Below are positions 1-64,000 of a stretch of 64,000 nt of DNA, one piece after another. A program made the position numbers and the translations under genes. Within the stretch, counting starts at the first letter, position 1. Each line of letters begins with the position of its first letter. This DNA comes from an uncultured Bryobacterales bacterium (GTDB taxonomy: Bacteria > Acidobacteriota > Terriglobia > Bryobacterales > UBA6623), in assembly GCA_951813065.1 (NCBI GenBank), contig CATOTH010000002.1, forward strand, positions 186,001 to 250,000. The letters are read 5' to 3'. Under the pieces are notes generated by a model, which was not told where the DNA came from, searched no databases, and saw only the letters and a list, made by a program, of their open reading frames with translations.

Positions 1-622
1 GCACGATCCGCGGAAGCATCTCGAAGACAGCAACCTCGGCTCCGAAGCTGCGATACATCGAAGCGAACTCCACCCCCACGGCACCCGCCCCGATCACCGC
101 GAGCGAACTCGGCACCTGGGTCAGGTCGAGGATCTCGACATTCGTCAGAACGCGATCCGAACTGAGGTCGATCCCTGGCAGCATGCGGGCTTCCGATCCG
201 GTCGCGAGAATCACATTCGACGCCTTGATGCTCCGCTCGCCGTCCGGGCCGGAAACATGCACCGCGCTGCCGCCTTGAAGCGTGCCGAACCCTGCGATCG
301 TGTCAATCTTGTGTTTCTTGAAGAGCTGGCCGATACCCTTGGCATGCTTAGCAACGATCTCTCCCTTGCGCCGGCCCATCACCTCAAGATCGATCGAGAC
401 GTTTTCTGCTTGGATGCCGATCTGCTCGCCGTGCAGCGTGGCCTCGTAGACCTCGGCGAAATGCAGCAGCGCCTTGGTCGGAATGCATCCGACATGCAGG
501 CAAGTGCCTCCGAGGTGAGGGTCTTTCTCAATGACGCCGACTTTTAGGCCGTACTGGGCCGCGCGAATCGCCGCAACGTACCCACCCGGGCCGCTGCCGA
601 CGATCAAGACATCGTAATCCAT
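1..622 (-). CDS. lpdA: Dihydrolipoyl dehydrogenase, N-terminal part (runs off the window)
   Basis: E3 flavoprotein that reoxidises lipoamide in pyruvate/2-oxoacid dehydrogenase or glycine cleavage complexes using FAD and NAD+; cytosolic. About 207 codons are visible and the 3' end lies outside the window. I translated it from the minus strand: it starts MDYDVLIVGSGPGGYVAAIR, an FAD-binding Rossmann motif (GxGPGG, residues 9-14), followed by the redox-active disulfide motif GGTCLHVGCIPTKALL with C41 and C46, then the second nucleotide-binding glycine motif (IGAGAVGVEF, near residue 190). The ATG at 622 is the natural family start. The pyridine-nucleotide domain and the catalytic His-Glu C-terminus cannot be checked. 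Other class I disulfide reductases (mercuric or glutathione reductase) are less likely because the PTKALL context is typical of lipoamide dehydrogenases. Confidence 0.93.
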   Translation of the reverse strand, partial: MDYDVLIVGSGPGGYVAAIRAAQYGLKVGVIEKDPHLGGTCLHVGCIPTKALLHFAEVYEATLHGEQIGIQAENVSIDLEVMGRRKGEIVAKHAKGIGQLFKKHKIDTIAGFGTLQGGSAVHVSGPDGERSIKASNVILATGSEARMLPGIDLSSDRVLTNVEILDLTQVPSSLAVIGAGAVGVEFASMYRSFGAEVAVFEMLPRIV

Positions 623-782
623 GGCTAAATCCCATCTTATCAGGGCATTCCGCTCACCAACGGCGAGGGGAGGCAAGCGAGGGCGCGACAATGCGCCGAT
701 TCGATTCCTCGCCACACTCCGCCGCCGGCAAGAGGGACCCGACAGGCGAACCGATGCGGTCGAATCTCAGTCGCGAACGAAA

Positions 783-3587
783 TCAGAACACCCGGAAGCT
801 CGTGCCAAGGGTGTATGTGCGGCCTTCCCGGTAGCCCAGGAACGTCTCGCCTCCCTGCGTCAGGAACCAGCGCGCATTGCTCAGGTTCTCAGCCTCGAAG
901 CGCAATTTCCAGCGGCCTTCGCCCTTGAGTGTGAACTCGTAGACGAAATCCATTGTCGCCAGACCACCCTGCACGACATCCGGCAACCCGAACGCACCCA
1001 CATCGGTGATCCGGCTCGAGAAATAGTTGACGTAGAAACGGGCCGTGCTGCGAGCCTTGGGCCGGGCCCACTCGGCGATCACGTTCGCAACGTAGCGCGA
1101 CTGGCCCTGCATCGGACGCTGCAGGGAGGTCAGCACAATCCTGTCGCCAACGTTCTCCAGGTCGATGCTCGACTCGACGAAGGTGAAGTTCGAGGAAACC
1201 GCGAACTCGCGCAGCTTCGGGGAGACGAAATTCATGCCCCGCCGGAACTCGAACTCGAGCCCGTAGTTCTGCGCCGCGTCGGCGTTGGAAAAGGTCCGCA
1301 GGAGGGCGACGGCCGAAATCATCGTCCGCTCGATCGGCCGGTTGAAGCTCTTGAAGAAGAAGCTGGCCGCGATCAGCTGGTTGCCACCGGGAAAGTACTC
1401 CCAGCGGAAGTCGTAGTTGGAAATGCCGGTCTGCTCGAGTTCGGGGTTGCCGATCGTCTGCAACCCGCCGACCAGGTCCAGGAAACCGAACCGGGCGAGT
1501 TCGCGGAAGTCCGGCCGCGACACTGTCTGGCTAAACCCGACGCGCAGGTTCTGCTTCGGCGTCGCAGCGTAGATCACATTCAGAGCCGGCAGGTAGTTGA
1601 CCGTGTTAAACGGCGCGGGTTCGCGCCCGGTGGCCGGCAGGAACTGATTGAACGTCGTGACATCCTGGTTGACGTCCTCGATCCGCAAGCCGCCGATCAC
1701 CCTCCATCTCGAAGCGAGATTCAGCTCGAGCATCCCGTAATATCCGAACACGTCCCGCACGCCCCGGTACGCGTCGGTGACGCGAGTTGTCTCGTCGATC
1801 TCGAACAGCCTCGGCCCGATGTTCTCGTCGGCGAAGAGTTCGTTCGGAGGCAGGGTCCGGTCGAGACCCCTCGAGCCCCGCAGGACGTACTTGAACCGGC
1901 GCGAGCGGAAGTTCCGCCCGCGCGAGGAGTAGTTCGCACCGAACTTGACCGCGCCGCTGAACGTGCCCTTGTAGAACGGGACCAGCATGTCAATGCCCGG
2001 GTTGAGAATGGTCTCGTCCAACTCGTTGAACATGCGGAACGCGCTCTGGCTGTCGTCGAAGAAAACGAACTCGTCAAGCCGTGGGAGGTAGATCTGCAGG
2101 CTCTCGCGCAAGTCGGGCTCGTTGCGCGTTGCCGACGAGTACGACATCGACCAAGTCATGACACTGTTGCCAAGACCCTTGAAGAGATGCTCGCCAGCCA
2201 GTTGGGAGTTGAGGATGGTTCGCTCGATGTAGCGCAATCGCTGGTTGCGAATATCGATGTCGAAATCTTCGTAGTGGCCTTCGTAGTACCGCGCGTTGTC
2301 ATCGGTGTCGCGGGAAAGGAAATTCCTCCAGGCCAGCTTGTTGGCGGGAGTGAACTGGTACGAGAGGTTCAGGACGCCCCCGAGCCGCACCGACTCCTCG
2401 GATTCGTCGTAGGTGAACTGGCTGCCCGGAACTGGAGGTCCGGCGTTGGGATTGCCAAGCGCCGCCTCGGGATTGGGGAAGTAGTAGTTGCGTTCCTGGT
2501 CGAAGATCGAGTTCAGCGAGTTGGAGAACGTCAGCGCACCAACCACGCCCAGCTTCCCGTACGTGTTGCCTGCCACGATGTTCCACCCCATCGAGGGTCG
2601 GCTGAGATCGCGGGGCACACGCTCCCAGTTGGTTGAGAAACTGCGGCCGAGCTCTTGGAGTTCGTCGCGACTGAATGTGAACCGGTCGATCCGCTGGTCG
2701 CCGGGAATGGCGTCGGGGAGCGCCCGGGTGCCATCATCGAATCCCCAGAAGTCCCGACCGCCACCCGGGTAGTCCAGGAAAGTGCGCCCGTGCGTCTGGT
2801 CGTTGTAGCCCAGCGAATAGCTCACGCTCAGCGTCGGGCGGGTCGGGAATTCGGTCGTCTGCACCTGCACCAATCCTGCGGAGAACTCGCCCGGCAGATC
2901 TGGCGAATACGTCTTCTGGACCTTGATGCTGTCAATCAGGCTGGCGGGAAACAGGTCCAGCGGAACGACGCGCCGCTCAGGCTCGGTGCTGGCCAGCATC
3001 GCATTGTTCAGTGTGGTCCCGCTGTAACGCGGGTCGAGGCCCCGCACGAAGACGAAATCGTTCATCGTTGTCACGCCGGTGACCTTCTCGATCGCCTCGG
3101 AGGCATCGGACGACGTCCCGCCGCGAATCTCCTCCGCGCTGATCGTGTCGGACACGGTGGAGGCTAGCTTGCGCTCCACGAGCATGGCCTGCTGCGTGGC
3201 CACGGAAGACGCCACGGTGGCGACGACATCCACGACCGTTGACTCGCCCTTCATCGACATGACCGTGCTGGCGTCCGCAATCTCGCCGACGATGACCTCG
3301 AGGCCCTCGACATTCACCGCTTGGTGGTTGTCCGAGGCATAGCTGACGGTGTAGAGCCCGACGGGTACGCCCTCGATCATGAAGCTGCCCTCGATCGTCG
3401 TGGTAGCCGTGACCGTCACCTCCCCGGTCATCTCGATCTGGACCTGCGGCAAGGGCGTGCCTGTCGAGGCGTCGTACACGAACCCCAGCACAGTTCCGCT
3501 ATTGTCCTGACCGCGCAAGCCCGGCAAGGCGACAAGCGCCGCAGCCAGCAATGCAGTGACAGCGGTACGGATTGGCAAAGTACGCAT
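783..3587 (-). CDS. TonB-dependent receptor with carboxypeptidase-regulatory-like N-terminus
   Basis: Outer membrane receptor of 934 aa that would import a TonB-energised ligand; the substrate is unknown. The chosen ATG at 3587 gives a clean signal peptide (MRTLPIRTAVTALLAAALVA); an upstream in-frame GTG at 3614 would add nine residues and spoil it, and a GGAGAGA sits about 10 nt before the ATG. After the signal there is a carboxypeptidase-regulatory-like beta-sandwich (about residues 30-110, GTVLGFVYDASTGTPLPQV), a plug domain (about 140-250, with VRGLDPRYSGTTLNNA), and a long beta-barrel rich in aromatic/charged alternation that ends in Phe (TYTLGTSFRVF), as expected for BAM-assembled barrels. 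This architecture resembles the Oar/SusC-like receptors expanded in Acidobacteriota. No SusD-like partner or TonB is nearby; a response regulator lies 111 bp upstream on the same strand. Confidence 0.9.
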   Translation of the reverse strand: MRTLPIRTAVTALLAAALVALPGLRGQDNSGTVLGFVYDASTGTPLPQVQIEMTGEVTVTATTTIEGSFMIEGVPVGLYTVSYASDNHQAVNVEGLEVIVGEIADASTVMSMKGESTVVDVVATVASSVATQQAMLVERKLASTVSDTISAEEIRGGTSSDASEAIEKVTGVTTMNDFVFVRGLDPRYSGTTLNNAMLASTEPERRVVPLDLFPASLIDSIKVQKTYSPDLPGEFSAGLVQVQTTEFPTRPTLSVSYSLGYNDQTHGRTFLDYPGGGRDFWGFDDGTRALPDAIPGDQRIDRFTFSRDELQELGRSFSTNWERVPRDLSRPSMGWNIVAGNTYGKLGVVGALTFSNSLNSIFDQERNYYFPNPEAALGNPNAGPPVPGSQFTYDESEESVRLGGVLNLSYQFTPANKLAWRNFLSRDTDDNARYYEGHYEDFDIDIRNQRLRYIERTILNSQLAGEHLFKGLGNSVMTWSMSYSSATRNEPDLRESLQIYLPRLDEFVFFDDSQSAFRMFNELDETILNPGIDMLVPFYKGTFSGAVKFGANYSSRGRNFRSRRFKYVLRGSRGLDRTLPPNELFADENIGPRLFEIDETTRVTDAYRGVRDVFGYYGMLELNLASRWRVIGGLRIEDVNQDVTTFNQFLPATGREPAPFNTVNYLPALNVIYAATPKQNLRVGFSQTVSRPDFRELARFGFLDLVGGLQTIGNPELEQTGISNYDFRWEYFPGGNQLIAASFFFKSFNRPIERTMISAVALLRTFSNADAAQNYGLEFEFRRGMNFVSPKLREFAVSSNFTFVESSIDLENVGDRIVLTSLQRPMQGQSRYVANVIAEWARPKARSTARFYVNYFSSRITDVGAFGLPDVVQGGLATMDFVYEFTLKGEGRWKLRFEAENLSNARWFLTQGGETFLGYREGRTYTLGTSFRVF

Positions 3588-3698
3588 GGTGGTCAATCTC
3601 TCCAATGCGAGCACAGAGGTGTCCGCGCCACTCGAGCAGGGAGAATCGGCAGGCAGCTCCCAGGCAAGCCCGCCAAATCCGAATCTACCCAGAATCGG

Positions 3699-4424
3699 TT
3701 ACGCCTCCGCTGCATTTCCATTAAGATCTCGTGAAGGCGCGTCGGCATCCTTCACCGTGTATCCAAAGCCTCGAACGGAACGGATGTAGCGCGGCTTGGA
3801 CGGGTCCGGCTCCAGCTTTCGTCGCAGGCGCCGGACATGCACATCAACAGTGCGGTCGGTGACGTTGCAGGCGACTCCCCAAACCGAATCGAGCAGGCTC
3901 GCGCGGCTGAACACGTGACCCGGCTGCCTCATCATTCGTTCCAAGAGCTGGAATTCAGTCGCGGTCACGGCAACCGTCTTTCCGCCCAGCCGTACTTCCC
4001 GGCGTTCAATGTCCAGCTCCAGATCGCCGAGACGGTGGACCGTGTCGAGCCCGCCCCTGCCGCGAAGCCGGAGCTTGACTCGCGCCACGAGCTCACGGAC
4101 CGAGAACGGCTTGACCACGTAATCGTCCCCGCCGTTCTCCAAACCGTGCAGCCGGTCGGCTTCCTCGGTCCGAGCCGTGAGGAAAATTACCGGGGTGTCT
4201 CGAAACCGGGGATCCTCGCGGAGCTGCTGGCAGATCGAGAATCCATCCATGCCCGGCAGCATCACATCCAGGACAATTGCGTCAGGCTGCTCCCGGACGC
4301 AGAATTCCGAGGCGCTCGCGCCGTCGTGCGTGCCTGAGAACTCGAAGCCCTCCTGCTCGAACGCGTAGCAGAGGAGACCCGAGAGGTCCCGGTCGTCCTC
4401 GATCACTGCGACCTTCGGAGGCAC
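3699..4424 (-). CDS. OmpR/PhoB-family response regulator (orphan)
   Basis: Two-component transcription factor of 241 aa. The receiver domain has the acidic pair D10/D11, phospho-acceptor D53 (VLDVMLPGMDG), switch T83 and K105 (VVKPFS). The C-terminal winged-helix Trans_reg_C domain has the usual TATEFQLLERMMRQPGHVFSR and VHVRRLRRKLE stretches. The start is GTG at 4424, preceded by AGGAG five nt upstream, which decides it. No histidine kinase is adjacent, so its partner is encoded elsewhere. It is divergent from queA (122 bp gap) and lies directly upstream of the TonB receptor on the same strand; co-regulation of that receptor is possible but unproven. Confidence 0.92.
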   Translation of the reverse strand: MPPKVAVIEDDRDLSGLLCYAFEQEGFEFSGTHDGASASEFCVREQPDAIVLDVMLPGMDGFSICQQLREDPRFRDTPVIFLTARTEEADRLHGLENGGDDYVVKPFSVRELVARVKLRLRGRGGLDTVHRLGDLELDIERREVRLGGKTVAVTATEFQLLERMMRQPGHVFSRASLLDSVWGVACNVTDRTVDVHVRRLRRKLEPDPSKPRYIRSVRGFGYTVKDADAPSRDLNGNAAEA

Positions 4425-4535
4425 AGAACTCCTACTATTCGTACCGGACGAACGGTTAAGGACGGGTTGAGCGATTGTTAATTGTCAGTGAATTTCCCTC
4501 CGGAACCCCGGGCCGGCCGAGCGCGGACGCGTCCT

Positions 4536-4541
4536 TACAAT
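4536..4541 (+). promoter_or_regulatory. -10-like box just before queA
   Basis: TACAAT ends five nt before the TTG start codon of queA. Transcription would then begin at or next to the start codon, giving a leaderless or nearly leaderless mRNA. No convincing -35 box is seen 17 nt upstream. Confidence 0.4.
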
Positions 4542-4546
4542 AGGGC

Positions 4547-5587
4547 TTGCTAGCGTCGGACTTCGACTACGAATTGCCGCAGGAACTGATCGCGCAGCGG
4601 CCCCTGGCGGAGCGCAGCGCCAGTCGCATGCTGGTCATTGACCGGCACTCGGGAATCTGGTCGGATGCATGGGTGCGGGAGTTGCCGGAGAGACTGGGCG
4701 AAGGGGACTGCTTGGTCGTGAACAACAGCCGTGTGCTCGCCGCACGGATTGTCGGCAAGCGGCGTCCGCCTCAGGGCGGCCAGCTTGGTGGAGCGGCCGA
4801 GATTCTGGTCGTGGAGCCCGAAGACGCGCCTGCGGGCATTTGGCGCGCACTCGTCCGCCCGAGCCGCAAGCTGCGGCCCGGCTCGCTAGTGGAAACGGAC
4901 TGGGCCACGATCAAGGTGCTCGGGCACGCCGGCCACGGAATGCGCACAGTCGAGTTCCTGGACCTGAGCGGCGCCGCGGTCAACCGCCTGCTCGCCTCGC
5001 GGGGGCACGTGCCGTTGCCGCCCTACATCCGTAGAGACGACGACACAGCCGACCGCGAGCGATACCAAACGGTGTTCGCGCGGGAACCCGGGTCGGTTGC
5101 CGCTCCAACGGCAGGGCTGCACTTCGACAAGCCACTGCTGGACAGAATCCGGAGGCGCGGCGCCAGCGTCGCCGAACTGACGTTGCATGTCGGCCCGGGG
5201 ACATTCCGCCCAGTCTCGGAACCACATGTCGAGAATCACCGCATGCACGCCGAGCGGTTCGAGGTGCCGGAAGCGACCGCGGACGCCATCCGCGGCGCGC
5301 GCCGGACCATCGCGGTCGGCACGACGGTGGTGCGGGCGCTGGAAACAGCGGCGGCACGCGGGGAGCCGATCCGTCCCCAGCACGGGGAGACGGACCTCTT
5401 TATCGCGCCGGGATTCCGCTTCCACGCCGTGGACGCGCTACTCACCAATTTCCACTTGCCTCGGTCCACGCTGCTGATGCTGGTCGCGGCCTTTGCCGGG
5501 GAGGACCTTGTGCGCCGTGCATACGCGCACGCCATGCGTCAGCGCTACCGGTTCTATTCCTACGGCGACTGCATGCTCATTGTGTAG
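4547..5587 (+). CDS. queA: S-adenosylmethionine:tRNA ribosyltransferase-isomerase (queuosine synthesis)
   Basis: Transfers and isomerises the ribosyl moiety of SAM onto 7-aminomethyl-7-deazaguanine in tRNA to give epoxyqueuosine; cytosolic. At 346 aa it has normal family length. Recognisable blocks are the N-terminal SDFDYELPQELIAQRP, NNSRVLAARI, VAAPTAGLHFD, LHVGPGTFRPV, TNFHLPRSTLLMLVAAF and the C-terminal RYRFYSYGDCMLI. The start is TTG at 4547; it is required because the conserved SDFDYELP begins three residues later and no ATG or GTG is available. There is no clear Shine-Dalgarno and a TACAAT box sits immediately upstream, so the transcript may be leaderless. The 3' end overlaps the convergent HAD gene by 11 bp. 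No other queuosine genes are in the window. Confidence 0.96.
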   Translation: MLASDFDYELPQELIAQRPLAERSASRMLVIDRHSGIWSDAWVRELPERLGEGDCLVVNNSRVLAARIVGKRRPPQGGQLGGAAEILVVEPEDAPAGIWRALVRPSRKLRPGSLVETDWATIKVLGHAGHGMRTVEFLDLSGAAVNRLLASRGHVPLPPYIRRDDDTADRERYQTVFAREPGSVAAPTAGLHFDKPLLDRIRRRGASVAELTLHVGPGTFRPVSEPHVENHRMHAERFEVPEATADAIRGARRTIAVGTTVVRALETAAARGEPIRPQHGETDLFIAPGFRFHAVDALLTNFHLPRSTLLMLVAAFAGEDLVRRAYAHAMRQRYRFYSYGDCMLIV

Positions 5588-6230
5588 ATCCCGAGGCCGC
5601 CCCCTCCAGCCAGCGGCCGAACACGCAGACCTCCTCAAACAAGTGGTCCGGCTCGCATGCGGCCAGGCCCTGCGGGTCGGCGTCGGGAGCCCATGCCGCC
5701 GCCGCGCTGCCAATGCGAACAGTCCGGGCGGCGCGTATATCCGACGGCGCGTCGCCAACGCCGACCACGGCTCCGGGCGGGAACCCCCAGCGGCCCAGCA
5801 CGCTACGCATGCAGCGGACCTTGACTCCACCGGATCTCGAACCTGCTTCGACGACGGGAAAGAATTCCCGCAGACCCAGGACCTCCAATGAGACTGCTGC
5901 GCTGCGTCCGCCCTTCCCGGTCACGACCGCTAGCTCGATCCGGCGGGAACGGAGCGATTCGAGGGTTTCTCGGATCCCCTCGAACGGCCTCGGGCAGCTC
6001 GCGTGAGCGTCCCGGTAGACCTCAAGATACTCTTTGGTAGCGCCTTCGGGATCATCAGGGCACAGACGCTCGAGGATCCCCTCTTCCGACGGGCCGAACA
6101 TGGCGTGGACCTCGCGATCCGCGAAATCGCGACCGAGCCTTCGGCGCAACACCGCGCGGAACGCTCGGTAGCAGACCGGCAGCGTGTCGCCGAGCGTCCC
6201 GTCAAGGTCGAAGATCACGCCTCGGACCAT
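5577..6230 (-). CDS. HAD-superfamily hydrolase, phosphoglycolate-phosphatase-like
   Basis: Cytosolic small-molecule phosphatase of 217 aa. HAD motif I is FDLDGTLGDT with nucleophile D8 and acid/base D10; motif II is the VVTGKG segment; the motif III lysine lies in SGGVKVR; motif IV is GVGDAPSDIRAA. The helical cap between motifs I and II (about residues 15-85) is the C1 type seen in Gph/PpaX-like enzymes. Start ATG at 6230. The stop of this gene is 11 bp inside the convergent queA, and its start is six bp from the stop of the ThyX-like gene upstream on the same strand, so the two are probably co-transcribed. Substrate cannot be assigned; phosphoglycolate or a pyrophosphate are guesses from the family. 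Confidence 0.87.
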   Translation of the reverse strand: MVRGVIFDLDGTLGDTLPVCYRAFRAVLRRRLGRDFADREVHAMFGPSEEGILERLCPDDPEGATKEYLEVYRDAHASCPRPFEGIRETLESLRSRRIELAVVTGKGGRSAAVSLEVLGLREFFPVVEAGSRSGGVKVRCMRSVLGRWGFPPGAVVGVGDAPSDIRAARTVRIGSAAAAWAPDADPQGLAACEPDHLFEEVCVFGRWLEGAASGSTQ

Positions 6231-6236
6231 CCGCTC

Positions 6237-7691
6237 TCAGCGCGTCAGCGCATCCTCCTCCCACGGCGGCGTGGCCTGGATCAACCGGCCCAGGTCGGGC
6301 TCGACCTCGAGAATGCGCTGACGCATCTCCCAGGCGACCTTGCGGTAAGAACTGTGGCCCTTGACTCCAGACCGCACGCGAGCGATGTACTCGGCCTCGG
6401 CGAAGTCCATCTTGAACAGCGAGCGGCAGCGAGTGGCAAACGGAAGCAAGTAGTGGCTCGCCGGGTCTGAGACTTCTCCGACTGTCGCACGAGCCTCGGC
6501 GGTTGCCGCGAGAGCCTTGTCGTAGCGGTCACCAACTCCCGCTTCGTCGAGCAGCGCCGGACGCTCGCAGCCTAGACTATCGCCGAGTCTCTGGTGCACC
6601 TGCTGGCAGCGACGGTGCCGGTGCAGATCCCGGTAGGCGCCAATATCGCAAACGATGTCGAAGACGTATTGGTATCCGCTCCGGAAGGGCAGCATCAACT
6701 CGTCGCGCCGATTCCGGCCTTGCAGGGCAGTCTCCAGGACCTCCATGCGGCGCGCTCGATTCCACCCGCTCACCGCCTCCAGGATCGCCCTGAACGGATA
6801 ATCGGTAACGGCGTAGAGCCACGTCGCCGCCATTTCGTCGAGGGGGTCAGCGGGGCGAACCAAATCAACGTCGGCCGGCTGGTCGAAGCCGCCGGGATTG
6901 AAATTCTGACGAGCCCATTCCGCCACTCGCTCGATGGCTCCGGACCGTGCGACATCGGGATCGGCGTACTTCGCCAAGGTGGGAGCGACGGGATCCTGCG
7001 GGGCGGATGCGTCGAGGGAGCACGACGCTGGCGCGGCGCAGGCCGCATGCATCTCAGCCGCGAGGGAGCGCACCTCGGCATACTCCGAGACACCCATGCG
7101 CCGCATCTGCTTTTCGAGCGTGCGAATGCTTGTGATCTGCCCGATGTTCGTGGAAATGCCAGCGACCAACATGTACCGGGTCACGTCATACGCCCTGGCA
7201 TCGATCGTGCGGCGATAGGCGCCCGGGTGCATGTCGGCAGGCTTGGGATGAACCTCCGCAAGGTGCTCGCGGATCGCGCTGTGCAGCTGTCGGTACTCGT
7301 CCAGCAGGGCTGACGCCGCGGAACGGTAGACCGGCTCGGCGCTCGAGCCAATCAACTCGTCGGGGAGAATGATCCGGCCCTTCGAGAAGTCCTGGTAGCG
7401 GCTGGACTTGGCCTGCCCATCCCACAGTTGCTCGTCCGCGATCTCGATCGCGGCAATCTCCGAGATTCCCTCGAAACAGAATATGCAGTGGCCGAGATCG
7501 GCAATCGAGGCATGGCCGTACTGGAAATAGAAGCTATCGAGAAACTTGCCGGAATCGTGCTCGGCGACCCATTCCAGGCTTTGGGCCACGGAATCCGCGG
7601 AACGACTGTACCGAGCGAGCGCATACGCGCTCTTCTCCGCCGGCATCGGTGCCAGCACGACGACCCGGGCGGCTTGGGGTTGCTCGGGCAT
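6237..7691 (-). CDS. Duplicated ThyX-like protein (FAD-dependent thymidylate synthase family, degenerate motifs)
   Basis: A 484-aa protein built from two ThyX-like halves; canonical ThyX is about 220-250 aa with one domain. The N-terminal half contains the family context YGHASIADLGHCIFCFEGIS (residues 58-77) and SSRYQDF (97-103), but the RHR signature expected between them is absent. The C-terminal half keeps an RHR (358-360, RHRRCQQVHQRLG) but lacks the conserved Ser and the downstream xNExSxR pattern. Complete ThyX activity (methylene-THF plus FAD to dTMP) is therefore doubtful unless the two halves share one active site. The start is ambiguous: ATG at 7691 (MPEQPQAARVVVLAP) begins just before the first conserved beta strand; an in-frame ATG at 7763 would add 24 low-complexity residues. 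It is followed after 6 bp by a HAD phosphatase. Confidence 0.75.
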   Translation of the reverse strand: MPEQPQAARVVVLAPMPAEKSAYALARYSRSADSVAQSLEWVAEHDSGKFLDSFYFQYGHASIADLGHCIFCFEGISEIAAIEIADEQLWDGQAKSSRYQDFSKGRIILPDELIGSSAEPVYRSAASALLDEYRQLHSAIREHLAEVHPKPADMHPGAYRRTIDARAYDVTRYMLVAGISTNIGQITSIRTLEKQMRRMGVSEYAEVRSLAAEMHAACAAPASCSLDASAPQDPVAPTLAKYADPDVARSGAIERVAEWARQNFNPGGFDQPADVDLVRPADPLDEMAATWLYAVTDYPFRAILEAVSGWNRARRMEVLETALQGRNRRDELMLPFRSGYQYVFDIVCDIGAYRDLHRHRRCQQVHQRLGDSLGCERPALLDEAGVGDRYDKALAATAEARATVGEVSDPASHYLLPFATRCRSLFKMDFAEAEYIARVRSGVKGHSSYRKVAWEMRQRILEVEPDLGRLIQATPPWEEDALTR

Positions 7692-7754
7692 GGTGGCGGC
7701 GGAGGCCCCGCTCGGACTCTGGCGACGCGACGCGCCACGCAGCGGGAATCTGTG

Positions 7755-7760
7755 ATTGTA
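7755..7760 (-). promoter_or_regulatory. -10-like box upstream of the ThyX-like gene
   Basis: TACAAT on the minus strand, 64 nt upstream of the ATG at 7691. The insertion sequence begins 8 bp further upstream, so any native -35 element has been displaced and replaced by the end of the element. Confidence 0.35.
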
Positions 7761-7761
7761 C

Positions 7762-7768
7762 ATGCCCC
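7762..7768. repeat. Target-site duplication, left copy
   Basis: ATGCCCC directly flanks the left end of the insertion sequence and is repeated at 9669-9675. An eighth base (C) is ambiguous between the element and the duplication. Confidence 0.85.
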
Positions 7769-7842
7769 GGGGTGCAGGACATCGTTTTGATTTTTCGGGG
7801 TTTTCGGGTGCGGTGAGCGCTCAAGCCGCGGATCGACGTTCA

Positions 7843-9186
7843 TCAAGGGCGGGCGGTGCGGTAGGCCCAGAAATCCTCGTAGAGTCCGCTGAGGTTGCAG
7901 CAGCGCAAGGCGGCGATGGCATTGGCGCCCTGAACGGTCCAGTGCATTCCCGAGCGCTTTAGGCGTGTGCCGATCGCGGTCTTGCACCCAGACTCTACAA
8001 CGCCGGAAGCGACGCACAGCCCTTGGGCGCGGAAGGCGGCGTATTGCATGCGCTCGCAATTGCGCTCGATGTAAGCGGCGCACTGGGCGGCCTGCTCGCA
8101 GTCGTCGGCGTGGGAGCGCAGGACGGCGAGCACGTCGTTGAGGCAGCCGTCGTCGAGTTCGTCGCAACGCACGTCGGCCCACAGCCGGGCTCGTTCGGCA
8201 TCGTCGGGGTAGAGCGCCTTGGAAACGTCGTGCAGATGCTGCTTGGCGTGGAACAGGTCCACGATCTGGATTGCGCCCGGGTAGTCCATGGCCGCGAGAT
8301 TCCAGATCCATGGCGCTCCGTCGCCGAGCACGACGCGCCGCTCGGCTCGCGGGAAGCCGCGCCGCTCGGCCTCGCGCCGGACGCGGCGGGCGAAGGGGGA
8401 CGGTTCCGGGTCGGTGTCGCGGCTGGCGGCACTCTCGATCGCGGCCGAGTAGGAGGCCGAGCCGAGATCGCGCGTCGGGCGGCCCGTCCGGGGGTGGCGG
8501 GACTCGGCCGTCCAGACCACGACGAGCTTGGCCTCGCGGGTCTTGGCCGACCCGTCGGGCTGCTTGCCGACGCGCCCGAGCGTCTCGTTGGAGCGCACGG
8601 GCAGGCCGGTGCCATCCAGGCCCAGGTACATGGTCGGGGCGGGCGGGTCCTCGGCGGGCAGGGCACCGGCGCGCTCGGCGGCGGCGATCTCGCGCCCGAG
8701 CGCCTCGGCGCAGCGCTCGACCTGCTTGGTCTGCACGCGCACGCCGGCGAGTTGGTCCAGCAGGGCGGAGGACTCGGCGAAGCTGACCAGGGCGGCGGCC
8801 GAGCCGGTCATGCGCAGCACGCCGGGCGAGAGGGAGGAGCCGAGCAGTCCCAGAGCGGCGTCGCGGGGGTAGCCGCCGTGGCCGCAGGCGCGGCAGTGGT
8901 AGTAGGCGCGCTGGAGGGTCAGCGGGCCGAGCACGGTTTCGAACGTCTTGGGGTGCCGGCCGGCATAGCGTGCCGGCTGGCGGCAGTCGGGGCAGGGCCG
9001 GCAGGGGCCGCAGTGGTCGGAGAGGTCAGCGTCGAGGCGCTGCTCGACGGCACGGGCGGCGAGATGCAGGGCGCTGCGGCGCACAGCGGTTTCGACGGCC
9101 TCGAAATCGATGCGGTCGTGGGGGCAGGTGCCCACGAAGCGGTCGATCTCGGCGCGGATGTCGGGTGCAAAGCGCTGGCTCAACGT
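7843..9186 (-). CDS. tnpA: ISKra4-family transposase, catalytic orfB (made by frameshift)
   Basis: About 447 residues downstream of the slippery site. The family hallmarks are all present: a zinc-ribbon-like N-terminal part with HCGPCRPCPDC and YYHCRACGHGG, the MYLGLDGTGLPVR catalytic-core strand, VVLGDGAPWIWNLA, GAIQIVDLFHAKQHL, and the C-terminal CVASGVVESGCK and RSGMHWTVQGANAI blocks. Conserved acidic residues in DGTG, GDGAPWIW and VVESG are the likely DDE-type catalytic set. There is no credible start codon near the frame entrance; the frame upstream of about 9195 is meaningless. It must therefore be read from orfA by a -1 shift, giving a fusion of about 570 aa. Confidence 0.9.
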   Translation of the reverse strand, partial: TLSQRFAPDIRAEIDRFVGTCPHDRIDFEAVETAVRRSALHLAARAVEQRLDADLSDHCGPCRPCPDCRQPARYAGRHPKTFETVLGPLTLQRAYYHCRACGHGGYPRDAALGLLGSSLSPGVLRMTGSAAALVSFAESSALLDQLAGVRVQTKQVERCAEALGREIAAAERAGALPAEDPPAPTMYLGLDGTGLPVRSNETLGRVGKQPDGSAKTREAKLVVVWTAESRHPRTGRPTRDLGSASYSAAIESAASRDTDPEPSPFARRVRREAERRGFPRAERRVVLGDGAPWIWNLAAMDYPGAIQIVDLFHAKQHLHDVSKALYPDDAERARLWADVRCDELDDGCLNDVLAVLRSHADDCEQAAQCAAYIERNCERMQYAAFRAQGLCVASGVVESGCKTAIGTRLKRSGMHWTVQGANAIAALRCCNLSGLYEDFWAYRTARP

Positions 9187-9554
9187 TTTTTTTTCGTCTG
9201 TTCGGCGGTGGCGGAGGCGCTGTGGGCGAGGCGGGCCTGGCAGAGCTGCTCGCTGACCTCGACCAGTTCGGCGGACAGGGCCTGGAAGCGGCGGTAGGTG
9301 GCAATCTGCTGGCGGGCGGCGTCGACCTGGTCGGGGCGCAGGGAGCGGGTGACCGTCTTGCCGCCGGCCTTGAAGGTGAGCGACCAGTAGGGGCCATGGA
9401 GCTTGCCGCCGGGGGAGCGGCACTGGCAGCCCGGCTTGCCGCAGGGGCGGGAGCGGCAGGAGAGGGAGCCGGGGCGCATGTCCCCGAGGTCGGCGAGCAG
9501 GCGGACGATGCGGTGTTTGCGGTCTTGGAGAGCGGGGATGGAGAGAGCGAGCAC
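9180..9554 (-). CDS. ISKra4-family orfA (DUF6788-type accessory protein)
   Basis: A 124-aa upstream frame with a Cys-rich segment RSRPCGKPGCQCRSPGGK, then GPYWSLTFKAGGKTVTRSL and a helical tail (QQIATYRRFQALSAELVEVS). This is the standard first frame of ISKra4 elements and of many DUF6788 proteins. The start is taken as GTG at 9554 because a perfect AGGAGG lies 4 nt upstream; an in-frame TTG at 9572 is upstream of that site. The frame ends EQTKKKR-stop, with the three Lys codons forming the slippery run used to enter orfB. Confidence 0.87.
   Translation of the reverse strand: MLALSIPALQDRKHRIVRLLADLGDMRPGSLSCRSRPCGKPGCQCRSPGGKLHGPYWSLTFKAGGKTVTRSLRPDQVDAARQQIATYRRFQALSAELVEVSEQLCQARLAHSASATAEQTKKKR
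9186..9194 (-). other. Poly-A slippery site for programmed -1 frameshifting
   Basis: Nine consecutive A on the coding strand (ACG AAA AAA AAA CGT TGA in orfA). A -1 slip changes the continuation from R-stop to TLSQRFAPD, which is exactly the start of the conserved orfB sequence. The frame arithmetic agrees: orfB is in the -1 frame relative to orfA. Confidence 0.85.
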
Positions 9555-9668
9555 GGGGCCTCCTATCCTCAAGTATTACATACTGGAGGAATCCGGAATG
9601 CAAACCCTATACCCAATATGAGACTTCATTTCAGTTCAGCGGGAAGTCAAGACCACGTCGTACACCCC

Positions 9669-9675
9669 ATGCCCC
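9669..9675. repeat. Target-site duplication, right copy
   Basis: ATGCCCC immediately after the right end of the insertion sequence, identical to 7762-7768. Confidence 0.85.
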
Positions 9676-9683
9676 GGGCCGGC

Positions 9684-9713
9684 TTGACATGCATGCGGAA
9701 TCCGGGCAAAACT
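9684..9713 (+). promoter_or_regulatory. Possible promoter of the aldehyde dehydrogenase gene
   Basis: A perfect TTGACA at 9684-9689 is followed after 18 nt by a weak AAAACT at 9708-9713. It lies between the right end of the insertion sequence and the gene at 9780, and would give a leader of about 60 nt carrying the hairpin at 9731-9754. Confidence 0.35.
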
Positions 9714-9730
9714 CACTAATCGGGCCGTTG

Positions 9731-9754
9731 GGCTCCGGGGCGGACGCCGGAGCC
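9731..9754 (+). promoter_or_regulatory. Hairpin in the leader of the aldehyde dehydrogenase gene
   Basis: Perfect 8-bp inverted repeat GGCTCCGG / CCGGAGCC with an 8-nt loop. It ends 11 nt before the Shine-Dalgarno AAGGGAGA (9766-9773). It could be an RNA hairpin affecting translation, or an operator. Confidence 0.5.
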
Positions 9755-9779
9755 TGCCAGCGCGCAAGGGAGACACGTC

Positions 9780-11195
9780 ATGGAAATGCTGATCGCCGGC
9801 GATTGGACTGCCGGCTCGGGATCGATCCCGGTCCTCAACCCGTACGACGGAAGCGAGATCGACACTGTGCCGCGCGCGTCAAGCGCCGACATCGAGCGGG
9901 CTATTCGTTACGCGGAACTGGGCGCCGCGAAGCTCAAGCAAACCTCGGGGTACGAACGCTCCGGCTTGCTCATGCGCGCGGCCGAGTTGATGGCGGAACG
10001 GCTCGAAGACCTCGCGCGAACCATCACGCTGGAAGAGGGGAAAGTGATTGCGGAAGCGCGCATGGAAGTGGACCGGGCCCGCGAGACGATCGTCTGCTCG
10101 GCAGAAGAGGCCAAGCGGCTGGGTTCCGAAGTGGTACCCCTCGACGGGGCGCCGGGTACTGGCAAGCGGTTCGGTTTCACGCTGCGCGTGCCATGCGGAG
10201 TCGTCCTGGCGGTCACCCCGTTCAATTTCCCTCTCAACCTCGTGTGCCACAAGATCGGGCCGGCTTTCGCTGCCGGCAACAGCGCCATATTGAAGCCCGC
10301 TTCCGACACGCCCTTGGTCGCGCTGAAGTTCGCGCGACTGTTGCTCGATGCCGGGCTGCCTCCGGAATCGATCCAGGTCGTGACCGGATCGGGTGGTGAA
10401 ATCGGGCGGCAACTGTGCTCGGACCCGCGCATCCGCAAGATCAGCTTCACCGGCAGCAGGGATGTCGGCGAGAGCATCTGCCAAGTGGCTGGACTGAAGA
10501 AAGTCACGATGGAACTCGGCAGCAACTCCCCAGTCATCGTGCTGCCCGACGCTGACATCGAGAAAGCGGCGAACGCAATCGCGGTAACCGGCTATGCGAA
10601 CGCCGGACAGGTTTGTATCAGCGCGCAGCGCATCCTCGCGCACGACAGGGTCTACGGCGACCTGTTGGACTGCCTGCAACCGCGCGTCAGTTCCCTCGCC
10701 ACAGGCAACCCTCTCGAAGACGGCGTTCAAGTCGGCCCGATGGTCCGGGAGGACGACGCCGAGCGCGTCCAGCAGTGGATACGGGATGCCGCCGACTCGG
10801 GCGGACGGCTGGTGGCCGGTGGCGGACGCGAAGGCGCGATCGTCGAGCCCGCCATCGTGGCCGATGTCAGCAGTCACATGCGCATCTCCTGCGACGAGCT
10901 CTTCGGGCCCGCAGTGGGACTGACCCGGTTCGACTCCGTGGACGCGGCCATTGCGAGCGCCAACGACACGAACTACGGACTCTCCGCCGCCGTGTTCACG
11001 GAGAACCTCGACAACGCAATGCGTTTCGCGCGAGAAGTGGATTCCGGCAACATCCACATCAACTGGGGTACCCAGTGGAGGGCGGACTTGATGCCGTATG
11101 GCGGGTTGAAGGAAAGCGGTTTCGGGAAGGAAGGTCCGAGCTACGCGGTCCAGGAAATGACCGAGACGAAGATGGTGGTGATGCACCTGGGCTGA
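9780..11195 (+). CDS. NAD(P)-dependent aldehyde dehydrogenase
   Basis: Oxidises an aldehyde to the acid; cytosolic, 471 aa, normal ALDH length. Catalytic residues are visible: N149 in TPFNFPLNL, general base E245 in TMELGSNSPV, nucleophile C279 in NAGQVCISAQRI, and the cofactor-binding FTGSRDVGESI (223-233). The C-terminal part has the usual LFGPAVGLTRF and GGLKESGFGKEGPSYAVQEMTE. Sequence style is closest to the lactaldehyde/phosphonoacetaldehyde dehydrogenase group, but the substrate cannot be read from motifs. The ATG at 9780 has AAGGGAGA 6 nt upstream. It stands alone, with the insertion sequence upstream and a double hairpin downstream. Confidence 0.92.
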   Translation: MEMLIAGDWTAGSGSIPVLNPYDGSEIDTVPRASSADIERAIRYAELGAAKLKQTSGYERSGLLMRAAELMAERLEDLARTITLEEGKVIAEARMEVDRARETIVCSAEEAKRLGSEVVPLDGAPGTGKRFGFTLRVPCGVVLAVTPFNFPLNLVCHKIGPAFAAGNSAILKPASDTPLVALKFARLLLDAGLPPESIQVVTGSGGEIGRQLCSDPRIRKISFTGSRDVGESICQVAGLKKVTMELGSNSPVIVLPDADIEKAANAIAVTGYANAGQVCISAQRILAHDRVYGDLLDCLQPRVSSLATGNPLEDGVQVGPMVREDDAERVQQWIRDAADSGGRLVAGGGREGAIVEPAIVADVSSHMRISCDELFGPAVGLTRFDSVDAAIASANDTNYGLSAAVFTENLDNAMRFAREVDSGNIHINWGTQWRADLMPYGGLKESGFGKEGPSYAVQEMTETKMVVMHLG

Positions 11196-11218
11196 AAGCC
11201 CGGCCTGCCGCCGGGGAT

Positions 11219-11256
11219 GCGCGCGGCGGTCCGCGCGCCGTTCGGGTCCTCCCGAA
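11219..11256 (+). terminator. Tandem hairpins after the aldehyde dehydrogenase gene
   Basis: Two adjacent perfect stem-loops: GCGCGCGG-CGGT-CCGCGCGC at 11219-11238 and TTCGGG-TCCT-CCCGAA at 11241-11256. There is no U-tract, so a pause/processing or Rho-assisted terminator is more likely than a classic intrinsic one. Confidence 0.55.
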
Positions 11257-11444
11257 ATGGGCCGTTTTCCGACCCAGCGATCAGAAGCCCATGGACCTGC
11301 AACGGTTGAGCGTTAGAATGAAATTTCTGGTGGCTGTTGATCACCACGCTGCCCGGCAGGCGCCCGTCCGCTTGTGCCCGCAGCAAATATCGCCCCCACA
11401 GGAGAAGGTCGATTGCCGCTTACTCTAGAGGGCGCTCCTACCTG

Positions 11445-12854
11445 ATGCGGAACCGCGTTCTAGCGGTCATAGCCATCGGAGGGGGCGCATGGGCGGTAGC
11501 CAGCGCTCAAGGCCAGGAGGACAGCGGGGAGGTTGCGCACTTCCTGATGGCGTTCGCGGCCATTCTCGTCGCGGCCAAGATCGGAGGCGAGATCTTCGAG
11601 CGGGCCGGCCAGCCGAGCGTGCTGGGCGAACTGATCGTCGGAATCGTCCTCGGTAATCTCAGCCTGGCGGGCCTCGGCGTGCTGGAAGCGGTACGTGCCG
11701 CGCCGTTCCTTGCGGTCGCCGCGGAGATCGGGGTGATCGTCTTGCTCTTCCAGGTTGGCCTTGAGAGCAACCTCGATGAGCTGATCGCAGTCGGGCCATC
11801 CGCCATCGGTGTCGCGGTGATTGGCGTGATCACCCCCGTGGCACTAGGATTCGCCGCGTCCTCCTTCTTCATGCCGGAAGACGCCGAATGGTACACGCAC
11901 TTGTTTGTCGGCGCCACGCTCGCGGCGACGAGCGTGGGAATCACAGCGCGCGTTCTAAAGGACATCGGCAAGATGGCCGCCCCCGAATCGCGGGTGATTC
12001 TGGGCGCAGCCATCGTGGATGACATCCTCGGCTTGATCCTGCTAGCCTTCGTGCTCGGGCTGGTGCGGTCCGCCGATGCCAGCGAGACGGCACAATTCGG
12101 ATTGCTGCCGATCCTGTTCATCCTGGGCAAGTCGGTCGGGTTCCTGGCTGGAACGTTCGTCGCCAGCCGCCTCATCGTCGGTCGGATTGTCGCGCTGGTT
12201 CCGAAGGCCAGGACCAAGTCCGTGCCGATCGTCCTCGGTGTGGCCTACTGTTTCCTGCTCTCAGCCTTGGCGGAGCTGGTGGGGCTGGCCAATATCGTCG
12301 GGGCGTTCGCCGCAGGACTCGTGATCGAAGACTCGATCAGCCGCCATTTCGGGGCGCGGACCAACCGCTACAGGATCGACCGATTCGTCGAGCCGATCGC
12401 CGCGGTGTTCGTGCCGGTTTTCTTCGTGCTGATGGGACTGCGAGTCGACCTCGCTTCATTCGCATTCACCGAGGTCCTGGTCTTCTCCGGAGTGCTGAGC
12501 CTGGTCGCGGTGATCAGCAAGCAGGTCTGCTCGCTGGGCGTCAGGCAGAAGGGCCTCAACCGCTGGGCGGTTGGAGTCGGCATGGTCCCGCGAGGCGAAG
12601 TCGGCTTGATCTTCGCAGGCGTGGGCTCGACGGTGACGGTCGCTGGAACGGCTGTGTTCAGCCCGGAAACCTTTTCCTCGATCGTCGCGATGGTGATGTT
12701 GACCACGCTCGCGACGCCGCCGCTGCTGAAGGCCGCGTTCTCGATGCGGCCGGATCCAGAAGCCCCCGAGCAGCCCTCTCTCTTCTCGGCAGTCCCGGAT
12801 GCCGTCCCGGAATCTACCGAGAGTCCCCGGCGCACCGAAACCCGAGATTATTGA
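11445..12854 (+). CDS. CPA2-type cation:proton antiporter (Kef/NhaS-like)
   Basis: Inner membrane Na+ or K+/H+ exchanger of about 469 aa. It has around 12 hydrophobic segments; the Na_H_Exchanger hallmarks GQPSVLGELIVGIVLGNL and GAAIVDDILGLILLAF are present, the latter with the paired Asp (VDD) of the electrogenic ion-binding site. The C-terminus is a short polar Pro/Ser/Glu tail without TrkA-N or RCK domains, so it is not a full KefB/C. The start is uncertain: ATG at 11445 precedes a signal-like hydrophobic helix but has no Shine-Dalgarno, while AGGAGAAGG at 11400-11408 sits just before an in-frame ATT at 11412 that could be a rare start. It overlaps the convergent FGE gene by 41 bp. Confidence 0.88.
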   Translation: MRNRVLAVIAIGGGAWAVASAQGQEDSGEVAHFLMAFAAILVAAKIGGEIFERAGQPSVLGELIVGIVLGNLSLAGLGVLEAVRAAPFLAVAAEIGVIVLLFQVGLESNLDELIAVGPSAIGVAVIGVITPVALGFAASSFFMPEDAEWYTHLFVGATLAATSVGITARVLKDIGKMAAPESRVILGAAIVDDILGLILLAFVLGLVRSADASETAQFGLLPILFILGKSVGFLAGTFVASRLIVGRIVALVPKARTKSVPIVLGVAYCFLLSALAELVGLANIVGAFAAGLVIEDSISRHFGARTNRYRIDRFVEPIAAVFVPVFFVLMGLRVDLASFAFTEVLVFSGVLSLVAVISKQVCSLGVRQKGLNRWAVGVGMVPRGEVGLIFAGVGSTVTVAGTAVFSPETFSSIVAMVMLTTLATPPLLKAAFSMRPDPEAPEQPSLFSAVPDAVPESTESPRRTETRDY

Positions 12855-13692
12855 GCCCCGAGTCCGGATCGGTCATCATGCGGGCCGCAACCCGATAGCC
12901 TTGACAGTAGTTCTCGCTGCACAGCCAGCTACCGCCTCGCTGCACCTTCTGCGTCCCGTTGCGCGGTCCTTGCGGATTGCGCGAAGGCGACTGCGCGAAG
13001 TAGTCCGGAGCGTACCAGTCTGCCACCCACTCCCAGACGTTTCCGGTCATGTCATACAGGCCGTATCCGTTGGGCGGGAACGCCCCCACGGGGCCATGAC
13101 TGCCGAATCCGTCAAGAGTCCTGTCCTGGTCCGGGAACTGGCCCTGCCAGAGGTTGGCCTGATGAACGCCTCCTGGGGTTAGCTCGTTGCCCCATGCGTA
13201 TATGGTGCCCTCGAGACCCCCGCGAGCGGCGTATTCGAACTCGGCCTCGGTCGGCAGCCGGGCTCCCCTCCATTCGCAGTAGGCAGCGGCATCTTCCCAG
13301 GAAAGATGGACCACCGGGAAGTCCAGCATGTCCGAATACGACGAGCCAGGACCGTGGGGATGGCGCCAATCGGCGCCGTCGCCTTTGGTCCACCCGTTGC
13401 TGCGCGGATCGAAGACGCCGGACCAACCGAGCCTCTCGGACTCCGTCAGAAAGCCCGTCGCATCAGCAAAAGCGGCGTACTGCCGATTCGTTACCTCGTA
13501 CTTGTCCAGATAGAACGAGTCGAGTGAAACCCGGTGCGCAGGGCCCTCGTAGGGGTACCTCCGATCATCTGTTCCCATCATGAAGTCCCCGCCCTCGATC
13601 CGAATCATGCCCGAAACATCGGGCGGGGGGCCCCCTGCGCAACCGGCCAGCAACAAGGCCAATGCGACCGGCAAGACGCGTACCAAAAGCAT
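12814..13692 (-). CDS. Formylglycine-generating enzyme (sulfatase maturase), lipoprotein
   Basis: Copper-dependent oxidase that converts the sulfatase active-site Cys to formylglycine. At 292 aa it has a lipobox (LLLAGC, C18), so it is probably membrane-anchored outside the cytoplasm. The FGE-sulfatase fold is clear: IEGGDFMMGTDD, DKYEVTNRQYAAFADATG, PVVHLSWEDAAAYCEWRGARLPTEAEFEYAARGG, MTGNVWEWVADWY. Most importantly the two catalytic cysteines are present, C258 and C263 in GSWLCSENYCQGYRVAAR, followed by NNLGFRCA as in authentic aerobic FGEs; many SUMF1-like paralogues (ergothioneine, kinase-linked) lack this pair. Two Cys-type sulfatases in this window (22760-24130 and 45188-46477) are plausible clients, though not adjacent. 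Confidence 0.9.
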   Translation of the reverse strand: MLLVRVLPVALALLLAGCAGGPPPDVSGMIRIEGGDFMMGTDDRRYPYEGPAHRVSLDSFYLDKYEVTNRQYAAFADATGFLTESERLGWSGVFDPRSNGWTKGDGADWRHPHGPGSSYSDMLDFPVVHLSWEDAAAYCEWRGARLPTEAEFEYAARGGLEGTIYAWGNELTPGGVHQANLWQGQFPDQDRTLDGFGSHGPVGAFPPNGYGLYDMTGNVWEWVADWYAPDYFAQSPSRNPQGPRNGTQKVQRGGSWLCSENYCQGYRVAARMMTDPDSGLNNLGFRCAGDSR

Positions 13693-13699
13693 CCGCCGT

Positions 13700-13705
13700 A
13701 TTATA
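13700..13705 (-). promoter_or_regulatory. -10 box of the FGE gene
   Basis: Perfect TATAAT on the minus strand, seven nt before the ATG at 13692. Initiation at the usual distance would put the 5' end at the start codon, so the mRNA is probably leaderless. No good -35 is seen. Confidence 0.5.
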
Positions 13706-13778
13706 CGCGAGCGGTTCCGGCGAAAATACGGCTAGGCTAGAGAGGGGCTAGTCTCCAACCGGATTCGGTTCCAGTACC

Positions 13779-15761
13779 GTGCAAACCGTCCGTCCAATAC
13801 TGACGCTGGCTGCGTGCGTGCTTTCCACGCTGGTCGGCGTGGCTGCCATGCCAGCAGCGCCCGCCCATTGGCAGCAGATCGGAGGGACCGGTGTCGCGGC
13901 CGGACTCGCCGGCCCGGCCGGCCGGCCGGTTCAGGAAGCGTGGTTCTCCGCCGACGGCCGCCGACTGTACGTAGCGCTATCAGGGAACGGGTTATGGATG
14001 AGCGAGGATCTGGGCCTGACCTGGAGCCAGACGACGCGAGACCCCAACGAACCCGTCGCGACGCTTGGCGTCACGGAGTCCACGGACGGAGCGGCGCTGT
14101 CCGCGATCGTGCGCAACCCCTATCGAGCGGCCGTTTCCTATGCCTTGGGTGATCACCTCTACCGATCGGACGATGACGGCCGCGAATGGACGAACTTGAC
14201 CGCCTTCGAAGGCGGTTCCGTGATCGGAGCAGGGCAGAGCGTTCTGGCGATTTCGCCTGCGGATCCCGAAGTCATCGTCGTTGGCAACTCAATGGGCCTT
14301 TGGAAGTCCTACGACGCTGGCATCACTTGGAGCAGTCTCAACAGTGCCCTGCCGAATTTCCCGTCCGCGCGATTCGTGTCCGTCGCGGCATCGGCTCCGC
14401 CAACCGTCGATACGCGCTCGCTGGGCAGGCTCGAGCTGATTCGAACCGCGGGTGGGTTGATGTGGCGTACCGCGCCTAGCCCCGCAGCGGCATCGAATGC
14501 CCTCCCAGCCGAGGAGCGCGCGCTGGTTGCAACCCCGGAGCCTTCGATGCCCCCGGGATACGCCGGATCCAACCGCGTGTGGCGGGACGCCGAACCGATT
14601 TCTCCGGACCTGACTGCGTGCGGGACCGAGGCCAGCTGCGCGGAACACGCCATTTCTGCGCTGAAGGCCAACGGCCAGATGTGGGCAGCCACGACCAACG
14701 GGCGGATATGGGTCTCCCGCGACGACGGTGGAAGTTGGCAGCCGTCCTGGACCGATCGGGAAGGCAGGCCCGTCACCAGCCTGTGGGCAGATCCCGAGCA
14801 ATCGGCGACGGCCCTCGCGATCGTTGGCGGACGCGTCCTGCGGTCCACGAACGGCGGTGCATCGTGGTTTGATATCAGCTCCGATCTCCCGAATTCGGAC
14901 TGGTCCTCGCTGGCCGCGGATTCGACCCTTGGCACTGTCTACGTGGGCGGCCCGCTCGGACTGTATGCCACGCGCGTAGACCTCGCGCAACCTGGGCCCG
15001 CCGGGTCGTGGCGGGAGATCACCGGGGACTTGCCGGCAGGCGGCATCGGCGACCTGGCGCTGGACACCCAGCGGGGCCGGCTCTACGCTTCGCTTCCTGG
15101 CTCGGGTGTGTTTTGGATGCGAGTGCCCGAGATCGCCGACGCGCTGCGGGCACTGAGCGCGGCTGACCTGACGCAGCGGCCCGCCGCCCCAGGGAGCCTC
15201 CTGACAATCCTCGGTACGGAGGCCACCCGCGCCCGCGCGGGGGGACGCGCCGCGCCGATCCTGGATGCCGCGGACGGGCGCACCCAGCTGCAGGTGCCGT
15301 TTGCGGTGGAGGGCGGATCACTGCGGCTCCACCTTGACGCCAGCGATGCCAGCCACGTGCTCGACATGCAGCTCGAGAACGTGTCGCCCGCAATTTTCGT
15401 GGTCGACGGGGAGCCGCTTGTGCTGGACTCGCGCACCGGCGCGCTCGCCGGCTGGGACCGGCCCGCCACGCCAGGAGGCAGCGTACTGGTGATGGCCACG
15501 GGTCTGGGCGAGGTCACCCCGGCATGGCCGGCTGGAATGCCGTCGCCGGAACGCGATCCGCCTCGCGCAGTCGCCCGCATCGAGGCCAGTCTCAACGGGG
15601 TACCGGCCGAGGTCATCTCGGCCCGTCTCGCGCCGGGGTACGTCGGTGTGTACGTGGTCGAGATCGCGCTACCGGTGGGAACTCCGGCGGGCAGGGCCCA
15701 GTTCAGCATTGCCGCCGCTGGACGCTCCAGCAATCGAGTCGGTCTCGTTATCGGCCAGTAG
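13779..15761 (+). CDS. Secreted BNR/sialidase-like repeat protein with TIGR03437 C-terminal domain
   Basis: A 660-aa exported protein. GTG start at 13779 gives a signal peptide (QTVRPILTLAACVLSTLVGVAAM). The middle is a beta-propeller of BNR/Asp-box style repeats: GLWMSEDLGLTWSQ, HLYRSDDDGREWTN, GLWKSYDAGITWSS, RIWVSRDDGGSWQP, VLRSTNGGASWFD. The C-terminal 200 residues (PGSLLTILGTEA, SPAIFVVDGEPLV, LVMATGLGEVTPAWPAGMPS, NGVPAEVISARLAPGYVGVYVVEIALPVG) match the TIGR03437 domain first defined in Solibacter usitatus. That domain is the best taxonomic marker here. Function is unknown; Asp-box propellers occur in glycosidases and in non-enzymatic surface proteins, and no sialidase catalytic set was recognised. 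It is divergent from the FGE gene and overlaps convergent alr by 14 bp. Confidence 0.85.
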   Translation: MQTVRPILTLAACVLSTLVGVAAMPAAPAHWQQIGGTGVAAGLAGPAGRPVQEAWFSADGRRLYVALSGNGLWMSEDLGLTWSQTTRDPNEPVATLGVTESTDGAALSAIVRNPYRAAVSYALGDHLYRSDDDGREWTNLTAFEGGSVIGAGQSVLAISPADPEVIVVGNSMGLWKSYDAGITWSSLNSALPNFPSARFVSVAASAPPTVDTRSLGRLELIRTAGGLMWRTAPSPAAASNALPAEERALVATPEPSMPPGYAGSNRVWRDAEPISPDLTACGTEASCAEHAISALKANGQMWAATTNGRIWVSRDDGGSWQPSWTDREGRPVTSLWADPEQSATALAIVGGRVLRSTNGGASWFDISSDLPNSDWSSLAADSTLGTVYVGGPLGLYATRVDLAQPGPAGSWREITGDLPAGGIGDLALDTQRGRLYASLPGSGVFWMRVPEIADALRALSAADLTQRPAAPGSLLTILGTEATRARAGGRAAPILDAADGRTQLQVPFAVEGGSLRLHLDASDASHVLDMQLENVSPAIFVVDGEPLVLDSRTGALAGWDRPATPGGSVLVMATGLGEVTPAWPAGMPSPERDPPRAVARIEASLNGVPAEVISARLAPGYVGVYVVEIALPVGTPAGRAQFSIAAAGRSSNRVGLVIGQ

Positions 15762-16905
15762 CGCTTTCCAGGTACTCTCGCGGCACGCGCTTGGAAATGC
15801 CGCAAAGCACTTCGTACGGAGTGCCGCCGGTCAGGGTCGCCATCCCTTGCGCGTCGTCGGCACCGGCCCCGAGCAAGACGGCTTCATCACCTTCCCTCGC
15901 CGCCGCTGCCGGTCCGAGATCGACGATCGTCAGATCCATGCTGATCTCGCCCACTATGGGGCATAGAGCCCCGTGAATCTCGACTGATCCGCAGTTCGAG
16001 AGGCGCCAGTCGAGACCATCCCCATAACCGACCACAAGTATCCCGATCCGCATCGCCTGCGGAGCCACGAAGCGAGCCCCGTATCCGATCGGCGCACCTG
16101 CCGGCACGTGACGAATTCTGCGCAACCCCGCCCGCCACTCAAGAGCGGGCCGTAGCCGGTGACGGATTGGCCGGGTCCGCCCCGCTGGCGCCTTGACATA
16201 TCCGTACAGGGCAAGCCCCGGGCGCACCATCGTGTGCCCGACCCGATCCCCGGGGCCGCCGATGCCGCGATAGAGGATCGCGGCGCTATTCGCGGCGTGA
16301 ATGTAGCGCGGTGCCAAGCCCGCCTCTCGGAGGAATTCCACCTGCTTCGCGAACAGGCGGTGCTGGCCCTCGGTCTGCCTGGTGCGAAAATCCTCGGCGG
16401 AAGCATAGTGGGTCGCCACCCCTCTCAACTCAACCGACTCGCAGTCCCGCAGCGCGCCGAGCAGTTCCTCCCGGCCGGCCATGCGGCTCGGGTCGAAGTC
16501 GATGCCCAAGCGGTTCATACCCGTGTTGAACAGCAAGTGGCACGACAGCTTGCGGCCGATTGCCCGGGCGGTTTCGTCCCAGTTCCTCAACTCGCCGACG
16601 GTCCCGATCAGCGGGTCGATGCCGCGTAGCGCCGCCTCCCGCTCGGTACCGGGCTCCAGGCCGCCCAGAACGAGAATCGGGGCGCCGATCCCGCCGTCCC
16701 GAAGCACTACCGCCTCGTCCAGCGTGGCGACAGCGAAGTGCCGGGCGCCGGCATCGCCCAAGGCCCGCGCCGCGGCAAGCGATCCGTGCCCGTATGCATC
16801 CGCCTTGACGACGCACAGGATCGCTGCTGACCGGCCGGTCAGCTCCTCTAGATGCGCGTAGTTTGCGCGTAGCGCATCGAGATCAATGATGGCTCGGCAG
16901 CGCAT
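15748..16905 (-). CDS. alr: Alanine racemase
   Basis: PLP enzyme that makes D-alanine for peptidoglycan; cytosolic, 385 aa. The PLP lysine is K34 in CVVKADAYGHGS, and the catalytic Tyr lies in AGAPIGYGARFVA. Other family blocks are MNRLGIDF, MVRPGLALYGY, VGYGDGLDWRLSNCG, VGEISMDLTIVDLG and the C-terminal GGTPYEVLCGISKRVPREY. The ATG at 16905 places the conserved IIDLDALRANYAHL at residues 6-19 as in other Alr proteins. It lies 45 bp downstream of argS on the same strand, so the two probably form a transcription unit. Confidence 0.95.
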   Translation of the reverse strand: MRCRAIIDLDALRANYAHLEELTGRSAAILCVVKADAYGHGSLAAARALGDAGARHFAVATLDEAVVLRDGGIGAPILVLGGLEPGTEREAALRGIDPLIGTVGELRNWDETARAIGRKLSCHLLFNTGMNRLGIDFDPSRMAGREELLGALRDCESVELRGVATHYASAEDFRTRQTEGQHRLFAKQVEFLREAGLAPRYIHAANSAAILYRGIGGPGDRVGHTMVRPGLALYGYVKAPAGRTRPIRHRLRPALEWRAGLRRIRHVPAGAPIGYGARFVAPQAMRIGILVVGYGDGLDWRLSNCGSVEIHGALCPIVGEISMDLTIVDLGPAAAAREGDEAVLLGAGADDAQGMATLTGGTPYEVLCGISKRVPREYLESATGR

Positions 16906-16950
16906 CCTTCTCGAATCCTACAGGTCAGGTGCCGGGTCCATCGCAACCAG

Positions 16951-18936
16951 CTACATTCGCTCGGGCACCGGCATTCCCATTACTCCCATCATTCCAGAGA
17001 GCTCTCGCAACGCCAGCCGGACAATGGCCAACTGGACTGACTGGAGCGAAGGATCGCGCTCCGTCAGAATGTGCGTCTGATGGTAGAAGTTGTTAAACGC
17101 CTGGGCAGCCTGGAATGCGTTGCGCGCCAGCTGGGCCGGCTCTTCAGCCTCGACCGCCCGTGCCAATGCCCAGCGCGAGCGCGAGACGGCAAGCACCAAC
17201 TGCCATAGCCGCTCGTCCTCCAAGTGGCGCTCGAGGTCCTTCGGGGTCGGTGTCTTGCCGGGCCGTCCCGCATCTAGCGAGTGTTCGTGTTTTCGCAGGA
17301 TGTTGCGTGCCCGGACGGCCGCGTACTGCACGTACGGTCCGGTTTCGCCTTCGAATGCCAGCGCTTCCTGGAAGTCGAACGCGATCACAGTGGTCCGGGT
17401 GAAGCGAAGCATGAAGTATCGCAGTGCCCCGACCGCAATCTGCCCTGCAATTCGACGGCATTCCTCCTCATCGAGTTCGTCGTGGCGGCTCCGGACTTCC
17501 GCTAACGCCGTTTCGATCAGCGTATCGAGCAGGTCGTCCGCCTTGACGCCAAGACCCTTCCGTCCAGACACCTCGACGTACGGCTTGGCGCGTTCCTCAT
17601 GGCTGAGTTCGATGCCGAGTTCGGCACAGCAGCGCGGGGACAGCGCCACCATCTCATAGGAGAAATGGATGCTGCGCTCGGCTTGCTCCTTGAATCCGAG
17701 CGCCTCGAGGGCCGCCCGCACAACATCCTGCAGGTAGGACTGGCGGACGTCGATCACGTTGTAGACCTCCGTCGCGTGGCCGAACCCGGGCGCGTCGGGA
17801 GAGCCTGCGCCCGCGCTGGTCACCCAGAGCCGACCTTCTGCGGATTCGCGCAATGGCAGGTAACGGAAGTCCTTGCCATCGAGCAATCCGAACTTCCAGA
17901 GCTGGTAGGCGATGTCTTTCCCGACGTACGTAACCGTGCCGTCAGAGCGCACGATCACCTTGGCAGCGTCCCGCTCCGATTCCCCGCCAGGTTCTTCGTC
18001 TGGCGTGCCGGCAGCCGCGTCCGCACGGAACATCTCCCCCGGCATCACCCAACAGCCAGCGTTCTTCCCCTCGGTTTCCAGGTAGATCGCATCGCGCGCC
18101 TTCAGCAGTTCGAAGGCCGCCGCCCAGAATTGCAGCTTCAGGATCTCGCTTTCGCGCGGGAGCACATCATAGGCCACGCCGAGACGCCCCATCGTGTCCA
18201 GATGGCAGTCCACGATGGCGTCCGCCACAACCTCCCCCAAGACAGCCAGATCACCCTCGCATTCCTCAAGCGCCCTGAGGGTCTCAGCGCGCCATACCAG
18301 CGATTTCGGGTCGGCCTCGAACCTCTTCGAGATCTCCGCATAGAGGTCCCAGCAGTAGTGGTCGAAGCGAACTCCCGGATCGCGCGTCAGGGCCCGCACA
18401 TCGGAGACTCCGAGGTTGCGAAGGAAATGGAAAGCCGCGACCACGTCGGCCACCTGCACGCCCGTGTTGTCGATGTAGTTCTGGGCCTCGACGCGCCGGG
18501 CCGCTGCCCGCAGCATTCGAACGAGGGTGTCGCCCAGCACTGCGTTGCGCAGGTGCCCGATATGGGCCGCCTTGTTGGGATTGATATTGGTGTGCTCAAC
18601 AATCGCCTTCGTCGGTTCCCCAATGGGCTCGTCGACGCCAGCGAGAACAGCGAGAGCGTAGGCGCAGCGGTCAAACCGGGCGTTGATGTACCCGGCCCCC
18701 GCGACCTCGAGCGACCGAATGCCGGGCACGGGTTCCAACTCCGCCACTAGCTCGGACGCGATTTGGCGTGGAGAGCGTCGCAGATGCTTCGCCAGGGTGA
18801 AGCAGACCGGCGTTGCGAGATCCCCGTGCGACGGCTGCCTTGGCAACTCGACCACGATGTCAAGCTCGACGCCGTGGCGCTTTGCGAGATAAGTTGTCAG
18901 CGCCTCGCGTAAGCGCTTTTCTAGCGTTAGCAACAC
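16951..18936 (-). CDS. argS: Arginyl-tRNA synthetase
   Basis: Class I aminoacyl-tRNA synthetase charging tRNA-Arg. With GTG at 18936 as start the protein is 661 aa. The order is: Arg_tRNA_synt_N domain (LEKRLREALTTYLAKRHG), the HIGH signature H125-IG-H128 (AAHIGHLRNAVLGD) preceded by VEHTNINPNK, the KMSKS-equivalent loop SGRKGLGVKADDLLD, and the C-terminal DALR anticodon-binding domain ending ELSGMMGVMGMPVPERM. The frame is open up to 19128 but the extra N-terminus has no family similarity, and a promoter at 19007-19035 lies inside it, so the GTG is preferred. It is slightly long for the family, with a charged insertion around PDEEPGGESERDAAK. alr follows. Confidence 0.94.
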   Translation of the reverse strand: MLLTLEKRLREALTTYLAKRHGVELDIVVELPRQPSHGDLATPVCFTLAKHLRRSPRQIASELVAELEPVPGIRSLEVAGAGYINARFDRCAYALAVLAGVDEPIGEPTKAIVEHTNINPNKAAHIGHLRNAVLGDTLVRMLRAAARRVEAQNYIDNTGVQVADVVAAFHFLRNLGVSDVRALTRDPGVRFDHYCWDLYAEISKRFEADPKSLVWRAETLRALEECEGDLAVLGEVVADAIVDCHLDTMGRLGVAYDVLPRESEILKLQFWAAAFELLKARDAIYLETEGKNAGCWVMPGEMFRADAAAGTPDEEPGGESERDAAKVIVRSDGTVTYVGKDIAYQLWKFGLLDGKDFRYLPLRESAEGRLWVTSAGAGSPDAPGFGHATEVYNVIDVRQSYLQDVVRAALEALGFKEQAERSIHFSYEMVALSPRCCAELGIELSHEERAKPYVEVSGRKGLGVKADDLLDTLIETALAEVRSRHDELDEEECRRIAGQIAVGALRYFMLRFTRTTVIAFDFQEALAFEGETGPYVQYAAVRARNILRKHEHSLDAGRPGKTPTPKDLERHLEDERLWQLVLAVSRSRWALARAVEAEEPAQLARNAFQAAQAFNNFYHQTHILTERDPSLQSVQLAIVRLALRELSGMMGVMGMPVPERM

Positions 18937-19006
18937 TGAATGCGTACCTAGCGCCAATCGGTGGCGGACGCGAAAACCCCGCAATCCGAGCCCGTTCCGG
19001 GAGTCT

Positions 19007-19035
19007 ATCATACGTGCGCGAGATCCGACTCCGAA
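19007..19035 (-). promoter_or_regulatory. Candidate argS promoter
   Basis: On the minus strand TTCGGA (19035-19030) and TATGAT (19012-19007) are spaced by exactly 17 nt. The expected 5' end is near 19000, about 64 nt before the GTG at 18936. Confidence 0.5.
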
Positions 19036-19142
19036 GACGGTTCCAAGGCACCCTGACGCTGGCGCTGTGCGCGACTGCGCGGGCCGCCGCTCGAGCCCGG
19101 GCTCGACTGCTATGCTGTCTGCCGGCACGGCTGTCCCAATCG

Positions 19143-20981
19143 ATGCCCTACAAACCTATCGAAGCCTATGGAGTGATTGGCGACCTGCACTCGGTCGCGC
19201 TTGTCGCCAACGACGGCTCTATTGACTGGTGCTGCCTGCCGCACTTCGATTCCCCGAGCGTGTTCGCCGCGATCCTGGATGACAGGAAGGGCGGAACATT
19301 CAAGATCGCCGTCCGGCGCGACAGCTCGCACAGGCAGCTCTATCTGCCCGAGACGAACATCCTGATCACACGGTTCCTGAGCGAGGAGGGTGTCGGTGAA
19401 GTGATCGACTTCATGCCGATCGCGCCCATCGGGGGAGCCAAGCGGCACGAGATCATCCGCATTGTCAACTCGGTGCGTGGCAAGCTGCCCTGCCGTCTCG
19501 ATTGCTGCCCCGCCTACGACTACGCGCGTGAGAAACACCGCGCTCACGTGAGGCCCGAGGGCGTGGTCTTCGAGACACAGGCCGTGGATTTCGCCCTCCT
19601 GAGCCCCGTGCCGTTACAGCCGACAGAGGATGGCGTCTCCGCGGACTTTACCCTGGAGCCAGGAGAGCAGGCGGTCTTTTGCTTCCGGTACGGCCGCACG
19701 GGCACAGGTGCAGAATTGCTGGCAATCCCGACCGACGGCCAGGAGGCTCTCTACCGAACCACGAAATTCTGGCGCAAGTGGCTGGCAAAAGGGCGTTACG
19801 AGGGCCGCTGGCGCGAAATGATCGAACGCAGCGCCTTGGCGCTCAAGCTGCTGACATTCGAGCCGACCGGTGCGATCGTGGCGGCCCCCACCTGCGGCTT
19901 GCCCGAGGAACTCGGCGGAGTCCGCAACTGGGACTACCGCTACACGTGGATCCGGGACGCGGCGTTCACGATCTATGCGTTCCTGCGGCTCGGATACACC
20001 GAGGAAGCAGCCAACTTCATGCGATGGCTCGAATCGCGAGTCCAAGAGGAAGACACGCCGACCGGTCCCCTGCAAATCATGTATCGTGTCGACGGCAGTC
20101 CGGAAATCCCCGAACTCGAACTGCCGCATCTGGACGGCTACATGGGGTCCCGCCCGGTGCGTATCGGGAACGGCGCCGCCAAGCAGATCCAGCTCGACAT
20201 CTACGGCGAACTGATCGATTCCATCTATCTCTACGACAAGCACGTCACTCAGGTCTCGTATGACCTGTGGCAGAAGATTCGCAGCATGCTGCGCTGGGTG
20301 GCCCGCCACTGGGAATCGCCTGACGAAGGCATTTGGGAGGTCCGTAGCGGACGTCGCCAGTTCGTCTACTCCAAGATGCAATGCTGGGTGGCCCTCGATC
20401 GCGGGCTACGGCTCGCCCTCAAGCGCGGTTTGCCGAACAACCGCGAATGGCTCCGAAGCACGCGGGACCGTATCTACGAATCAATCATGAAGAACGGCTG
20501 GAACGAACGCCGACAGGCCTTCGTGCAGTGCTACGGCGCGGACGCGCTGGACGCCAGCAACCTGCTCATGCCGCTTGTGCGTTTCGTGTCGCCCTCAGAC
20601 CCCCGCATGCTGGCTACCCTGGACAGGACGTCGGAAGAGCTGGTGTCCGATTCGCTCGTCTACCGCTACGAGATCGGCAGAGGTGCGGGCGACGGACTCT
20701 CTGGCAGGGAGGGGACCTTCAGCGTCTGCACATTCTGGCTCGTGGAAGCGTTAACCCGCGCCGGCCGCGTCGACGAGGCACGCCTGATTTTCGAGAAGAT
20801 GCTCACCTACGCCAACCCGCTGGGGCTGTACGCGGAGCAGATCGGGCCCAGCGGCCAGGCACTTGGCAATTTTCCTCAGGCATTCACGCACCTGGGACTG
20901 ATCAGTGCGGCATTCGCCCTGAACCGCCAACTCGTCAGAGACTACCCCAAGCCATCGTCGGGGCGGCGGAAATCGACCTAG
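19143..20981 (+). CDS. GH15-family glucosidase (glucoamylase/trehalase-like)
   Basis: Glycoside hydrolase of 612 aa, probably cytosolic because no signal peptide is seen. The N-terminal trehalase-like domain begins MPYKPIEAYGVIGDLHSVALVANDGSIDWCCLP, the usual start of this family. The catalytic (alpha/alpha)6 barrel has GGVRNWDYRYTWIRDAAFT, SKMQCWVALDRGLRLA, GREGTFSVCTFWLVEAL, and GLYAEQIGPSGQALGNFPQAF, where the Glu of YAEQ is the expected catalytic base. Hydrolysis of alpha-1,4-glucans or of alpha,alpha-trehalose cannot be separated by eye; the overall style resembles mycobacterial GH15 trehalases. ATG at 19143 is chosen because the open frame upstream encodes only an Arg/Ala-rich unlikely sequence. 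Convergent with the Nramp-like gene, 39 bp apart. Confidence 0.88.
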   Translation: MPYKPIEAYGVIGDLHSVALVANDGSIDWCCLPHFDSPSVFAAILDDRKGGTFKIAVRRDSSHRQLYLPETNILITRFLSEEGVGEVIDFMPIAPIGGAKRHEIIRIVNSVRGKLPCRLDCCPAYDYAREKHRAHVRPEGVVFETQAVDFALLSPVPLQPTEDGVSADFTLEPGEQAVFCFRYGRTGTGAELLAIPTDGQEALYRTTKFWRKWLAKGRYEGRWREMIERSALALKLLTFEPTGAIVAAPTCGLPEELGGVRNWDYRYTWIRDAAFTIYAFLRLGYTEEAANFMRWLESRVQEEDTPTGPLQIMYRVDGSPEIPELELPHLDGYMGSRPVRIGNGAAKQIQLDIYGELIDSIYLYDKHVTQVSYDLWQKIRSMLRWVARHWESPDEGIWEVRSGRRQFVYSKMQCWVALDRGLRLALKRGLPNNREWLRSTRDRIYESIMKNGWNERRQAFVQCYGADALDASNLLMPLVRFVSPSDPRMLATLDRTSEELVSDSLVYRYEIGRGAGDGLSGREGTFSVCTFWLVEALTRAGRVDEARLIFEKMLTYANPLGLYAEQIGPSGQALGNFPQAFTHLGLISAAFALNRQLVRDYPKPSSGRRKST

Positions 20982-21020
20982 CGCATTCGTTGCGCGGCGT
21001 CTCGTTCGGTCCTCCCGCGG

Positions 21021-22343
21021 CTAGGCAAGTACGGCCATGAGTCCCACCGCAGCGATCGCCGAGATGCTCGCCCAGAGCAGAATGTCGTAGGTCTTCGACG
21101 GGCGCAACTCGACAGGCAGCTGCCGGTAGCGAAACTGCTGCGCGGCGAAGGCTACGACCAGGAGCAGGGCCGCCAAAGCGATCCCTCCGGCCGTGACCAT
21201 GAACAGGGGCGCTCGCACGGACAGGTACAATTGCGTCCAGATCGCAGGCAAGACCCATGCCAGCACGGCAAACCAACGCTGCCGTGCCGACTCGTCGTGG
21301 TAGCTGAGAAGCCCGAACTGGGAGAACGCGTCCGTGAACATCCGCGTGCTCGACGCGCAGGCCACGAACAGAGTCGAGAACAGCACCGTCACGGCGGCGG
21401 CCAGGAACAGCCCCATCGCGCCGGGACCGAGCGTCTCGGTATAGATTCCCGACAAGACTGCGATGATCTGGGAACCCTCAGGAACCTGGCCCCGCTTGTG
21501 TAGCACCGCTGCCCCGAGCACGTAGAAGGCGGCCGTTGTGGTCGTGTAGATCAGCATGGAAGCGACCGCGTCGATATACATGACGCGGATCCAGCCCCGC
21601 GCCCGAGCCGCCCACTGTTCCGACTGGTCGCGGGCTCCGGTGTAAGTGCCGTAGCCCTTCTCGAGGCACCAGTAGGGATAGGAGATGATCTCGTCGGCAC
21701 TGACCCCTGTCAATCCGAAGGCCGCCAACGCGACTCCGACAGCGGCGGCTGGGATCTCCAGCGTCAGGCCTTGGGCGAGCATCGACCCGGTGATCCGGTA
21801 GGGTGTCCACTGCAGCAGAACGGCGCAAGCCAGAGTCACCAAGGAGAACGTCGCGGTAAGGGCAATCGCCGTGCGCTCAATGAAACGGTATCGGCCCCAC
21901 CAGACAAGCGCGGATGCGGCGATCCCGCATGTCCATGCCCAAACGCTGGTGGCTGCCCATGGAAAGGCGAGATTGAGAGTAAGCGCAACGGCTCCGACGA
22001 TGCCGCCGTATTGAATCAGCTGAATCAGCTTGACGGCGAACCACACGATCAGGGACCACGACACGGACCGCCAGCGCGGTCCCGGCAGGCGGTTGAACGC
22101 AAGCAGCGTGGTCTCGCCGGAGGCGATTGCATGCTTACCGAATTCGAGTTGGACGACCACCTTGACAGCGCAACTGACCAAGATCACCCACAGGGCGACA
22201 AATCCCGCCGAAGCCCCCAGCGCGGTCGTCATGATCAGCTCGCCGGAACCGACGATGTTGGCCGTGACGATCAATGACGGCCCTATGCCCCGCAGCGCGC
22301 CGCCGAGCGTTCGCGGAGGCTCGCGCACTTCGTTGACGGTCAT
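21021..22343 (-). CDS. Nramp-family transporter with non-canonical metal site
   Basis: Polytopic inner membrane protein of 440 aa with about 11 hydrophobic segments, LeuT fold by family. The first segment reads GIGPSLIVTANIVGSGELIM: the canonical DPGN metal motif of TM1 is replaced by VGSGEL. In TM6, where canonical proteins have MPH, this one has AFGLTGVSADEIISYPYWCLEKGY. Both substitutions remove the usual Asp/Asn/Met transition-metal ligands. Nramp-related proteins lacking DPGN and MPH are known (for example NRMT magnesium transporters), but this GSGEL variant has no assigned substrate that I can name. ATG at 22343. Convergent with the GH15 gene; no functional partner nearby. Confidence 0.82.
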   Translation of the reverse strand: MTVNEVREPPRTLGGALRGIGPSLIVTANIVGSGELIMTTALGASAGFVALWVILVSCAVKVVVQLEFGKHAIASGETTLLAFNRLPGPRWRSVSWSLIVWFAVKLIQLIQYGGIVGAVALTLNLAFPWAATSVWAWTCGIAASALVWWGRYRFIERTAIALTATFSLVTLACAVLLQWTPYRITGSMLAQGLTLEIPAAAVGVALAAFGLTGVSADEIISYPYWCLEKGYGTYTGARDQSEQWAARARGWIRVMYIDAVASMLIYTTTTAAFYVLGAAVLHKRGQVPEGSQIIAVLSGIYTETLGPGAMGLFLAAAVTVLFSTLFVACASSTRMFTDAFSQFGLLSYHDESARQRWFAVLAWVLPAIWTQLYLSVRAPLFMVTAGGIALAALLLVVAFAAQQFRYRQLPVELRPSKTYDILLWASISAIAAVGLMAVLA

Positions 22344-22759
22344 ACCCGCGTAACTTCCAACTCGTTCGGTTCAGCGCCCACGACCTGGGATCGGTGGCCT
22401 GCATCTTCAATCACTAGTCTGGACTCGGCATCCCCCGAGTGAAGCGGCCTGTGGACAAGGCCGGATCCGCGGTGATCGGCACAAGAGGCACAGTAGGCGC
22501 CGTGCAGGAGGCTCGGGTGCGGACCCCTTGGGATGTCACGGGACGCCTAAGGGCTCGGCCAGCTTAGCAGCAATCGCCCGCGCAGTCGCGCCTCCGAACC
22601 TGGCACCGCTCGCCTCCACGCATGGCGTGGCGCAGACTCGGCCATCCCGTCGCTTGAGGCTCTGGTCACGAGAGTACAATTCCCGGGAACCTGTCAGCGG
22701 CACGCGAAGGCAGCGGAACGACCGCTGGCACCGACGTAAGACGGCAGCCGCAGCCGGCC
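22344..22759. other. Intergenic region, no gene recognised
   Basis: 416 bp between the Nramp-like gene and the sulfatase. The open frames here have no protein-like composition. A plus-strand TTGAGG (22654-22659) and TACAAT (22675-22680), spaced 15 nt, resemble a promoter pointing into the 3' end of the sulfatase, with no plus-strand gene behind it. An antisense or small RNA is possible, but nothing else supports it. Confidence 0.4.
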
Positions 22760-24130
22760 CTAGTTCGGCTCGGAAATTCTCATTCGGACCCGCTCGCCGA
22801 ACACCCGCTCCTCGACTTCCCCGTACACCGCTGGCGGATAGTTCGGAATCTGCTCGAGCTTCTCCGGCTCGCGCGCCAGGAGCCGGTGGCGGGCCAAGCG
22901 CTCACGCAATTCGGCGACCATGTCCGGCCGACTGCCGGCCAGGTTCGTTTCCTCGTATGGATCGTCCCGGATATTGAAGAGTTGAAGGGGCTGGTCCCGC
23001 CACCCGTAGTAGCTTGCGCCCTCTTCGATGAGCTTCCAATCAGCGACCCGGATCACCTCCAGCGAGTGTACGATTTCATCGCGGGGGCTCGCTGCGCCGT
23101 TGGCGATGGCATCCCAAGCGTCGTGTCCGTCGAGCGGCAAGCCAGAGTCGGTCTTCGCGCCTGCCAGTCGGGCAAGGGTCGGGAACAGGTCGACCGCGTG
23201 CAGCATTTCGTCACTGGCCGAACCTGCAGGGATCCGGCCGGGCCAGCGCATCGCGGCCGGCACCCTGACACCGCCTTCGTGGTAGTGCGCCTTGAATCCC
23301 CGGTAGGGGCCGTTCGAGGTGATCCGGATCCCGCCATTGTCATTGGTGAACATCACCAGCGTCGCATCGAGCAGGCCCTTGCGTTCGAGTGCCTCGATGA
23401 CCCGCCCGATGGCAATGTCCATGCACTCGAGCTGGGCTCTCTGCGGTCCCGCCCTGCCCCGGTGCGCGTACTTCTCGAGGAATTCGTCCGGAGCCTGATG
23501 CGGACCATGCACGGCGTTGAACGGCAGGTACAGGAAGAACGGACGCCCTCCGTCATGGCGCTGCACGAGCCTCGATGCCTCGTCAGCGAGCAGAAACGTC
23601 GAATACCCTTCCTCGATCACGGGCCGGCCGTTCCTGTGCCAGTCCAGGACGGGCCCACGCATGTGCGTGAACGAGTCGATCAATGCCGAATAGTGCCCGT
23701 AGTGGTGGTCGAAGCCGCGCTGCAGAGGCAAGTGCGGCCGCTGCCATTCCCCGAGGTGCCACTTGCCGACCATCCAGGTCTGATAGCCCGCCTCGCGCAA
23801 GGCTTCCGCGATCGTGCGCTCGTCCAGCAGCATGCCGTGACGCGACTCTGCCGTCGGGCGGACTTCCATGCCGTTCTTCCAAGCGTACCGACCGGTGAGC
23901 AAGCACGCCCGGGTTGGCGAGCAAACCGGCTGCACGTAAAACTGCGTGAGCTTGACGCCCTCCCGCGCGATGCGGTCGATGTTGGGGGTGGGGACTTCCT
24001 CGCCGCCGTTGAATCCGACCTGTTCCCAACCCATGTCGTCGGAGAGGAACACGACGATGTTGGGGCGTGGAGCGGTCTGGCCGTGAAGCGAAGCCAGCGC
24101 CAGAGCAAGGAGCCAGCTGCAAGCAAGCAT
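22760..24130 (-). CDS. Cys-type sulfatase (type I, arylsulfatase-like), secreted
   Basis: Hydrolyses sulfate esters using a formylglycine. ATG at 24130 gives a signal peptide (MLACSWLLALALASLHGQ) and a 456-aa protein; longer starts up to 24292 spoil the signal. The sulfatase signature is QPVCSPTRACLLTGRYAW, with C70 of CSPTR as the residue to be oxidised. Metal ligands are visible in FLSDDMGWEQVG (D31, D32) and in FTNDNGG; the second motif is MVGKWHLGEW. The substrate (glycan or aryl sulfate) cannot be assigned. It lies downstream of the DUF3604 gene on the same strand (166 bp). A formylglycine-generating enzyme with both catalytic Cys is at 12814-13692. Confidence 0.92.
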   Translation of the reverse strand: MLACSWLLALALASLHGQTAPRPNIVVFLSDDMGWEQVGFNGGEEVPTPNIDRIAREGVKLTQFYVQPVCSPTRACLLTGRYAWKNGMEVRPTAESRHGMLLDERTIAEALREAGYQTWMVGKWHLGEWQRPHLPLQRGFDHHYGHYSALIDSFTHMRGPVLDWHRNGRPVIEEGYSTFLLADEASRLVQRHDGGRPFFLYLPFNAVHGPHQAPDEFLEKYAHRGRAGPQRAQLECMDIAIGRVIEALERKGLLDATLVMFTNDNGGIRITSNGPYRGFKAHYHEGGVRVPAAMRWPGRIPAGSASDEMLHAVDLFPTLARLAGAKTDSGLPLDGHDAWDAIANGAASPRDEIVHSLEVIRVADWKLIEEGASYYGWRDQPLQLFNIRDDPYEETNLAGSRPDMVAELRERLARHRLLAREPEKLEQIPNYPPAVYGEVEERVFGERVRMRISEPN

Positions 24131-24296
24131 GGCCGGTGACCGTCGAGTCACCACCCCGCGGTCACCGAACATCAGGCGGATACTGACGATCTCAGGAAGC
24201 CAAACCATCACAGGACCACCAACTATAACGATCTCGTCGCTGGAATTCCTTTTGAACAGCCGGTGCCGCGGGGCTCCGCCGGACGAAGCCACCTGA

Positions 24297-27167
24297 CTAG
24301 GGTGACTTCAGCCGCTCAACCCAAATCGGACTTCCCCAGGCGATCTCCCCGTTGTCTTGGACGACGCGGACGTAGTAGTACGCCCGTCCCAAAGGCGGAT
24401 CGGTGTCGGTGTAGACGACACTGACCTCACGCTGGTTGGGACGAGTCGCGTAGACTGTCCGTTCGTTGCGGATCACCTCGACTCGCGCGACGGTGCCAGT
24501 TCCCTCGACGTGGACCTGCAGAGGAGGGATCGATTCCGTGGCGAACGCCGCCCCCATGAAGTGCTCGCCCAGTCGGTATTCCAAGATGATGTTGTCGGTG
24601 GCACCGTAGGTGCGACGCTGTTTGATCGCATCGAAAATAGCGGCTCGAGTCGGAGCCTCAGTGTAGACCATTGCGTATGAAATATGCGTGGACCAGTGAT
24701 CGGAACTTGCGATCGTTCCCAGCCGGTACCCCTTGCGATATGCATTCCAGAGAAATCCGTCCTCCCGGTAGCCGCCGATCGGGTTGTCGTCGGCGGACCG
24801 GGGTGCGCGCGGCGCTCCCGGGTGTTCGTACGAGACGCGGTCACCCTGGAAGATCTCAACTACCGGCTCGACGTCGGGGTCGTTGTCTCGCCAGTCCGTT
24901 CCCATGCTGGATCCAGTGGTGTGCGGCACGGAGATCCCGCCCGAGCGCCGCAATGATTCGTAGAGCAACTTCGTATCGTTCTCAAGCACCGTGTCCCGAC
25001 CGGCAGCGACCGTCGGACGGGGGCGATCAAAGCCGGCCTTGGTGTGGAACGAGACGACTGGAACGCCGCGCCGGGTGTGAAAGATGTTGCGATGCCCGTT
25101 CGGGTAGGCAACGCTCCGCTCGTATGCATAAAACGTCGTGAATGCCGACCGGATATGAAAGAGATCACAGGTCTTCTCTATGAGCCACCACCAGTACTCG
25201 CTGTCGCCACCCGAGTTGTGATCGGTCACCGCTCCGAAATCCATCGCTGCGGCGTCGAGCATGTAGCGATAGAAGTCAAACACGGACCCGTCCACCATGC
25301 CCCCACTCGAGTCCCATGAGAACTCCGTGTGGCGATGGAGATCGCCGCGCACGATCCGGTTCTCGGCGCCGCTAATGGATGTTCGGTACGAGCGGATGGC
25401 ATCGACTTCCGCGCTCTCGCGGGGGTGAACCGACGGAACCGGGGCGGAATCGCCCGGATCGCTGGAAACAAGGTCCAACGAAACTGGACCCTCCGCAGGT
25501 CCCAGACGCGCCGCTACGATGTTTGCCCGCACGTTTCGAACGGGGCGTTGTTCAAGCCGGCCGTCGGTCGGCCAGACGACTCTCAGGCTCCCGTCCGGGC
25601 CGAATGCCGCGTCGGCTCGCGCGGAGATCCGGCCCCAGCTCTCGGGCATCGTGCGGACTGTGGACCAGCGGTCCCCTTCGAAAAAGACGACGGCGTGTTC
25701 CCAATACGTCGGTCGAAAGCCGAGGCTCTCCGTCCAGCGGACATGGTTCCATCGATGGAACAGCAGGGCAATCCGGCCGCTTGCCGGGTCGACATGCAGT
25801 TGAGGAAAGTCGTGATCAGGGATTCCGGCTGCAGAGAGCTTGTCGGCAAGACTCGAGCTCGGTACCATTCGGCGGCCGCCTTCGAGAACGGCGAGGTTGA
25901 TCTTGCGAGACTCATACAGCCGCGCTCCCGGAGCCGAGGGCTGGTTGATCCAGGTCGTCCAAAGCTCCCGTCCTCTTGCGATCCAGCGCGGATCGGTCGT
26001 CGGTCCGGAATCCTTTCCCCAGTTCACCGCGCCCTCGTCCCAAGCCACCCAAACTCGCCCGTCGAGATCGACCGCTACGGAGGCGTGGGCCTCGAACTTC
26101 TCGGTGGCGGCAACAGGCACGACCGGACCGAGTTGCCCGCCAGCGAACCGTCGCAGGAAAACATCGTAGTTTCCATTGCGATAGCTATCCCACACCACGA
26201 CAGCCGACCCTTGCCGGTCAATGGCAATCCGGGGTTCCCAATCGTTTGCCGGGTGATCGCTGACTTGAATTTCGCGTGACCAGCGCGAACCGTCGTGGAA
26301 CCGCAAGAAGATGTCCGAGTTGGCGTCGCGGAACCCTTGCCAGACCACCCACAGCCATCCACGCGAGTCCGCGACTACGTGGTGCTCGATGTCCGGATTT
26401 GGATGCGAGCTCAACCGCACCAGGTCGCCCCAGCGGCTCCTCGCTTCGTCGAACCCGCGCGCAAACAGATCGAAGTTGCCGTCGCTCTGCTGCGCCCACA
26501 CGACCCACGGCCGCCCGTTCGCAGAAAGGGCGACCTGCGGGCGCCAAACGTCGCCCGTCGCTCCTGGCACGCGACTGAAAGTGCGCCAGGACCCATCGAG
26601 CTTGCGAAGACGAACCTCGTCCCGCCCGCCGCTGTACGATTGCCAGACCAGCCAAGAAGCGCCGCTCGCGGCAACGGCTACCGACGGATAGTCGTCGAAG
26701 CGGGAGTCGTCTGTGAGCTTCTCGGCGCCGAGCAAGCCGGAAACACGGACCGAGCCGTCGAGGAACACAAGCTGGTCCCCAGCCGAGAGCTCTTCTAGGC
26801 GGAAGGAAAAATTGCCGTGGTCGCTTGTGACTTCGAGGCGCCCGCCCGGATCAGCCGAGCCCCGAACGAGCAACCCTTTTGGAGTGGGTCCCGGCCGTGT
26901 GGGATGCTTGGTGACGACCTCGAAAGTATCCAGCTCGATACGGTCCTGGCTGGTGAAGAGCCAGCCGCCGAGCTCGTCGATTCTGGCGCCGTCACCTCCT
27001 ATCGAACCCGCCCAGCGCTCGGGCGGATCGTCACCATAGCCGAACGTCACGCGAACCGAGAAAGGATCCGCTTGGACTGTCGCTGTGACGAGCAGAACGA
27101 CGACCGCCAGCACCCAAGCGCGGCGCCGGTGAGATAGCGAGCAACCCGCGAACAATTCCCGACACAT
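24297..27167 (-). CDS. Secreted beta-propeller protein with C-terminal DUF3604/PHP-like metallohydrolase domain
   Basis: About 956 aa from ATG 27167, which gives a basic N-region and hydrophobic helix (RRRAWVLAVVVLLVTATVQA) typical of a signal. The first 550 residues are repeated blades of the type SWLVWQSYSGGRDEV, PWVVWAQQSDGNFDL, LWVVWQGFRDANSDIF, AVVVWDSYRNGNYDVF, VWVAWDEG, a TolB/WD-like propeller with about 35-50 residue periodicity. The C-terminal part has RGDLHRHTEFSWDSSGG, AVTDHNSGGDSEYW, GISVPHTTGSSMGTDW and LGTIASSDHWSTHIS, which are the His/Asp metal-ligand blocks of DUF3604 (PHP-like, phosphoesterase or amidohydrolase-like). Substrate unknown. It precedes a sulfatase on the same strand, so a role in breakdown of an external polymer is possible. 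Confidence 0.8.
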   Translation of the reverse strand: MCRELFAGCSLSHRRRAWVLAVVVLLVTATVQADPFSVRVTFGYGDDPPERWAGSIGGDGARIDELGGWLFTSQDRIELDTFEVVTKHPTRPGPTPKGLLVRGSADPGGRLEVTSDHGNFSFRLEELSAGDQLVFLDGSVRVSGLLGAEKLTDDSRFDDYPSVAVAASGASWLVWQSYSGGRDEVRLRKLDGSWRTFSRVPGATGDVWRPQVALSANGRPWVVWAQQSDGNFDLFARGFDEARSRWGDLVRLSSHPNPDIEHHVVADSRGWLWVVWQGFRDANSDIFLRFHDGSRWSREIQVSDHPANDWEPRIAIDRQGSAVVVWDSYRNGNYDVFLRRFAGGQLGPVVPVAATEKFEAHASVAVDLDGRVWVAWDEGAVNWGKDSGPTTDPRWIARGRELWTTWINQPSAPGARLYESRKINLAVLEGGRRMVPSSSLADKLSAAGIPDHDFPQLHVDPASGRIALLFHRWNHVRWTESLGFRPTYWEHAVVFFEGDRWSTVRTMPESWGRISARADAAFGPDGSLRVVWPTDGRLEQRPVRNVRANIVAARLGPAEGPVSLDLVSSDPGDSAPVPSVHPRESAEVDAIRSYRTSISGAENRIVRGDLHRHTEFSWDSSGGMVDGSVFDFYRYMLDAAAMDFGAVTDHNSGGDSEYWWWLIEKTCDLFHIRSAFTTFYAYERSVAYPNGHRNIFHTRRGVPVVSFHTKAGFDRPRPTVAAGRDTVLENDTKLLYESLRRSGGISVPHTTGSSMGTDWRDNDPDVEPVVEIFQGDRVSYEHPGAPRAPRSADDNPIGGYREDGFLWNAYRKGYRLGTIASSDHWSTHISYAMVYTEAPTRAAIFDAIKQRRTYGATDNIILEYRLGEHFMGAAFATESIPPLQVHVEGTGTVARVEVIRNERTVYATRPNQREVSVVYTDTDPPLGRAYYYVRVVQDNGEIAWGSPIWVERLKSP

Positions 27168-27939
27168 CTTGAGGCAACCCCGGACGATCGGTCGCCAGTG
27201 TAGCGCGCCGCAGAGTTTCCAGAGTGGGATCTCCGTCCGAACGGCTTCCTCCGCGCTGCCCTGTTGCCGATGCGGCGATAGCACGGCATCCATGACGCCG
27301 CGCCACGTTTCCCCGTTCCATGCGTCGAATCCCTTGCGTGACAGGATCTTGAGTGAGTCAAGTTGACCCCGTCATTCCTGCGGCCTCAAGCTGCGCCTCG
27401 GGTTCTGCTGGCCGGCTCGTGGCCGCGGCCAGAGGCTTGACGGAGGTCTGGGATCTCAGGCACTATGAGTACCGCTCAATTCGCTTTGTCCGACTCGCGG
27501 AGTTCGCCGCAAAGGCGTTGATTACCATAACTCTTGGAATGTCGATCACTCACCGGACAGTGACGAACCACGTCGTTAATCACTCACCGGTCACCTGCGT
27601 CAAGGCGCACAACAACTCGAAGGAATGGAAACCTCAATGTTTCGCAACAGGCGATGCAGGATTGACTGTTTCGACCGCTGGCTTGACAACTCGCGTGAAG
27701 GACCCTTTGGCGAAGCTCGCGGCGGTCCCTCAGCCCTGGCAAGAGCCCCTCTGCCGGTCACTATCCGTGCCATGCCAACCTCCTCAGGCAGTCTCGTGAT
27801 CCCGTCCTCGATTTCGTGCCGCTGCCATGCACTCAGCAATCCTCGACTGCTAGCCTCAGAGAGCGGCTTCCGTGCCCATCAGGATACAGCCGCACAACAG
27901 CTTGAACGGTAAGCAGCTCAGAATTGGACCGACAGGATC
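27168..27939. other. Long gap upstream of the ZIP gene; possible relic DNA
   Basis: 772 bp with no convincing gene. Base composition is locally more AT-rich than the surroundings (around 27460-27620). The frames at 27353-27799 (plus) and 27600-27839 (minus) are open but have no recognisable domain and their codon use looks random. A 12-bp direct repeat is present at 27545 and 27579. The stretch 27620-27790 has the look of decayed mobile-element or intron DNA, but I cannot name a family. Confidence 0.4.
27545..27590. repeat. Pair of 12-bp direct repeats ATCACTCACCGG
   Basis: Copies at 27545-27556 and 27579-27590, 34 bp apart start to start (about three helical turns). Between them is the near-palindrome AACCACGTCGTT. 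This could be a regulator-binding site or part of a relic element end. It is 350 bp upstream of the ZIP gene. Confidence 0.5.
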
Positions 27940-28776
27940 GTGACACCGGACTCCCTACTGCTGTTGACGGGTTATTCCGTGGCGATTGTCACCGCAGCCA
28001 TGCTCGGCGTTTGGGTGCAAAGCAAGATTCACCTCACCCACACCCGCATGCAACTGGCGATGAGCTTCGTCGCGGGCCTCGTCCTCGGAGTGGCGCTTTA
28101 CCATCTGGTGCCGCACAGCCTGGCTCGAATCTCAGGTCCCAATGCGGTAGGGATCACGGTCTGGTGGATGATCATCGGAATGATCCTGATGGTGTTGCTC
28201 CTGCGGGTGTTTCAGTTCCATCAACATGATTTCGGTAACGACGGGAACCACCATCATGAACATCACGCCGGCAATGGAGGCGATACCCACTCGCTCAATT
28301 GGCTCGGAATCACCTTGGGTATGGGCCTGCATACGCTGACCGAGGGGGCCGCTCTCGGAGCGAGCGTCCGGAGCGATTCGCAGAATGGAGTGGAAACCGA
28401 ACTGGTCAGCTTCGGGATGTTCCTGGCGATCCTTTTCCACAAGCCGCTGGATGCATTCTCAATCCTTGGGGTGATGCGGATTGCGGGAGTTGGCCATCGC
28501 GCCGCGTCATTGGCCAATATCGGCGTCGCACTCCTTTGCCCGCTCGCTGCATTCCTGACATGCTGGGGGATCGGCTTTCTTGGGCCCGCGGAAGGAGACG
28601 CGATCGGCCGCGCCCTGGCGTTTGGAGCTGGTGCGTTGCTCTGTATTGCATTGAGCGACCTGCTGCCGGAAGTTCATTTCCACGGCCATGATCGCCTTCT
28701 GCTTACTGTGTCATTCGTGGCGGGAATCGCTGTGGCCTACAGTCTCCACTACATCGAGAGCCTGCCCGCGCCTTGA
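27940..28776 (+). CDS. ZIP-family divalent metal (zinc) transporter
   Basis: Inner membrane metal permease of 278 aa, about 8 hydrophobic segments. TM4 carries GMGLHTLTEGAALG, the HxxxEG metal motif, and TM5 carries FHKPLDAFS, a variant of the usual HK-PEG in which the Glu-Gly is replaced by Asp-Ala. The cytoplasmic loop between TM3 and TM4 is His-rich (HHHEHH, residues 107-112), as in many ZIPs that bind Zn2+. GTG start at 27940 with CAGGA close upstream. It points towards the minus-strand permease-SPFH operon, whose last gene ends 31 bp away. With the nearby efflux genes it suggests a local zinc/copper homeostasis island. Confidence 0.88.
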   Translation: MTPDSLLLLTGYSVAIVTAAMLGVWVQSKIHLTHTRMQLAMSFVAGLVLGVALYHLVPHSLARISGPNAVGITVWWMIIGMILMVLLLRVFQFHQHDFGNDGNHHHEHHAGNGGDTHSLNWLGITLGMGLHTLTEGAALGASVRSDSQNGVETELVSFGMFLAILFHKPLDAFSILGVMRIAGVGHRAASLANIGVALLCPLAAFLTCWGIGFLGPAEGDAIGRALAFGAGALLCIALSDLLPEVHFHGHDRLLLTVSFVAGIAVAYSLHYIESLPAP

Positions 28777-28806
28777 CTCGTCCGCTACGTGCGAACCCGA
28801 ATCAGG

Positions 28807-29295
28807 TCAGAAAAACAGCACCAGAAGCGTGAGAGCGCCCATGCCGCCGAGCCCGAATGCGCCCGCCCCGAGCAGGCCCGCGAAAGTCGCCGAGTCGGCG
28901 TAGCGGAAGGTCTTGTCCTCTATCGTGAACATAACCTCGTCGCGGTTCGCTTCGCCATCGACGAATCGCTTCAATCCAGTTTCGGCGCTGTGGGCCTCCT
29001 TGACTGCCACCACGGTGACAAGGATCATGGACAGGGCCGCAGCGAGGGTCCCCACACCGAAGACGAGGAGAGTAATCAATGCCAGCCAGTGGTAGGCCGG
29101 CGTCGCGTCAACGCCGGAAGCGCTCATGAAACCGATGATCAGGGCGGCACCGCCTCCGTTTCCGAAAAGGACCAAGCGGACTGTCTCCGTGATTAGCCGG
29201 AACATCGACGAGCGACGCATCGCAACAACCTTGTAGAGTTCGCGAAGCCACTCTTCACCGATCTCTTCGCCTGAGAAGTCCTGCAGTTTCTTCAC
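28807..29295 (-). CDS. Small membrane protein, last gene of the permease-SPFH operon
   Basis: 162 aa, not recognised. The N-terminal 45 residues are charged and amphipathic (EEIGEEWLRELYKVVAMRR). There are three hydrophobic segments: about 47-60, 70-96 and 138-162 (GLLGAGAFGLGGMGALTLLVLFF at the very C-terminus). Between the last two lies a polar loop with ETGLKRFVDGEANRDEVMFTIEDKTFRYADSAT. Start is GTG at 29295, which overlaps the stop of the upstream binding-protein gene in a GTGA, so it is translationally coupled to it. I could not place it in a family; its conserved position would be the main clue to function. Confidence 0.78.
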   Translation of the reverse strand: MKKLQDFSGEEIGEEWLRELYKVVAMRRSSMFRLITETVRLVLFGNGGGAALIIGFMSASGVDATPAYHWLALITLLVFGVGTLAAALSMILVTVVAVKEAHSAETGLKRFVDGEANRDEVMFTIEDKTFRYADSATFAGLLGAGAFGLGGMGALTLLVLFF

Positions 29296-30524
29296 TGATC
29301 GTCACCGCCCATCAGTTGGGAACCAGCCAAGTCAATCAGCCGAACGTACGTCGAGCCGGTATTTGTGCCGGGAGGGATCTGGATGGTCCAGTCATCGATT
29401 TGCACCGGCTCGGACTCCAGTGCGGTAGCGAGGAATGCCTCGCGCGTTGGTGCTTCGCCTAGCCGACTCAGCACATCGATGACGAAACGTCCGACAATAT
29501 AGCCTTCCAGCGCGACCGTATCGCCGAAGTGCCCACCCCGTAAGCCCAGCAGGTCTTCCCGCAATTCGGAATAGTCTTCCGCATCATCAATCGCCCCGTG
29601 AAACCGCCGAACCAGTTCCAGGTTTGGATCCTCGGGGTCCGGCACAACTTCGGCTACCAAGATCCGCTCCAAGATAGTCTCGCTGAGGTTGTCCAGCCTC
29701 TCGTACAGGTCATGCGACGCCACGATAGACAGGTTGGCCATGACGTAGTCGTGCCCCAGTGACACTGCCAGGTTGATGACATCGGCGTTGGCCGCATGGC
29801 TTCCAATCAGCAGAACGGCGTCAAGATCCGCCTTGGCAAGCGTGAACAGGCTGGAATGGACGGCGTGCGTATTGGGCGAATAAAAGGACTTCGCGATGAT
29901 GGGTAGGTCATATCCGTCGAGAACCGACCTGTAGTTCGCCAGCGCCAAGCGTCCAAAAGTGTCGTCTTGGTAGATCACCCCGAATCGTCGTTTCCCGAGT
30001 TCGTTAACCATGTGCTTCACCAGCACCTCGATCTCTTCCAGGTAGCTCGCTCGGAGATTCACCACGTGCGGGTATCTCTCGAAGTTGCGCAAGATATCGG
30101 CGCCGGTAAATGCACCGACGAATGGAATTCCCGCGTCGCGCAGGATCGGGGCAATCCGCTTGGCTGTTGGCGTTCCTACACCTCCGATGACGGCAAAGAC
30201 ATCCCTTCGAGCTACGAAACGCTCGGCGTTCTCAGCCGCCCGCTGCGGTTCGTAGGCGTCATCGATAGCGACCAACTCGAGCGGCCTGCCATTGACACCG
30301 CCTTGGCCGTTGGCCTCCCTGAACGCCGCGTCGATTCCGGCCCGAAGCCGCACCCCCAGATGTCCGTTCGGCCCCGTGAAACACGCGCTCTGCCCGAATA
30401 TGATGACTTCCCCGTCACCCTGCGCGGCTGCGGGGGGCGCCAACCACATGACGCAGGACGCCGCGAAGACAAGGGACGCCGACCGGACTGCCGGCCTATT
30501 CTTTCGGCCCGGCATTTGCGCCAC
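29292..30524 (-). CDS. Branched-chain-amino-acid-type ABC substrate-binding protein (orphan)
   Basis: Periplasmic type I binding protein of 410 aa (LivJ/Peripla_BP_6 class). Signal peptide with AASCVMWLAPPAAAQ. The fold is indicated by IIFGQSACFTGPNGHLGVRLRAGIDAAFREANGQGGVNGRP, AVIGGVGTPTAKRIAPILRDAGIPFVG, RRFGVIYQDDTFGRLALANY and DAVLLIGSHAANADVI. The start is GTG at 30524 because GGGAGGGG lies 6 nt upstream; an ATG at 30515 and one at 30545 are also in frame. The gene overlaps the end of the HflK-like gene by 29 bp. No permease or ATPase subunit is nearby, so it may be a ligand sensor for the SPFH/permease assembly rather than a transport subunit. Confidence 0.87.
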   Translation of the reverse strand: MAQMPGRKNRPAVRSASLVFAASCVMWLAPPAAAQGDGEVIIFGQSACFTGPNGHLGVRLRAGIDAAFREANGQGGVNGRPLELVAIDDAYEPQRAAENAERFVARRDVFAVIGGVGTPTAKRIAPILRDAGIPFVGAFTGADILRNFERYPHVVNLRASYLEEIEVLVKHMVNELGKRRFGVIYQDDTFGRLALANYRSVLDGYDLPIIAKSFYSPNTHAVHSSLFTLAKADLDAVLLIGSHAANADVINLAVSLGHDYVMANLSIVASHDLYERLDNLSETILERILVAEVVPDPEDPNLELVRRFHGAIDDAEDYSELREDLLGLRGGHFGDTVALEGYIVGRFVIDVLSRLGEAPTREAFLATALESEPVQIDDWTIQIPPGTNTGSTYVRLIDLAGSQLMGGDDQ

Positions 30525-31848
30525 CGTTTTCCCCTCCCTGGACATCGCTGGCCGGAGCCGGCTCGGGCGGGGCTGGCTCGGGCGGGACTGCTTCCGCATG
30601 GGTCTCTTCGATGACCTGCTTATGCTCCACTTGCTGCACGCCGAACCGGCTGCCCGGAACAACGTCCCGATGCTCGAATATCGACAGCGTGTCAAATAAC
30701 AAGGAACGAGGGGTGACCCCGCCCAAATGGTCACGCTCCTTGCCCCTTTCGTGGAAGCGCCCGTCCAACAGGCCCTTGTCCGTGGTTTCCAGTCCGTGCG
30801 TGGTCTTCGGCGCCGTGGCCACCATCGGCCTGTCCGGCTGAATACCCGCTCCCGGCATTCCGCCAGCAGCGACCGCCGACGGGGCTTGGGGGCCAATTCC
30901 GTCGATCATGTTGATGTCGATGTTGGCCGTGCCCGCGGGATTGACAGCCGCGAGCTGCGCCTCGCCGAGGACCGAACGCATGCGGTTCCAATAGCGCGTG
31001 ATCGCCACCTGGCGAGGCTCGTCGCGGTACGCGGCCAGTAACTCAGTGAACGCATTGGCGCTGCTTTGAGCTTGGAGCAAGCGCTCTCTCGCCCTGGCTG
31101 TCGCGCTCAGGACAACAGCCTCGGCCTGCCCCTGCGTCCGCAGGACCAGCCTCTCCTTCCTGAGGTTGGCTTGGCTTACGGCTTGGATGCTCTCAGCGAC
31201 CGCATCACTGACGTCGCGAAACGCCGCGACCGTCTCATCGATCGGTCGGACATCCACGATGCTGACGGCAACCAGTTCCACCCCGAGGCCGTAGTCTTCC
31301 AGGTCCTCGACGATCTCGTCGTAGAGGCGGCGCTCAATGATCTCCCGGTTGGTCGTGAATATCAGGTCGATGAAGTTCTGGCCCATGATGTTGACCAGAT
31401 GGCCCCTGGTGAGCATCGTGGTCACGGCCATGGGATCGGTCGATTCATACAGGAAGTCCCTGAGGTTGTTGATCGTGTACTGCAGGACGACGTCGACCTC
31501 GAACAGATCCGGGTCCCCGGAGAGGATCGTGAAGTTGACCGTTTGATCGCTGGTGCTTGCAATTTGGTGGGTGGCGATCCGCTTCACCGCTCGAACATGA
31601 ACCCTGTCGATGATCGGAATGTGGAAATGGATACCGGGCTCGCCATGCTCCTCGATGACCTTCCCAAATCGCACGACGACGCCAGCCTCCTCTTTCTTGA
31701 CAATGTGGAGTCCACTGCCGAGGACCGCCAGGACGACGGCGAGCAAGACAAGGTTGAGAATACGGTCCGTGTGCTGCGCGGCATTGTCGAATGCCGCGTA
31801 GATGATCCGCGTGCTGCGCGGCAGTGGCTGGCCGCCGGTCTCCGTCAC
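30496..31848 (-). CDS. HflK-like SPFH/band 7 membrane protein
   Basis: 450 aa. One N-terminal transmembrane helix (about 32-50, LNLVLLAVVLAVLGSGLHIV), then an SPFH domain (EEAGVVVRFGKVIEEHGEPGIHFHIPIIDRV, DPDLFEVDVVLQYTINNLRDFLY, GHLVNIMGQNFIDLIFTTNR, DVRPIDETVAAFRDVSDAVAES) as in HflK/prohibitins, then a coiled coil with Ala/Glu/Gln. The C-terminal 120 residues are a low-complexity Pro/Glu/Gly tail (VPPEPAPPEPAPASD), longer than in HflK. GTG start at 31848 overlaps the stop of the HflC-like gene as GTGA. HflK/HflC form large membrane cages around FtsH; here no FtsH is encoded nearby and the two proteins are instead coupled to a metal-type permease. Confidence 0.86.
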   Translation of the reverse strand: MTETGGQPLPRSTRIIYAAFDNAAQHTDRILNLVLLAVVLAVLGSGLHIVKKEEAGVVVRFGKVIEEHGEPGIHFHIPIIDRVHVRAVKRIATHQIASTSDQTVNFTILSGDPDLFEVDVVLQYTINNLRDFLYESTDPMAVTTMLTRGHLVNIMGQNFIDLIFTTNREIIERRLYDEIVEDLEDYGLGVELVAVSIVDVRPIDETVAAFRDVSDAVAESIQAVSQANLRKERLVLRTQGQAEAVVLSATARARERLLQAQSSANAFTELLAAYRDEPRQVAITRYWNRMRSVLGEAQLAAVNPAGTANIDINMIDGIGPQAPSAVAAGGMPGAGIQPDRPMVATAPKTTHGLETTDKGLLDGRFHERGKERDHLGGVTPRSLLFDTLSIFEHRDVVPGSRFGVQQVEHKQVIEETHAEAVPPEPAPPEPAPASDVQGGENGGANAGPKE

Positions 31849-32819
31849 CGTGTCGGTATCTCCTGACTGTCCAAGTACTTGAACAACTCGTTGTCGGCTG
31901 GCAGCAGCAGCGTTGTCTTGTCGTCGATGATCGAATCGTAGCTGTCCAGCGCGCGGACGAACCGGTAGAACTCGGGGTGCGCACGGTAGGCTTCGCCCAG
32001 CACCAGCATCGCTTCGGCCTCGGCTTTGCCGAGGATGGTTGTCGCTTCCGCATGCGCGGTCGCCATGATTCTCTCGTGCTCGGTGATGGCCAGTGCCTCA
32101 ACACGGATCGCCTGCTCCTCGCCTTCGCTCCGATAACGCGCCGCGATGCGCGCTCGCTCCGCGATCATCCGCTCGATCACGCTGGCCCGGTTCTCCGCTG
32201 GCAACGTGTACTCGATCAGCCCGACCTTCAGCACGTCGATGCCGTACTCGGCTTCCGCGATCGGCTCGATCCTGTCAAGGATCTCCTGCGAAGCGACGCT
32301 CAGGTCTTCATGTTCCAGGCCGAGGCTAACGAACGCTTCGCGCGCCTTGTTGCTGACCACGATGCCCGCACTGGACAGGTAGAGGTCCTGGAGACGCTCG
32401 ACCGCATTGCCCTCGTTGCGGATGGCCTCGACATATCGGATCGGATTCGTGACCCGCCAGAGGACATACCCGTTGACCAGCACGTTCTTCTGGTCTTCCG
32501 TGATGAGTTCCTGGGCCGGAGACGTCAGGTTGTGGACTCGCCGGTCGACCTTGTAAACCTTGGAAATCGGCCACGGGAACTTGAAATGCAGGCCAGGGTC
32601 GCGAACCGGGGGCGAAATCCTGCCGAAATGCGTCAGAACTCCCTGTTGCGCCTCGTCGATGACGTACACGCTGTCGTACACGATCGCGGCAAGCAGCAGG
32701 ACACCGATCGTGCCAGCGACACCCAGCTTCCTGACTCCTCGCGACAGGTTGCTGATCGGCTTCCACAGGCTCCCGAGCGCCTTGTCGGCTAGTTTCATTG
32801 CTTGGCTCAGTTTGCTCAT
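31845..32819 (-). CDS. HflC-like SPFH/band 7 membrane protein
   Basis: 324 aa from ATG 32819, which overlaps the upstream stop as ATGA. One transmembrane helix (about 38-54, GTIGVLLLAAIVYDSVY) is followed by an SPFH domain typical of HflC: VIDEAQQGVLTHFGRI, DPGLHFKFPWPISKVYKVDRRV, ITEDQKNVLVNGYVLWRVTNPIRYVEAIRN, DVLKVGLIEYTLPAENRASVIERMIAERARIAARYRSEGEE, and an Ala/Glu coiled coil ending in FYRFVRALDSYDSII. The length and blocks match HflC closely. Its position between a permease-SPFH fusion and an HflK-like protein suggests that the three SPFH domains co-assemble. An alternative is a duplicated hflKC locus with only accidental linkage, which the overlaps argue against. Confidence 0.88.
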   Translation of the reverse strand: MSKLSQAMKLADKALGSLWKPISNLSRGVRKLGVAGTIGVLLLAAIVYDSVYVIDEAQQGVLTHFGRISPPVRDPGLHFKFPWPISKVYKVDRRVHNLTSPAQELITEDQKNVLVNGYVLWRVTNPIRYVEAIRNEGNAVERLQDLYLSSAGIVVSNKAREAFVSLGLEHEDLSVASQEILDRIEPIAEAEYGIDVLKVGLIEYTLPAENRASVIERMIAERARIAARYRSEGEEQAIRVEALAITEHERIMATAHAEATTILGKAEAEAMLVLGEAYRAHPEFYRFVRALDSYDSIIDDKTTLLLPADNELFKYLDSQEIPTR

Positions 32820-35140
32820 CGAGTCGGCTCCTGTAACGGAGGAGGCATCGCGACCCCTTCCGAGGATCTCTTCCACACGGCCACCCTGTCCAGGCTCCGC
32901 TGGTTCGGGACGATGGTCTTCTGCTTGCCTGCGAGCGCGGTCTCGAGCTTTTCGCGCCAGAGCATGTTGTACAGGACTTCCGGCGCTCTGCGTGCGGCCC
33001 CGGCGACATCTTGCACCGCCTCGGACTCCGCAGTCGAGACGGTAACGTTGCGGAACGCCTCGCCGGTGGCCTGCCCGACCTCGTAGGCGGCGTTCCCGTG
33101 CGCCCTCGGCACCAGGGTCACCAGAAATTTCTGTGCGTTGACGATAATGCGTTCCCGATCGTCTTGCGCGCTCGAAATCTCGCGGAAGGCGTTCATGGTT
33201 TCGTCTATGGGGCGGATCTCCAGCAGGTTGACCTTGATGAGATCGATCGACTGGAGCGCCGGATCGGACTCGGATTCGCTGGCAAGCAGCTCGCGGACCT
33301 CGCGTTCGAGTTCCGCACGCTCAACATTCAGGAGATGGTCCAGGTCGTGAACCGAGACGAATGTGCGCAACTCGTCCTTGAGATCATCCATGATCACTTG
33401 TTCTGGATTCTCAGTCCTGTAGTGGTAGGTATAGGCATCGTTGACCAGGTACTGAATGTTGGCCTTGATCGCCATGAGGTTCAGGTCCCCCGAGAGGAAT
33501 TCGTAGCTCACGTCGTTTCCGAGGGACTTCACCTCGCGAACCGGCCACTTGTCAATCTTGAAGAATGGCCAGGGGCCCAGGTAGTGCAGGCCCGGCGGCA
33601 CGTCGCGCGAGATCAGTTTCCCGAACAATCGGGAGTAGGCGACGGAGCTCGGATCCACGACCGTCAAGCCGGTTGACAGAAACAGGACCGCAAGCAATAT
33701 GCCGACCGTCGACTTCATGAGGGTGCGCGTCGCGATCGTGCCGACTACGGGACGGTAGGCCGCCAAGCGGTCCCACACCTGCTTCAAGCGACCGAATACA
33801 GGCCGGATGTTGGAGACGAGATCTTCGTACCCGCTCTTCAGCGCGCCTTCGCGGAATCGCCAGACAATCAATCCGATGAGGGTGATCGCGCCAGCCCACT
33901 CCACGAACAGGATGGCTGGCGATTCGGAGGCCGACAGGTTGACCGGCAGCGTCAGCCCGAAGGCGATGATCAACATGTCGATGGCGATTCCAAGAACGGT
34001 CGTCACCGCGATGACGCCGGCAACATAGATCGACCCGAAGCGAGCACCGAACTGGCTCACGATGATCGCGATCGTGCCGCTGTTGGTGGCTGGCCCGGTC
34101 ATCAGGAAGATCAGCGCCGCACCCGGACTCACCCCCTTGGCGACCAAGGCGGCGGCGATTGGAGTGCTCGCCGACGCGCAGATATAGAGCGGAATCCCGA
34201 CCAGCACCATGACCGGATACGACAGCCAGCGCGCATATTCGCTAGCCATCAGGTTGTCTGGAATCGCCAGGAATAGCACGCCGCCGAGGGCGACGCCGAC
34301 CAGCAGCGCGAAGAGGATGTCGTCCGCTACCTCGACGAAGCCGTAGCGGAAGACATGCTTGACGACCTTGCCGAGCCTCAGCCCTTCGCTCTGCGTATCC
34401 GTGCCCGAACTGGCGCCTCGGGCTGGTTGAGTGTAGAACGCCGGCTTGACCCATGAAACGGCCTTCGTGCCCGTGAGTCTTTGAGCAGCGCCGCGGGTAA
34501 CCTCCCGAATCCGGACAAGCAGCATCGACCGCAACTCGGCCGCGCTTACATAGCAGTCTTCGGAGGCAGTCATCAGGGGCGTGTGCGCCCCGTGGTCATG
34601 ATCGTGCCCGCAGCTACCGTGGTCGTGCCCGCAATCGTCTTCGTCATGGGTGTGATCATGCCCGGAATGACCATCGCCATGCGTGGGCTCGCTTTCTGCG
34701 TGCCGACTGGTTTCGCCGCTGTCGTCCCGGATCAGGCCGATGCAGAAGATGCCGGTGATCACGGCCGTGACGAAGCTGACGAGCGGTCTGACCACTGCCG
34801 CGACGAATCCAAAGAATGCATGCGTGACCAGAATGGAGTCCGCGCCAGTCTCGGGGGCGGTGATCAGGAAGGAAATGCATGAAGAACGGGACGCGCCTTT
34901 CTTCCGCATTTCGGCCACCACCGGCACGACCGAGCAACTGCATAACGGAACGGGCACACCGACCGCCGCGCTCGTGCAGACCGATTTCAGGCTGTCATCA
35001 CTGAGCCAGCGAAGAATCGCGGCCCGCGAAATGAGTACGTGGATCAGGCCCGCCAGAAAGAGGCCCAGAAGCAGCATGGGCGAGAGGAGCAAGAACGATG
35101 CCCAAAGAAAGTCAACTAGCCGAACCGCTGCGTCTGGCAT
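32816..35140 (-). CDS. DUF318/SO_0444-type metal permease fused to an SPFH domain
   Basis: A 774-aa fusion, the most unusual protein of the window. Residues 1-430 are a two-part permease of the DUF318 (UPF0718/ArsP-like) class: hydrophobic helices near 8-36 and 105-137, the conserved Cys motif VPLCSCSVVPVV (65-70 PLCSCS), a cytoplasmic His/Asp/Cys-rich loop (154-186, about a dozen His), helices near 270-295, 305-330, 335-350, 370-398 and 410-428, with CASASTPIAAALVAKG and FLMTGPATNSG. SO_0444-family members of this class are annotated as Cu/Zn efflux transporters. Residues 474-496 are an additional transmembrane helix and 500-720 an HflK/prohibitin-like SPFH domain (DVPPGLHYLGPWPFFKIDKWP, LLEIRPIDETMNAFREI). 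The single open frame rules out two separate genes. First gene of a five-gene overlapping operon. Confidence 0.88.
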   Translation of the reverse strand: MPDAAVRLVDFLWASFLLLSPMLLLGLFLAGLIHVLISRAAILRWLSDDSLKSVCTSAAVGVPVPLCSCSVVPVVAEMRKKGASRSSCISFLITAPETGADSILVTHAFFGFVAAVVRPLVSFVTAVITGIFCIGLIRDDSGETSRHAESEPTHGDGHSGHDHTHDEDDCGHDHGSCGHDHDHGAHTPLMTASEDCYVSAAELRSMLLVRIREVTRGAAQRLTGTKAVSWVKPAFYTQPARGASSGTDTQSEGLRLGKVVKHVFRYGFVEVADDILFALLVGVALGGVLFLAIPDNLMASEYARWLSYPVMVLVGIPLYICASASTPIAAALVAKGVSPGAALIFLMTGPATNSGTIAIIVSQFGARFGSIYVAGVIAVTTVLGIAIDMLIIAFGLTLPVNLSASESPAILFVEWAGAITLIGLIVWRFREGALKSGYEDLVSNIRPVFGRLKQVWDRLAAYRPVVGTIATRTLMKSTVGILLAVLFLSTGLTVVDPSSVAYSRLFGKLISRDVPPGLHYLGPWPFFKIDKWPVREVKSLGNDVSYEFLSGDLNLMAIKANIQYLVNDAYTYHYRTENPEQVIMDDLKDELRTFVSVHDLDHLLNVERAELEREVRELLASESESDPALQSIDLIKVNLLEIRPIDETMNAFREISSAQDDRERIIVNAQKFLVTLVPRAHGNAAYEVGQATGEAFRNVTVSTAESEAVQDVAGAARRAPEVLYNMLWREKLETALAGKQKTIVPNQRSLDRVAVWKRSSEGVAMPPPLQEPTR

Positions 35141-35651
35141 TTCCGGATATTCCTAGGGGCGAACCTGAAGCGCCATAAATGACTTGCACTACCTTCGCAC
35201 TTTCTTGCTGGCATGGGCAAGTCTGGAGAAACGCAGGAGCGAAACGCCTCGGGAGCGTGCCAGGCCGCCTTGGAACCAACGCACGCGAGAGCTGGGTTCC
35301 GAGAAGCGGCGGGCGCTGAAACGCCTCTCGTCGTCCGAGCAGAGGACTATCTGTCGTGACTGTCATCCGGCCGGAATCTCGGAGCTCGGCACCCGCTCTG
35401 GCAGGAGGCTTGAGATGGGTTCCACCCCCGGAGACTATCGACCGCGCCACGGCAGCCCGACATCCCCGTGAACGGACCGGTCCACTGCCCGCGCGAATGC
35501 ACTCCTAGCGTCGTGTCCCCGTGCTCGACCAAGCCGGCATTCCATCGGGGCTTGCTATGATCGAGCCACGCAAGCACGGGCCTTGATGGCCTACCGGCGG
35601 CCCCCAAGGTGTCTATGGATCGGGCGAATTGAAGGGAGGCCTGCACGCTAG
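35141..35651. other. Divergent intergenic region between the permease-SPFH operon and the RND operon
   Basis: 511 bp, no gene recognised. It must hold the promoters of both metal operons. I see a perfect 10-bp palindrome GGACCGGTCC at 35474-35483 and a TATGAT box at 35556-35561 on the plus strand without a good -35. No recognisable MerR, Zur or ArsR operator was found by eye. Confidence 0.5.
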
Positions 35652-36935
35652 GTGATGGAGAAACTACCGATTGCAGTCTGCGTAGTGATAGCTGCGGCGG
35701 CGCTGGGCGCTGACCAGCCCGCACAGAGCGCAGCCATCCCCACCGAGATCACGCTGGGGCAAGCGGTCGAGTTGGCACTGGCACGTAATCCGGCGCTCAT
35801 GGCGGCTCGAAACGGAATCGAAATGGCGGAGGCGGATGCCGTCAGTGCCGGGTTGCGGCCCAATCCGGAGATTTCGGTCGAATCGGAGAGCTATCCCTAC
35901 TTCCGTTCCGATCCGGGCCCGTTCTTCAGCAACCAGGAAATCACCGCTAGGTTCGACTACGAAATCCAGACCAAGCGCCGGCTCAGACTGGGAACGGATG
36001 CCGCCAAGCTCTTCGTTCAAAGAGAGGCTGCGGTGTTCAATGACGTAGCGCGACGCTTGCGGCAGGACGTCCAAGAGGCGTTCTACGGCGTCTTGCTGGC
36101 CGAATCAAACCGGGCGCTAGCCGAGGCGATTCTGGATCAAACGGACCAGGTCATCGCCTTGAACCGGACACGGTTCGCGGAGGGGGAGATCTCCGGGCTG
36201 GAACTTACGCGCATCGAAGTCGAGCGCCTGCGGTTCGCTGACGACCTCTTCCAGGTGCGTTTGGAACTGCGCAATGCCAAGGCCGCGCTGCTCGCCTTGC
36301 TCAACGCCCCCGACCTCGGACTGGACTTGCAGGTGCAGGGAGACTTGAACTCGATCCCGGACCTGGGTATGCCCGTTGACGCCACCGGCGCGGATGCCCT
36401 TCGAATGGCGATCGAGATGCGACCGGATCTGCAAGCCGCGGTTGCGGAGGTCGAGAGCTCCGTTGCCCGGAATCGCTTTCAGCGCGCGATTTCAGCCCCG
36501 AACATCACAGTCGGAGGAGGGTACAAGCGAGACGGCCCGGACCACAGCTTGGTGGCTGAGGTGTCCGTACCCTTAACGATCTTTGATCGCAATCAGGGGG
36601 GGATTTTGCGTTCGGAGGCGGAAATGCGCCAAGCCGAGAACCTGTTCGCCGCGGCGCGCAACCAGGTCGCGCTGGAAGTGCGACAGGCCTACAACGCCGT
36701 CGAAGTGACGCGAGAGCGGGTCGAGTACTTGCAATCCCAGCAGGTCAAGCAAGCCGAGGAGGCCGTCGCAGTGACCCTGCAGGCGTACCGGCTTGGCGGA
36801 GCTCCGCTGATGAACTATCTTGATGCGCAGCGCCGATACCGCGACACGATGCGCATTCTGAACCAAGCTCTCTTTGATGAGCGGATCAGCCTGTTCGCAC
36901 TGGCAGCGGCGATCGGGGGGGGACAACAGCGATGA
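35652..36935 (+). CDS. Outer membrane factor of a heavy-metal RND system (TolC/CzcC-like)
   Basis: 427 aa outer membrane/periplasmic channel protein of the OEP family. Signal peptide IAVCVVIAAAALGADQPAQS. Two homologous helical halves are seen: ITLGQAVELALARNPALMAARNGIEMAEADAVSAGLRPNPEI at the start of the first, and the second with FDRNQGGILRSEAEMRQAEN and SLFALAAAIGG at the end. This is the CzcC/CusC type by length and context. The start is GTG at 35652 or ATG at 35655; GGGAGG is 12 nt upstream of the GTG. The stop overlaps the ATG of the adaptor gene by 4 nt (ATGA). Confidence 0.88.
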   Translation: MMEKLPIAVCVVIAAAALGADQPAQSAAIPTEITLGQAVELALARNPALMAARNGIEMAEADAVSAGLRPNPEISVESESYPYFRSDPGPFFSNQEITARFDYEIQTKRRLRLGTDAAKLFVQREAAVFNDVARRLRQDVQEAFYGVLLAESNRALAEAILDQTDQVIALNRTRFAEGEISGLELTRIEVERLRFADDLFQVRLELRNAKAALLALLNAPDLGLDLQVQGDLNSIPDLGMPVDATGADALRMAIEMRPDLQAAVAEVESSVARNRFQRAISAPNITVGGGYKRDGPDHSLVAEVSVPLTIFDRNQGGILRSEAEMRQAENLFAAARNQVALEVRQAYNAVEVTRERVEYLQSQQVKQAEEAVAVTLQAYRLGGAPLMNYLDAQRRYRDTMRILNQALFDERISLFALAAAIGGGQQR

Positions 36936-38215
36936 CCGGCCAGCCATCGGGGCTCTTTGGCCTCGGATGGACCGGAATCGCCGCCCTGCTTGCGTTTGGA
37001 ATGGCGCTGGGGTTTTTCGGATACCCCTGGATTTCGTCCCCTCCGGAGGCGGCGGGCCTCGAAACCGCACACTTGTCCGAAGAGGAGGAGGCGGACGAAA
37101 GCGGCGGAGTACACATTTCAATTGAAGTCCAGCGCGCCAACGGCGTGGAACTGCGTCGGGCGGAAGTTCGCGAATTCGAATCTCTCCTGCATGTCACGGG
37201 GACGGTTTCGGCCGACCGGGCGCGCGTGGCGCGAATTCGGCCGCTGGCCCGCGGAGTCGTTGACCGTGTCTTCGTGCAACTGGGTGAGCGGGTCGAGACG
37301 GGCGACCCGCTCGTCAGCTACGACAACATCGACCTCGGGCTGGCGATCGGTGAATTCCTTGCAGCGGACGCCGACCTCCGCGGAACGAGAACCGCCCTTG
37401 AGGTCAGCGAGACGATTCTTGCGCGGAGCCAAGAGATGCTCAAGGTCGAGGCCGTCGCCCGTACGGAGCACGATCTCCTCGAGGCCGAGTTCCAGTCTGC
37501 CCTGGCGATGGTTTCCAGCGCGGAGGCCCTGGTGTCCAAGTTCGAGGAGCAGCTCCATCGATTCGGCCTCACCGAGGACGATCTGGAGAGATTGAAGCAG
37601 GCCGATGACACCGGCTATCACCGGACCGTTTCCCAGGCCACCTTGCATGCCCCCGCGCCGGGCATCGTCACCAACTACGATGTGGGCTCGGGCGAGGTGA
37701 TCGATCCGTCAAGCGAACTCATTACGATCACCGACATATCCTCTGTATGGGTTCTCGCCAATGTCAATGAACGCGACCTGAACGCTGTTCGCGTGGGAAA
37801 GCCCGTGTCGATTCGGGTCGCGACTTATCCCGGAGAATCGTTCTTGGGCCGGATTGCCTACACCGGCGACACCGTGCGACAAGAGACCCGCACGGCGCTT
37901 GTCCGCTGCGTCGCAAGCAACCCCAGATCCCGTTTGAAGCTCGGCATGTTCGCCACTGTCGACATTCCGTCAGGAAGCGTCCACCGGTCGCTCGCAGTTC
38001 CGTCCGCGGCGATTCAGGAGGTCGATGGTCACTCGGTCGTCTTCCTACGCCGGACGGATGTCGAGTTCGAGCAGCGCGAAGTGGAGACAGGGCTGGAAGC
38101 AGATGGATGGGTGGAAGTCTCGGGGGAGGTCAGCGCTGGTGACAGAGTGATTGCATCGGGCAGCGCCTTCGCGAAGGAAAGCGTACCAAGCCACACGGTC
38201 GGTGGTGGGCACTAG
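36932..38215 (+). CDS. RND membrane fusion (adaptor) protein, copy 1 (CzcB/CusB-like)
   Basis: 427 aa periplasmic adaptor linking RND pump and outer membrane channel. N-terminal membrane anchor (GLGWTGIAALLAFGMALGFFG), acidic linker (SEEEEADESGG), barrel-sandwich segments RIRPLARGVVDRVFVQLGERVETGDPLVSYDNIDLG and ATLHAPAPGIVTNYDVGSGEVI, a helical hairpin between them, then the beta-barrel domain DISSVWVLANVNERDLNAVRVGKPVSI and the membrane-proximal domain. It is clearly paralogous to the adaptor at 41444-42730: both share EEQLHRFGLTE and ITDISSVWVLA. It starts inside the stop of the outer membrane factor gene and converges with the RND gene. Confidence 0.9.
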   Translation: MTGQPSGLFGLGWTGIAALLAFGMALGFFGYPWISSPPEAAGLETAHLSEEEEADESGGVHISIEVQRANGVELRRAEVREFESLLHVTGTVSADRARVARIRPLARGVVDRVFVQLGERVETGDPLVSYDNIDLGLAIGEFLAADADLRGTRTALEVSETILARSQEMLKVEAVARTEHDLLEAEFQSALAMVSSAEALVSKFEEQLHRFGLTEDDLERLKQADDTGYHRTVSQATLHAPAPGIVTNYDVGSGEVIDPSSELITITDISSVWVLANVNERDLNAVRVGKPVSIRVATYPGESFLGRIAYTGDTVRQETRTALVRCVASNPRSRLKLGMFATVDIPSGSVHRSLAVPSAAIQEVDGHSVVFLRRTDVEFEQREVETGLEADGWVEVSGEVSAGDRVIASGSAFAKESVPSHTVGGGH

Positions 38216-38348
38216 ATCGCATTTCCGCCCTCAAGGACCGCTGGACAGGCCTGGCAACGCGGCTCGACCTGGGACGTTCATTCCCAACGGGTGCTCCTAG
38301 GCCGACGGCGCTCTCCACGAGCAGGCGCGGAGCAGGCCCCGCCGGCAC

Positions 38349-41300
38349 TCAGCTTGCAGTTCGTTGGCCCATCGCGCGCTCCTCGATCCAACGGTATATC
38401 GCGGGGAGAACAAGCAATGTTAGGAGCGTCGACGTGACCAGCCCCCCGATCACGACGGTCGCTAGCGGGCGCTGAACCTCCGCACCGGCCGTGGTGGACA
38501 AGGCCATGGGCACGAAGCCGAGACTGGCGACAAGGGCTGTCATCAAGACCGGCCGAAGCCGGATCTCCGCGCCGCGCAGGGCGGCCTCCGTGGGGGAGAG
38601 CCCTTCTTCTCGCATCTGGTTCAGACAACTCACGAGCACGACGCCATTGAGTACCGCCACGCCGAACAGGGCAACGAAACCGACCCCCGCCGAAATGCTG
38701 AACGGAAGATCCCGAAGATACAGCGCCACGATTCCCCCGCTAGCAGCCAGCGGCACGTTCAAGAAGACGATCGTGGCCATTCGGACAGAATGGAACGCCG
38801 TGTAGAGCAACGTGTAGATCAGCAGGAGCGCAAGCGGAACGATGAGGGCCAGCCGCAGCGAGGCCTGCCGGAGGTTGTCGAAGGTGCCGCCGTATGCGAT
38901 GGTGTAGCCCGGCGGCAGCGATACGTTCTCCTCGATCGAACGCTGCACGTCGGCGACGAAGTTCCCGAGATCCCGCCCGCGCACGTTTGCCTCGACCGTG
39001 ATTCGGCGCTGGATGTTCTCGCGGCTGATTTGGGCCGGACCCTCGTCGATCGAGATCTCGGCGAGTTCGGCGAGCGGAATGAGGCGCCCCCGGGAGTCGG
39101 CAACAGGAAGGTGCTTGATCCGCTCGACTTCGGAGCGATCCGAGGGTTGAAACCGGACCTGGAGCGGAAACCGTCTCTGTCCCTCGAGGATCTGGCCGAC
39201 CGTCCGCCCTCCCATCGTCTCGACAGCCTCAAGCACCTGGGAGGCATTGATTCCGTAGCGGGCTATCTGCTCCCGCAGGATGCGGATTCGCAGGAACGGC
39301 AGACCGGCAGTTTGCTCGACCTTGACGTCGGCGGCGCCGGGGACAGTGCGGGTGGCCTGAGCGATCTCCTCGCCCACCGACCTCAGGCTGTCCAAGTCAT
39401 CGCCGTAGAGCGTGATGGCCAGCTCGGAACGGATGCCCGCAATCAATTCCTGCACTCTCAATTCGATCGGTTGGGAGTAGCTGAAGATGTTTCCCGGCAC
39501 CCGCTCACGGAGAGCGTCGTCGAATCTAGCGACCAATTCGGCCGCCTCCCCGCTCCCCTTCTGCGCCTCTTCCGGCTTGAGCAGGACATAGATGTCACTG
39601 GTCTCAACACCCATCGGGTCCGTCGGGATCTCCGCTTGCCCAGTGCGGGAAACAACACTGTCAACTTCAGGGAATTCCAGCAGCACTTTCTCGATCAGCG
39701 TCGTGCTCTTGATCGATTCGGAAAGGCTAACGCTGGGTAGCCGCCATGCCTGGACCGCGATGGAACCCTCGCCGAGCCGGGGAACGAATTCAGCCCCGAG
39801 GAAAGGAATCATGGCGAGCGACGCCGCAAAGACCAACAGGGCCACCAGCACGACGATCGACGGACGATCAACGGCCGCCCGAAGCGTTGGCAGGTAGGCG
39901 GCCTTGGCCCAGCGAAGCAGCCGGGTCTCGCGTTCCTTCAACCCCTTGCGAAACACCCACGATGCCAGCACCGGCATCAGCGTCAACGACAGGATCAGCG
40001 ATCCGACAAGCGCGAAAATCACCGTCAGCGCCATCGGACGGAACATCTTCCCTTCCACGCCCTCCAGCGTGAGGATCGGCAGGTAGACGACGATGATGAT
40101 TCCTACGGCGAAGACGATCGGCTTGGCAACCTCTCTGCCGGCCTCCAGGATTGCCTGCTCCTGGGACATGCCGGTACCCTTGCGGGCCGACACTTTCCGA
40201 ACGATGTTCTCGATCATGACCACCGAACCGTCGACGATGAGCCCGAAATCAATCGCTCCCAGACTCATTAGGTTGCCGGACAGGCCCGCCCGTACCATCC
40301 CGGTGAACGCGAACAGCATCGACAACGGAATGGCGGTGGCGACAATCAAGCCCCCTCGCACATTGCCGAGCAGGAGCAGCAGGACGGCGACCACGAGTAG
40401 CCCGCCCTCGACAAGGTTCTTCTCGACTGTCGCGATCGTTCTCTGCACCAGATCGGTCCGGTCGTAGTAGATGTCGATTTCGACCCCCGGCGGCAGGGAC
40501 CTGCGCGCATCCTCCAGGCGCTGCTTCGCCCGTTCGACAACGATCCGCGAGTTTTCACCCATCAACATCAGCACCACTCCAGTGACGGCCTCGCCCCGGC
40601 CGTCCCGCGTCACCGCGCCTTGGCGGACGAGTGGTTCAAGCACGACCTGACCCAAGTCCCCGATGTAGATGGGCGTGCCGCCCAGGGTGGCCCCTACGAC
40701 GATGTTGCGAATGTCCTCCACGGTTTCGACGAGGCCCTCTCCTCGCACGAGATACTGCTCCTGGTTCTTTTCGATGTAAGCGCCGCCCGAGTTTGCGTTG
40801 TTGTTCTCGATGGCCTCGAACACCTGTCCGAGCGAAATACTCAGGCTGGCCAGCTTGTCGGCATCCAACTGGATCTCATACGTCTTGGCTTCGCCTCCGT
40901 ACGCATTCACCTCCACGACTCCAGGCACCGAGCGCAGCTTGAAGGCGACGTCCCAGTCCAGGATGCTGCGCAGCTCCATCAGGGAATGGGTGTCGCTCCG
41001 GACCTCGAATTGGAGAACCTCACCCAGGCCAGTTGAGATCGGACCCAGCTCGGGCTTGCCGTAGTCTTCGGGAATGGCATCGTGCGCTTGCTCCATGCGC
41101 TCGATCACCAGTTGTCGCGCCAAGTAGATGTCGACGTCGTCGTCAAAGTACACGTACACCGCGGAAAGGCCGAACCGAGAGACTGACCGAATGCTCTCGA
41201 TGCCGGGCAGACCGCTCAGCGCGGTCTCGACGGGGAATGTGATGAACTGCTCGACTTCGAGGGGGCTGAGGCCGGACGAGGTCGTCAGCACTTGGACCTG

Positions 41301-41432
41301 GTTGGGAGTCACGTCGGGAACCGCGTCGATCGGCAGAAGGTACATCGAATTGACACCCGTCCCGATAAGGAGCGCCGTCAGCACGAGAACAAGGAACTTG
41401 TACCGGAGGGCGAATTCGACAAATCGATGCAT
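38349..41432 (-). CDS. Heavy-metal efflux RND pump (CzcA/CusA family)
   Basis: 1027 aa inner membrane proton-driven exporter of divalent or monovalent metal ions, HME-RND class. Typical N-terminus VEFALRYKFLVLVLTALLIGTGV and YLLPIDAVPDVTPNQVQV. The TM4 proton-relay motif is AIDFGLIVDGSVVMIEN with D395, D401 and E408, the D-D-E arrangement described for CzcA-type (Zn/Co/Cd) pumps. Two large periplasmic loops and about 12 transmembrane segments; C-terminal half has LGAEFVPRLGEGSI and the second transmembrane set ending LTLLVLPAIYRWIEERAMG. ATG at 41432 is 11 bp after the stop of adaptor copy 2 on the same strand. Metal specificity is inferred only from the motif and context. Confidence 0.94.
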   Translation of the reverse strand: MHRFVEFALRYKFLVLVLTALLIGTGVNSMYLLPIDAVPDVTPNQVQVLTTSSGLSPLEVEQFITFPVETALSGLPGIESIRSVSRFGLSAVYVYFDDDVDIYLARQLVIERMEQAHDAIPEDYGKPELGPISTGLGEVLQFEVRSDTHSLMELRSILDWDVAFKLRSVPGVVEVNAYGGEAKTYEIQLDADKLASLSISLGQVFEAIENNNANSGGAYIEKNQEQYLVRGEGLVETVEDIRNIVVGATLGGTPIYIGDLGQVVLEPLVRQGAVTRDGRGEAVTGVVLMLMGENSRIVVERAKQRLEDARRSLPPGVEIDIYYDRTDLVQRTIATVEKNLVEGGLLVVAVLLLLLGNVRGGLIVATAIPLSMLFAFTGMVRAGLSGNLMSLGAIDFGLIVDGSVVMIENIVRKVSARKGTGMSQEQAILEAGREVAKPIVFAVGIIIVVYLPILTLEGVEGKMFRPMALTVIFALVGSLILSLTLMPVLASWVFRKGLKERETRLLRWAKAAYLPTLRAAVDRPSIVVLVALLVFAASLAMIPFLGAEFVPRLGEGSIAVQAWRLPSVSLSESIKSTTLIEKVLLEFPEVDSVVSRTGQAEIPTDPMGVETSDIYVLLKPEEAQKGSGEAAELVARFDDALRERVPGNIFSYSQPIELRVQELIAGIRSELAITLYGDDLDSLRSVGEEIAQATRTVPGAADVKVEQTAGLPFLRIRILREQIARYGINASQVLEAVETMGGRTVGQILEGQRRFPLQVRFQPSDRSEVERIKHLPVADSRGRLIPLAELAEISIDEGPAQISRENIQRRITVEANVRGRDLGNFVADVQRSIEENVSLPPGYTIAYGGTFDNLRQASLRLALIVPLALLLIYTLLYTAFHSVRMATIVFLNVPLAASGGIVALYLRDLPFSISAGVGFVALFGVAVLNGVVLVSCLNQMREEGLSPTEAALRGAEIRLRPVLMTALVASLGFVPMALSTTAGAEVQRPLATVVIGGLVTSTLLTLLVLPAIYRWIEERAMGQRTAS

Positions 41433-41443
41433 GCTGCTAGGCC

Positions 41444-42730
41444 CTAGTGGCTATGACCGATCAACTCCCGCAGGGTCGCGGTCTTCGCATAGAAGCTCCC
41501 CTCCGTGATGACAGTGTCCCCGGAGAAGAGCCCCTCCCGAATCTCGATCCAGCCATCGGCCTCGGCACCTGTTTCAACCTCGGCCAGCTCGAACGTCGAA
41601 CCTGATCGCTTGACGAACACGACGGGCCTGCCACTGACGGTCTGGATGGCACTGCTCGGCACCGCCAGGGATTCGACAATGCTGCCGACTGGGATTTCCA
41701 CGCTGGCAAACATCCCCAGCTTCAAGCGAGCCTCGGAGTTGCCGACCACACAGCGCACTCGAGCCGTCTGAGTGGCCAAGTTCATCGTGTCGCTGATATA
41801 GGTCACGCGTCCGCGAAATGCTGCATCCGGGTAGGCCGGCACGAGCACCGACACGTCCTTGCCTACACGAATCGAACCCAAGTCGTGTTCGTAGATTTCC
41901 GCGAGAACCCACACGCTCGATATGTCGGTTATGGTGAACAGCTCGCTCGCTTGGTCGATCGACTCGCCGGGACTGACTTCGAATGCGGTCACGATGCCTG
42001 GCGCTGGTGCGTGCAAGACGCTGATCGAGGCAGTCCGGTGGAAACCCGAATCATCCTCATCGCTCAGTCTCTGGACGTCTTCCTCAGTCAAGCCGAACCG
42101 ATGGAGCTGCTCTTCGAACTGCGAAACCCACGCCTGTTTGGCATCGACCTGCGCTTGCGCGTCCCTTTGCCTGGCCGTGCGAATATCATGTTCCGTTCGC
42201 GCGATCGCCCCGACTTTCAGCATTTGCTCGCTTCGCGCTAGAACAGTCTGGTGCGCTTTGAGCGTAGCCAGCCAGCGCCGGAGGTCGGCGTGTGCCGAAA
42301 GGAATTCGCTGATCGCGAGGCCAAGCTCGATGTTGTCGTAGCTAGCGAGCGGGTCACCCGCTTTGACTCGGTCCCCGAGTCCGACGAATACCTCTTCTAC
42401 AACGCCGCTACCCGGGGGGCGCACACGGGCGATCCGCCCCTGATCGGCGGTGACCACTCCGGAGACTTGGATTCGAGACTCGATTTCGCGGACGACCGCC
42501 TGCTCCGTTTGCAGGCCGCCAGCAATCTGCGCCTCGACCGGGATACTGACGACGCCTGTGGCTGAGGCTGCGTGCCCTTCTTCCTCGACTGCGTGCTGGT
42601 CCCGGGAATGCGAGGTTTCCGGCGCGCTTGACGTCCAAGAACGCAGCACGCCACCGAAAGCCATTCCGACTGCCAAGACAAGTGCGCCTGCAATCCATGC
42701 GCGACCCAGCTGTCGAGACTCCGGACTCAT
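41444..42730 (-). CDS. RND membrane fusion (adaptor) protein, copy 2
   Basis: 428 aa from ATG 42730, giving an N-terminal anchor (GRAWIAGALVLAVGMAFGGVL) followed by a His-containing acidic linker (SHSRDQHAVEEEGHAAS). The frame is open up to 42919, but the upstream residues are Arg/Pro-rich and unlikely; a GTG at 42739 with AAGG upstream is an alternative start. Domain order is the same as in the adaptor at 36932-38215, with ISEFLSAHADLRRWLATL, EEQLHRFGLTEEDVQRL and ITDISSVWVLAEIYEHDL. It ends in SHSH, a possible metal-binding tail. It is upstream of and co-directional with the RND pump, so each half of the system carries its own adaptor. Confidence 0.9.
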   Translation of the reverse strand: MSPESRQLGRAWIAGALVLAVGMAFGGVLRSWTSSAPETSHSRDQHAVEEEGHAASATGVVSIPVEAQIAGGLQTEQAVVREIESRIQVSGVVTADQGRIARVRPPGSGVVEEVFVGLGDRVKAGDPLASYDNIELGLAISEFLSAHADLRRWLATLKAHQTVLARSEQMLKVGAIARTEHDIRTARQRDAQAQVDAKQAWVSQFEEQLHRFGLTEEDVQRLSDEDDSGFHRTASISVLHAPAPGIVTAFEVSPGESIDQASELFTITDISSVWVLAEIYEHDLGSIRVGKDVSVLVPAYPDAAFRGRVTYISDTMNLATQTARVRCVVGNSEARLKLGMFASVEIPVGSIVESLAVPSSAIQTVSGRPVVFVKRSGSTFELAEVETGAEADGWIEIREGLFSGDTVITEGSFYAKTATLRELIGHSH

Positions 42731-43517
42731 CGATGGCACGAGCGTAACCTTGTCGCCGGCCGAAGCCGACAGCGACCCTGGCTGTCTCCGGCGGCCAAGC
42801 CCAGCGAACCAGCATTGCGGAGCCGGGCGCGCTTGCGGCTCATCGAATCGAACTCCAGTTCGCACTTCGGAGTGCGGCCTTGGCCGCGCACTGAGGCCGG
42901 CACGCCCAAGCGCGGACACTCGCCTAAGAGCGGCCCCTGTCGCACCCCGTAAGTTTACCTCCGAACCACCGGGATTGTCGCCCGTCGCGACAGGCTTGCC
43001 GCGACCGGCTTTCGGGGTTCCGAGGCGCGGCCAATGGGTTATCGGACAGGAGCTTGGCCGCGGTGAGGCCGAGCGCGGCTAGATTCACCCGGCCCGGTCC
43101 TGCACACCGCTGGCGAGCGGGCGGGGCGACCTTCAGTCCGGATTGGCCGCGGCTTGCCACTGCCACGACTCATACGACGGAAAGCTCGAAACTACCGATT
43201 CGTTCTGGACACCTGCGTGCTTGGCGGTATCCGGCGCACGCTCTCGCTGGAGCTGTAAAGCCTTGATCAATTCTCCTCGAATCGAATCTACGGATTGACT
43301 GGGAGCGTCCAAAGCAGCAAAGCTGAGGATCATGCCGGACTTCGACATCGATATCGCCGCTCGCCTACGATCGATCCGGGCCGTTCCGGGCGCGCTGCGG
43401 TCGAATTCGCGGGCATACTTCCAGGCCTCGATCCGATTCGTGAGCAATTCCTTCCGGCATCCAGGCGTCGGACGAAGGGCCCCAGGGGACCCGCCCGGGC
43501 AGGTCTGGCGTGGCTCT
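42731..43517. other. Divergent region upstream of adaptor 2 and the metallophosphoesterase
   Basis: 787 bp with no certain gene. Both flanking open frames extend into it but with Arg/Pro-rich, domain-free sequence. One minus-strand frame (43133-43348) is listed separately as a weak candidate. No strong promoter pair or hairpin was seen. Confidence 0.4.
43133..43348 (-). CDS. Weak candidate small protein, not recognised
   Basis: A 71-residue frame starting MSKSGMILSFAALDAPSQSV and ending WQWQAAANPD, in the gap upstream of the metallophosphoesterase. Composition is protein-like (few Arg/Pro runs, a helical middle with IRGELIKALQLQRE) but there is no Shine-Dalgarno or domain. The frame stays open to 43543 upstream. 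Confidence 0.2.
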   Translation of the reverse strand: MSKSGMILSFAALDAPSQSVDSIRGELIKALQLQRERAPDTAKHAGVQNESVVSSFPSYESWQWQAAANPD

Positions 43518-44975
43518 GTGCTCGCATCACCCGTAGGACGCATACCGGCACGCTACTTTCTGATTCCCGTCGCCTGGTTTCTGATCAGCCTGTCAAACGT
43601 TCCGCCGGCCACGGGTCCGGCGAGCCTCCTCGGTTCGCAGGCACCCCAGCGTGAGGGCGGTCGGGACCGAAGAGGAATCGTCGAGACCTTCCAGACCGAT
43701 GTGCCCGAGAGGCCCTACGACATAGTCCTCGGCAATCCAACAGCCAAATCGGTCACGGCGAGCGTCCTCGCATACTTGCCGACCGAAGGCTACATCGAGT
43801 TCGGCCTGCGACGGGGAGACTATCCGTCGCGGTCCACCAACGTTCGCCTGGAGCCTGGGAAGCCGCGGGAGTTGATCCTCGACGGCCTCGCTGCGAACTC
43901 GCGGTACTTCTACCGCTGGAGAAGCAGGGCGCGTCCCGAAGGCGAGTTCGGCGCGTCGGACGAGTTCACATTCCGCACGGGCCGGACGGACGGTGAATCG
44001 TTCGTGTTTACCGTTCAGGCCGATTCCCATTTGGACGGGCGAACGGACCCGCGTCTCTACGAGGCGTCCCTGCGCAACGCCAGGGCCGCCAATCCCGACT
44101 TTCATATCGACCTGGGTGATACGTTCATGACTGACAAGCGTCGCGCGGACCACCGGCAATCCCTGCCGCAGTACCTCGCTCAACGGCACTATTTCGGCTT
44201 GATCGGCAATGTCGCCCCGGTGTTTCTCGTGTCCGGCAATCACGACGGCGAAGGCAAACGCAGAGGTGCGATGGGAAACTGGGCGCGCCAGCAGCGCCGC
44301 ACCTATTTCGCGACGCCGTCGGACGGCGCCGACGACAAGGGCAACTACTACGCGTGGGAATGGGGAGACGCGCTGTTCGTCACCTTGGATCCTTTCTGGG
44401 AAACCACGCGCGGCCGGCCGGCAGACGGCTACTGGGCGCGCACGCTGGGCGAAGCGCAGTTCCGCTGGCTTGCCAGGACGTTGAGAACCAGCAGCGCAAG
44501 ATTCAAGTTTGTCTTCATTCACCACCTTGTGGGCGGGATCAATCAGGCCGCGCGCGGCGGAGTCTCCGCCGCTGGACTCTTCGAATGGGGAGGTAGAGGA
44601 CTCAATGGCGACTACGAGTTCGATGATCGCAGGCCAGGTTGGGAACAGCCCATCCACCAGTTGCTTGTCGACACCGGCGTGACAATCGTGTTCCATGGCC
44701 ACGACCATGTGTTCGCCAAGGAGGAACTCGACGGCGTCGTGTACCTGCTGGTTCCCCAGCCGGGCCTCAACCGTTACAGCGCACCACGCTCGTTGGACGG
44801 GGGCTACGAGAGTGCTGACGTCGTTGGCGGACCTGGCCATGTCCGAGTCAGCGTCTCAGCGGATGCCGCGCATGTCGAACTCGTACAGACCAGACGCGAA
44901 GGAACGGAACCGGGGAACGGACAGACAGTCTACGCCTACCAGGCCCGTCCTCGCTGCGGCGGTGACTGCCGGTGA
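43518..44975 (+). CDS. Secreted metallophosphoesterase, purple-acid-phosphatase-like
   Basis: About 485 aa. The N-terminus is uncertain: GTG at 43518 puts a signal-like helix (YFLIPVAWFLISLSNVPPAT) close to the start, whereas the frame is open back to an ATG at 43332 through Arg-rich unlikely sequence. After the signal there is a fibronectin-like domain (SVLAYLPTEGYIEFGLRRGDYPS, LDGLAANSRYFYRWRS), then the calcineurin-type catalytic domain with all five metal motifs: VQADSHLDG, DLGDTF, SGNHDGEGK, FIHHLVGG and HGHDHVF. The architecture is that of purple acid phosphatases or PhoD-like phosphodiesterases; substrate unknown. It is followed by a sulfatase gene on the same strand (212 bp). Confidence 0.85.
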   Translation: MLASPVGRIPARYFLIPVAWFLISLSNVPPATGPASLLGSQAPQREGGRDRRGIVETFQTDVPERPYDIVLGNPTAKSVTASVLAYLPTEGYIEFGLRRGDYPSRSTNVRLEPGKPRELILDGLAANSRYFYRWRSRARPEGEFGASDEFTFRTGRTDGESFVFTVQADSHLDGRTDPRLYEASLRNARAANPDFHIDLGDTFMTDKRRADHRQSLPQYLAQRHYFGLIGNVAPVFLVSGNHDGEGKRRGAMGNWARQQRRTYFATPSDGADDKGNYYAWEWGDALFVTLDPFWETTRGRPADGYWARTLGEAQFRWLARTLRTSSARFKFVFIHHLVGGINQAARGGVSAAGLFEWGGRGLNGDYEFDDRRPGWEQPIHQLLVDTGVTIVFHGHDHVFAKEELDGVVYLLVPQPGLNRYSAPRSLDGGYESADVVGGPGHVRVSVSADAAHVELVQTRREGTEPGNGQTVYAYQARPRCGGDCR

Positions 44976-45141
44976 GCGTCAACTCGTGGCCCCTGGCGGG
45001 CGGGGGCACAGCGACCGGGCTCCAACTCGGGCTGGTCGGCGTCGGTCCGCTTGACGCTCGAGGCGAGAGCGGCCGTGGCTCGCTCCCGCCCTCTCCCTCG
45101 CGAGCAATCCACGGGCAGTATGCTTGAGATGAATCCCGAGA

Positions 45142-45159
45142 CAAGGCTCTTGAGCCTTG
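45142..45159. promoter_or_regulatory. Inverted repeat upstream of the second sulfatase
   Basis: CAAGGCTC-TT-GAGCCTTG, a perfect 8-bp inverted repeat with a 2-bp centre, 28 bp before the ATG at 45188. The tiny spacer makes an RNA hairpin unlikely and favours a dimeric-protein operator. Confidence 0.55.
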
Positions 45160-45187
45160 GGCCAGCCCAGAATTGAGACCCCTCCGA

Positions 45188-46477
45188 ATGAAATGCCTTC
45201 TCCCAATCGCGCTGCTCCCGGCCATCGCCGTCGCAGCAACCGGCGGAGCCAATGTCGTGCTGATCGTTTCTGACGATCAAGGTTACGCGGACATCAGCTG
45301 CTACCCGCACCCCGACGAAGTCTCGACTCCCAACATCGACCGACTGGCCGCCGAGGGCGCTCGCCTGACGAACGGCTACGCGAGCTGCCCGGTGTGCGCC
45401 CCCACCCGCGCCGGGATCCTCACCGGCCGGTACCAGCAGCGATTCGGGTTCTATACAGCCGCTGATTCGCGGGCCGGATTGCCCCGATCCGAGACCACGC
45501 TCGCCGACCTGCTCCGGGACGCGGGCTACGCCACCGGGGTGTTCGGCAAGTGGCATCTAGGGTACGAGCCGCACTTTCGGCCCCTCAAGCGAGGATTCGA
45601 CAATTTCTACGGATTCCTGGGTCATGGCGGCCACGATTACTTTGACCTGTCGATCACCGACGAAGTCACGTCGATTTACCGCGATGGGCACCCGATCGAT
45701 GATTCCGGCTACCTGACCCGGAACATTACCCGCGAGGCAATCGCGTTCATCGAGAGGAATCGCGACCGACAGTTTTTCTCGTATGTGCCCTACAACGCCG
45801 TTCACAATCCCATTCAAGCGCCGGAAGACCACATCAGGCGCTTCTCGAACCCGAACCCCGTGCGCAACACGTATCTCGCGATGCTGGCCATCATGGACGA
45901 GGGAATCGGCGCGATCCTCGATACCCTGGATCGCTTCGACCTAACGGAAAATACCCTTGTCATCTTCCTGTCCGACAATGGCGGTGCACGCGGCACGACG
46001 GCGGTCAACGGCGCGCTGAGGGATTACAAGCACAGCGTCTACGAAGGTGGAATCCGCGTGCCCTTCCTGCTCCGATGGCCGGCTCGCATCCCGGCCGGGA
46101 CGGTTTCGGACGAGCCCGTCATCTCCATCGACGCGTTCGCAACAGCACTCACTGCGAGCGGCGTCGATTTGCCCGCGAATCTCGACCTCGACAGTCGCGA
46201 CATCCTGCCAGCAATTACGGGCAACCTGGAGCGTCCCTTACACGATGCGCTGTATTGGAACTGGATCGACAAGGAGTCGGACAAGGGCTGGGCGATCCGC
46301 ATGGGGCGCTGGAAGCTGCTGGTCGACAACGGCGGCCTTGAGTTGTACGATCTGTCGGCGGACATTTCGGAAACGCGAAACCTAGCCTCCGCGGAACCTG
46401 CAATCGTCGACCGGCTTCACGCCAAGTACCGAAATTGGCAGGAACGGATCGTGCCGCGAATTCGGCGGAACCGCTGA
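45188..46477 (+). CDS. Cys-type sulfatase (type I), secreted
   Basis: 429 aa sulfate-ester hydrolase. ATG at 45188 gives a short signal peptide (MKCLLPIALLPAIAVAATG); a TTG five codons upstream is less likely. The signature CPVCAPTRAGILTGRYQQRFG carries C70 in CAPTR for formylglycine formation. Metal site residues lie in LIVSDDQGYADIS (D29, D30) and FLSDNGG; the second signature is VFGKWHLGY. The C-terminal part (DALYWNWIDKESDKGWAIRMGRWKLL) is typical of the S1 sulfatases of polymer-degrading marine bacteria. Substrate not assignable. Preceded by an inverted repeat (45142-45159) and by a metallophosphoesterase. Confidence 0.92.
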   Translation: MKCLLPIALLPAIAVAATGGANVVLIVSDDQGYADISCYPHPDEVSTPNIDRLAAEGARLTNGYASCPVCAPTRAGILTGRYQQRFGFYTAADSRAGLPRSETTLADLLRDAGYATGVFGKWHLGYEPHFRPLKRGFDNFYGFLGHGGHDYFDLSITDEVTSIYRDGHPIDDSGYLTRNITREAIAFIERNRDRQFFSYVPYNAVHNPIQAPEDHIRRFSNPNPVRNTYLAMLAIMDEGIGAILDTLDRFDLTENTLVIFLSDNGGARGTTAVNGALRDYKHSVYEGGIRVPFLLRWPARIPAGTVSDEPVISIDAFATALTASGVDLPANLDLDSRDILPAITGNLERPLHDALYWNWIDKESDKGWAIRMGRWKLLVDNGGLELYDLSADISETRNLASAEPAIVDRLHAKYRNWQERIVPRIRRNR

Positions 46478-46509
46478 CGGTTGCGGCCACTAGCCCTCGC
46501 CGGCAGGCA

Positions 46510-48282
46510 CTACAGCGTCGGCACTCCCAAGAGCGTCAGCGCCGCCTTGAAAATCCCGAACAAGCCTTCGCCCGCCACCAGTCCCGAGGCGATGGCAAAA
46601 CTCAGCTTCTTGGCACTGGCGGGAGAGGATCGCTGCCAGATCACCAGCGCCAGGGACCCGAGGAAGATCACCAACGAATAGAACGCCTGCACGATGAAGG
46701 CGATACCGATGGCCAGGCCGCTCGGTAGATACGGTGCCACGACCGGAATCCGCCGCAAGACCGACAGCAAGGCACCGAACGCCGCCCCGGCCACAACGGC
46801 GGTCTCCGCGTGGGGAGGCAAGGCGTCCAGGCCTTGGGTCAGCAACTCCGCCATTGCCTTCCAGGCGAATGCCGCCGGCGCAGGCAGTTGCTCCCCGCCC
46901 AGCGGATACGCGCTGGTCACGAGCAGATAGGCCGGAATGCAGAACAGCACCCCCGCCCCGATGCCCCAGAGCTGCGCGATGAACTGGCGGCGGGGGGAAG
47001 CGCCGACCAACCGACCGGTCTTGAGATCTTGCATCATGTCGGCCGCCTGCGACGCTCCGGCACCGGTCACGGCGGCGGCCATGAGGTTGGTGCCAAGGCT
47101 GCCGGGGGCCAGCCCGCCATAAACGAGCTGAGTGACCTTGCCCATCCCTCCCACCGGATTGATGTCGGTCTCGCCCGTGGATCTCACCGCGACGGCGGCC
47201 AATGCGAACGAGAGAACCAGCGCAAGCACAGTCAGGTGCGGTGGGATTTCAAATAGGTACCAGGCAGCGACTGTGGTCCCGATAGCGGCGACCGCGAGAC
47301 CGTTGCGCCACCATGCCGTGGGGATTCGCTCCCCGGCCACTTCGCCGGTCCCCGTCACCGAGCCGACCTTGAACGCCCGAATGAACGTGCGCCAGCTCAG
47401 CGCCAGGGAAGTAAGTGCCTCTGAAACCATGATCGCCACGCCGGGCCACAGGAGCCATCCGCGCGGACCATCCGTGTAGCTCATGATTTCGCCCGACACC
47501 CAGCCGTTGGCTTGCGCCCAAGGGCCCAGAACCCCCCATGAGACCACCGCGCCGAGCGCCAGGCTCGCACCGACCCGCGGCCCGATCAAGATGCCGGCGC
47601 CGAACAGCATCGGCCCGAAGTAGAGCTGGAATCCCCACGCCGCGGCGACGGTTAGTGCTCCAATGCCAAGGATTTCAGTGGGCGGCATCTCCAGGTCCGG
47701 AATGAAATAGGTCAGCAGCGTAAACGCTCCGGCCAAGGCACCTGCCCAAAGCAGCGCACGGGCTTTCTCGACCGCCTCGCTCGCCTTGGCGAACATCGCC
47801 AGGATGGTCTCCGCTGTCGCCGTGCCGGTCGGGAAGCGAAGCTTGTCGACCTCGATCATTTGGCGGCGCAGCGGAACGGCGAAAAAGACGCCCAAGTAGG
47901 CGATTGACAGGGCCCACAGGAACATTCCAGGCAAGGGGATCTGGAAACCCAGCAAGTTCATTGCCGGGATCGCAGCCAGCAAGCCCGCGGCCGACGCCAT
48001 CGTACCGGCAGCCGATCCAGTGGTCTGGGTAACGTTGCACTCCAGCACAGACAGGGAGCGCCCCAACGACATGAACAGAGCGAAACCGAGGATCGCGGCG
48101 ATCAACGACCCGCCGAACGACCAGCCTATCTTCAGGCCCATGTAAATGTTCATGCACGAAACGATTCCGCCAAGAAGGCAGCCGGCAATGATCGAGCGCG
48201 CCGTCAACTGCCGTTCGTCGGCCGTGGGCCAATAGATCTGTTCGCTCGCGGAAGGCGTGGATTCGGCAGCAGTTTCGTTCAT
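46510..48282 (-). CDS. OPT-family transporter
   Basis: 590 aa inner membrane transporter of the oligopeptide transporter superfamily; bacterial members move small peptides or metal chelates. About 14-16 hydrophobic segments. Recognisable blocks are GGIVSCMNIYMGLKIGWSFGGSLIAAILGFALF near the N-terminus, NVTQTTGSAAGTMASAAG, KLRFPTGTATAETI and ADMMQDLKTGRLVGASPRRQFIAQL. The ATG at 48282 begins MNETAAESTPSASEQIYWPT, a short polar cytosolic head. It converges on the sulfatase (32 bp gap). The family also includes siderophore-metal transporters (YSL), so a link with the metal island is conceivable but not shown. Confidence 0.9.
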   Translation of the reverse strand: MNETAAESTPSASEQIYWPTADERQLTARSIIAGCLLGGIVSCMNIYMGLKIGWSFGGSLIAAILGFALFMSLGRSLSVLECNVTQTTGSAAGTMASAAGLLAAIPAMNLLGFQIPLPGMFLWALSIAYLGVFFAVPLRRQMIEVDKLRFPTGTATAETILAMFAKASEAVEKARALLWAGALAGAFTLLTYFIPDLEMPPTEILGIGALTVAAAWGFQLYFGPMLFGAGILIGPRVGASLALGAVVSWGVLGPWAQANGWVSGEIMSYTDGPRGWLLWPGVAIMVSEALTSLALSWRTFIRAFKVGSVTGTGEVAGERIPTAWWRNGLAVAAIGTTVAAWYLFEIPPHLTVLALVLSFALAAVAVRSTGETDINPVGGMGKVTQLVYGGLAPGSLGTNLMAAAVTGAGASQAADMMQDLKTGRLVGASPRRQFIAQLWGIGAGVLFCIPAYLLVTSAYPLGGEQLPAPAAFAWKAMAELLTQGLDALPPHAETAVVAGAAFGALLSVLRRIPVVAPYLPSGLAIGIAFIVQAFYSLVIFLGSLALVIWQRSSPASAKKLSFAIASGLVAGEGLFGIFKAALTLLGVPTL

Positions 48283-48503
48283 GTCAGACCGGCTCCGCAT
48301 GGCGGCAAGTCGATGCACAGCCTACCAGAACGCAGCCCGGCCACCCAATTGCTTCAACCGGCCGCGAGCGGTGTTCCGCCGGCAGGTGGGATGCAGTTGG
48401 AACCGGCTGCCCAGCAGGTGGTCGCCGGCATCAGTTGGGCCGCGCGCTTCGACGGCAAGAGAGGCTCGGTCCCTTTGCTAGACTCGGACTTATCGCAGCG
48501 CAA

Positions 48504-49265
48504 ATGACAGTCGCGGCAAAACCAACGAAACTCGGCACCGCAGAATTCATCGCCCAGTGCCGCGACGTGCTGATTCCCGTACCCGGTACGACACTCGCGT
48601 ACTTCTCGGCCATTCCGCTCGACACGCCGGATCAGGACCACCTGATCAACGACCCGATCACCGCGTTTCCCCCCGGGCTTTCGACAATCATTCCGAACCT
48701 CCGGCTGGTGTACGTGCCCTACCTGGAACGCACCGAACCCGCGTCGAAGGACGCTCCCAACGTCGTGATCTCGTTCCAACAGCCGCCGCAGGAGATCCGA
48801 CGGCTCTCCGCCTTCGAAACTGTCGGCGAAGAGGCGTATCTGTTCATTTCCGCCGGGTTTGGAGAGGACACGGATATCCATGACGTGCTCTTCGGGGCCT
48901 TGGCGCAGCAGATCGTGTCTTCGTCAAACGCGGCATTCGTCGCGCCGTTTCACAAACTGGTGGCCACCGAATTGAGAAATCGCGTCCACGGGGAAGTCGG
49001 GGATATCGCCTGGGATCTGAAAAAGAGCTTGCTCGGTCTGCAGTCCGACGAGCAGAAGCGCTCCGACCTGCTCAAGAGCTATCTCAACCAGGCGCTTCGG
49101 GACACGGTGGCGTTGTACCTGCATGGCCTGTGCTGCGACATCGACCTCCGGGCCAACCCGAAACAGCTGGCCAGCAAGTACATACGCAAGAGGCTGCTCG
49201 TCATCAAGGACCACCTGCCTCCACCCGAGGGTGTCGGACTGTTTCCCTCCGACCTCCCTGGGTAG
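48504..49265 (+). CDS. Conserved-looking hypothetical protein
   Basis: 253 aa, not recognised. Starts at ATG 48504 (MTVAAKPTKLGTAEFIAQCRD); the frame is open upstream but Arg-rich. No signal or transmembrane segment. The N-terminal half is beta-rich with hydrophobic strands (NVVISFQQPPQEIRRL, AYLFISAGFGED), the C-terminal half is helical (DLKKSLLGLQSDEQKRSDLLKSYLNQALRDTVALYLHGL) with a Cys-Cys pair at LCCDID. Composition is that of a genuine soluble protein. Divergent from the OPT gene and convergent with the small secreted protein, ending 14 bp before it. Confidence 0.7.
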   Translation: MTVAAKPTKLGTAEFIAQCRDVLIPVPGTTLAYFSAIPLDTPDQDHLINDPITAFPPGLSTIIPNLRLVYVPYLERTEPASKDAPNVVISFQQPPQEIRRLSAFETVGEEAYLFISAGFGEDTDIHDVLFGALAQQIVSSSNAAFVAPFHKLVATELRNRVHGEVGDIAWDLKKSLLGLQSDEQKRSDLLKSYLNQALRDTVALYLHGLCCDIDLRANPKQLASKYIRKRLLVIKDHLPPPEGVGLFPSDLPG

Positions 49266-49279
49266 CGCCCGGTTAGCGT

Positions 49280-49816
49280 TCAGGGCGCCGGCTGCGTGGC
49301 GATCTGGCTGCGGCACCGTTGTGCCTCGGCGTGCGCAACCTTCATCGACTGCTCGACATGAACTGCCAGCTGCCGTAAGTATCCCTTGATCGTGGCGATA
49401 CCGTCCGTGTTACGGTTCCTCGCCGAATCGAGCAGGTCCGCGACTGCGGCGTTGTAATACCGCCGGACACCACCCGACAACGAAGCTAGCAGCGCGTCGG
49501 TCCGGTCCAGCCAAAGGAATGTTTCGACCGCGTAGCTGAGCCTTTCCGGCTCGCGCCCGAGGGCCTGCACGGAGAGCTTGACCTGCTCCAATTCGTCGAG
49601 CATCGTCGCATGCTGCTCAACATAGGATGCCGGCGCGCCGTCCTGGATCCACTCGCGCGGCTTCAGCGCGATAACAACCTTCGTGGCGGTCTCCACGTTC
49701 TCCACCAACTCGGCGGCAAGTTCCTCGACCTGCCACCGGGGGAGCATTCCATCCCCCTGGGCAAGAGCTGTGGGCAGCCAAACCACCACCAGAAAGAGGA
49801 CTCGAATCGTGGTCAT
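49280..49816 (-). CDS. Small secreted helical protein, unknown function
   Basis: 178 aa with a clear signal peptide (MTTIRVLFLVVVWLPTALAQ). The mature part is almost entirely alpha-helical (VEELAAELVENVETATKVVIALKPREW, HATMLDELEQVKLSVQALGREPERLSYAVETFLWLDRTDALLASL, GIATIKGYLRQLAVHVEQSMKVAHAEAQRCRSQI). One Cys near the C-terminus. No family recognised. ATG at 49816; divergent from the large PSD1/DUF1549 gene with 75 bp between starts. Confidence 0.75.
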   Translation of the reverse strand: MTTIRVLFLVVVWLPTALAQGDGMLPRWQVEELAAELVENVETATKVVIALKPREWIQDGAPASYVEQHATMLDELEQVKLSVQALGREPERLSYAVETFLWLDRTDALLASLSGGVRRYYNAAVADLLDSARNRNTDGIATIKGYLRQLAVHVEQSMKVAHAEAQRCRSQIATQPAP

Positions 49817-49868
49817 TGCCCCAATGGTACTGAACCGTCGGGACGCGCATGGCTAGCGCGCGGGAGTC

Positions 49869-49874
49869 TATGAT
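49869..49874 (+). promoter_or_regulatory. -10 box of the PSD1/DUF1549/DUF1553 gene
   Basis: TATGAT, 17 nt before the ATG at 49892, giving a leader of about 10 nt and no room for a normal Shine-Dalgarno. No clear -35. Confidence 0.45.
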
Positions 49875-49891
49875 AACTACTGATCATCGGT

Positions 49892-52800
49892 ATGCGCGGA
49901 TCTAGAATTGCAGCTCTGTTTGTCGGAGCGACTTTCCTGCTGCCCCCAGTCCTGGCGCAACAACCTCTGGGATTCGAATACTTCGAGCAGCACATCCGAC
50001 CGCTCCTGGCCGAGCACTGCTACCAGTGCCATAGCGTCGAGACGCTGGCGATGGGCGAGTTCCGGCTCGACTCCAAGGAGAATTTGCTGCGAGGGGGTAG
50101 CCGTGGGCCCGCGATCCATCCTGGCGACCCGGATGGCAGCCTGTTGCTCAAGGCGGTCTCCTATCAGTCGCTCAGCCTGAAAATGCCACCGACCGGCAAG
50201 CTGTCCGACGAGCAAATCGCGCGGCTCCGGGTGTGGATCGAGATGGGCGCCCCGGACCCGCGTTCCGCGGAGATGCAGGAGGCCGTCCAGGAAGGGATCG
50301 ATATCGATGCCGGCAAGCAGTTCTGGAGTTTTCGCCCGGTCAAGAACCCCGCACCGCCGGCGACTCCTGGTGACACCTGGGTCCGCACCGCTGTCGATCG
50401 TTTCATCCTCGCCAGAATGGCTTCCGAGGGTCTCCGACCCGCTCCTGCGGCCGACCGCCGGACCCTCCTACGGCGAGTCACGTTCGACCTGACCGGGTTG
50501 CCGCCCACGCCACGCGAGATCGAAGCGTTCCTCGCAGACCCCGCCGCTGATTCGTACGAGAGGGTGGTCGAGCGATTGCTCGCTTCCCCGCACTACGGCG
50601 AGCGTTGGGGCCGTCACTGGCTCGACCTCGTGCGCTGGGCCGAAACCAACGGGCACGAATTTGACAACAACAAGCTCGATGCGTGGCGCTTCCGCGACTA
50701 CGTGATCGAATCGTTCAACACCGATCTTCCGTACGACCGATTCCTCAAGGAGCAGATCGCCGGAGACCTGCTCCCGCCTCGCCTTGCCGCGGACGGCACT
50801 CACTTCGTGAATCCCGTTGCTTCCGGCATGTACTGGCTGTGGGAGGTCCTCAACTCGCCGACGGACTCGATCAAGGCGCGCGCGGACCAGATCAACAATC
50901 AGATTGATGTGATTTCGAAAGCGACGCAAGGTCTGACGGTTGCCTGCGCCAGATGTCACGACCACAAGTTCGACCCGATTCCGACCGCCGACTACTACTC
51001 ATTGTTTGGGGTGCTCGGCTCGACACAGATGAGTGAGATCTGCATCGACTCGCCCGAGCGGGAGCAGGAGATCCGGGCAATCGGCCGTGAAATCCAAACC
51101 TTGAACCGTGAAATCGAATCCCTGCTGGAGCCGGCCAGGGCACGCGGCGCGAAGTCGCTGGGGGAGCGGCTCCTTGCGGCGGCGCCGGAAATCGGTGCCG
51201 AGGAGCAGTCCGCCACGGCCGCCGAATTGGCATACGCGCTGACCGAACCGAGTCATCCGCTCTATCCGTTCGCCAAGGCCGCCAAGCTGGATCCCGGCCC
51301 GTTGTTCCACAGGGGAATGGACCGCCTGCGGGAAGAGCTGGCGGAGTGGAACGCGAAAGCCGACCCCGGGCACCCGATCTGGACGGAACGACAGGACGAG
51401 ACCTACGAAGATTTCGAGGGCGGCTTCGGGAGATGGAACGTGACCGGGGCGGCATTCGGTGACGGTCCAGTCCGAAGCGGGCCGCGGGACTTCGGGTTGG
51501 CCGGATCGGCGGGGCAAGCCTTCGCCGGATCCTTCAGCGGCGGCTCGAACAGGTTCGTCGGGACGCTGACGACCGACAAGTTCCGCATGCCGGCGAGATA
51601 CGTGCATGTCCGGATGGCTGGCAGGAAGTACGCGCCGCAATCCAAGGAAACAGCCCCCCTCCGCTTCACGGTAATTGCCGACGAGCATAAGTCCGGCCAC
51701 GCGATGCCTTCCGACAACCGGCTGCGGTGGCATACGATCGCCATGACAAAGGAGCGTGGACGGATCTGCGCGATCGAGATCGTCGACCGTGACCGCGACG
51801 GGGCCATCGCAGTTGACCAGATCATCTTCTCGGGGGACCGCAAGCCGCCGCCGATAGCGGCCCCCCCCGACGCCCGGATCCTCGAGCTGGCAAACGACAA
51901 ATCGATTCGCTCCCTGGAGGACTTCGCGGACGCCTACCAAGCGCTGGCCGAGGGCTTGTCCGGCACGTCAGCACGCTCGCCCAAGGACGACGCGTTGCTG
52001 TCGGCGATTCTTGGGATCGGCAGTCTGCCCGACGCCAAGGAGCATCTCGCGAAGCCGGAAATCGAACGCCTGGAGGAGCTGGCAACCCGTCGTGGTGTGA
52101 CGGAAGACAGGATCCCGGCATCGACATTCGCCATGTCAAGCCAGGACTGGAGGCCTGCGGATTCGCCAATCCATGTCCGGGGAAACCACGAGAACCCGGG
52201 GGAACTCGTCCCACGGCAATACTTGCAAGTCATAGCCGGAACGGACCAGAGGCCGTACAGGAACGGTTCAGGACGGCTGGGAGTCGCTAGCTGGATCGCA
52301 AGCGATCAAAACCCGCTGACGGCGCGGGTGATGGCCAACCGCGTCTGGCACCACCATTTCGGCCGGGGCATCGTGCCCTCCACGGACGACTTTGGGCGGA
52401 TGGGCGAACGGCCCAGCCATCCCGATCTGCTCGATCACCTTGCCACCCGGTTCATGGCTTCCGGCTGGTCCGTGAAGGACCTGCACCGTTCGATCGTGCT
52501 CTCGAGCACCTATCGCATGAGCAGCGCCGGATCGGAAGGCGCCGGCAGGCGCGACCCGGCGAACCGCTTGCTCTCGCATTTCCCCGTCCGGCGGCTGGAA
52601 GCCGAGGCGATCCGTGACTCGGTGCTGGCTGTGGCCGGTTCGCTCGACACCACGGTCGGCGGCCCGAGCGTTCCGCCCCATATCAGCGAGTACCAGGACG
52701 GGCGTGGCAAGCCGCTGTCGGGACCGCTTGACGGCCTGGGGCGGCGCAGCGTCTATACCCAGATCCGCCGCAACTTCCTGCCGCCCCTGTTCCTTGCCTT

Positions 52801-53137
52801 CGACTATCCGTTGCCGATATCGACGGAGGGCCGGCGGGGCGTGTCAGCCGTGGCGTCTCAGGCACTGCTCATGCTCAACAACGAGTTCGTCTCCGGGCAG
52901 GCCGCCAAGTGGGCGGCTCGGGTCAAGAGATCTCGAGCGGTACCCAGGAACCGGATTCAGGACATGTACGTGCAGGCGTACGGACGTCCCCCCGTGGAAG
53001 CGGAGATCGAGGAGATAGAGCGGTTCCTGGCAGTGCAGGCGGATGCCCGGGCGGGTTCCGATGGCGAGGCGGGGGACGCTTGGACAGACTTGGCCCACGC
53101 CCTGCTCAACACCTCCGAATTCCTGTTCGTGCGGTAG
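49892..53137 (+). CDS. PSD1/cytochrome c-like, DUF1549 and DUF1553 protein (planctomycete type)
   Basis: 1081 aa secreted protein. Signal peptide GSRIAALFVGATFLLPPVLAQ. First domain is a planctomycete-type cytochrome c (PSCyt1) with haem-binding C43-x-x-C46-H47 (EHCYQCHS) and a candidate axial Met in KMPPTGKLSDEQ. Then DUF1549 (ERLLASPHYGERWGRHWLDLVRWAETNG, including a second CxxCH in ACARCHDHKFDPI), a central insertion of about 300 residues that looks like a jelly-roll (GRWNVTGAAFGDGPVR), and DUF1553 (NRVWHHHFGRGIVPSTDDFG, LHRSIVLSSTYRMSS). Such proteins are abundant in Planctomycetota, Verrucomicrobiota and some Acidobacteriota; function unproven. Start ATG 49892. A DUF1080 gene follows 47 bp downstream and is probably co-transcribed. 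Confidence 0.9.
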   Translation: MRGSRIAALFVGATFLLPPVLAQQPLGFEYFEQHIRPLLAEHCYQCHSVETLAMGEFRLDSKENLLRGGSRGPAIHPGDPDGSLLLKAVSYQSLSLKMPPTGKLSDEQIARLRVWIEMGAPDPRSAEMQEAVQEGIDIDAGKQFWSFRPVKNPAPPATPGDTWVRTAVDRFILARMASEGLRPAPAADRRTLLRRVTFDLTGLPPTPREIEAFLADPAADSYERVVERLLASPHYGERWGRHWLDLVRWAETNGHEFDNNKLDAWRFRDYVIESFNTDLPYDRFLKEQIAGDLLPPRLAADGTHFVNPVASGMYWLWEVLNSPTDSIKARADQINNQIDVISKATQGLTVACARCHDHKFDPIPTADYYSLFGVLGSTQMSEICIDSPEREQEIRAIGREIQTLNREIESLLEPARARGAKSLGERLLAAAPEIGAEEQSATAAELAYALTEPSHPLYPFAKAAKLDPGPLFHRGMDRLREELAEWNAKADPGHPIWTERQDETYEDFEGGFGRWNVTGAAFGDGPVRSGPRDFGLAGSAGQAFAGSFSGGSNRFVGTLTTDKFRMPARYVHVRMAGRKYAPQSKETAPLRFTVIADEHKSGHAMPSDNRLRWHTIAMTKERGRICAIEIVDRDRDGAIAVDQIIFSGDRKPPPIAAPPDARILELANDKSIRSLEDFADAYQALAEGLSGTSARSPKDDALLSAILGIGSLPDAKEHLAKPEIERLEELATRRGVTEDRIPASTFAMSSQDWRPADSPIHVRGNHENPGELVPRQYLQVIAGTDQRPYRNGSGRLGVASWIASDQNPLTARVMANRVWHHHFGRGIVPSTDDFGRMGERPSHPDLLDHLATRFMASGWSVKDLHRSIVLSSTYRMSSAGSEGAGRRDPANRLLSHFPVRRLEAEAIRDSVLAVAGSLDTTVGGPSVPPHISEYQDGRGKPLSGPLDGLGRRSVYTQIRRNFLPPLFLAFDYPLPISTEGRRGVSAVASQALLMLNNEFVSGQAAKWAARVKRSRAVPRNRIQDMYVQAYGRPPVEAEIEEIERFLAVQADARAGSDGEAGDAWTDLAHALLNTSEFLFVR

Positions 53138-53184
53138 GCGGGGACACGACAGGATCGGCTATGCTTGAACCTCAAGGACACATC

Positions 53185-54060
53185 ATGCTGCGCATCGTCG
53201 TCGTTTCGCTCCTGGCTTGCAGCCTGGCACCCGCTGAATCGGTCCCCAACCGGCTGACCACCGATGAGAAGTTGGAAGGATGGCAGTTGCTGTTCGACGG
53301 CTCCACATCGACCGGCTGGGAGGGCTTCCAGAACACGCCGTTCCCCGAAACATCCTGGGCGATCGAGGACGGCACGATCCGCACCCTGGCGGACAACAGC
53401 GGCGGCGACATTGTCACCGTGAGCGAGTTCGAGAATTTCGAGTTGGTCTTTGACTGGAAGCTGGTCAGGGGCGGCAACAGCGGCGTGAAATATCTGGTTC
53501 AGAAGGCTTGGGCGAGTCCTGGTTACAGACCGCATCTGAGCCCGGAAGCGAAGCGCCGGTCCATGCTCCGCGCGACCGGCCCGGAATACCAGTTGCTGGA
53601 CGACGACAACCTCAACAAGCGCAGGACGGGGTGGGAGTACTCGAGTTGCGGGTCGCTCTACCTGCTCTACAAGCCGTCCGAAGACAAGCCGGTTCGGCCC
53701 GCGGGCGAGTGGAATACCTCGAGAATCCTCGTTCGGGGCACGCACGCCGAGCATTGGCTCAACGGCAAGAAGATCGTCGAATTCGAGTTCAACTCGATGG
53801 ACCTGTTCGAGCGAGTCGAGCGGACCAAGTTCAAGCGTGTTCCAGGCTTCGGGTTCAAAGGCCCCGGACACATCGCGCTCACCCACCACAATCACCCTGT
53901 CTGGTATCGCAACATCAAGATCAGGGCCTTGCAGGGACCAAGGGTTACGGACTACCTGCCAGGCAGGCTGTTCGACCCGAATGGGCTGATTCCGCCGCCG
54001 CCGCGCTTTCCCCAGCCGGGGGACCCGACCCAAGCGACCGCATCGAGCGCTTCGCGCTAG
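53185..54060 (+). CDS. DUF1080 protein (3-keto-disaccharide hydrolase domain)
   Basis: 291 aa secreted lectin-like jelly-roll. The ATG at 53185 has AAGGA 7 nt upstream and gives a signal peptide (MLRIVVVSLLACSLAPAES); an in-frame ATG at 53161 is less well placed. Family blocks: GWQLLFDGSTSTGWEG, WAIEDGTIRTL, FENFELVFDWKLVRGGNSGVKYLV, GPEYQLLDDDN, GEWNTSRILVRGTHAEHWLNGKKIVEFE, GHIALTHHNHPVWYRNIKI. Some members hydrolyse 3-keto-glycosides; whether this one does is unknown. The C-terminal 50 residues form a Pro-rich tail. Forms a probable two-gene operon with the PSD1 gene. Confidence 0.88.
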   Translation: MLRIVVVSLLACSLAPAESVPNRLTTDEKLEGWQLLFDGSTSTGWEGFQNTPFPETSWAIEDGTIRTLADNSGGDIVTVSEFENFELVFDWKLVRGGNSGVKYLVQKAWASPGYRPHLSPEAKRRSMLRATGPEYQLLDDDNLNKRRTGWEYSSCGSLYLLYKPSEDKPVRPAGEWNTSRILVRGTHAEHWLNGKKIVEFEFNSMDLFERVERTKFKRVPGFGFKGPGHIALTHHNHPVWYRNIKIRALQGPRVTDYLPGRLFDPNGLIPPPPRFPQPGDPTQATASSASR

Positions 54061-54192
54061 CTCCCCGGGGAGATACGCGGCTCGCACTTCGAGCCTCCTG
54101 CCTTACGCTGAGAATGCACGGCGCTTCGCTGCCTTCCCCGTACGGGATGCCGGCAGCCTTGCGCCCGCGCATTCCGCTCCGGGTGAATCTCA

Positions 54193-55218
54193 ATGTTATT
54201 CGTGTATCGTCTAGTTCCCGCACTTCTGGCACTGATGCTGTGCCCTTGGCAAGCGTCAGCAGACACCGTGATCCTGACGAACGGCGACACGCTCTCCGGC
54301 AACATCCGAAGGGTGGAAGACGGGACGCTTGTGCTGCAGTCGCGCTTGTTGGGGACGCTGCGAATCCGGTGGGACTTCATCGAGTCCATCCGCAGTGAAT
54401 CAAGGTTCTCGATTCTGACGGAAGCCGGAGACCTGTGGGAAGGGCAGGTAACGCGCACTGCCGGGAAGACCGCAATCAGCAGCGAAGGACGGACCGTTGC
54501 GACTCTTGATTCGGATTCAATCGCGAGGATTGTCCCGGGCAGGCTCAGGAAAGGCCTGCTCCAGGTCCTGACGGCAACCAGCGGGACGGCGGACCTGGGT
54601 TACAGCCTGGCACGAGGGAACCAGAACCAGACACAGTCGTCGCTGGGAGCGAGGGCCGACTATAGATCGGTGCTATACAAGTTCTCGGGCCGGATCGATT
54701 CGTTGTTCGCCCGCCAGGACGGGGCCAGGTCACAGAGCCGTCACGCTCTGAACATGCGTCTGGATCGATTTCTGAGCGCGCGCGCCTTCTCCTACGGACT
54801 CTCCGGGTTCGAGCGCAACGAGCGTCGGAGGCTCGACTTGCGAACCCAACTTGGCGGTGGCATCGGCTGGCACTTGGCGGACAGCAAGGCGATGGAGCTC
54901 TCGGTGCTTGGCGGTTTCGCCTATGTCCACGAGCGATTCCGCGATCTGGACGACCGCGCCACTGGCGAAGGATCGGTTGGTCTCGAATGGAACGTGGCGC
55001 TGTTCAGGGGAGTGCGACTATTGACGCAGCTATCGGTCCACCCGGACATGGTTGACCGAGGCCGTTTCCGGATGGAATACGACAGCACGCTCCGGCTGCC
55101 GATCGCAGGCCGCTTCACCTACTCCCTGCGGCTGTTCGACCGCTTCGACAGCCGGCCTGCGGCGAGGGTCGAACGCAACGACTACGGCATCGTCAGCGGG
55201 CTGGGCATGAGATTCTGA
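54193..55218 (+). CDS. DUF481-family outer membrane beta-barrel protein
   Basis: 341 aa. Signal peptide LFVYRLVPALLALMLCPWQASA. Residues 25-115 form a small beta domain (DTVILTNGDTLSGNIRRVEDGTLVLQSRLLGTLRIRWDFIESI), which resembles the N-terminal region often fused to DUF481. Residues 125-341 are the DUF481 barrel with alternating strands (DLGYSLARGNQNQTQSSLGARADYRS, SYGLSGFERNERRRLDLRTQLGGGIGWHL) ending in the C-terminal Phe (GLGMRF), as expected for an outer membrane barrel. Function unknown; the family includes porin-like and salt-induced proteins. Transcribed alone, 132 bp after the DUF1080 gene. Confidence 0.85.
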   Translation: MLFVYRLVPALLALMLCPWQASADTVILTNGDTLSGNIRRVEDGTLVLQSRLLGTLRIRWDFIESIRSESRFSILTEAGDLWEGQVTRTAGKTAISSEGRTVATLDSDSIARIVPGRLRKGLLQVLTATSGTADLGYSLARGNQNQTQSSLGARADYRSVLYKFSGRIDSLFARQDGARSQSRHALNMRLDRFLSARAFSYGLSGFERNERRRLDLRTQLGGGIGWHLADSKAMELSVLGGFAYVHERFRDLDDRATGEGSVGLEWNVALFRGVRLLTQLSVHPDMVDRGRFRMEYDSTLRLPIAGRFTYSLRLFDRFDSRPAARVERNDYGIVSGLGMRF

Positions 55219-55470
55219 CGCCGGCCGGTCCGTCGGAGCGGGCCGCGGAAGGCGCTACCCGCCAGCCGGTTGCGGGACCTGCCCGGCAACTGTCGCTTCA
55301 GCCAGCTGTGTTCGTAACGGTCTACCCGGCACGAGCGCGAACCGAACAGCTATCTGTGGTCTCCGCTACCGCCCCGGCTGGCAACGCGGTCTGGCGACAC
55401 CGGTCAAGCGGACTTGCGCGTCCAGCAGTGGGAGAGCATGCGGCGTGTCGAACTGAGCAGTCGCCGGGAG

Positions 55471-56145
55471 TCAAGTCAGGGCGTGCGCCGTTGACTGCAC
55501 GACCGAACGCTCAATGTGAGCGATGGCCTTGCCGATGTCCCGTCCGATCAGATCCATCATGCGAAGTTGGTCGATGCGAGGTGCGACCCGCTCCAATTCT
55601 TTGGCTCCGATGAGCGCTCCGAGAACACCGCATGCGTCAAGAAGACAAACCAGGGCTAAGTCTCTGGGATCGGGAATCTCGTCGGAGAAGAGAACGTCGA
55701 TATGCGCCATGACCTCGCGCTTGGCCCGTCCGTCGACCGGGAAATAGCGCGGTGACCTGAAGATCCAGAGGTGTGCGATCGTCTCCTGCAGCAACTTCTT
55801 TTGTTCCCGCCTCAGAATCCCTTGCCCGACCAGGCTCGCTAGGGCGTGCTCTTGGATCGCGGCCGTTTCCACCTGCGCCAGCGTCTCGATCCAGTCCTTC
55901 GCATCCCGGGCCGTCTCGCTGGCTGCAATGCGTTCAAGAACCCCGTCAAGCATTGGATTGCCGGTCGGCTGGCAATCGGAAACCACCACGCGCTCAAGGT
56001 CTGTGTCGAGCCGGTCAGCGAACGCCAACTCCATCAGGACGGAGCCTGTCAGGGCCAGTTCCAGCGTCGTCTTGCCAACCGACAGGAGAATACCTTCCTC
56101 GTCGTCCAAGAGGAGCAGAATGACTTCTTCCGGGAAAGTCAGCAC
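55471..56145 (-). CDS. GPP34 (GOLPH3-like) family protein
   Basis: 224 aa soluble helical protein. Start is GTG at 56145, with GGAG 8 nt upstream. The family opening is plain: LTFPEEVILLLLDDEEGILL, followed by LELALTGSVLMELAFADRLDTDLERVVV and IEKLAQ-like helices, then LASLVGQGILRREQKKLL and REVMAHIDVLFSDEIPDPRDLALVCLLDACGVL. In eukaryotes GOLPH3 binds PI4P at the Golgi; the function of bacterial homologues is mostly unknown, though they are widespread in actinobacteria. The phosphoinositide site residues were not recognised. It lies 346 bp downstream of gyrA on the same strand. Confidence 0.86.
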   Translation of the reverse strand: MLTFPEEVILLLLDDEEGILLSVGKTTLELALTGSVLMELAFADRLDTDLERVVVSDCQPTGNPMLDGVLERIAASETARDAKDWIETLAQVETAAIQEHALASLVGQGILRREQKKLLQETIAHLWIFRSPRYFPVDGRAKREVMAHIDVLFSDEIPDPRDLALVCLLDACGVLGALIGAKELERVAPRIDQLRMMDLIGRDIGKAIAHIERSVVQSTAHALT

Positions 56146-56491
56146 TGACAGACTCCGCTCATTTGAATCGAGACTCGCGGCGAACGCCTCCGGAAGGAAT
56201 CAGGCAGTACCCGCGACGGCGGGCTGTCGGCGTTGCGACAAATTAGGATCATCCGGAATCCGCTCGCGCAAGTTCAAGAACAGCGTAACTCACCGTTCGT
56301 CGGAAGCAGCGATTGGCCCGGATTCTGCGCGCGCAGGACTGCGGCTTGGAGTTCCCCCCACCCTCTTTGGGCAGATCCTTTTGCGCGGGACCCCACAGCG
56401 GCCAAACGCGCGTGAGAGCGCCCCGAGCCGGCGGCTGCGAGAAACCGTCCTTCCGTGATCACCCGCCGGGACTCTCCGGGCAACTCGCCAC
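56146..56491. other. Intergenic region between gyrA and the GPP34 gene
   Basis: 346 bp with no convincing gene; the frames present are Arg/Pro-rich. It should contain the gyrA terminator and the GPP34 promoter, but I saw only a short imperfect hairpin (CCCGC/GCGGG near 56208-56225). Confidence 0.35.
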
Positions 56492-59095
56492 CTATTGAAT
56501 CGGCAGCGTAGGTTCCGGCGCCTCAACTTCGTCGTCAAGGTCGATCTCGTCGGTCCGAGGCACGACGCTACACGCCGCGACCACGTCACCTTCATCGAGA
56601 TTGACGAGCCGCACGCCCTGAGCGGAACGGCCCGTCGCGCGGATCTTGTCGGACTCGATCCGCAGGATCTTGCCATTGCGGGTGATGATCACCACCTCGT
56701 CGTCCGCCAGCACCTTCATCACGGTTACCACGTCGCCGTTGGAGCGCGTGATCTTGGTGTTGATCACACCTCTTCCGGCACGGGCTGTCAGGCGGTACTT
56801 GGAAAGCTGCGTTCTCTTGCCGTAACCCAGCTCGTTGATGGTCAGCACCAGATGGTCTTCCGAAGCACACAGCAGCCCGATCACGACATCGCCCTCGTCG
56901 ATGCGAATTCCGCGGACGCCCCCCGCGACCCGGCCCTGTGCCCGGACGCCTCCGTTCTCGAAGTGGATGGCCTGGCCGCGACGGGTGGCGATCAGGATGT
57001 GCTGGTCCGGTTCGCAGAGGCGCGCCGAGACCAATTCATCCCCCTCGCCCAAGATCAACGCGATGATGCCGCGCGACAGCGGGCGAGCGAAGACATCCAA
57101 GGTGCATTTCTTGACCCTGCCATTGCGCGTCACCATGACGATGAACTTGTTGGGATCGAACTCCTGCACCGGCAGAAAGGCCTGCACCGTCTCGTTCGGC
57201 ATGAAATTGAGTAGATTGACGATGTTGCGCCCGCGCCCGGCAGCCGCCACTTCGGGAATGTTGTAGACCTTGAGCCAGTAAACGCGCCCCAGGTTGGTGA
57301 ACACGAGGATGTACGAGTGCGTCTTCCCGATGAAGAGGCTCTCCACGATGTCGTCCTCGCGGGTTGCCATGCCGCGGCGGCCACGCCCGCCGCGAGACTG
57401 CTTCCGGTAAGTATCGAGGGACGTGCGCTTGAGATAGCCGTTCTTGGTCACGGTGACGACCATATCCTCGTTGGCGATCAAGTCCTCGATCGAGATCTCG
57501 CGGACCTCGCCGCCGATCTCGGTTTTCCGGTCGGAACCGAACTTCTTCGCCATGGCACGCAGTTCTTCGATGATCACCTTGTTGAGAATGGCGTCGGACT
57601 CTAGGATCTCGAGGTAACCGGCAATTTTCTTCTGGAGCTCCGCGAGTTCGTCCAGGATCTTCTGCCGCTCCATACCGGTCAGGCGCTGGAGCTGGAGCTC
57701 GATGATGGCCTGGGCCTGGCGTTCGGTGAAGTCAAAGGGCAGGAAACGGTTCGGCGCCGCATCCGACGAATCCAGGAAATCGGCGCTCAGGTATTGCCGG
57801 AAATCGATCTCGATCTCCCCCGTCAGGCCGAGCTTGGCTTCCTTGGGGTTGCGCGAGGCGCGGATCAAGGCGATGACCTCATCGATACGCAGTAACGCCT
57901 TGGCGAATCCGAGCAGGATGTGCTCGCGCTCGCGGGCCTTGCGCAACAGGTAGTTCGTGCGCCTGCGCACGACATCCTGGCGGTGGGCGATGAAGAGCTT
58001 GAGGTACTCGATCAGGCCGAGCTCTTTGGGCCTGCCGTCCACGATCGCCAGGATGGCCACGCCGGACCCTTGCTGGAGATCGGTGTGCTTGTACAGATTG
58101 TTCAGCACGACCTCGGGCTGCTCGCCACGCTTGAGCTCGAAGACAACGCGCATGCCGCGCCGGTCGCTCTCGTCACGGATATCACTGATGCCTTCGATCT
58201 TCTTCTGGTTGATCAGGTCGGCCGCCTTCTTGATGAGCCGCGCCTTGTTCACCTGGTACGGAATCTCACTGACGGTGATCGCGTACCGGTCCTTGCCGAT
58301 CGACTCGATGTCGGTCCTTGCCCGGACCAGGATATGGCCCCTGCCTTCCCTGTAAGCCTGGATCATGCCCGCGTTCCCGCACAGAATCCCGCCGGTCGGG
58401 AAGTCGGGACCCTGCACCATCGAAATAATCCGTTCGAACCTCGTGTTGGGATGCTTGATCAGCTGGATCGTAGCCTCGACGAGTTCGCGAAGGTTGTGAG
58501 GCGGAATATGTGTAGCCATCCCCACGGCGATTCCGTTCGATCCGTTCACCAGCAGGTTCGGAGCGGCGGCGGCAAGGTGCTCGGGCTCTTCGGCCGAATC
58601 ATCGTAGTTAGGCCGGTAGTCGACCGTGTCCATGTCGATGTCTTCGAGCAACACTTCGGCGTATGGCGCCAGACGCGCCTCGGTGTAACGCATTGCCGCA
58701 GGCGGGTCGCCGTCGATCGATCCGAAATTCCCCTGGCCGTTGACGAGGAGCTGGCGCATGCTGAAGGGCTGCGCCATGCGGACGAGCGTGTCGTAGATGG
58801 ACGCGTCGCCGTGGGGATGGTATTTGCCCATCACCTGCCCCACGATTCGGGCGCACTTGCGGGGAGGGCGATTCGAACGCAATCCTTCTTCCCGCATGGC
58901 GTACAGGATGCGTCTCTGGACCGGCTTCAGACCGTCTCTCACATCGGGCAGGGCACGCCCGACAATGACTGACATCGCGTAGTCGAGATACGACTTGCGC
59001 ATCTCGTTTTCGATGTCGATTGGGCTAACCCCGATCCCGCTCCCAACTCCGTCAAATGGCAACTGTCCGGAATCGTTCAAATCGTCTTCTGGCAT
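56492..59095 (-). CDS. gyrA: DNA gyrase subunit A
   Basis: 867 aa catalytic subunit of gyrase. N-terminal breakage-reunion domain with active-site Tyr Y137 ([11 protein letters not shown]). The quinolone region reads [19 protein letters not shown]: the position equal to E. coli Ser83 is Ala (A98) and Asp87 is kept (D102). This is the natural mycobacterial pattern and predicts reduced intrinsic fluoroquinolone sensitivity. The C-terminal beta-pinwheel contains the GyrA box QSRGGRG, the mark of gyrase rather than topoisomerase IV, and the protein ends in an acidic tail ([19 protein letters not shown]). ATG at 59095 with AGG just upstream and a perfect -10 box at 59123-59128. gyrB is not in the window. 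Confidence 0.97.
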
Positions 59096-59122
59096 ATAAC
59101 CTGTAGTAGAGGGTAGCTCCTA

Positions 59123-59128
59123 ATTATA
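59123..59128 (-). promoter_or_regulatory. -10 box of gyrA
   Basis: Perfect TATAAT on the minus strand, 27 nt before the gyrA ATG; the predicted leader is about 21 nt. The -35 position is poor, as is usual for supercoiling-regulated gyrase promoters. The divergent fusion gene starts 85 bp away. Confidence 0.6.
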
Positions 59129-59212
59129 CAACAGATAGGCACTTCAGCCGTCTCGCGGAAGCCGGGCCAGGCCCCGCCCCCCGCGATTTCCGCGAACGAG
59201 TTTCGCGACATC

Positions 59213-61585
59213 ATGCTGACCGGAGCCACCGGGTTCATCGGCCGTTTCTTCCTGAGCGAACTCTTGCGGCAGAAAGCCGAAGTAAGGGTCCACTGCATCG
59301 TCCGGGCCGATAGTGTCGCACACGGGCACGAGCGCATCCGAGCCGCGCTGCAACAGGCGGAGGTCTGGGACGATTCCTTTGCGCCTCGCATCGAGGCGGC
59401 GATAGGCGACATTGGCCACACCCGGTTCGGCCTTGCCACCGGGCACTTTGACGGCCTGTGTGGGCAGATCGACGCGGTCTATCACCTGGCGGCCGACATC
59501 AATCTCCTGTCTTCCTACCTCGGGATACGCAAGATCAACACATTCGGCGTTCGCGATGTACTCGAGTTATGTTTGCGCAAGCGCTTCAAGCATTTGTACT
59601 ACGCGTCCACCATGGGTGTTTTCCCGCAATATTCTTGCGGTTTCGCCAACGAATTCAAGGACGACCCCATCGACCACCAGATGCAGCCGGATCTGGCAAG
59701 CATGAAGAAGACGTTTCCGGTCGGCCTGCTCGGCTATCCGTGGAGCAAGCTGACATCGGAGCAGGTGCTTCGGTTCGCTCAGCAGGCCGGCATGCCGCTG
59801 GCGATTCTTCGACTGCCGCAAACCAACTTGTCCAGCACGGGATACAGCCCGGTAGACGACCTTGCGGTTCGGATGTTTGCCGCGGAGGCCCAATGTGAAA
59901 CCCTGCCCGAGGGATTCACGTTTCGATCCAGCAACGAGGCTGTCGACACGCTGATCCGGGTCTGCGTCGCCATATCCCTGAACGAGAACCGCCGTTTCAC
60001 GATCTACCATTGCTGCAACCCGCAATTGGACCAGTACGACTTGGAGCCAGCCGATTTCGGGTTCTACTCGCCCCAGATGCCTTACGACTCGTTCAAACGG
60101 GCCTGCCAGGCGCGCGGCGAAGGCTCACCGCTCCACGGCTACTGGACCGTGCTCGACCATTTCGCTCGGTATTGGTTCAGCAGGAACAAGCCGCAGGACC
60201 GGCTGCCGATCTGCGATCGCGCCATCCGAGAGGACTACCCCCTCCCCATCGAATGGACCGGGACGTTGACCAAGCTTAGAAGGTCCCATCTATGGGTTGA
60301 GCGCCATCGTCGGGAATGGCCGTATGTTGTTCCGGAGAGCCGTCTGGACTTCGACAACCTAATGGCTCGGGCCGAGCGCTATGCCGGGGAGTCGGACGTC
60401 TCCTTCGACGCAGCCTATCCGGACTGGAAATGCCAAGCTCTGCGGCAGTTAGTCGGGGCATTGAAGGCGCCGGAGGCTAGGCTCGACGAGGCCAAGTTCG
60501 GAAATGTCGTCTTTGATCTGAGCCGTTTCCTGCACCACAACACCGAGTTCGCCCGGGAAGTGCAGCGTCACCCAGAGATAGAGCGCGAGCCGATAGCCAA
60601 GCCTGTTTTCATCGTGGGGGTCAATCGTAGCGGCACGACCCTGCTTCACCGGTTGATGGTGCGCGACAGACGGTTTTGGGCACTGCGGTTGTACGAGCTT
60701 GTCCAGCCGGTCCTGTCGAGCGGAGACTACGCCGCCGTCGCGGGCACACCGAACGATCCACGGAGGGCGCGGATCGAGGAAGCGTACCGCGCTTTCGATA
60801 TTTTCAAGGTCCTGGAAGGCGTCCACCCCTTCGGCATCGACGAGCCGGAAGAGGAATTCCCAATTTTCAAGACTACCTTTTCGTCCTGGACCTTTGGCGC
60901 TCAATTCCATGTGCCCGATTACAGCCGGTGGCTGGCTGCGAACGGTTTGCGAGATGCTTATGCCTTTCATCACCTCGCGGTACAGCACTACACATGGCAA
61001 CGCCTGCTGGCCCGGCGCGAGCAAAGGGGTCAGGGGCTTCTTAAGATGCCCTTCCATCTTATGGAGCTACAAACCCTGATCGAGACCTATCCCGACGCGC
61101 TGTTCATCCAGACCCACCGCACGCCCGCCGAGGTCATGGGGGCCTGGAACAGCTTCGTAGAACGGTCGCGCTCGGTCGCCATGAGACCGCTCTCCGGGGA
61201 CGAAACCGGAGCCGAACAGCTTGCATTCATGAGCGGCGTGCTGAACGGCGCGACGCGATTCCGATCAGCCCACCCGGAACTTGAGGACCGCTGGGTCGAC
61301 GTTGCCTATGTCGATCTGATCAATGACCCCTTGAAGGTCGTGGGTGACATCTATAGCCGATTCGGCTGGCCGCTGGAGCAGACGGCCGTCGACGAAATGA
61401 AGGCCTGGCTTTCGCGGCAGGCAGATCGGCGACGCCGGGAGCAACGGCACAACTACCTTCTGGAGGACTTCGGCCTTACGGCGGGCGAGGTCAATGCTGC
61501 GTTTGCACCGTATCTCGATTTCGCTGCGGCTCGGGAGATTCACACGCTGCGCCCCGGTCGCCGTCGACGCCCTTCCGTCGGGTGA
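59213..61585 (+). CDS. Thioester-reductase-like/SDR domain fused to a sulfotransferase
   Basis: 790 aa two-domain protein. Residues 1-330: NAD(P)-binding Rossmann domain of the thioester reductase/male sterility type, with TGATGFIG (3-10) for cofactor and Y175-x-x-x-K179 (YPWSK) as catalytic pair, plus HLAADINLL. Residues 385-790: sulfotransferase with the PAPS-binding loop PVFIVGVNRSGTTLLHRLM (464-482), RLMVRDRRFW, FIQTHRTPAEVMGAW (3'-phosphate motif) and the C-terminal helical part. No carrier or adenylation domain is present. The ATG at 59213 leaves the Rossmann motif almost at residue 1; codons further upstream (NEFRDIMLTG) would extend the family match, but no start codon was found there before the stop at 59114. 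Confidence 0.85.
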   Translation: MLTGATGFIGRFFLSELLRQKAEVRVHCIVRADSVAHGHERIRAALQQAEVWDDSFAPRIEAAIGDIGHTRFGLATGHFDGLCGQIDAVYHLAADINLLSSYLGIRKINTFGVRDVLELCLRKRFKHLYYASTMGVFPQYSCGFANEFKDDPIDHQMQPDLASMKKTFPVGLLGYPWSKLTSEQVLRFAQQAGMPLAILRLPQTNLSSTGYSPVDDLAVRMFAAEAQCETLPEGFTFRSSNEAVDTLIRVCVAISLNENRRFTIYHCCNPQLDQYDLEPADFGFYSPQMPYDSFKRACQARGEGSPLHGYWTVLDHFARYWFSRNKPQDRLPICDRAIREDYPLPIEWTGTLTKLRRSHLWVERHRREWPYVVPESRLDFDNLMARAERYAGESDVSFDAAYPDWKCQALRQLVGALKAPEARLDEAKFGNVVFDLSRFLHHNTEFAREVQRHPEIEREPIAKPVFIVGVNRSGTTLLHRLMVRDRRFWALRLYELVQPVLSSGDYAAVAGTPNDPRRARIEEAYRAFDIFKVLEGVHPFGIDEPEEEFPIFKTTFSSWTFGAQFHVPDYSRWLAANGLRDAYAFHHLAVQHYTWQRLLARREQRGQGLLKMPFHLMELQTLIETYPDALFIQTHRTPAEVMGAWNSFVERSRSVAMRPLSGDETGAEQLAFMSGVLNGATRFRSAHPELEDRWVDVAYVDLINDPLKVVGDIYSRFGWPLEQTAVDEMKAWLSRQADRRRREQRHNYLLEDFGLTAGEVNAAFAPYLDFAAAREIHTLRPGRRRRPSVG

Positions 61586-61747
61586 CCCCTTGTCAGGCCG
61601 CGCCGGCCGCGCCCTGTGCGCCAGCCGCAGTCATGGATCGGGCCTGACGCCGATGGGTGACAGGGCGACCCTCGGCGTGCACGCCAACGATCGACACGCC
61701 AGACGGACTGCGCGGAATGCAGATACCGCTGGGCCGAAAGATGCCAG

Positions 61748-63130
61748 CTAGCGTTCCCGAGAGGCCCTTATCTCCCGCATTTCCTGGCGGAACCGCCTCG
61801 ACTGGTTCAAGTGCTTGGCACGCAAAAGGTTCAATTTTCGCCTGATCAGAGACTCGTCATCGCTGTTGACCGCCAATGCCGAGAAGCTGATGGTGCCCAT
61901 TTCATCTTCCGAGCCTGGGCCCCAGAACACGCGCTTGGGCGGATTGCTTGGATTGCGGGGATTGTCAGCCGAGTTGTCGTAGCGGATGCGCGCGTGGATC
62001 GTCGCGCCAGCCGGAAGCACGACCGGCTCTTCGTAGATGTACATGTCCTGCCATGCGAAATCCCAGTCCTTGATCCAGATCAACGGCACTGCCTCGCCGT
62101 CGGGCAGCTCCGCCCACGACTTGAATTCCTTGCCGATGTAATGAGCGTGGGGCGTCACTCCGTACAACTCGACCGGGGCGGGCAGGGTGAAAGACTCCCC
62201 GATCGTGAATTCCGAGTCACCAGGGGCGATGTTGATGCCGGCTCCCGTACCGAAGTTTGGCGGCAAGGCAATGCCGAGTCGGGAGCGTGTCGCCGGCTTA
62301 TCGGTGAAATAGAACGCCACCGACGAAATCTCGGTCTCCTCCTTTCCCGATGGATGGAAATGGGACTGGAAAATGAAGTCGCTGCCCGCGGGCAACCGCA
62401 GCGGAGCGTCCTTGGGGAAGACACGGGCATTACCGCCAACAGCCCATCCGCTCAGGTTGACCAGGCCCTGGATTCGGGCCCCGCCCATCCCGCGGAAGCC
62501 CGGTTCCGGATCCCTGGCGTCCAACTCGCGCGCTGTGCCTGAAGGATCAGCCTTGAAGAGGCTGTGATGCACGACCGTCCTCGCCTGCGGACGGAACTCG
62601 AGGGCACGGATCCACTTGTCTTCCGTCGTGGGCACCCTGACCGCAAAATTCCGGTAGATGTCGCGTCCATCGGCGGGAATCGTGAACGGCTCTTCCATGC
62701 TGATGACAAGATCCGGCTCGCCCAGAATCCAACCCGCTGCGAACTCAGGGGCCTCGGGCGGGCTGCCCTGTCCTTCCGGCGTGCCAGCGTCGACCCACTT
62801 GGCAATCAACTCGATTTCCGCGTCGAGCATTCGGCGCTCGTCCTTGAACGCACCATGACCCGGCTCCGCGTGCCAGGGCGGCATGTAACGGGTCTGGGTA
62901 ACGGCCTGGATGAGCTGGGCGCGCTTGGCGACGTCCTCGTAGCTGAGCAGCGAGAAGGGCGCGGCCTGTCCGGGTCGGTGGCAGGAAGCGCATCGTTGAT
63001 TCACGATCGGCGCGATATGGGCGTTGAACGTGACAGACTCGCCTCCCAGGGCGTCCGCGCCAAAGCAGACGGGTACGGTTCCGAACGCCGTGGCGAAGGC
63101 CAAGGCTCCGAGTGTGACTGATAACTTCAT
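61748..63130 (-). CDS. Cytochrome c and copper type II monooxygenase-like protein, secreted
   Basis: 460 aa from ATG 63130, with GGGGGGA about 5 nt upstream and a signal peptide (MKLSVTLGALAFATAFGTVP). Residues 35-120 form a cytochrome-c-like domain with C47-x-x-C50-H51 (QRCASCHRPGQ) and MPPWHAEPGHG. The rest resembles the peptidylglycine/dopamine-type copper monooxygenase core: VVHHSLF, SHFHPSG and TPHAHYIGKEF give the CuH/CuM His ligands. Domain pairs of this kind are common in Planctomycetota and Acidobacteriota and are usually uncharacterised. Its start overlaps the stop of the thioredoxin-fold gene (ATGA), so the two are coupled. Confidence 0.85.
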   Translation of the reverse strand: MKLSVTLGALAFATAFGTVPVCFGADALGGESVTFNAHIAPIVNQRCASCHRPGQAAPFSLLSYEDVAKRAQLIQAVTQTRYMPPWHAEPGHGAFKDERRMLDAEIELIAKWVDAGTPEGQGSPPEAPEFAAGWILGEPDLVISMEEPFTIPADGRDIYRNFAVRVPTTEDKWIRALEFRPQARTVVHHSLFKADPSGTARELDARDPEPGFRGMGGARIQGLVNLSGWAVGGNARVFPKDAPLRLPAGSDFIFQSHFHPSGKEETEISSVAFYFTDKPATRSRLGIALPPNFGTGAGINIAPGDSEFTIGESFTLPAPVELYGVTPHAHYIGKEFKSWAELPDGEAVPLIWIKDWDFAWQDMYIYEEPVVLPAGATIHARIRYDNSADNPRNPSNPPKRVFWGPGSEDEMGTISFSALAVNSDDESLIRRKLNLLRAKHLNQSRRFRQEMREIRASRER

Positions 63131-63723
63131 TGTGATCCCCCCTCTTGAACCACGTTCCACTTGGGAATGAAACACCCCACTGCTTGCGTGCGGGGCTTGG
63201 ACACGGGCCTGCCCGCCAAGAACTCATCCAAGGCGTTCCGCAGGTCGTGTTCCGTTGCCTGGCGCCGGGGCGTCCCGAGCGCGGCGTAGAAATTGTTCAC
63301 GCGACCACGATACACGAGTTGCCCACCACCATCGAAGACCGCAGACTCTGGAGTGATAGTGGCGCCTGCGAGCCCGACCAGTTCGTGGCCCGTGTCGTGC
63401 ACTGCGGGCTGGGTGCCACCGAAGGACTGCCGGTGCTCGCGGATCTCTTCGGCGGTAATCGTCGGATCGACATACGCCATCAGGCAGCCGACACCGCGGG
63501 ACGAGTACTCGCTGCAGATGCGTGCGATCTCTGGCGCGTACCTGTTCGATATTGGACAGTCGTGGGTCACGAAAAAGACGACCGTGGCCCTCGCGCCGGT
63601 CGATGGCGGAAGCGCGTGCTGGTTGCCGTCGATGTCCTGCAAGGTCGCAGCCGCCGAGGTGCCCCCGAAGAGCAAGGCCAACAACAGGAATGCCCACATG
63701 GGTGCCATTAGACCAACAGGCAT
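63127..63723 (-). CDS. Thioredoxin-fold (AhpC/TSA-redoxin-like) secreted protein
   Basis: About 198 aa with an N-terminal signal helix (MWAFLLLALLFGGTSAAA); the start is uncertain among ATGs at 63729, 63723, 63708 and 63699, none with a good Shine-Dalgarno. The redoxin motif is VFFVTHDCPISNRYAPEI with one Cys instead of CxxC, followed by ICSEYSSRGVGCLMAYVDP. The end FLAGRPVSKPRTQAVGC is a familiar redoxin tail that supplies the likely resolving Cys. Such proteins are often next to cytochrome c/copper monooxygenase proteins and may supply redox power or copper to them. Here the two genes overlap by 4 nt. Confidence 0.83.
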   Translation of the reverse strand: MPVGLMAPMWAFLLLALLFGGTSAAATLQDIDGNQHALPPSTGARATVVFFVTHDCPISNRYAPEIARICSEYSSRGVGCLMAYVDPTITAEEIREHRQSFGGTQPAVHDTGHELVGLAGATITPESAVFDGGGQLVYRGRVNNFYAALGTPRRQATEHDLRNALDEFLAGRPVSKPRTQAVGCFIPKWNVVQEGGSQ

Positions 63724-63871
63724 TATCATATCAAGACATCGGACGGGCTGGCTTGGGCCAGGGTGGCGAACTCTGGGCCGGTCCCGCAGGCCGATCCAGC
63801 GATCCGGAGACCCGCCCGCAGACCGGCCGGGCGGGGACACTCGCCCCAGGCAAGCCTTGGCCGTGGGCCGG

Positions 63872-64000
63872 ATGGCTAGAATCTCACCAGTGCCCCGCGG
63901 GATCTTGGTCGCCATCTTGCTCGTCTGTGTCCTGGATTTGTTGGCTGCAACGGATGGGAAAATTGACCGCTTCGTCTCCGAGGAAATGGAATTGAACGGC
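63872..64000 (+). CDS. Probable serine hydrolase (beta-lactamase class C-like), N-terminus only
   Basis: Partial gene, cut by the window end after 43 codons. ATG at 63872 (GTG at 63890 is an alternative) gives a signal peptide MARISPVPRGILVAILLVCV, then AATDGKIDRFVSEEMELNG. The pattern KIDxFVxxEM is the usual opening of secreted class C beta-lactamase-like serine hydrolases (next residues would be IPGLSLAVV). The catalytic SxxK lies outside the window, so the assignment is tentative. Confidence 0.5.
   Translation, partial: MARISPVPRGILVAILLVCVLDLLAATDGKIDRFVSEEMELNG

Follow-up and report, generated by a model that had tools for sequence, protein, structure and literature searches.

Why should a predicted metal exporter carry an SPFH domain, and why should it be encoded together with further proteins of the HflC and HflK type? 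The question is raised by a five-gene operon in a 64,000-nucleotide stretch of DNA, here called the window, from an uncultured Bryobacterales bacterium (GCA_951813065.1). The initial annotation of this operon had proposed that an SPFH assembly encloses or clusters the permease, with a binding protein as periplasmic sensor. The features of the operon and of the metal genes beside it are as follows.

32816..35140, minus strand: SO_0444-type permease-SPFH fusion (K1), 774 aa; an open frame with ArsP_1 and Band_7, above the cut-off of the SO_0444 equivalog model
33851..35140, minus strand: permease half of K1, residues ~1-430, with PLCSCS and ICASAST half-repeats
34583..34705, minus strand: His-rich loop of K1, residues ~146-186 (13 His in residues 138-274)
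32936..33733, minus strand: transmembrane helix of K1 (residues ~470-488), SPFH domain and helices (to residue ~735)
31845..32819, minus strand: HflC-like protein, 324 aa (TIGR01932)
30496..31848, minus strand: HflK-like protein (K2), 450 aa (Band_7; below the TIGR01933 cut-off)
K2 residues ~345-395: C-terminal tail containing His, Asp and Glu, conserved in 47 sequences
29292..30515 (or GTG start at 30524), minus strand: LivJ-type binding protein (Peripla_BP_6) with an N-terminal signal-like segment
28807..29295, minus strand: orphan membrane protein, 162 aa, three predicted helices, found at 55 of 61 fused loci
27940..28776, plus strand: ZIP-family metal transporter, convergent neighbor (Pfam Zip, 58.9 bits)
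35652..36935, plus strand: CzcC-type outer-membrane efflux protein, divergent neighbor (OEP)
36932..38215, plus strand: CzcB/CusB-type periplasmic adaptor (HlyD_D23, TIGR01730)
38349..41432, minus strand: CusA/CzcA heavy-metal RND pump (TIGR00914, 1197.6 bits)
42919-41444: second adaptor

The permease-SPFH operon

The 774-residue frame proved to be open throughout, from 35140 to 32816, and both ArsP_1 and Band_7 were matched in it, bearing out the reading of a permease and an SPFH domain in one uninterrupted protein. All four junctions between the operon genes are overlaps. The fusion and HflC-like genes meet in ATGA, while the HflC-like and HflK-like genes, and likewise the binding protein and membrane protein genes, meet in GTGA, each of these being an overlap of 4 nt. 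The HflK-like and binding protein genes overlap by 29 bp (GTG start at 30524) or by 20 bp (ATG start at 30515), and the 29-bp figure given originally thus depends on the start chosen. With three 4-nt overlaps and one of 20 or 29 bp, translational coupling is plausible.

Within the fusion protein, ArsP_1 covers residues 17-387 (134.4 bits; cut-off, 32.3) and Band_7/SPFH covers residues 504-668 (44.3 bits; cut-off, 23.6). The protein also passed the NCBIfam model for the SO_0444 family of Cu/Zn efflux transporters (NF033936; 313.3 bits against a cut-off of 300), and its permease half is predicted to be a Cu or Zn exporter. Both the PLCSCS motif and the His-rich loop can be read in the translation, and the two cysteines of PLCSCS, the cysteine of DCY and the cysteine of YICAS are invariant in an alignment of 124 sequences. 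SO_0444 of Shewanella has been reported to be needed for growth under Zn or Cu stress (PMC3219624), and a relative from Nitratiruptor to be induced by Cd and Cu (PMC10092412). Residues 428-468 of the fusion are rich in K/R (8 K/R, 4 D/E) and are followed by a transmembrane helix and then by the SPFH domain, which is the arrangement of HflK. In the structure model, where the His-rich loop has low confidence, residues 473-745 align to residues 79-345 of HflK, and the best structural matches of the fused SPFH part are HflK. The topology and fold of K1 agree with an HflK/HflC-type assembly.

The HflC and HflK labels given to the SPFH proteins held in part. The HflC-like protein passed its family model (TIGR01932; 158.6 bits against a cut-off of 134.4), but K2 and the fused SPFH domain, at 134.3 and 115.1 bits, stayed below the HflK cut-off of 159.4 (TIGR01933). 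The genes run in the order transporter-K1, HflC, HflK and not in the order hflK then hflC of the ordinary pair. In the C-terminal tail of K2, residues H351, H366, E371, D386 and H393 are near-invariant among the 47 sequences, making this tail a candidate metal site.

The binding protein was matched by Peripla_BP_6 (155 bits), and its best-scoring solved chain was 4kv7_A (E = 7.8e-39). Its N-terminal hydrophobic segment of signal-peptide type and its LivJ-type family assignment make it a candidate for the sensor role. A scan of the proteins between 22760 and 44975 detected no ABC permease or ATPase that could partner it. The small membrane protein shows three hydropathy peaks and matched no Pfam or NCBIfam family and no solved chain; it has 241 homologues, and the 120 listed are 159-164 aa long. 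Rank correlation with the divergence of the permease is lower for the binding protein (0.60) than for HflC (0.75), HflK (0.76) or the small membrane protein (0.79).

Conservation and carriers of the operon

A search with the fusion protein returned 892 homologues (E ≤ 0.001) among 7997 scored candidates. The 120 listed, which include the window's own protein, are 748-860 aa long and all contain ArsP_1; a precomputed SPFH domain is present in all but seven of them. We then surveyed the loci in one genome per species (84,980 species), which gave 117 relatives, and kept the best 80 loci. Permease and SPFH domain form one frame at 61 of these 80, and at 55 of the 61 the fusion is followed, in order, by HflC, HflK, the binding protein and the small membrane protein. 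This count comprises 52 plain cases, two in which the HflK frame is split (L038 and L049) and one read by tblastn (L071); the remaining six comprise five truncated where their contigs end and one (L007) without the last two downstream genes. The fused loci belong, by record titles, to nine phyla (three loci carry no phylum): Pseudomonadota (Alpha- and Gammaproteobacteria), Latescibacterota, Acidobacteriota, Gemmatimonadota, Dadabacteria (under Thermodesulfobacteriota), Nitrospinota, Verrucomicrobiota, Binatota and a Deltaproteobacterium (under Myxococcota). The large number of homologues and the gene order kept across phyla argue that the fusion is not due to chance, is no artefact and is not confined to the window genome, and the gene-neighborhood check put forward in the initial annotation, conservation of all five genes in order across genera, came out in favor of a system. 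Metal genes recur at these loci: a ZIP gene is present at 25 of the 61 and a CzcA-like gene (at least 40% identity) at 27.

The SPFH part is not kept everywhere. Among the 19 non-fused loci, 18 have a permease without SPFH, and one (L070) has SPFH in the next frame together with the rest of the operon. Other genomes of the window's own genus are evenly divided, with the fusion in 5 of 10 and only the permease in 5 of 10. Absence of the fusion from close relatives, which had been named as grounds for dismissing it as an artefact, was therefore encountered in half of the congeners, while the other half carry it. Judging from the 18 loci and 5 congeners without SPFH, the permease seems able to work alone. 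At one locus (L062), what is left of the small membrane protein (residues 84-141, 59% identity) lies ~100 bp downstream of an unfused permease, with a ZIP gene after it, and it looks as if the SPFH and binding-protein part has been lost in that lineage. This apparent loss and the permease-only congeners suggest that the SPFH part is an accessory which the permease can lose.

Parsimony on a tree of 60 fusions required 14 changes of phylum label where the least possible is 10, and some transfer between phyla is therefore likely. A Latescibacterota locus (L018) shares 88-97% identity with Gemmatimonadota loci in all six proteins compared, a pattern that a misnamed bin would also produce.

Judged from record names, the carriers appear to be mostly symbionts of marine sponges. 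Of the 80 loci, 14 have names of the jk18x type, used in PMC9531527 for metagenome-assembled genomes from Ircinia sponges, and 2 others are listed in PMC5649159 as bins from Aplysina aerophoba. Another 22 have RHO, APA, COS or IRC tags, fitting the sponge species of PMC8163846, in the main text of which the tags RHO1, COS1 and IRC1 were not found. A further 16 have p16x names that resemble those of the Ircinia set; this string was not found in PMC9531527. The other 26 are CO36, 277c/287ce, Plut, SB066, UBA6724 and untagged assemblies. As far as these sources extend, 16 of the 80 loci have a documented sponge habitat, the names of 38 more agree with one, and for the remaining 26 it is unproven.

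The trio with other metal transporters

The window genome contains a second such arrangement on another contig, where a 1013-aa fusion of a P1B heavy-metal ATPase with SPFH is followed by HflC and HflK. This protein passed both TIGR01525 (556.7 bits; cut-off, 346.25) and TIGR01933 (205.2 bits; cut-off, 159.4). The ATPase-SPFH, HflC and HflK trio was present at all 12 ATPase-fusion loci read. Within Acidobacteriota, full-length ATPase-SPFH matches occur in 6 of 119 genomes, the window's own included, the other listed matches covering the ATPase part only. Six of the 12 loci have a His-rich N-terminal tail on the HflC partner, with at least 11 His in the first 60 residues, and two of the six without one have an uncertain start. 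The composition of these tails suggests a direct role in metal handling.

A third transporter type was found on a plasmid of Aquibium oceanicum, where the one locus read encodes a CDF transporter-SPFH fusion, HflC, HflK, a peptidylprolyl isomerase and a heavy-metal P-type ATPase. The SPFH part passed TIGR01933 (215.3 bits; cut-off, 159.4), and the fusion has 361 homologues, with both domains in all 120 listed. P1B-ATPases and CDF proteins are mostly exporters. Finally, a Binatia genome with a window-type operon contains, within ~10 kb, a second and divergent permease-SPFH protein, which scored 356.6 bits against the SO_0444 model (cut-off, 300). Downstream of it lie HflC, HflK, a ZnuA with His-rich repeats, and frames for an ABC-type ATPase and a membrane protein that we read by eye as znuC and znuB. 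Matches to this second fusion reach into SPFH in 3 of the 99 genomes from its phylum, the Binatia genome itself among them. Neither the binding protein nor the small membrane protein was seen in these other three trio types.

The HflC tree of 33 sequences contained 22 from metal systems (11 permease-type, 9 ATPase, 1 CDF and 1 permease-II) and 11 canonical ones. All 22 fell on one side of a branch and all 11 on the other (support, 97/92); the window-type HflC did not group with canonical HflC. The CDF and permease-II types are represented by one long-branched sequence each, for which the program warned of long branches meeting, making those two placements less sure. In a tree of 63 HflK-type sequences, ordinary HflK formed a clade (100/99); a single clade of fused K1 subunits is compatible with the data without being directly supported by them (AU p = 0.528). 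The most economical interpretation is that a single old lineage of HflC is associated with metal transporters, and that the transporter has been swapped on K1 or fused repeatedly. The wider class, with four transporter types and one HflC lineage, extends beyond the single instance in the window.

Based on the trees and the loci, we concluded that these operons encode an HflKC-derived SPFH trio (K1-C-K2) specialized in metal transporters, with one subunit covalently fused to the pump. The proposal that SPFH proteins are tied to the metal permease as a conserved system is strongly supported by the 61 fused loci and the recurrence of the plan with other transporters.

A proposed cage, its alternatives and known systems

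What might such a trio do for a pump? Since the arrangement recurs with a metal ATPase of the P type and with a CDF transporter, it is likely that the trio proteins form cages holding metal pumps. Taken as a whole, the best explanation is an exporter tethered to a periplasmic cage of three SPFH proteins, to which we give a probability of roughly 55%. It starts from the fusion, the conserved gene order, the plan recurring with three other transporter types and the one HflC grouping; from these we infer cage assembly, a spacer role of K2, and the confinement and hand-over of metal. K1, the HflC-like protein and K2 would form an HflKC-type wall in the periplasm with the exporter tethered to it. 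Enclosure or clustering of the permease by SPFH proteins would fit the HflK-like topology: if K1 occupies HflK-like places in the wall, the permease would be embedded in the membrane either at the ring or within it. K2, which bears no transporter, would serve as a spacer, because a pump on every K position probably would not fit. Metal leaving the permease would enter the enclosed periplasmic space, where it may be bound by the His/Asp/Glu tail of K2. Barred from re-entry, it would be handed on, and in the window genome the recipient would probably be the neighboring pump of CzcCBA type. The binding protein and the small membrane protein would be accessories of the window variant only, the former most likely sensing or holding a small amino-acid-like ligand or a metal chelate in the periplasm. 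Native HflK/C has been reported as an open, nautilus-like assembly and not a closed cage (PMC13220708), and "cage" may therefore mean partial enclosure.

The main rival, which we consider unlikely, is that the SPFH trio links the transporter to FtsH, recruiting or withholding the protease, so that the amount of pump is set by proteolysis and there is no metal-holding compartment. HflK/C are reported to assemble around FtsH and form a complex with it (PMC13220708), and in the window genome (95.6% complete) just two proteins pass the HflC model, each of them in a transporter trio, such that the trio HflC could also serve FtsH there. However, no FtsH-type domain was found among the proteins scanned around the operon, and six other genomes (eight searched, six fetched and read) keep an ordinary hflK-hflC pair besides the trio, so FtsH control needs no trio in them. 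The His-rich tails on HflC partners also point away from proteolysis and toward metal.

SPFH proteins are general microdomain scaffolds, and the SPFH domains could merely anchor the pump in a membrane microdomain, in the manner of flotillin, with neither enclosure nor metal handling. Cage and open array look alike in sequence, and the open form reported for native HflK/C is in keeping with the latter. Nevertheless, the trio keeps distinct HflC-like and HflK-like partners, as in HflK/C assemblies, and the best structural matches are HflK, and we regard a plain scaffold as somewhat less likely still than a link to FtsH. Improbable and the weakest of the three is an operon for metal uptake or storage, in which permease, ZIP and binding protein capture scarce metal: the ZIP neighbors, the ZnuA and ABC-type frames after the Binatia trio and the importer family of the LivJ-type protein speak for it, but the need for an SO_0444 homologue under metal excess, the mostly exporting P1B-ATPases and CDF proteins and the heavy-metal RND pumps at 27 of the 61 fused loci speak against it.

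The periplasmic cage can be extended to a general class of caged metal pumps, a proposal that we hold at slightly less than even odds. A duplicated HflK-HflC lineage would provide K1 as a socket fused repeatedly to different metal transporters (SO_0444 permeases, P1B-ATPases and CDF), a periplasmic compartment at the pump exit would bind the exported metal and hand it on, and sponge symbionts of many phyla would share one device by horizontal transfer. The findings bear on the roles of bacterial SPFH assemblies beyond control of FtsH. A covalent fusion names its client directly, indicating that one SPFH lineage serves metal transporters; it makes the question of SPFH clients testable in a defined operon and provides natural constructs for cryo-EM of a caged transporter. 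It also suggests that metal tolerance may depend in part on confining exported metal in space, and the apparent concentration of the window variant in sponge symbionts of many phyla points to metal pressure inside sponges.

Several known systems share modules with this operon. LivJ and LivK of ABC importers resemble the binding protein in Peripla_BP_6 membership and solved relatives, whereas the latter has no ABC partner genes in the surroundings scanned. QmcA-YbbJ, an SPFH-NfeD pair (PDB 8z5g), likewise unites an SPFH protein with a small membrane partner, but the small protein of the window matches no family or solved chain, and QmcA-YbbJ, as described in that record, has no transporter fusion. 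Human stomatin bound to aquaporin 1 (PDB 9zd2) is a precedent for an SPFH protein associated with a channel; that system, by its record, is eukaryotic and non-covalent and includes no metal exporter. The SO_0444 family model describes a single permease of 351 positions, and the permease half passes it, whereas the window protein has SPFH fused to it and four further genes in the operon. Closest is HflK/HflC-FtsH of Escherichia coli, with HflC- and HflK-type subunits built of a transmembrane helix followed by SPFH and encoded by overlapping genes; the window proteins match HflK and HflC in sequence and structure. In contrast to that system, the window has three subunits, K1-C-K2, with K1 fused to a metal transporter, its type of HflC forms a lineage separate from canonical HflC, and the proteins scanned near the operon include no FtsH-type domain. 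The initial statement that no system with this set of genes had been described agrees with our searches of one open-access library, in which we found no description of a fusion between an HflK-type subunit and a metal transporter in a K1-C-K2 trio. The modules are already known, their covalent union in such a trio is apparently new, and there is a fair chance that the transporter-fused trio is a class of its own.

Neighbours of the operon and variation at permease loci

Near the window operon lie two further gene groups:

38349-42919, CzcA-type pump plus an adaptor gene of its own at 41444-42919
22760-27293, downstream beyond the ZIP gene, sulfatase adjoining a 998-aa DUF3604-type protein

The DUF3604-type assignment is a weak match. 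Together with the adaptor of the divergent CzcC-CzcB pair, the window holds two adaptors for one CzcA-type pump.

At related locus L062 (9998-12752), the permease lacks the SPFH fusion and is followed by a small-membrane-protein remnant and then ZIP, an arrangement that apparently results from losing the SPFH and binding-protein part. An additional LivJ-type protein was observed close to the permease at six loci (L031, L067, L070, L071, L074 and L004); it is more distant, with 32 to 37% identity to the operon's binding protein, and at five of these loci its gene lies on the opposite strand.

SPFH genes linked to other transporters

Three loci outside the window carry transporter-SPFH fusions followed by HflC and HflK:

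L140:3942-10750, Binatia genome, second-type permease-SPFH with HflC and HflK, then ZnuA and ABC-type frames
L108:5754-10780, minus strand, another contig of the window's own genome, P1B heavy-metal ATPase-SPFH fusion, HflC, HflK
L102:4308-7953, plasmid of Aquibium oceanicum, CDF transporter fused to SPFH, HflC, HflK

The Binatia ZnuA contains His-rich repeats, and a window-type operon lies within about 10 kb of this second permease-SPFH type in the same genome. In the ATPase trio, the N-terminal tail of HflC is His-rich (14 His in 60 residues). The CDF-SPFH fusion, annotated as HflK only, is borne on a conjugative plasmid, and its trio is followed downstream by a peptidylprolyl isomerase and then a heavy-metal P-type ATPase. 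On a Vibrio plasmid (L106:6848-10217), overlapping hflK-hflC-nhaA genes were observed; here the SPFH pair is linked to a Na+/H+ antiporter, NhaA.
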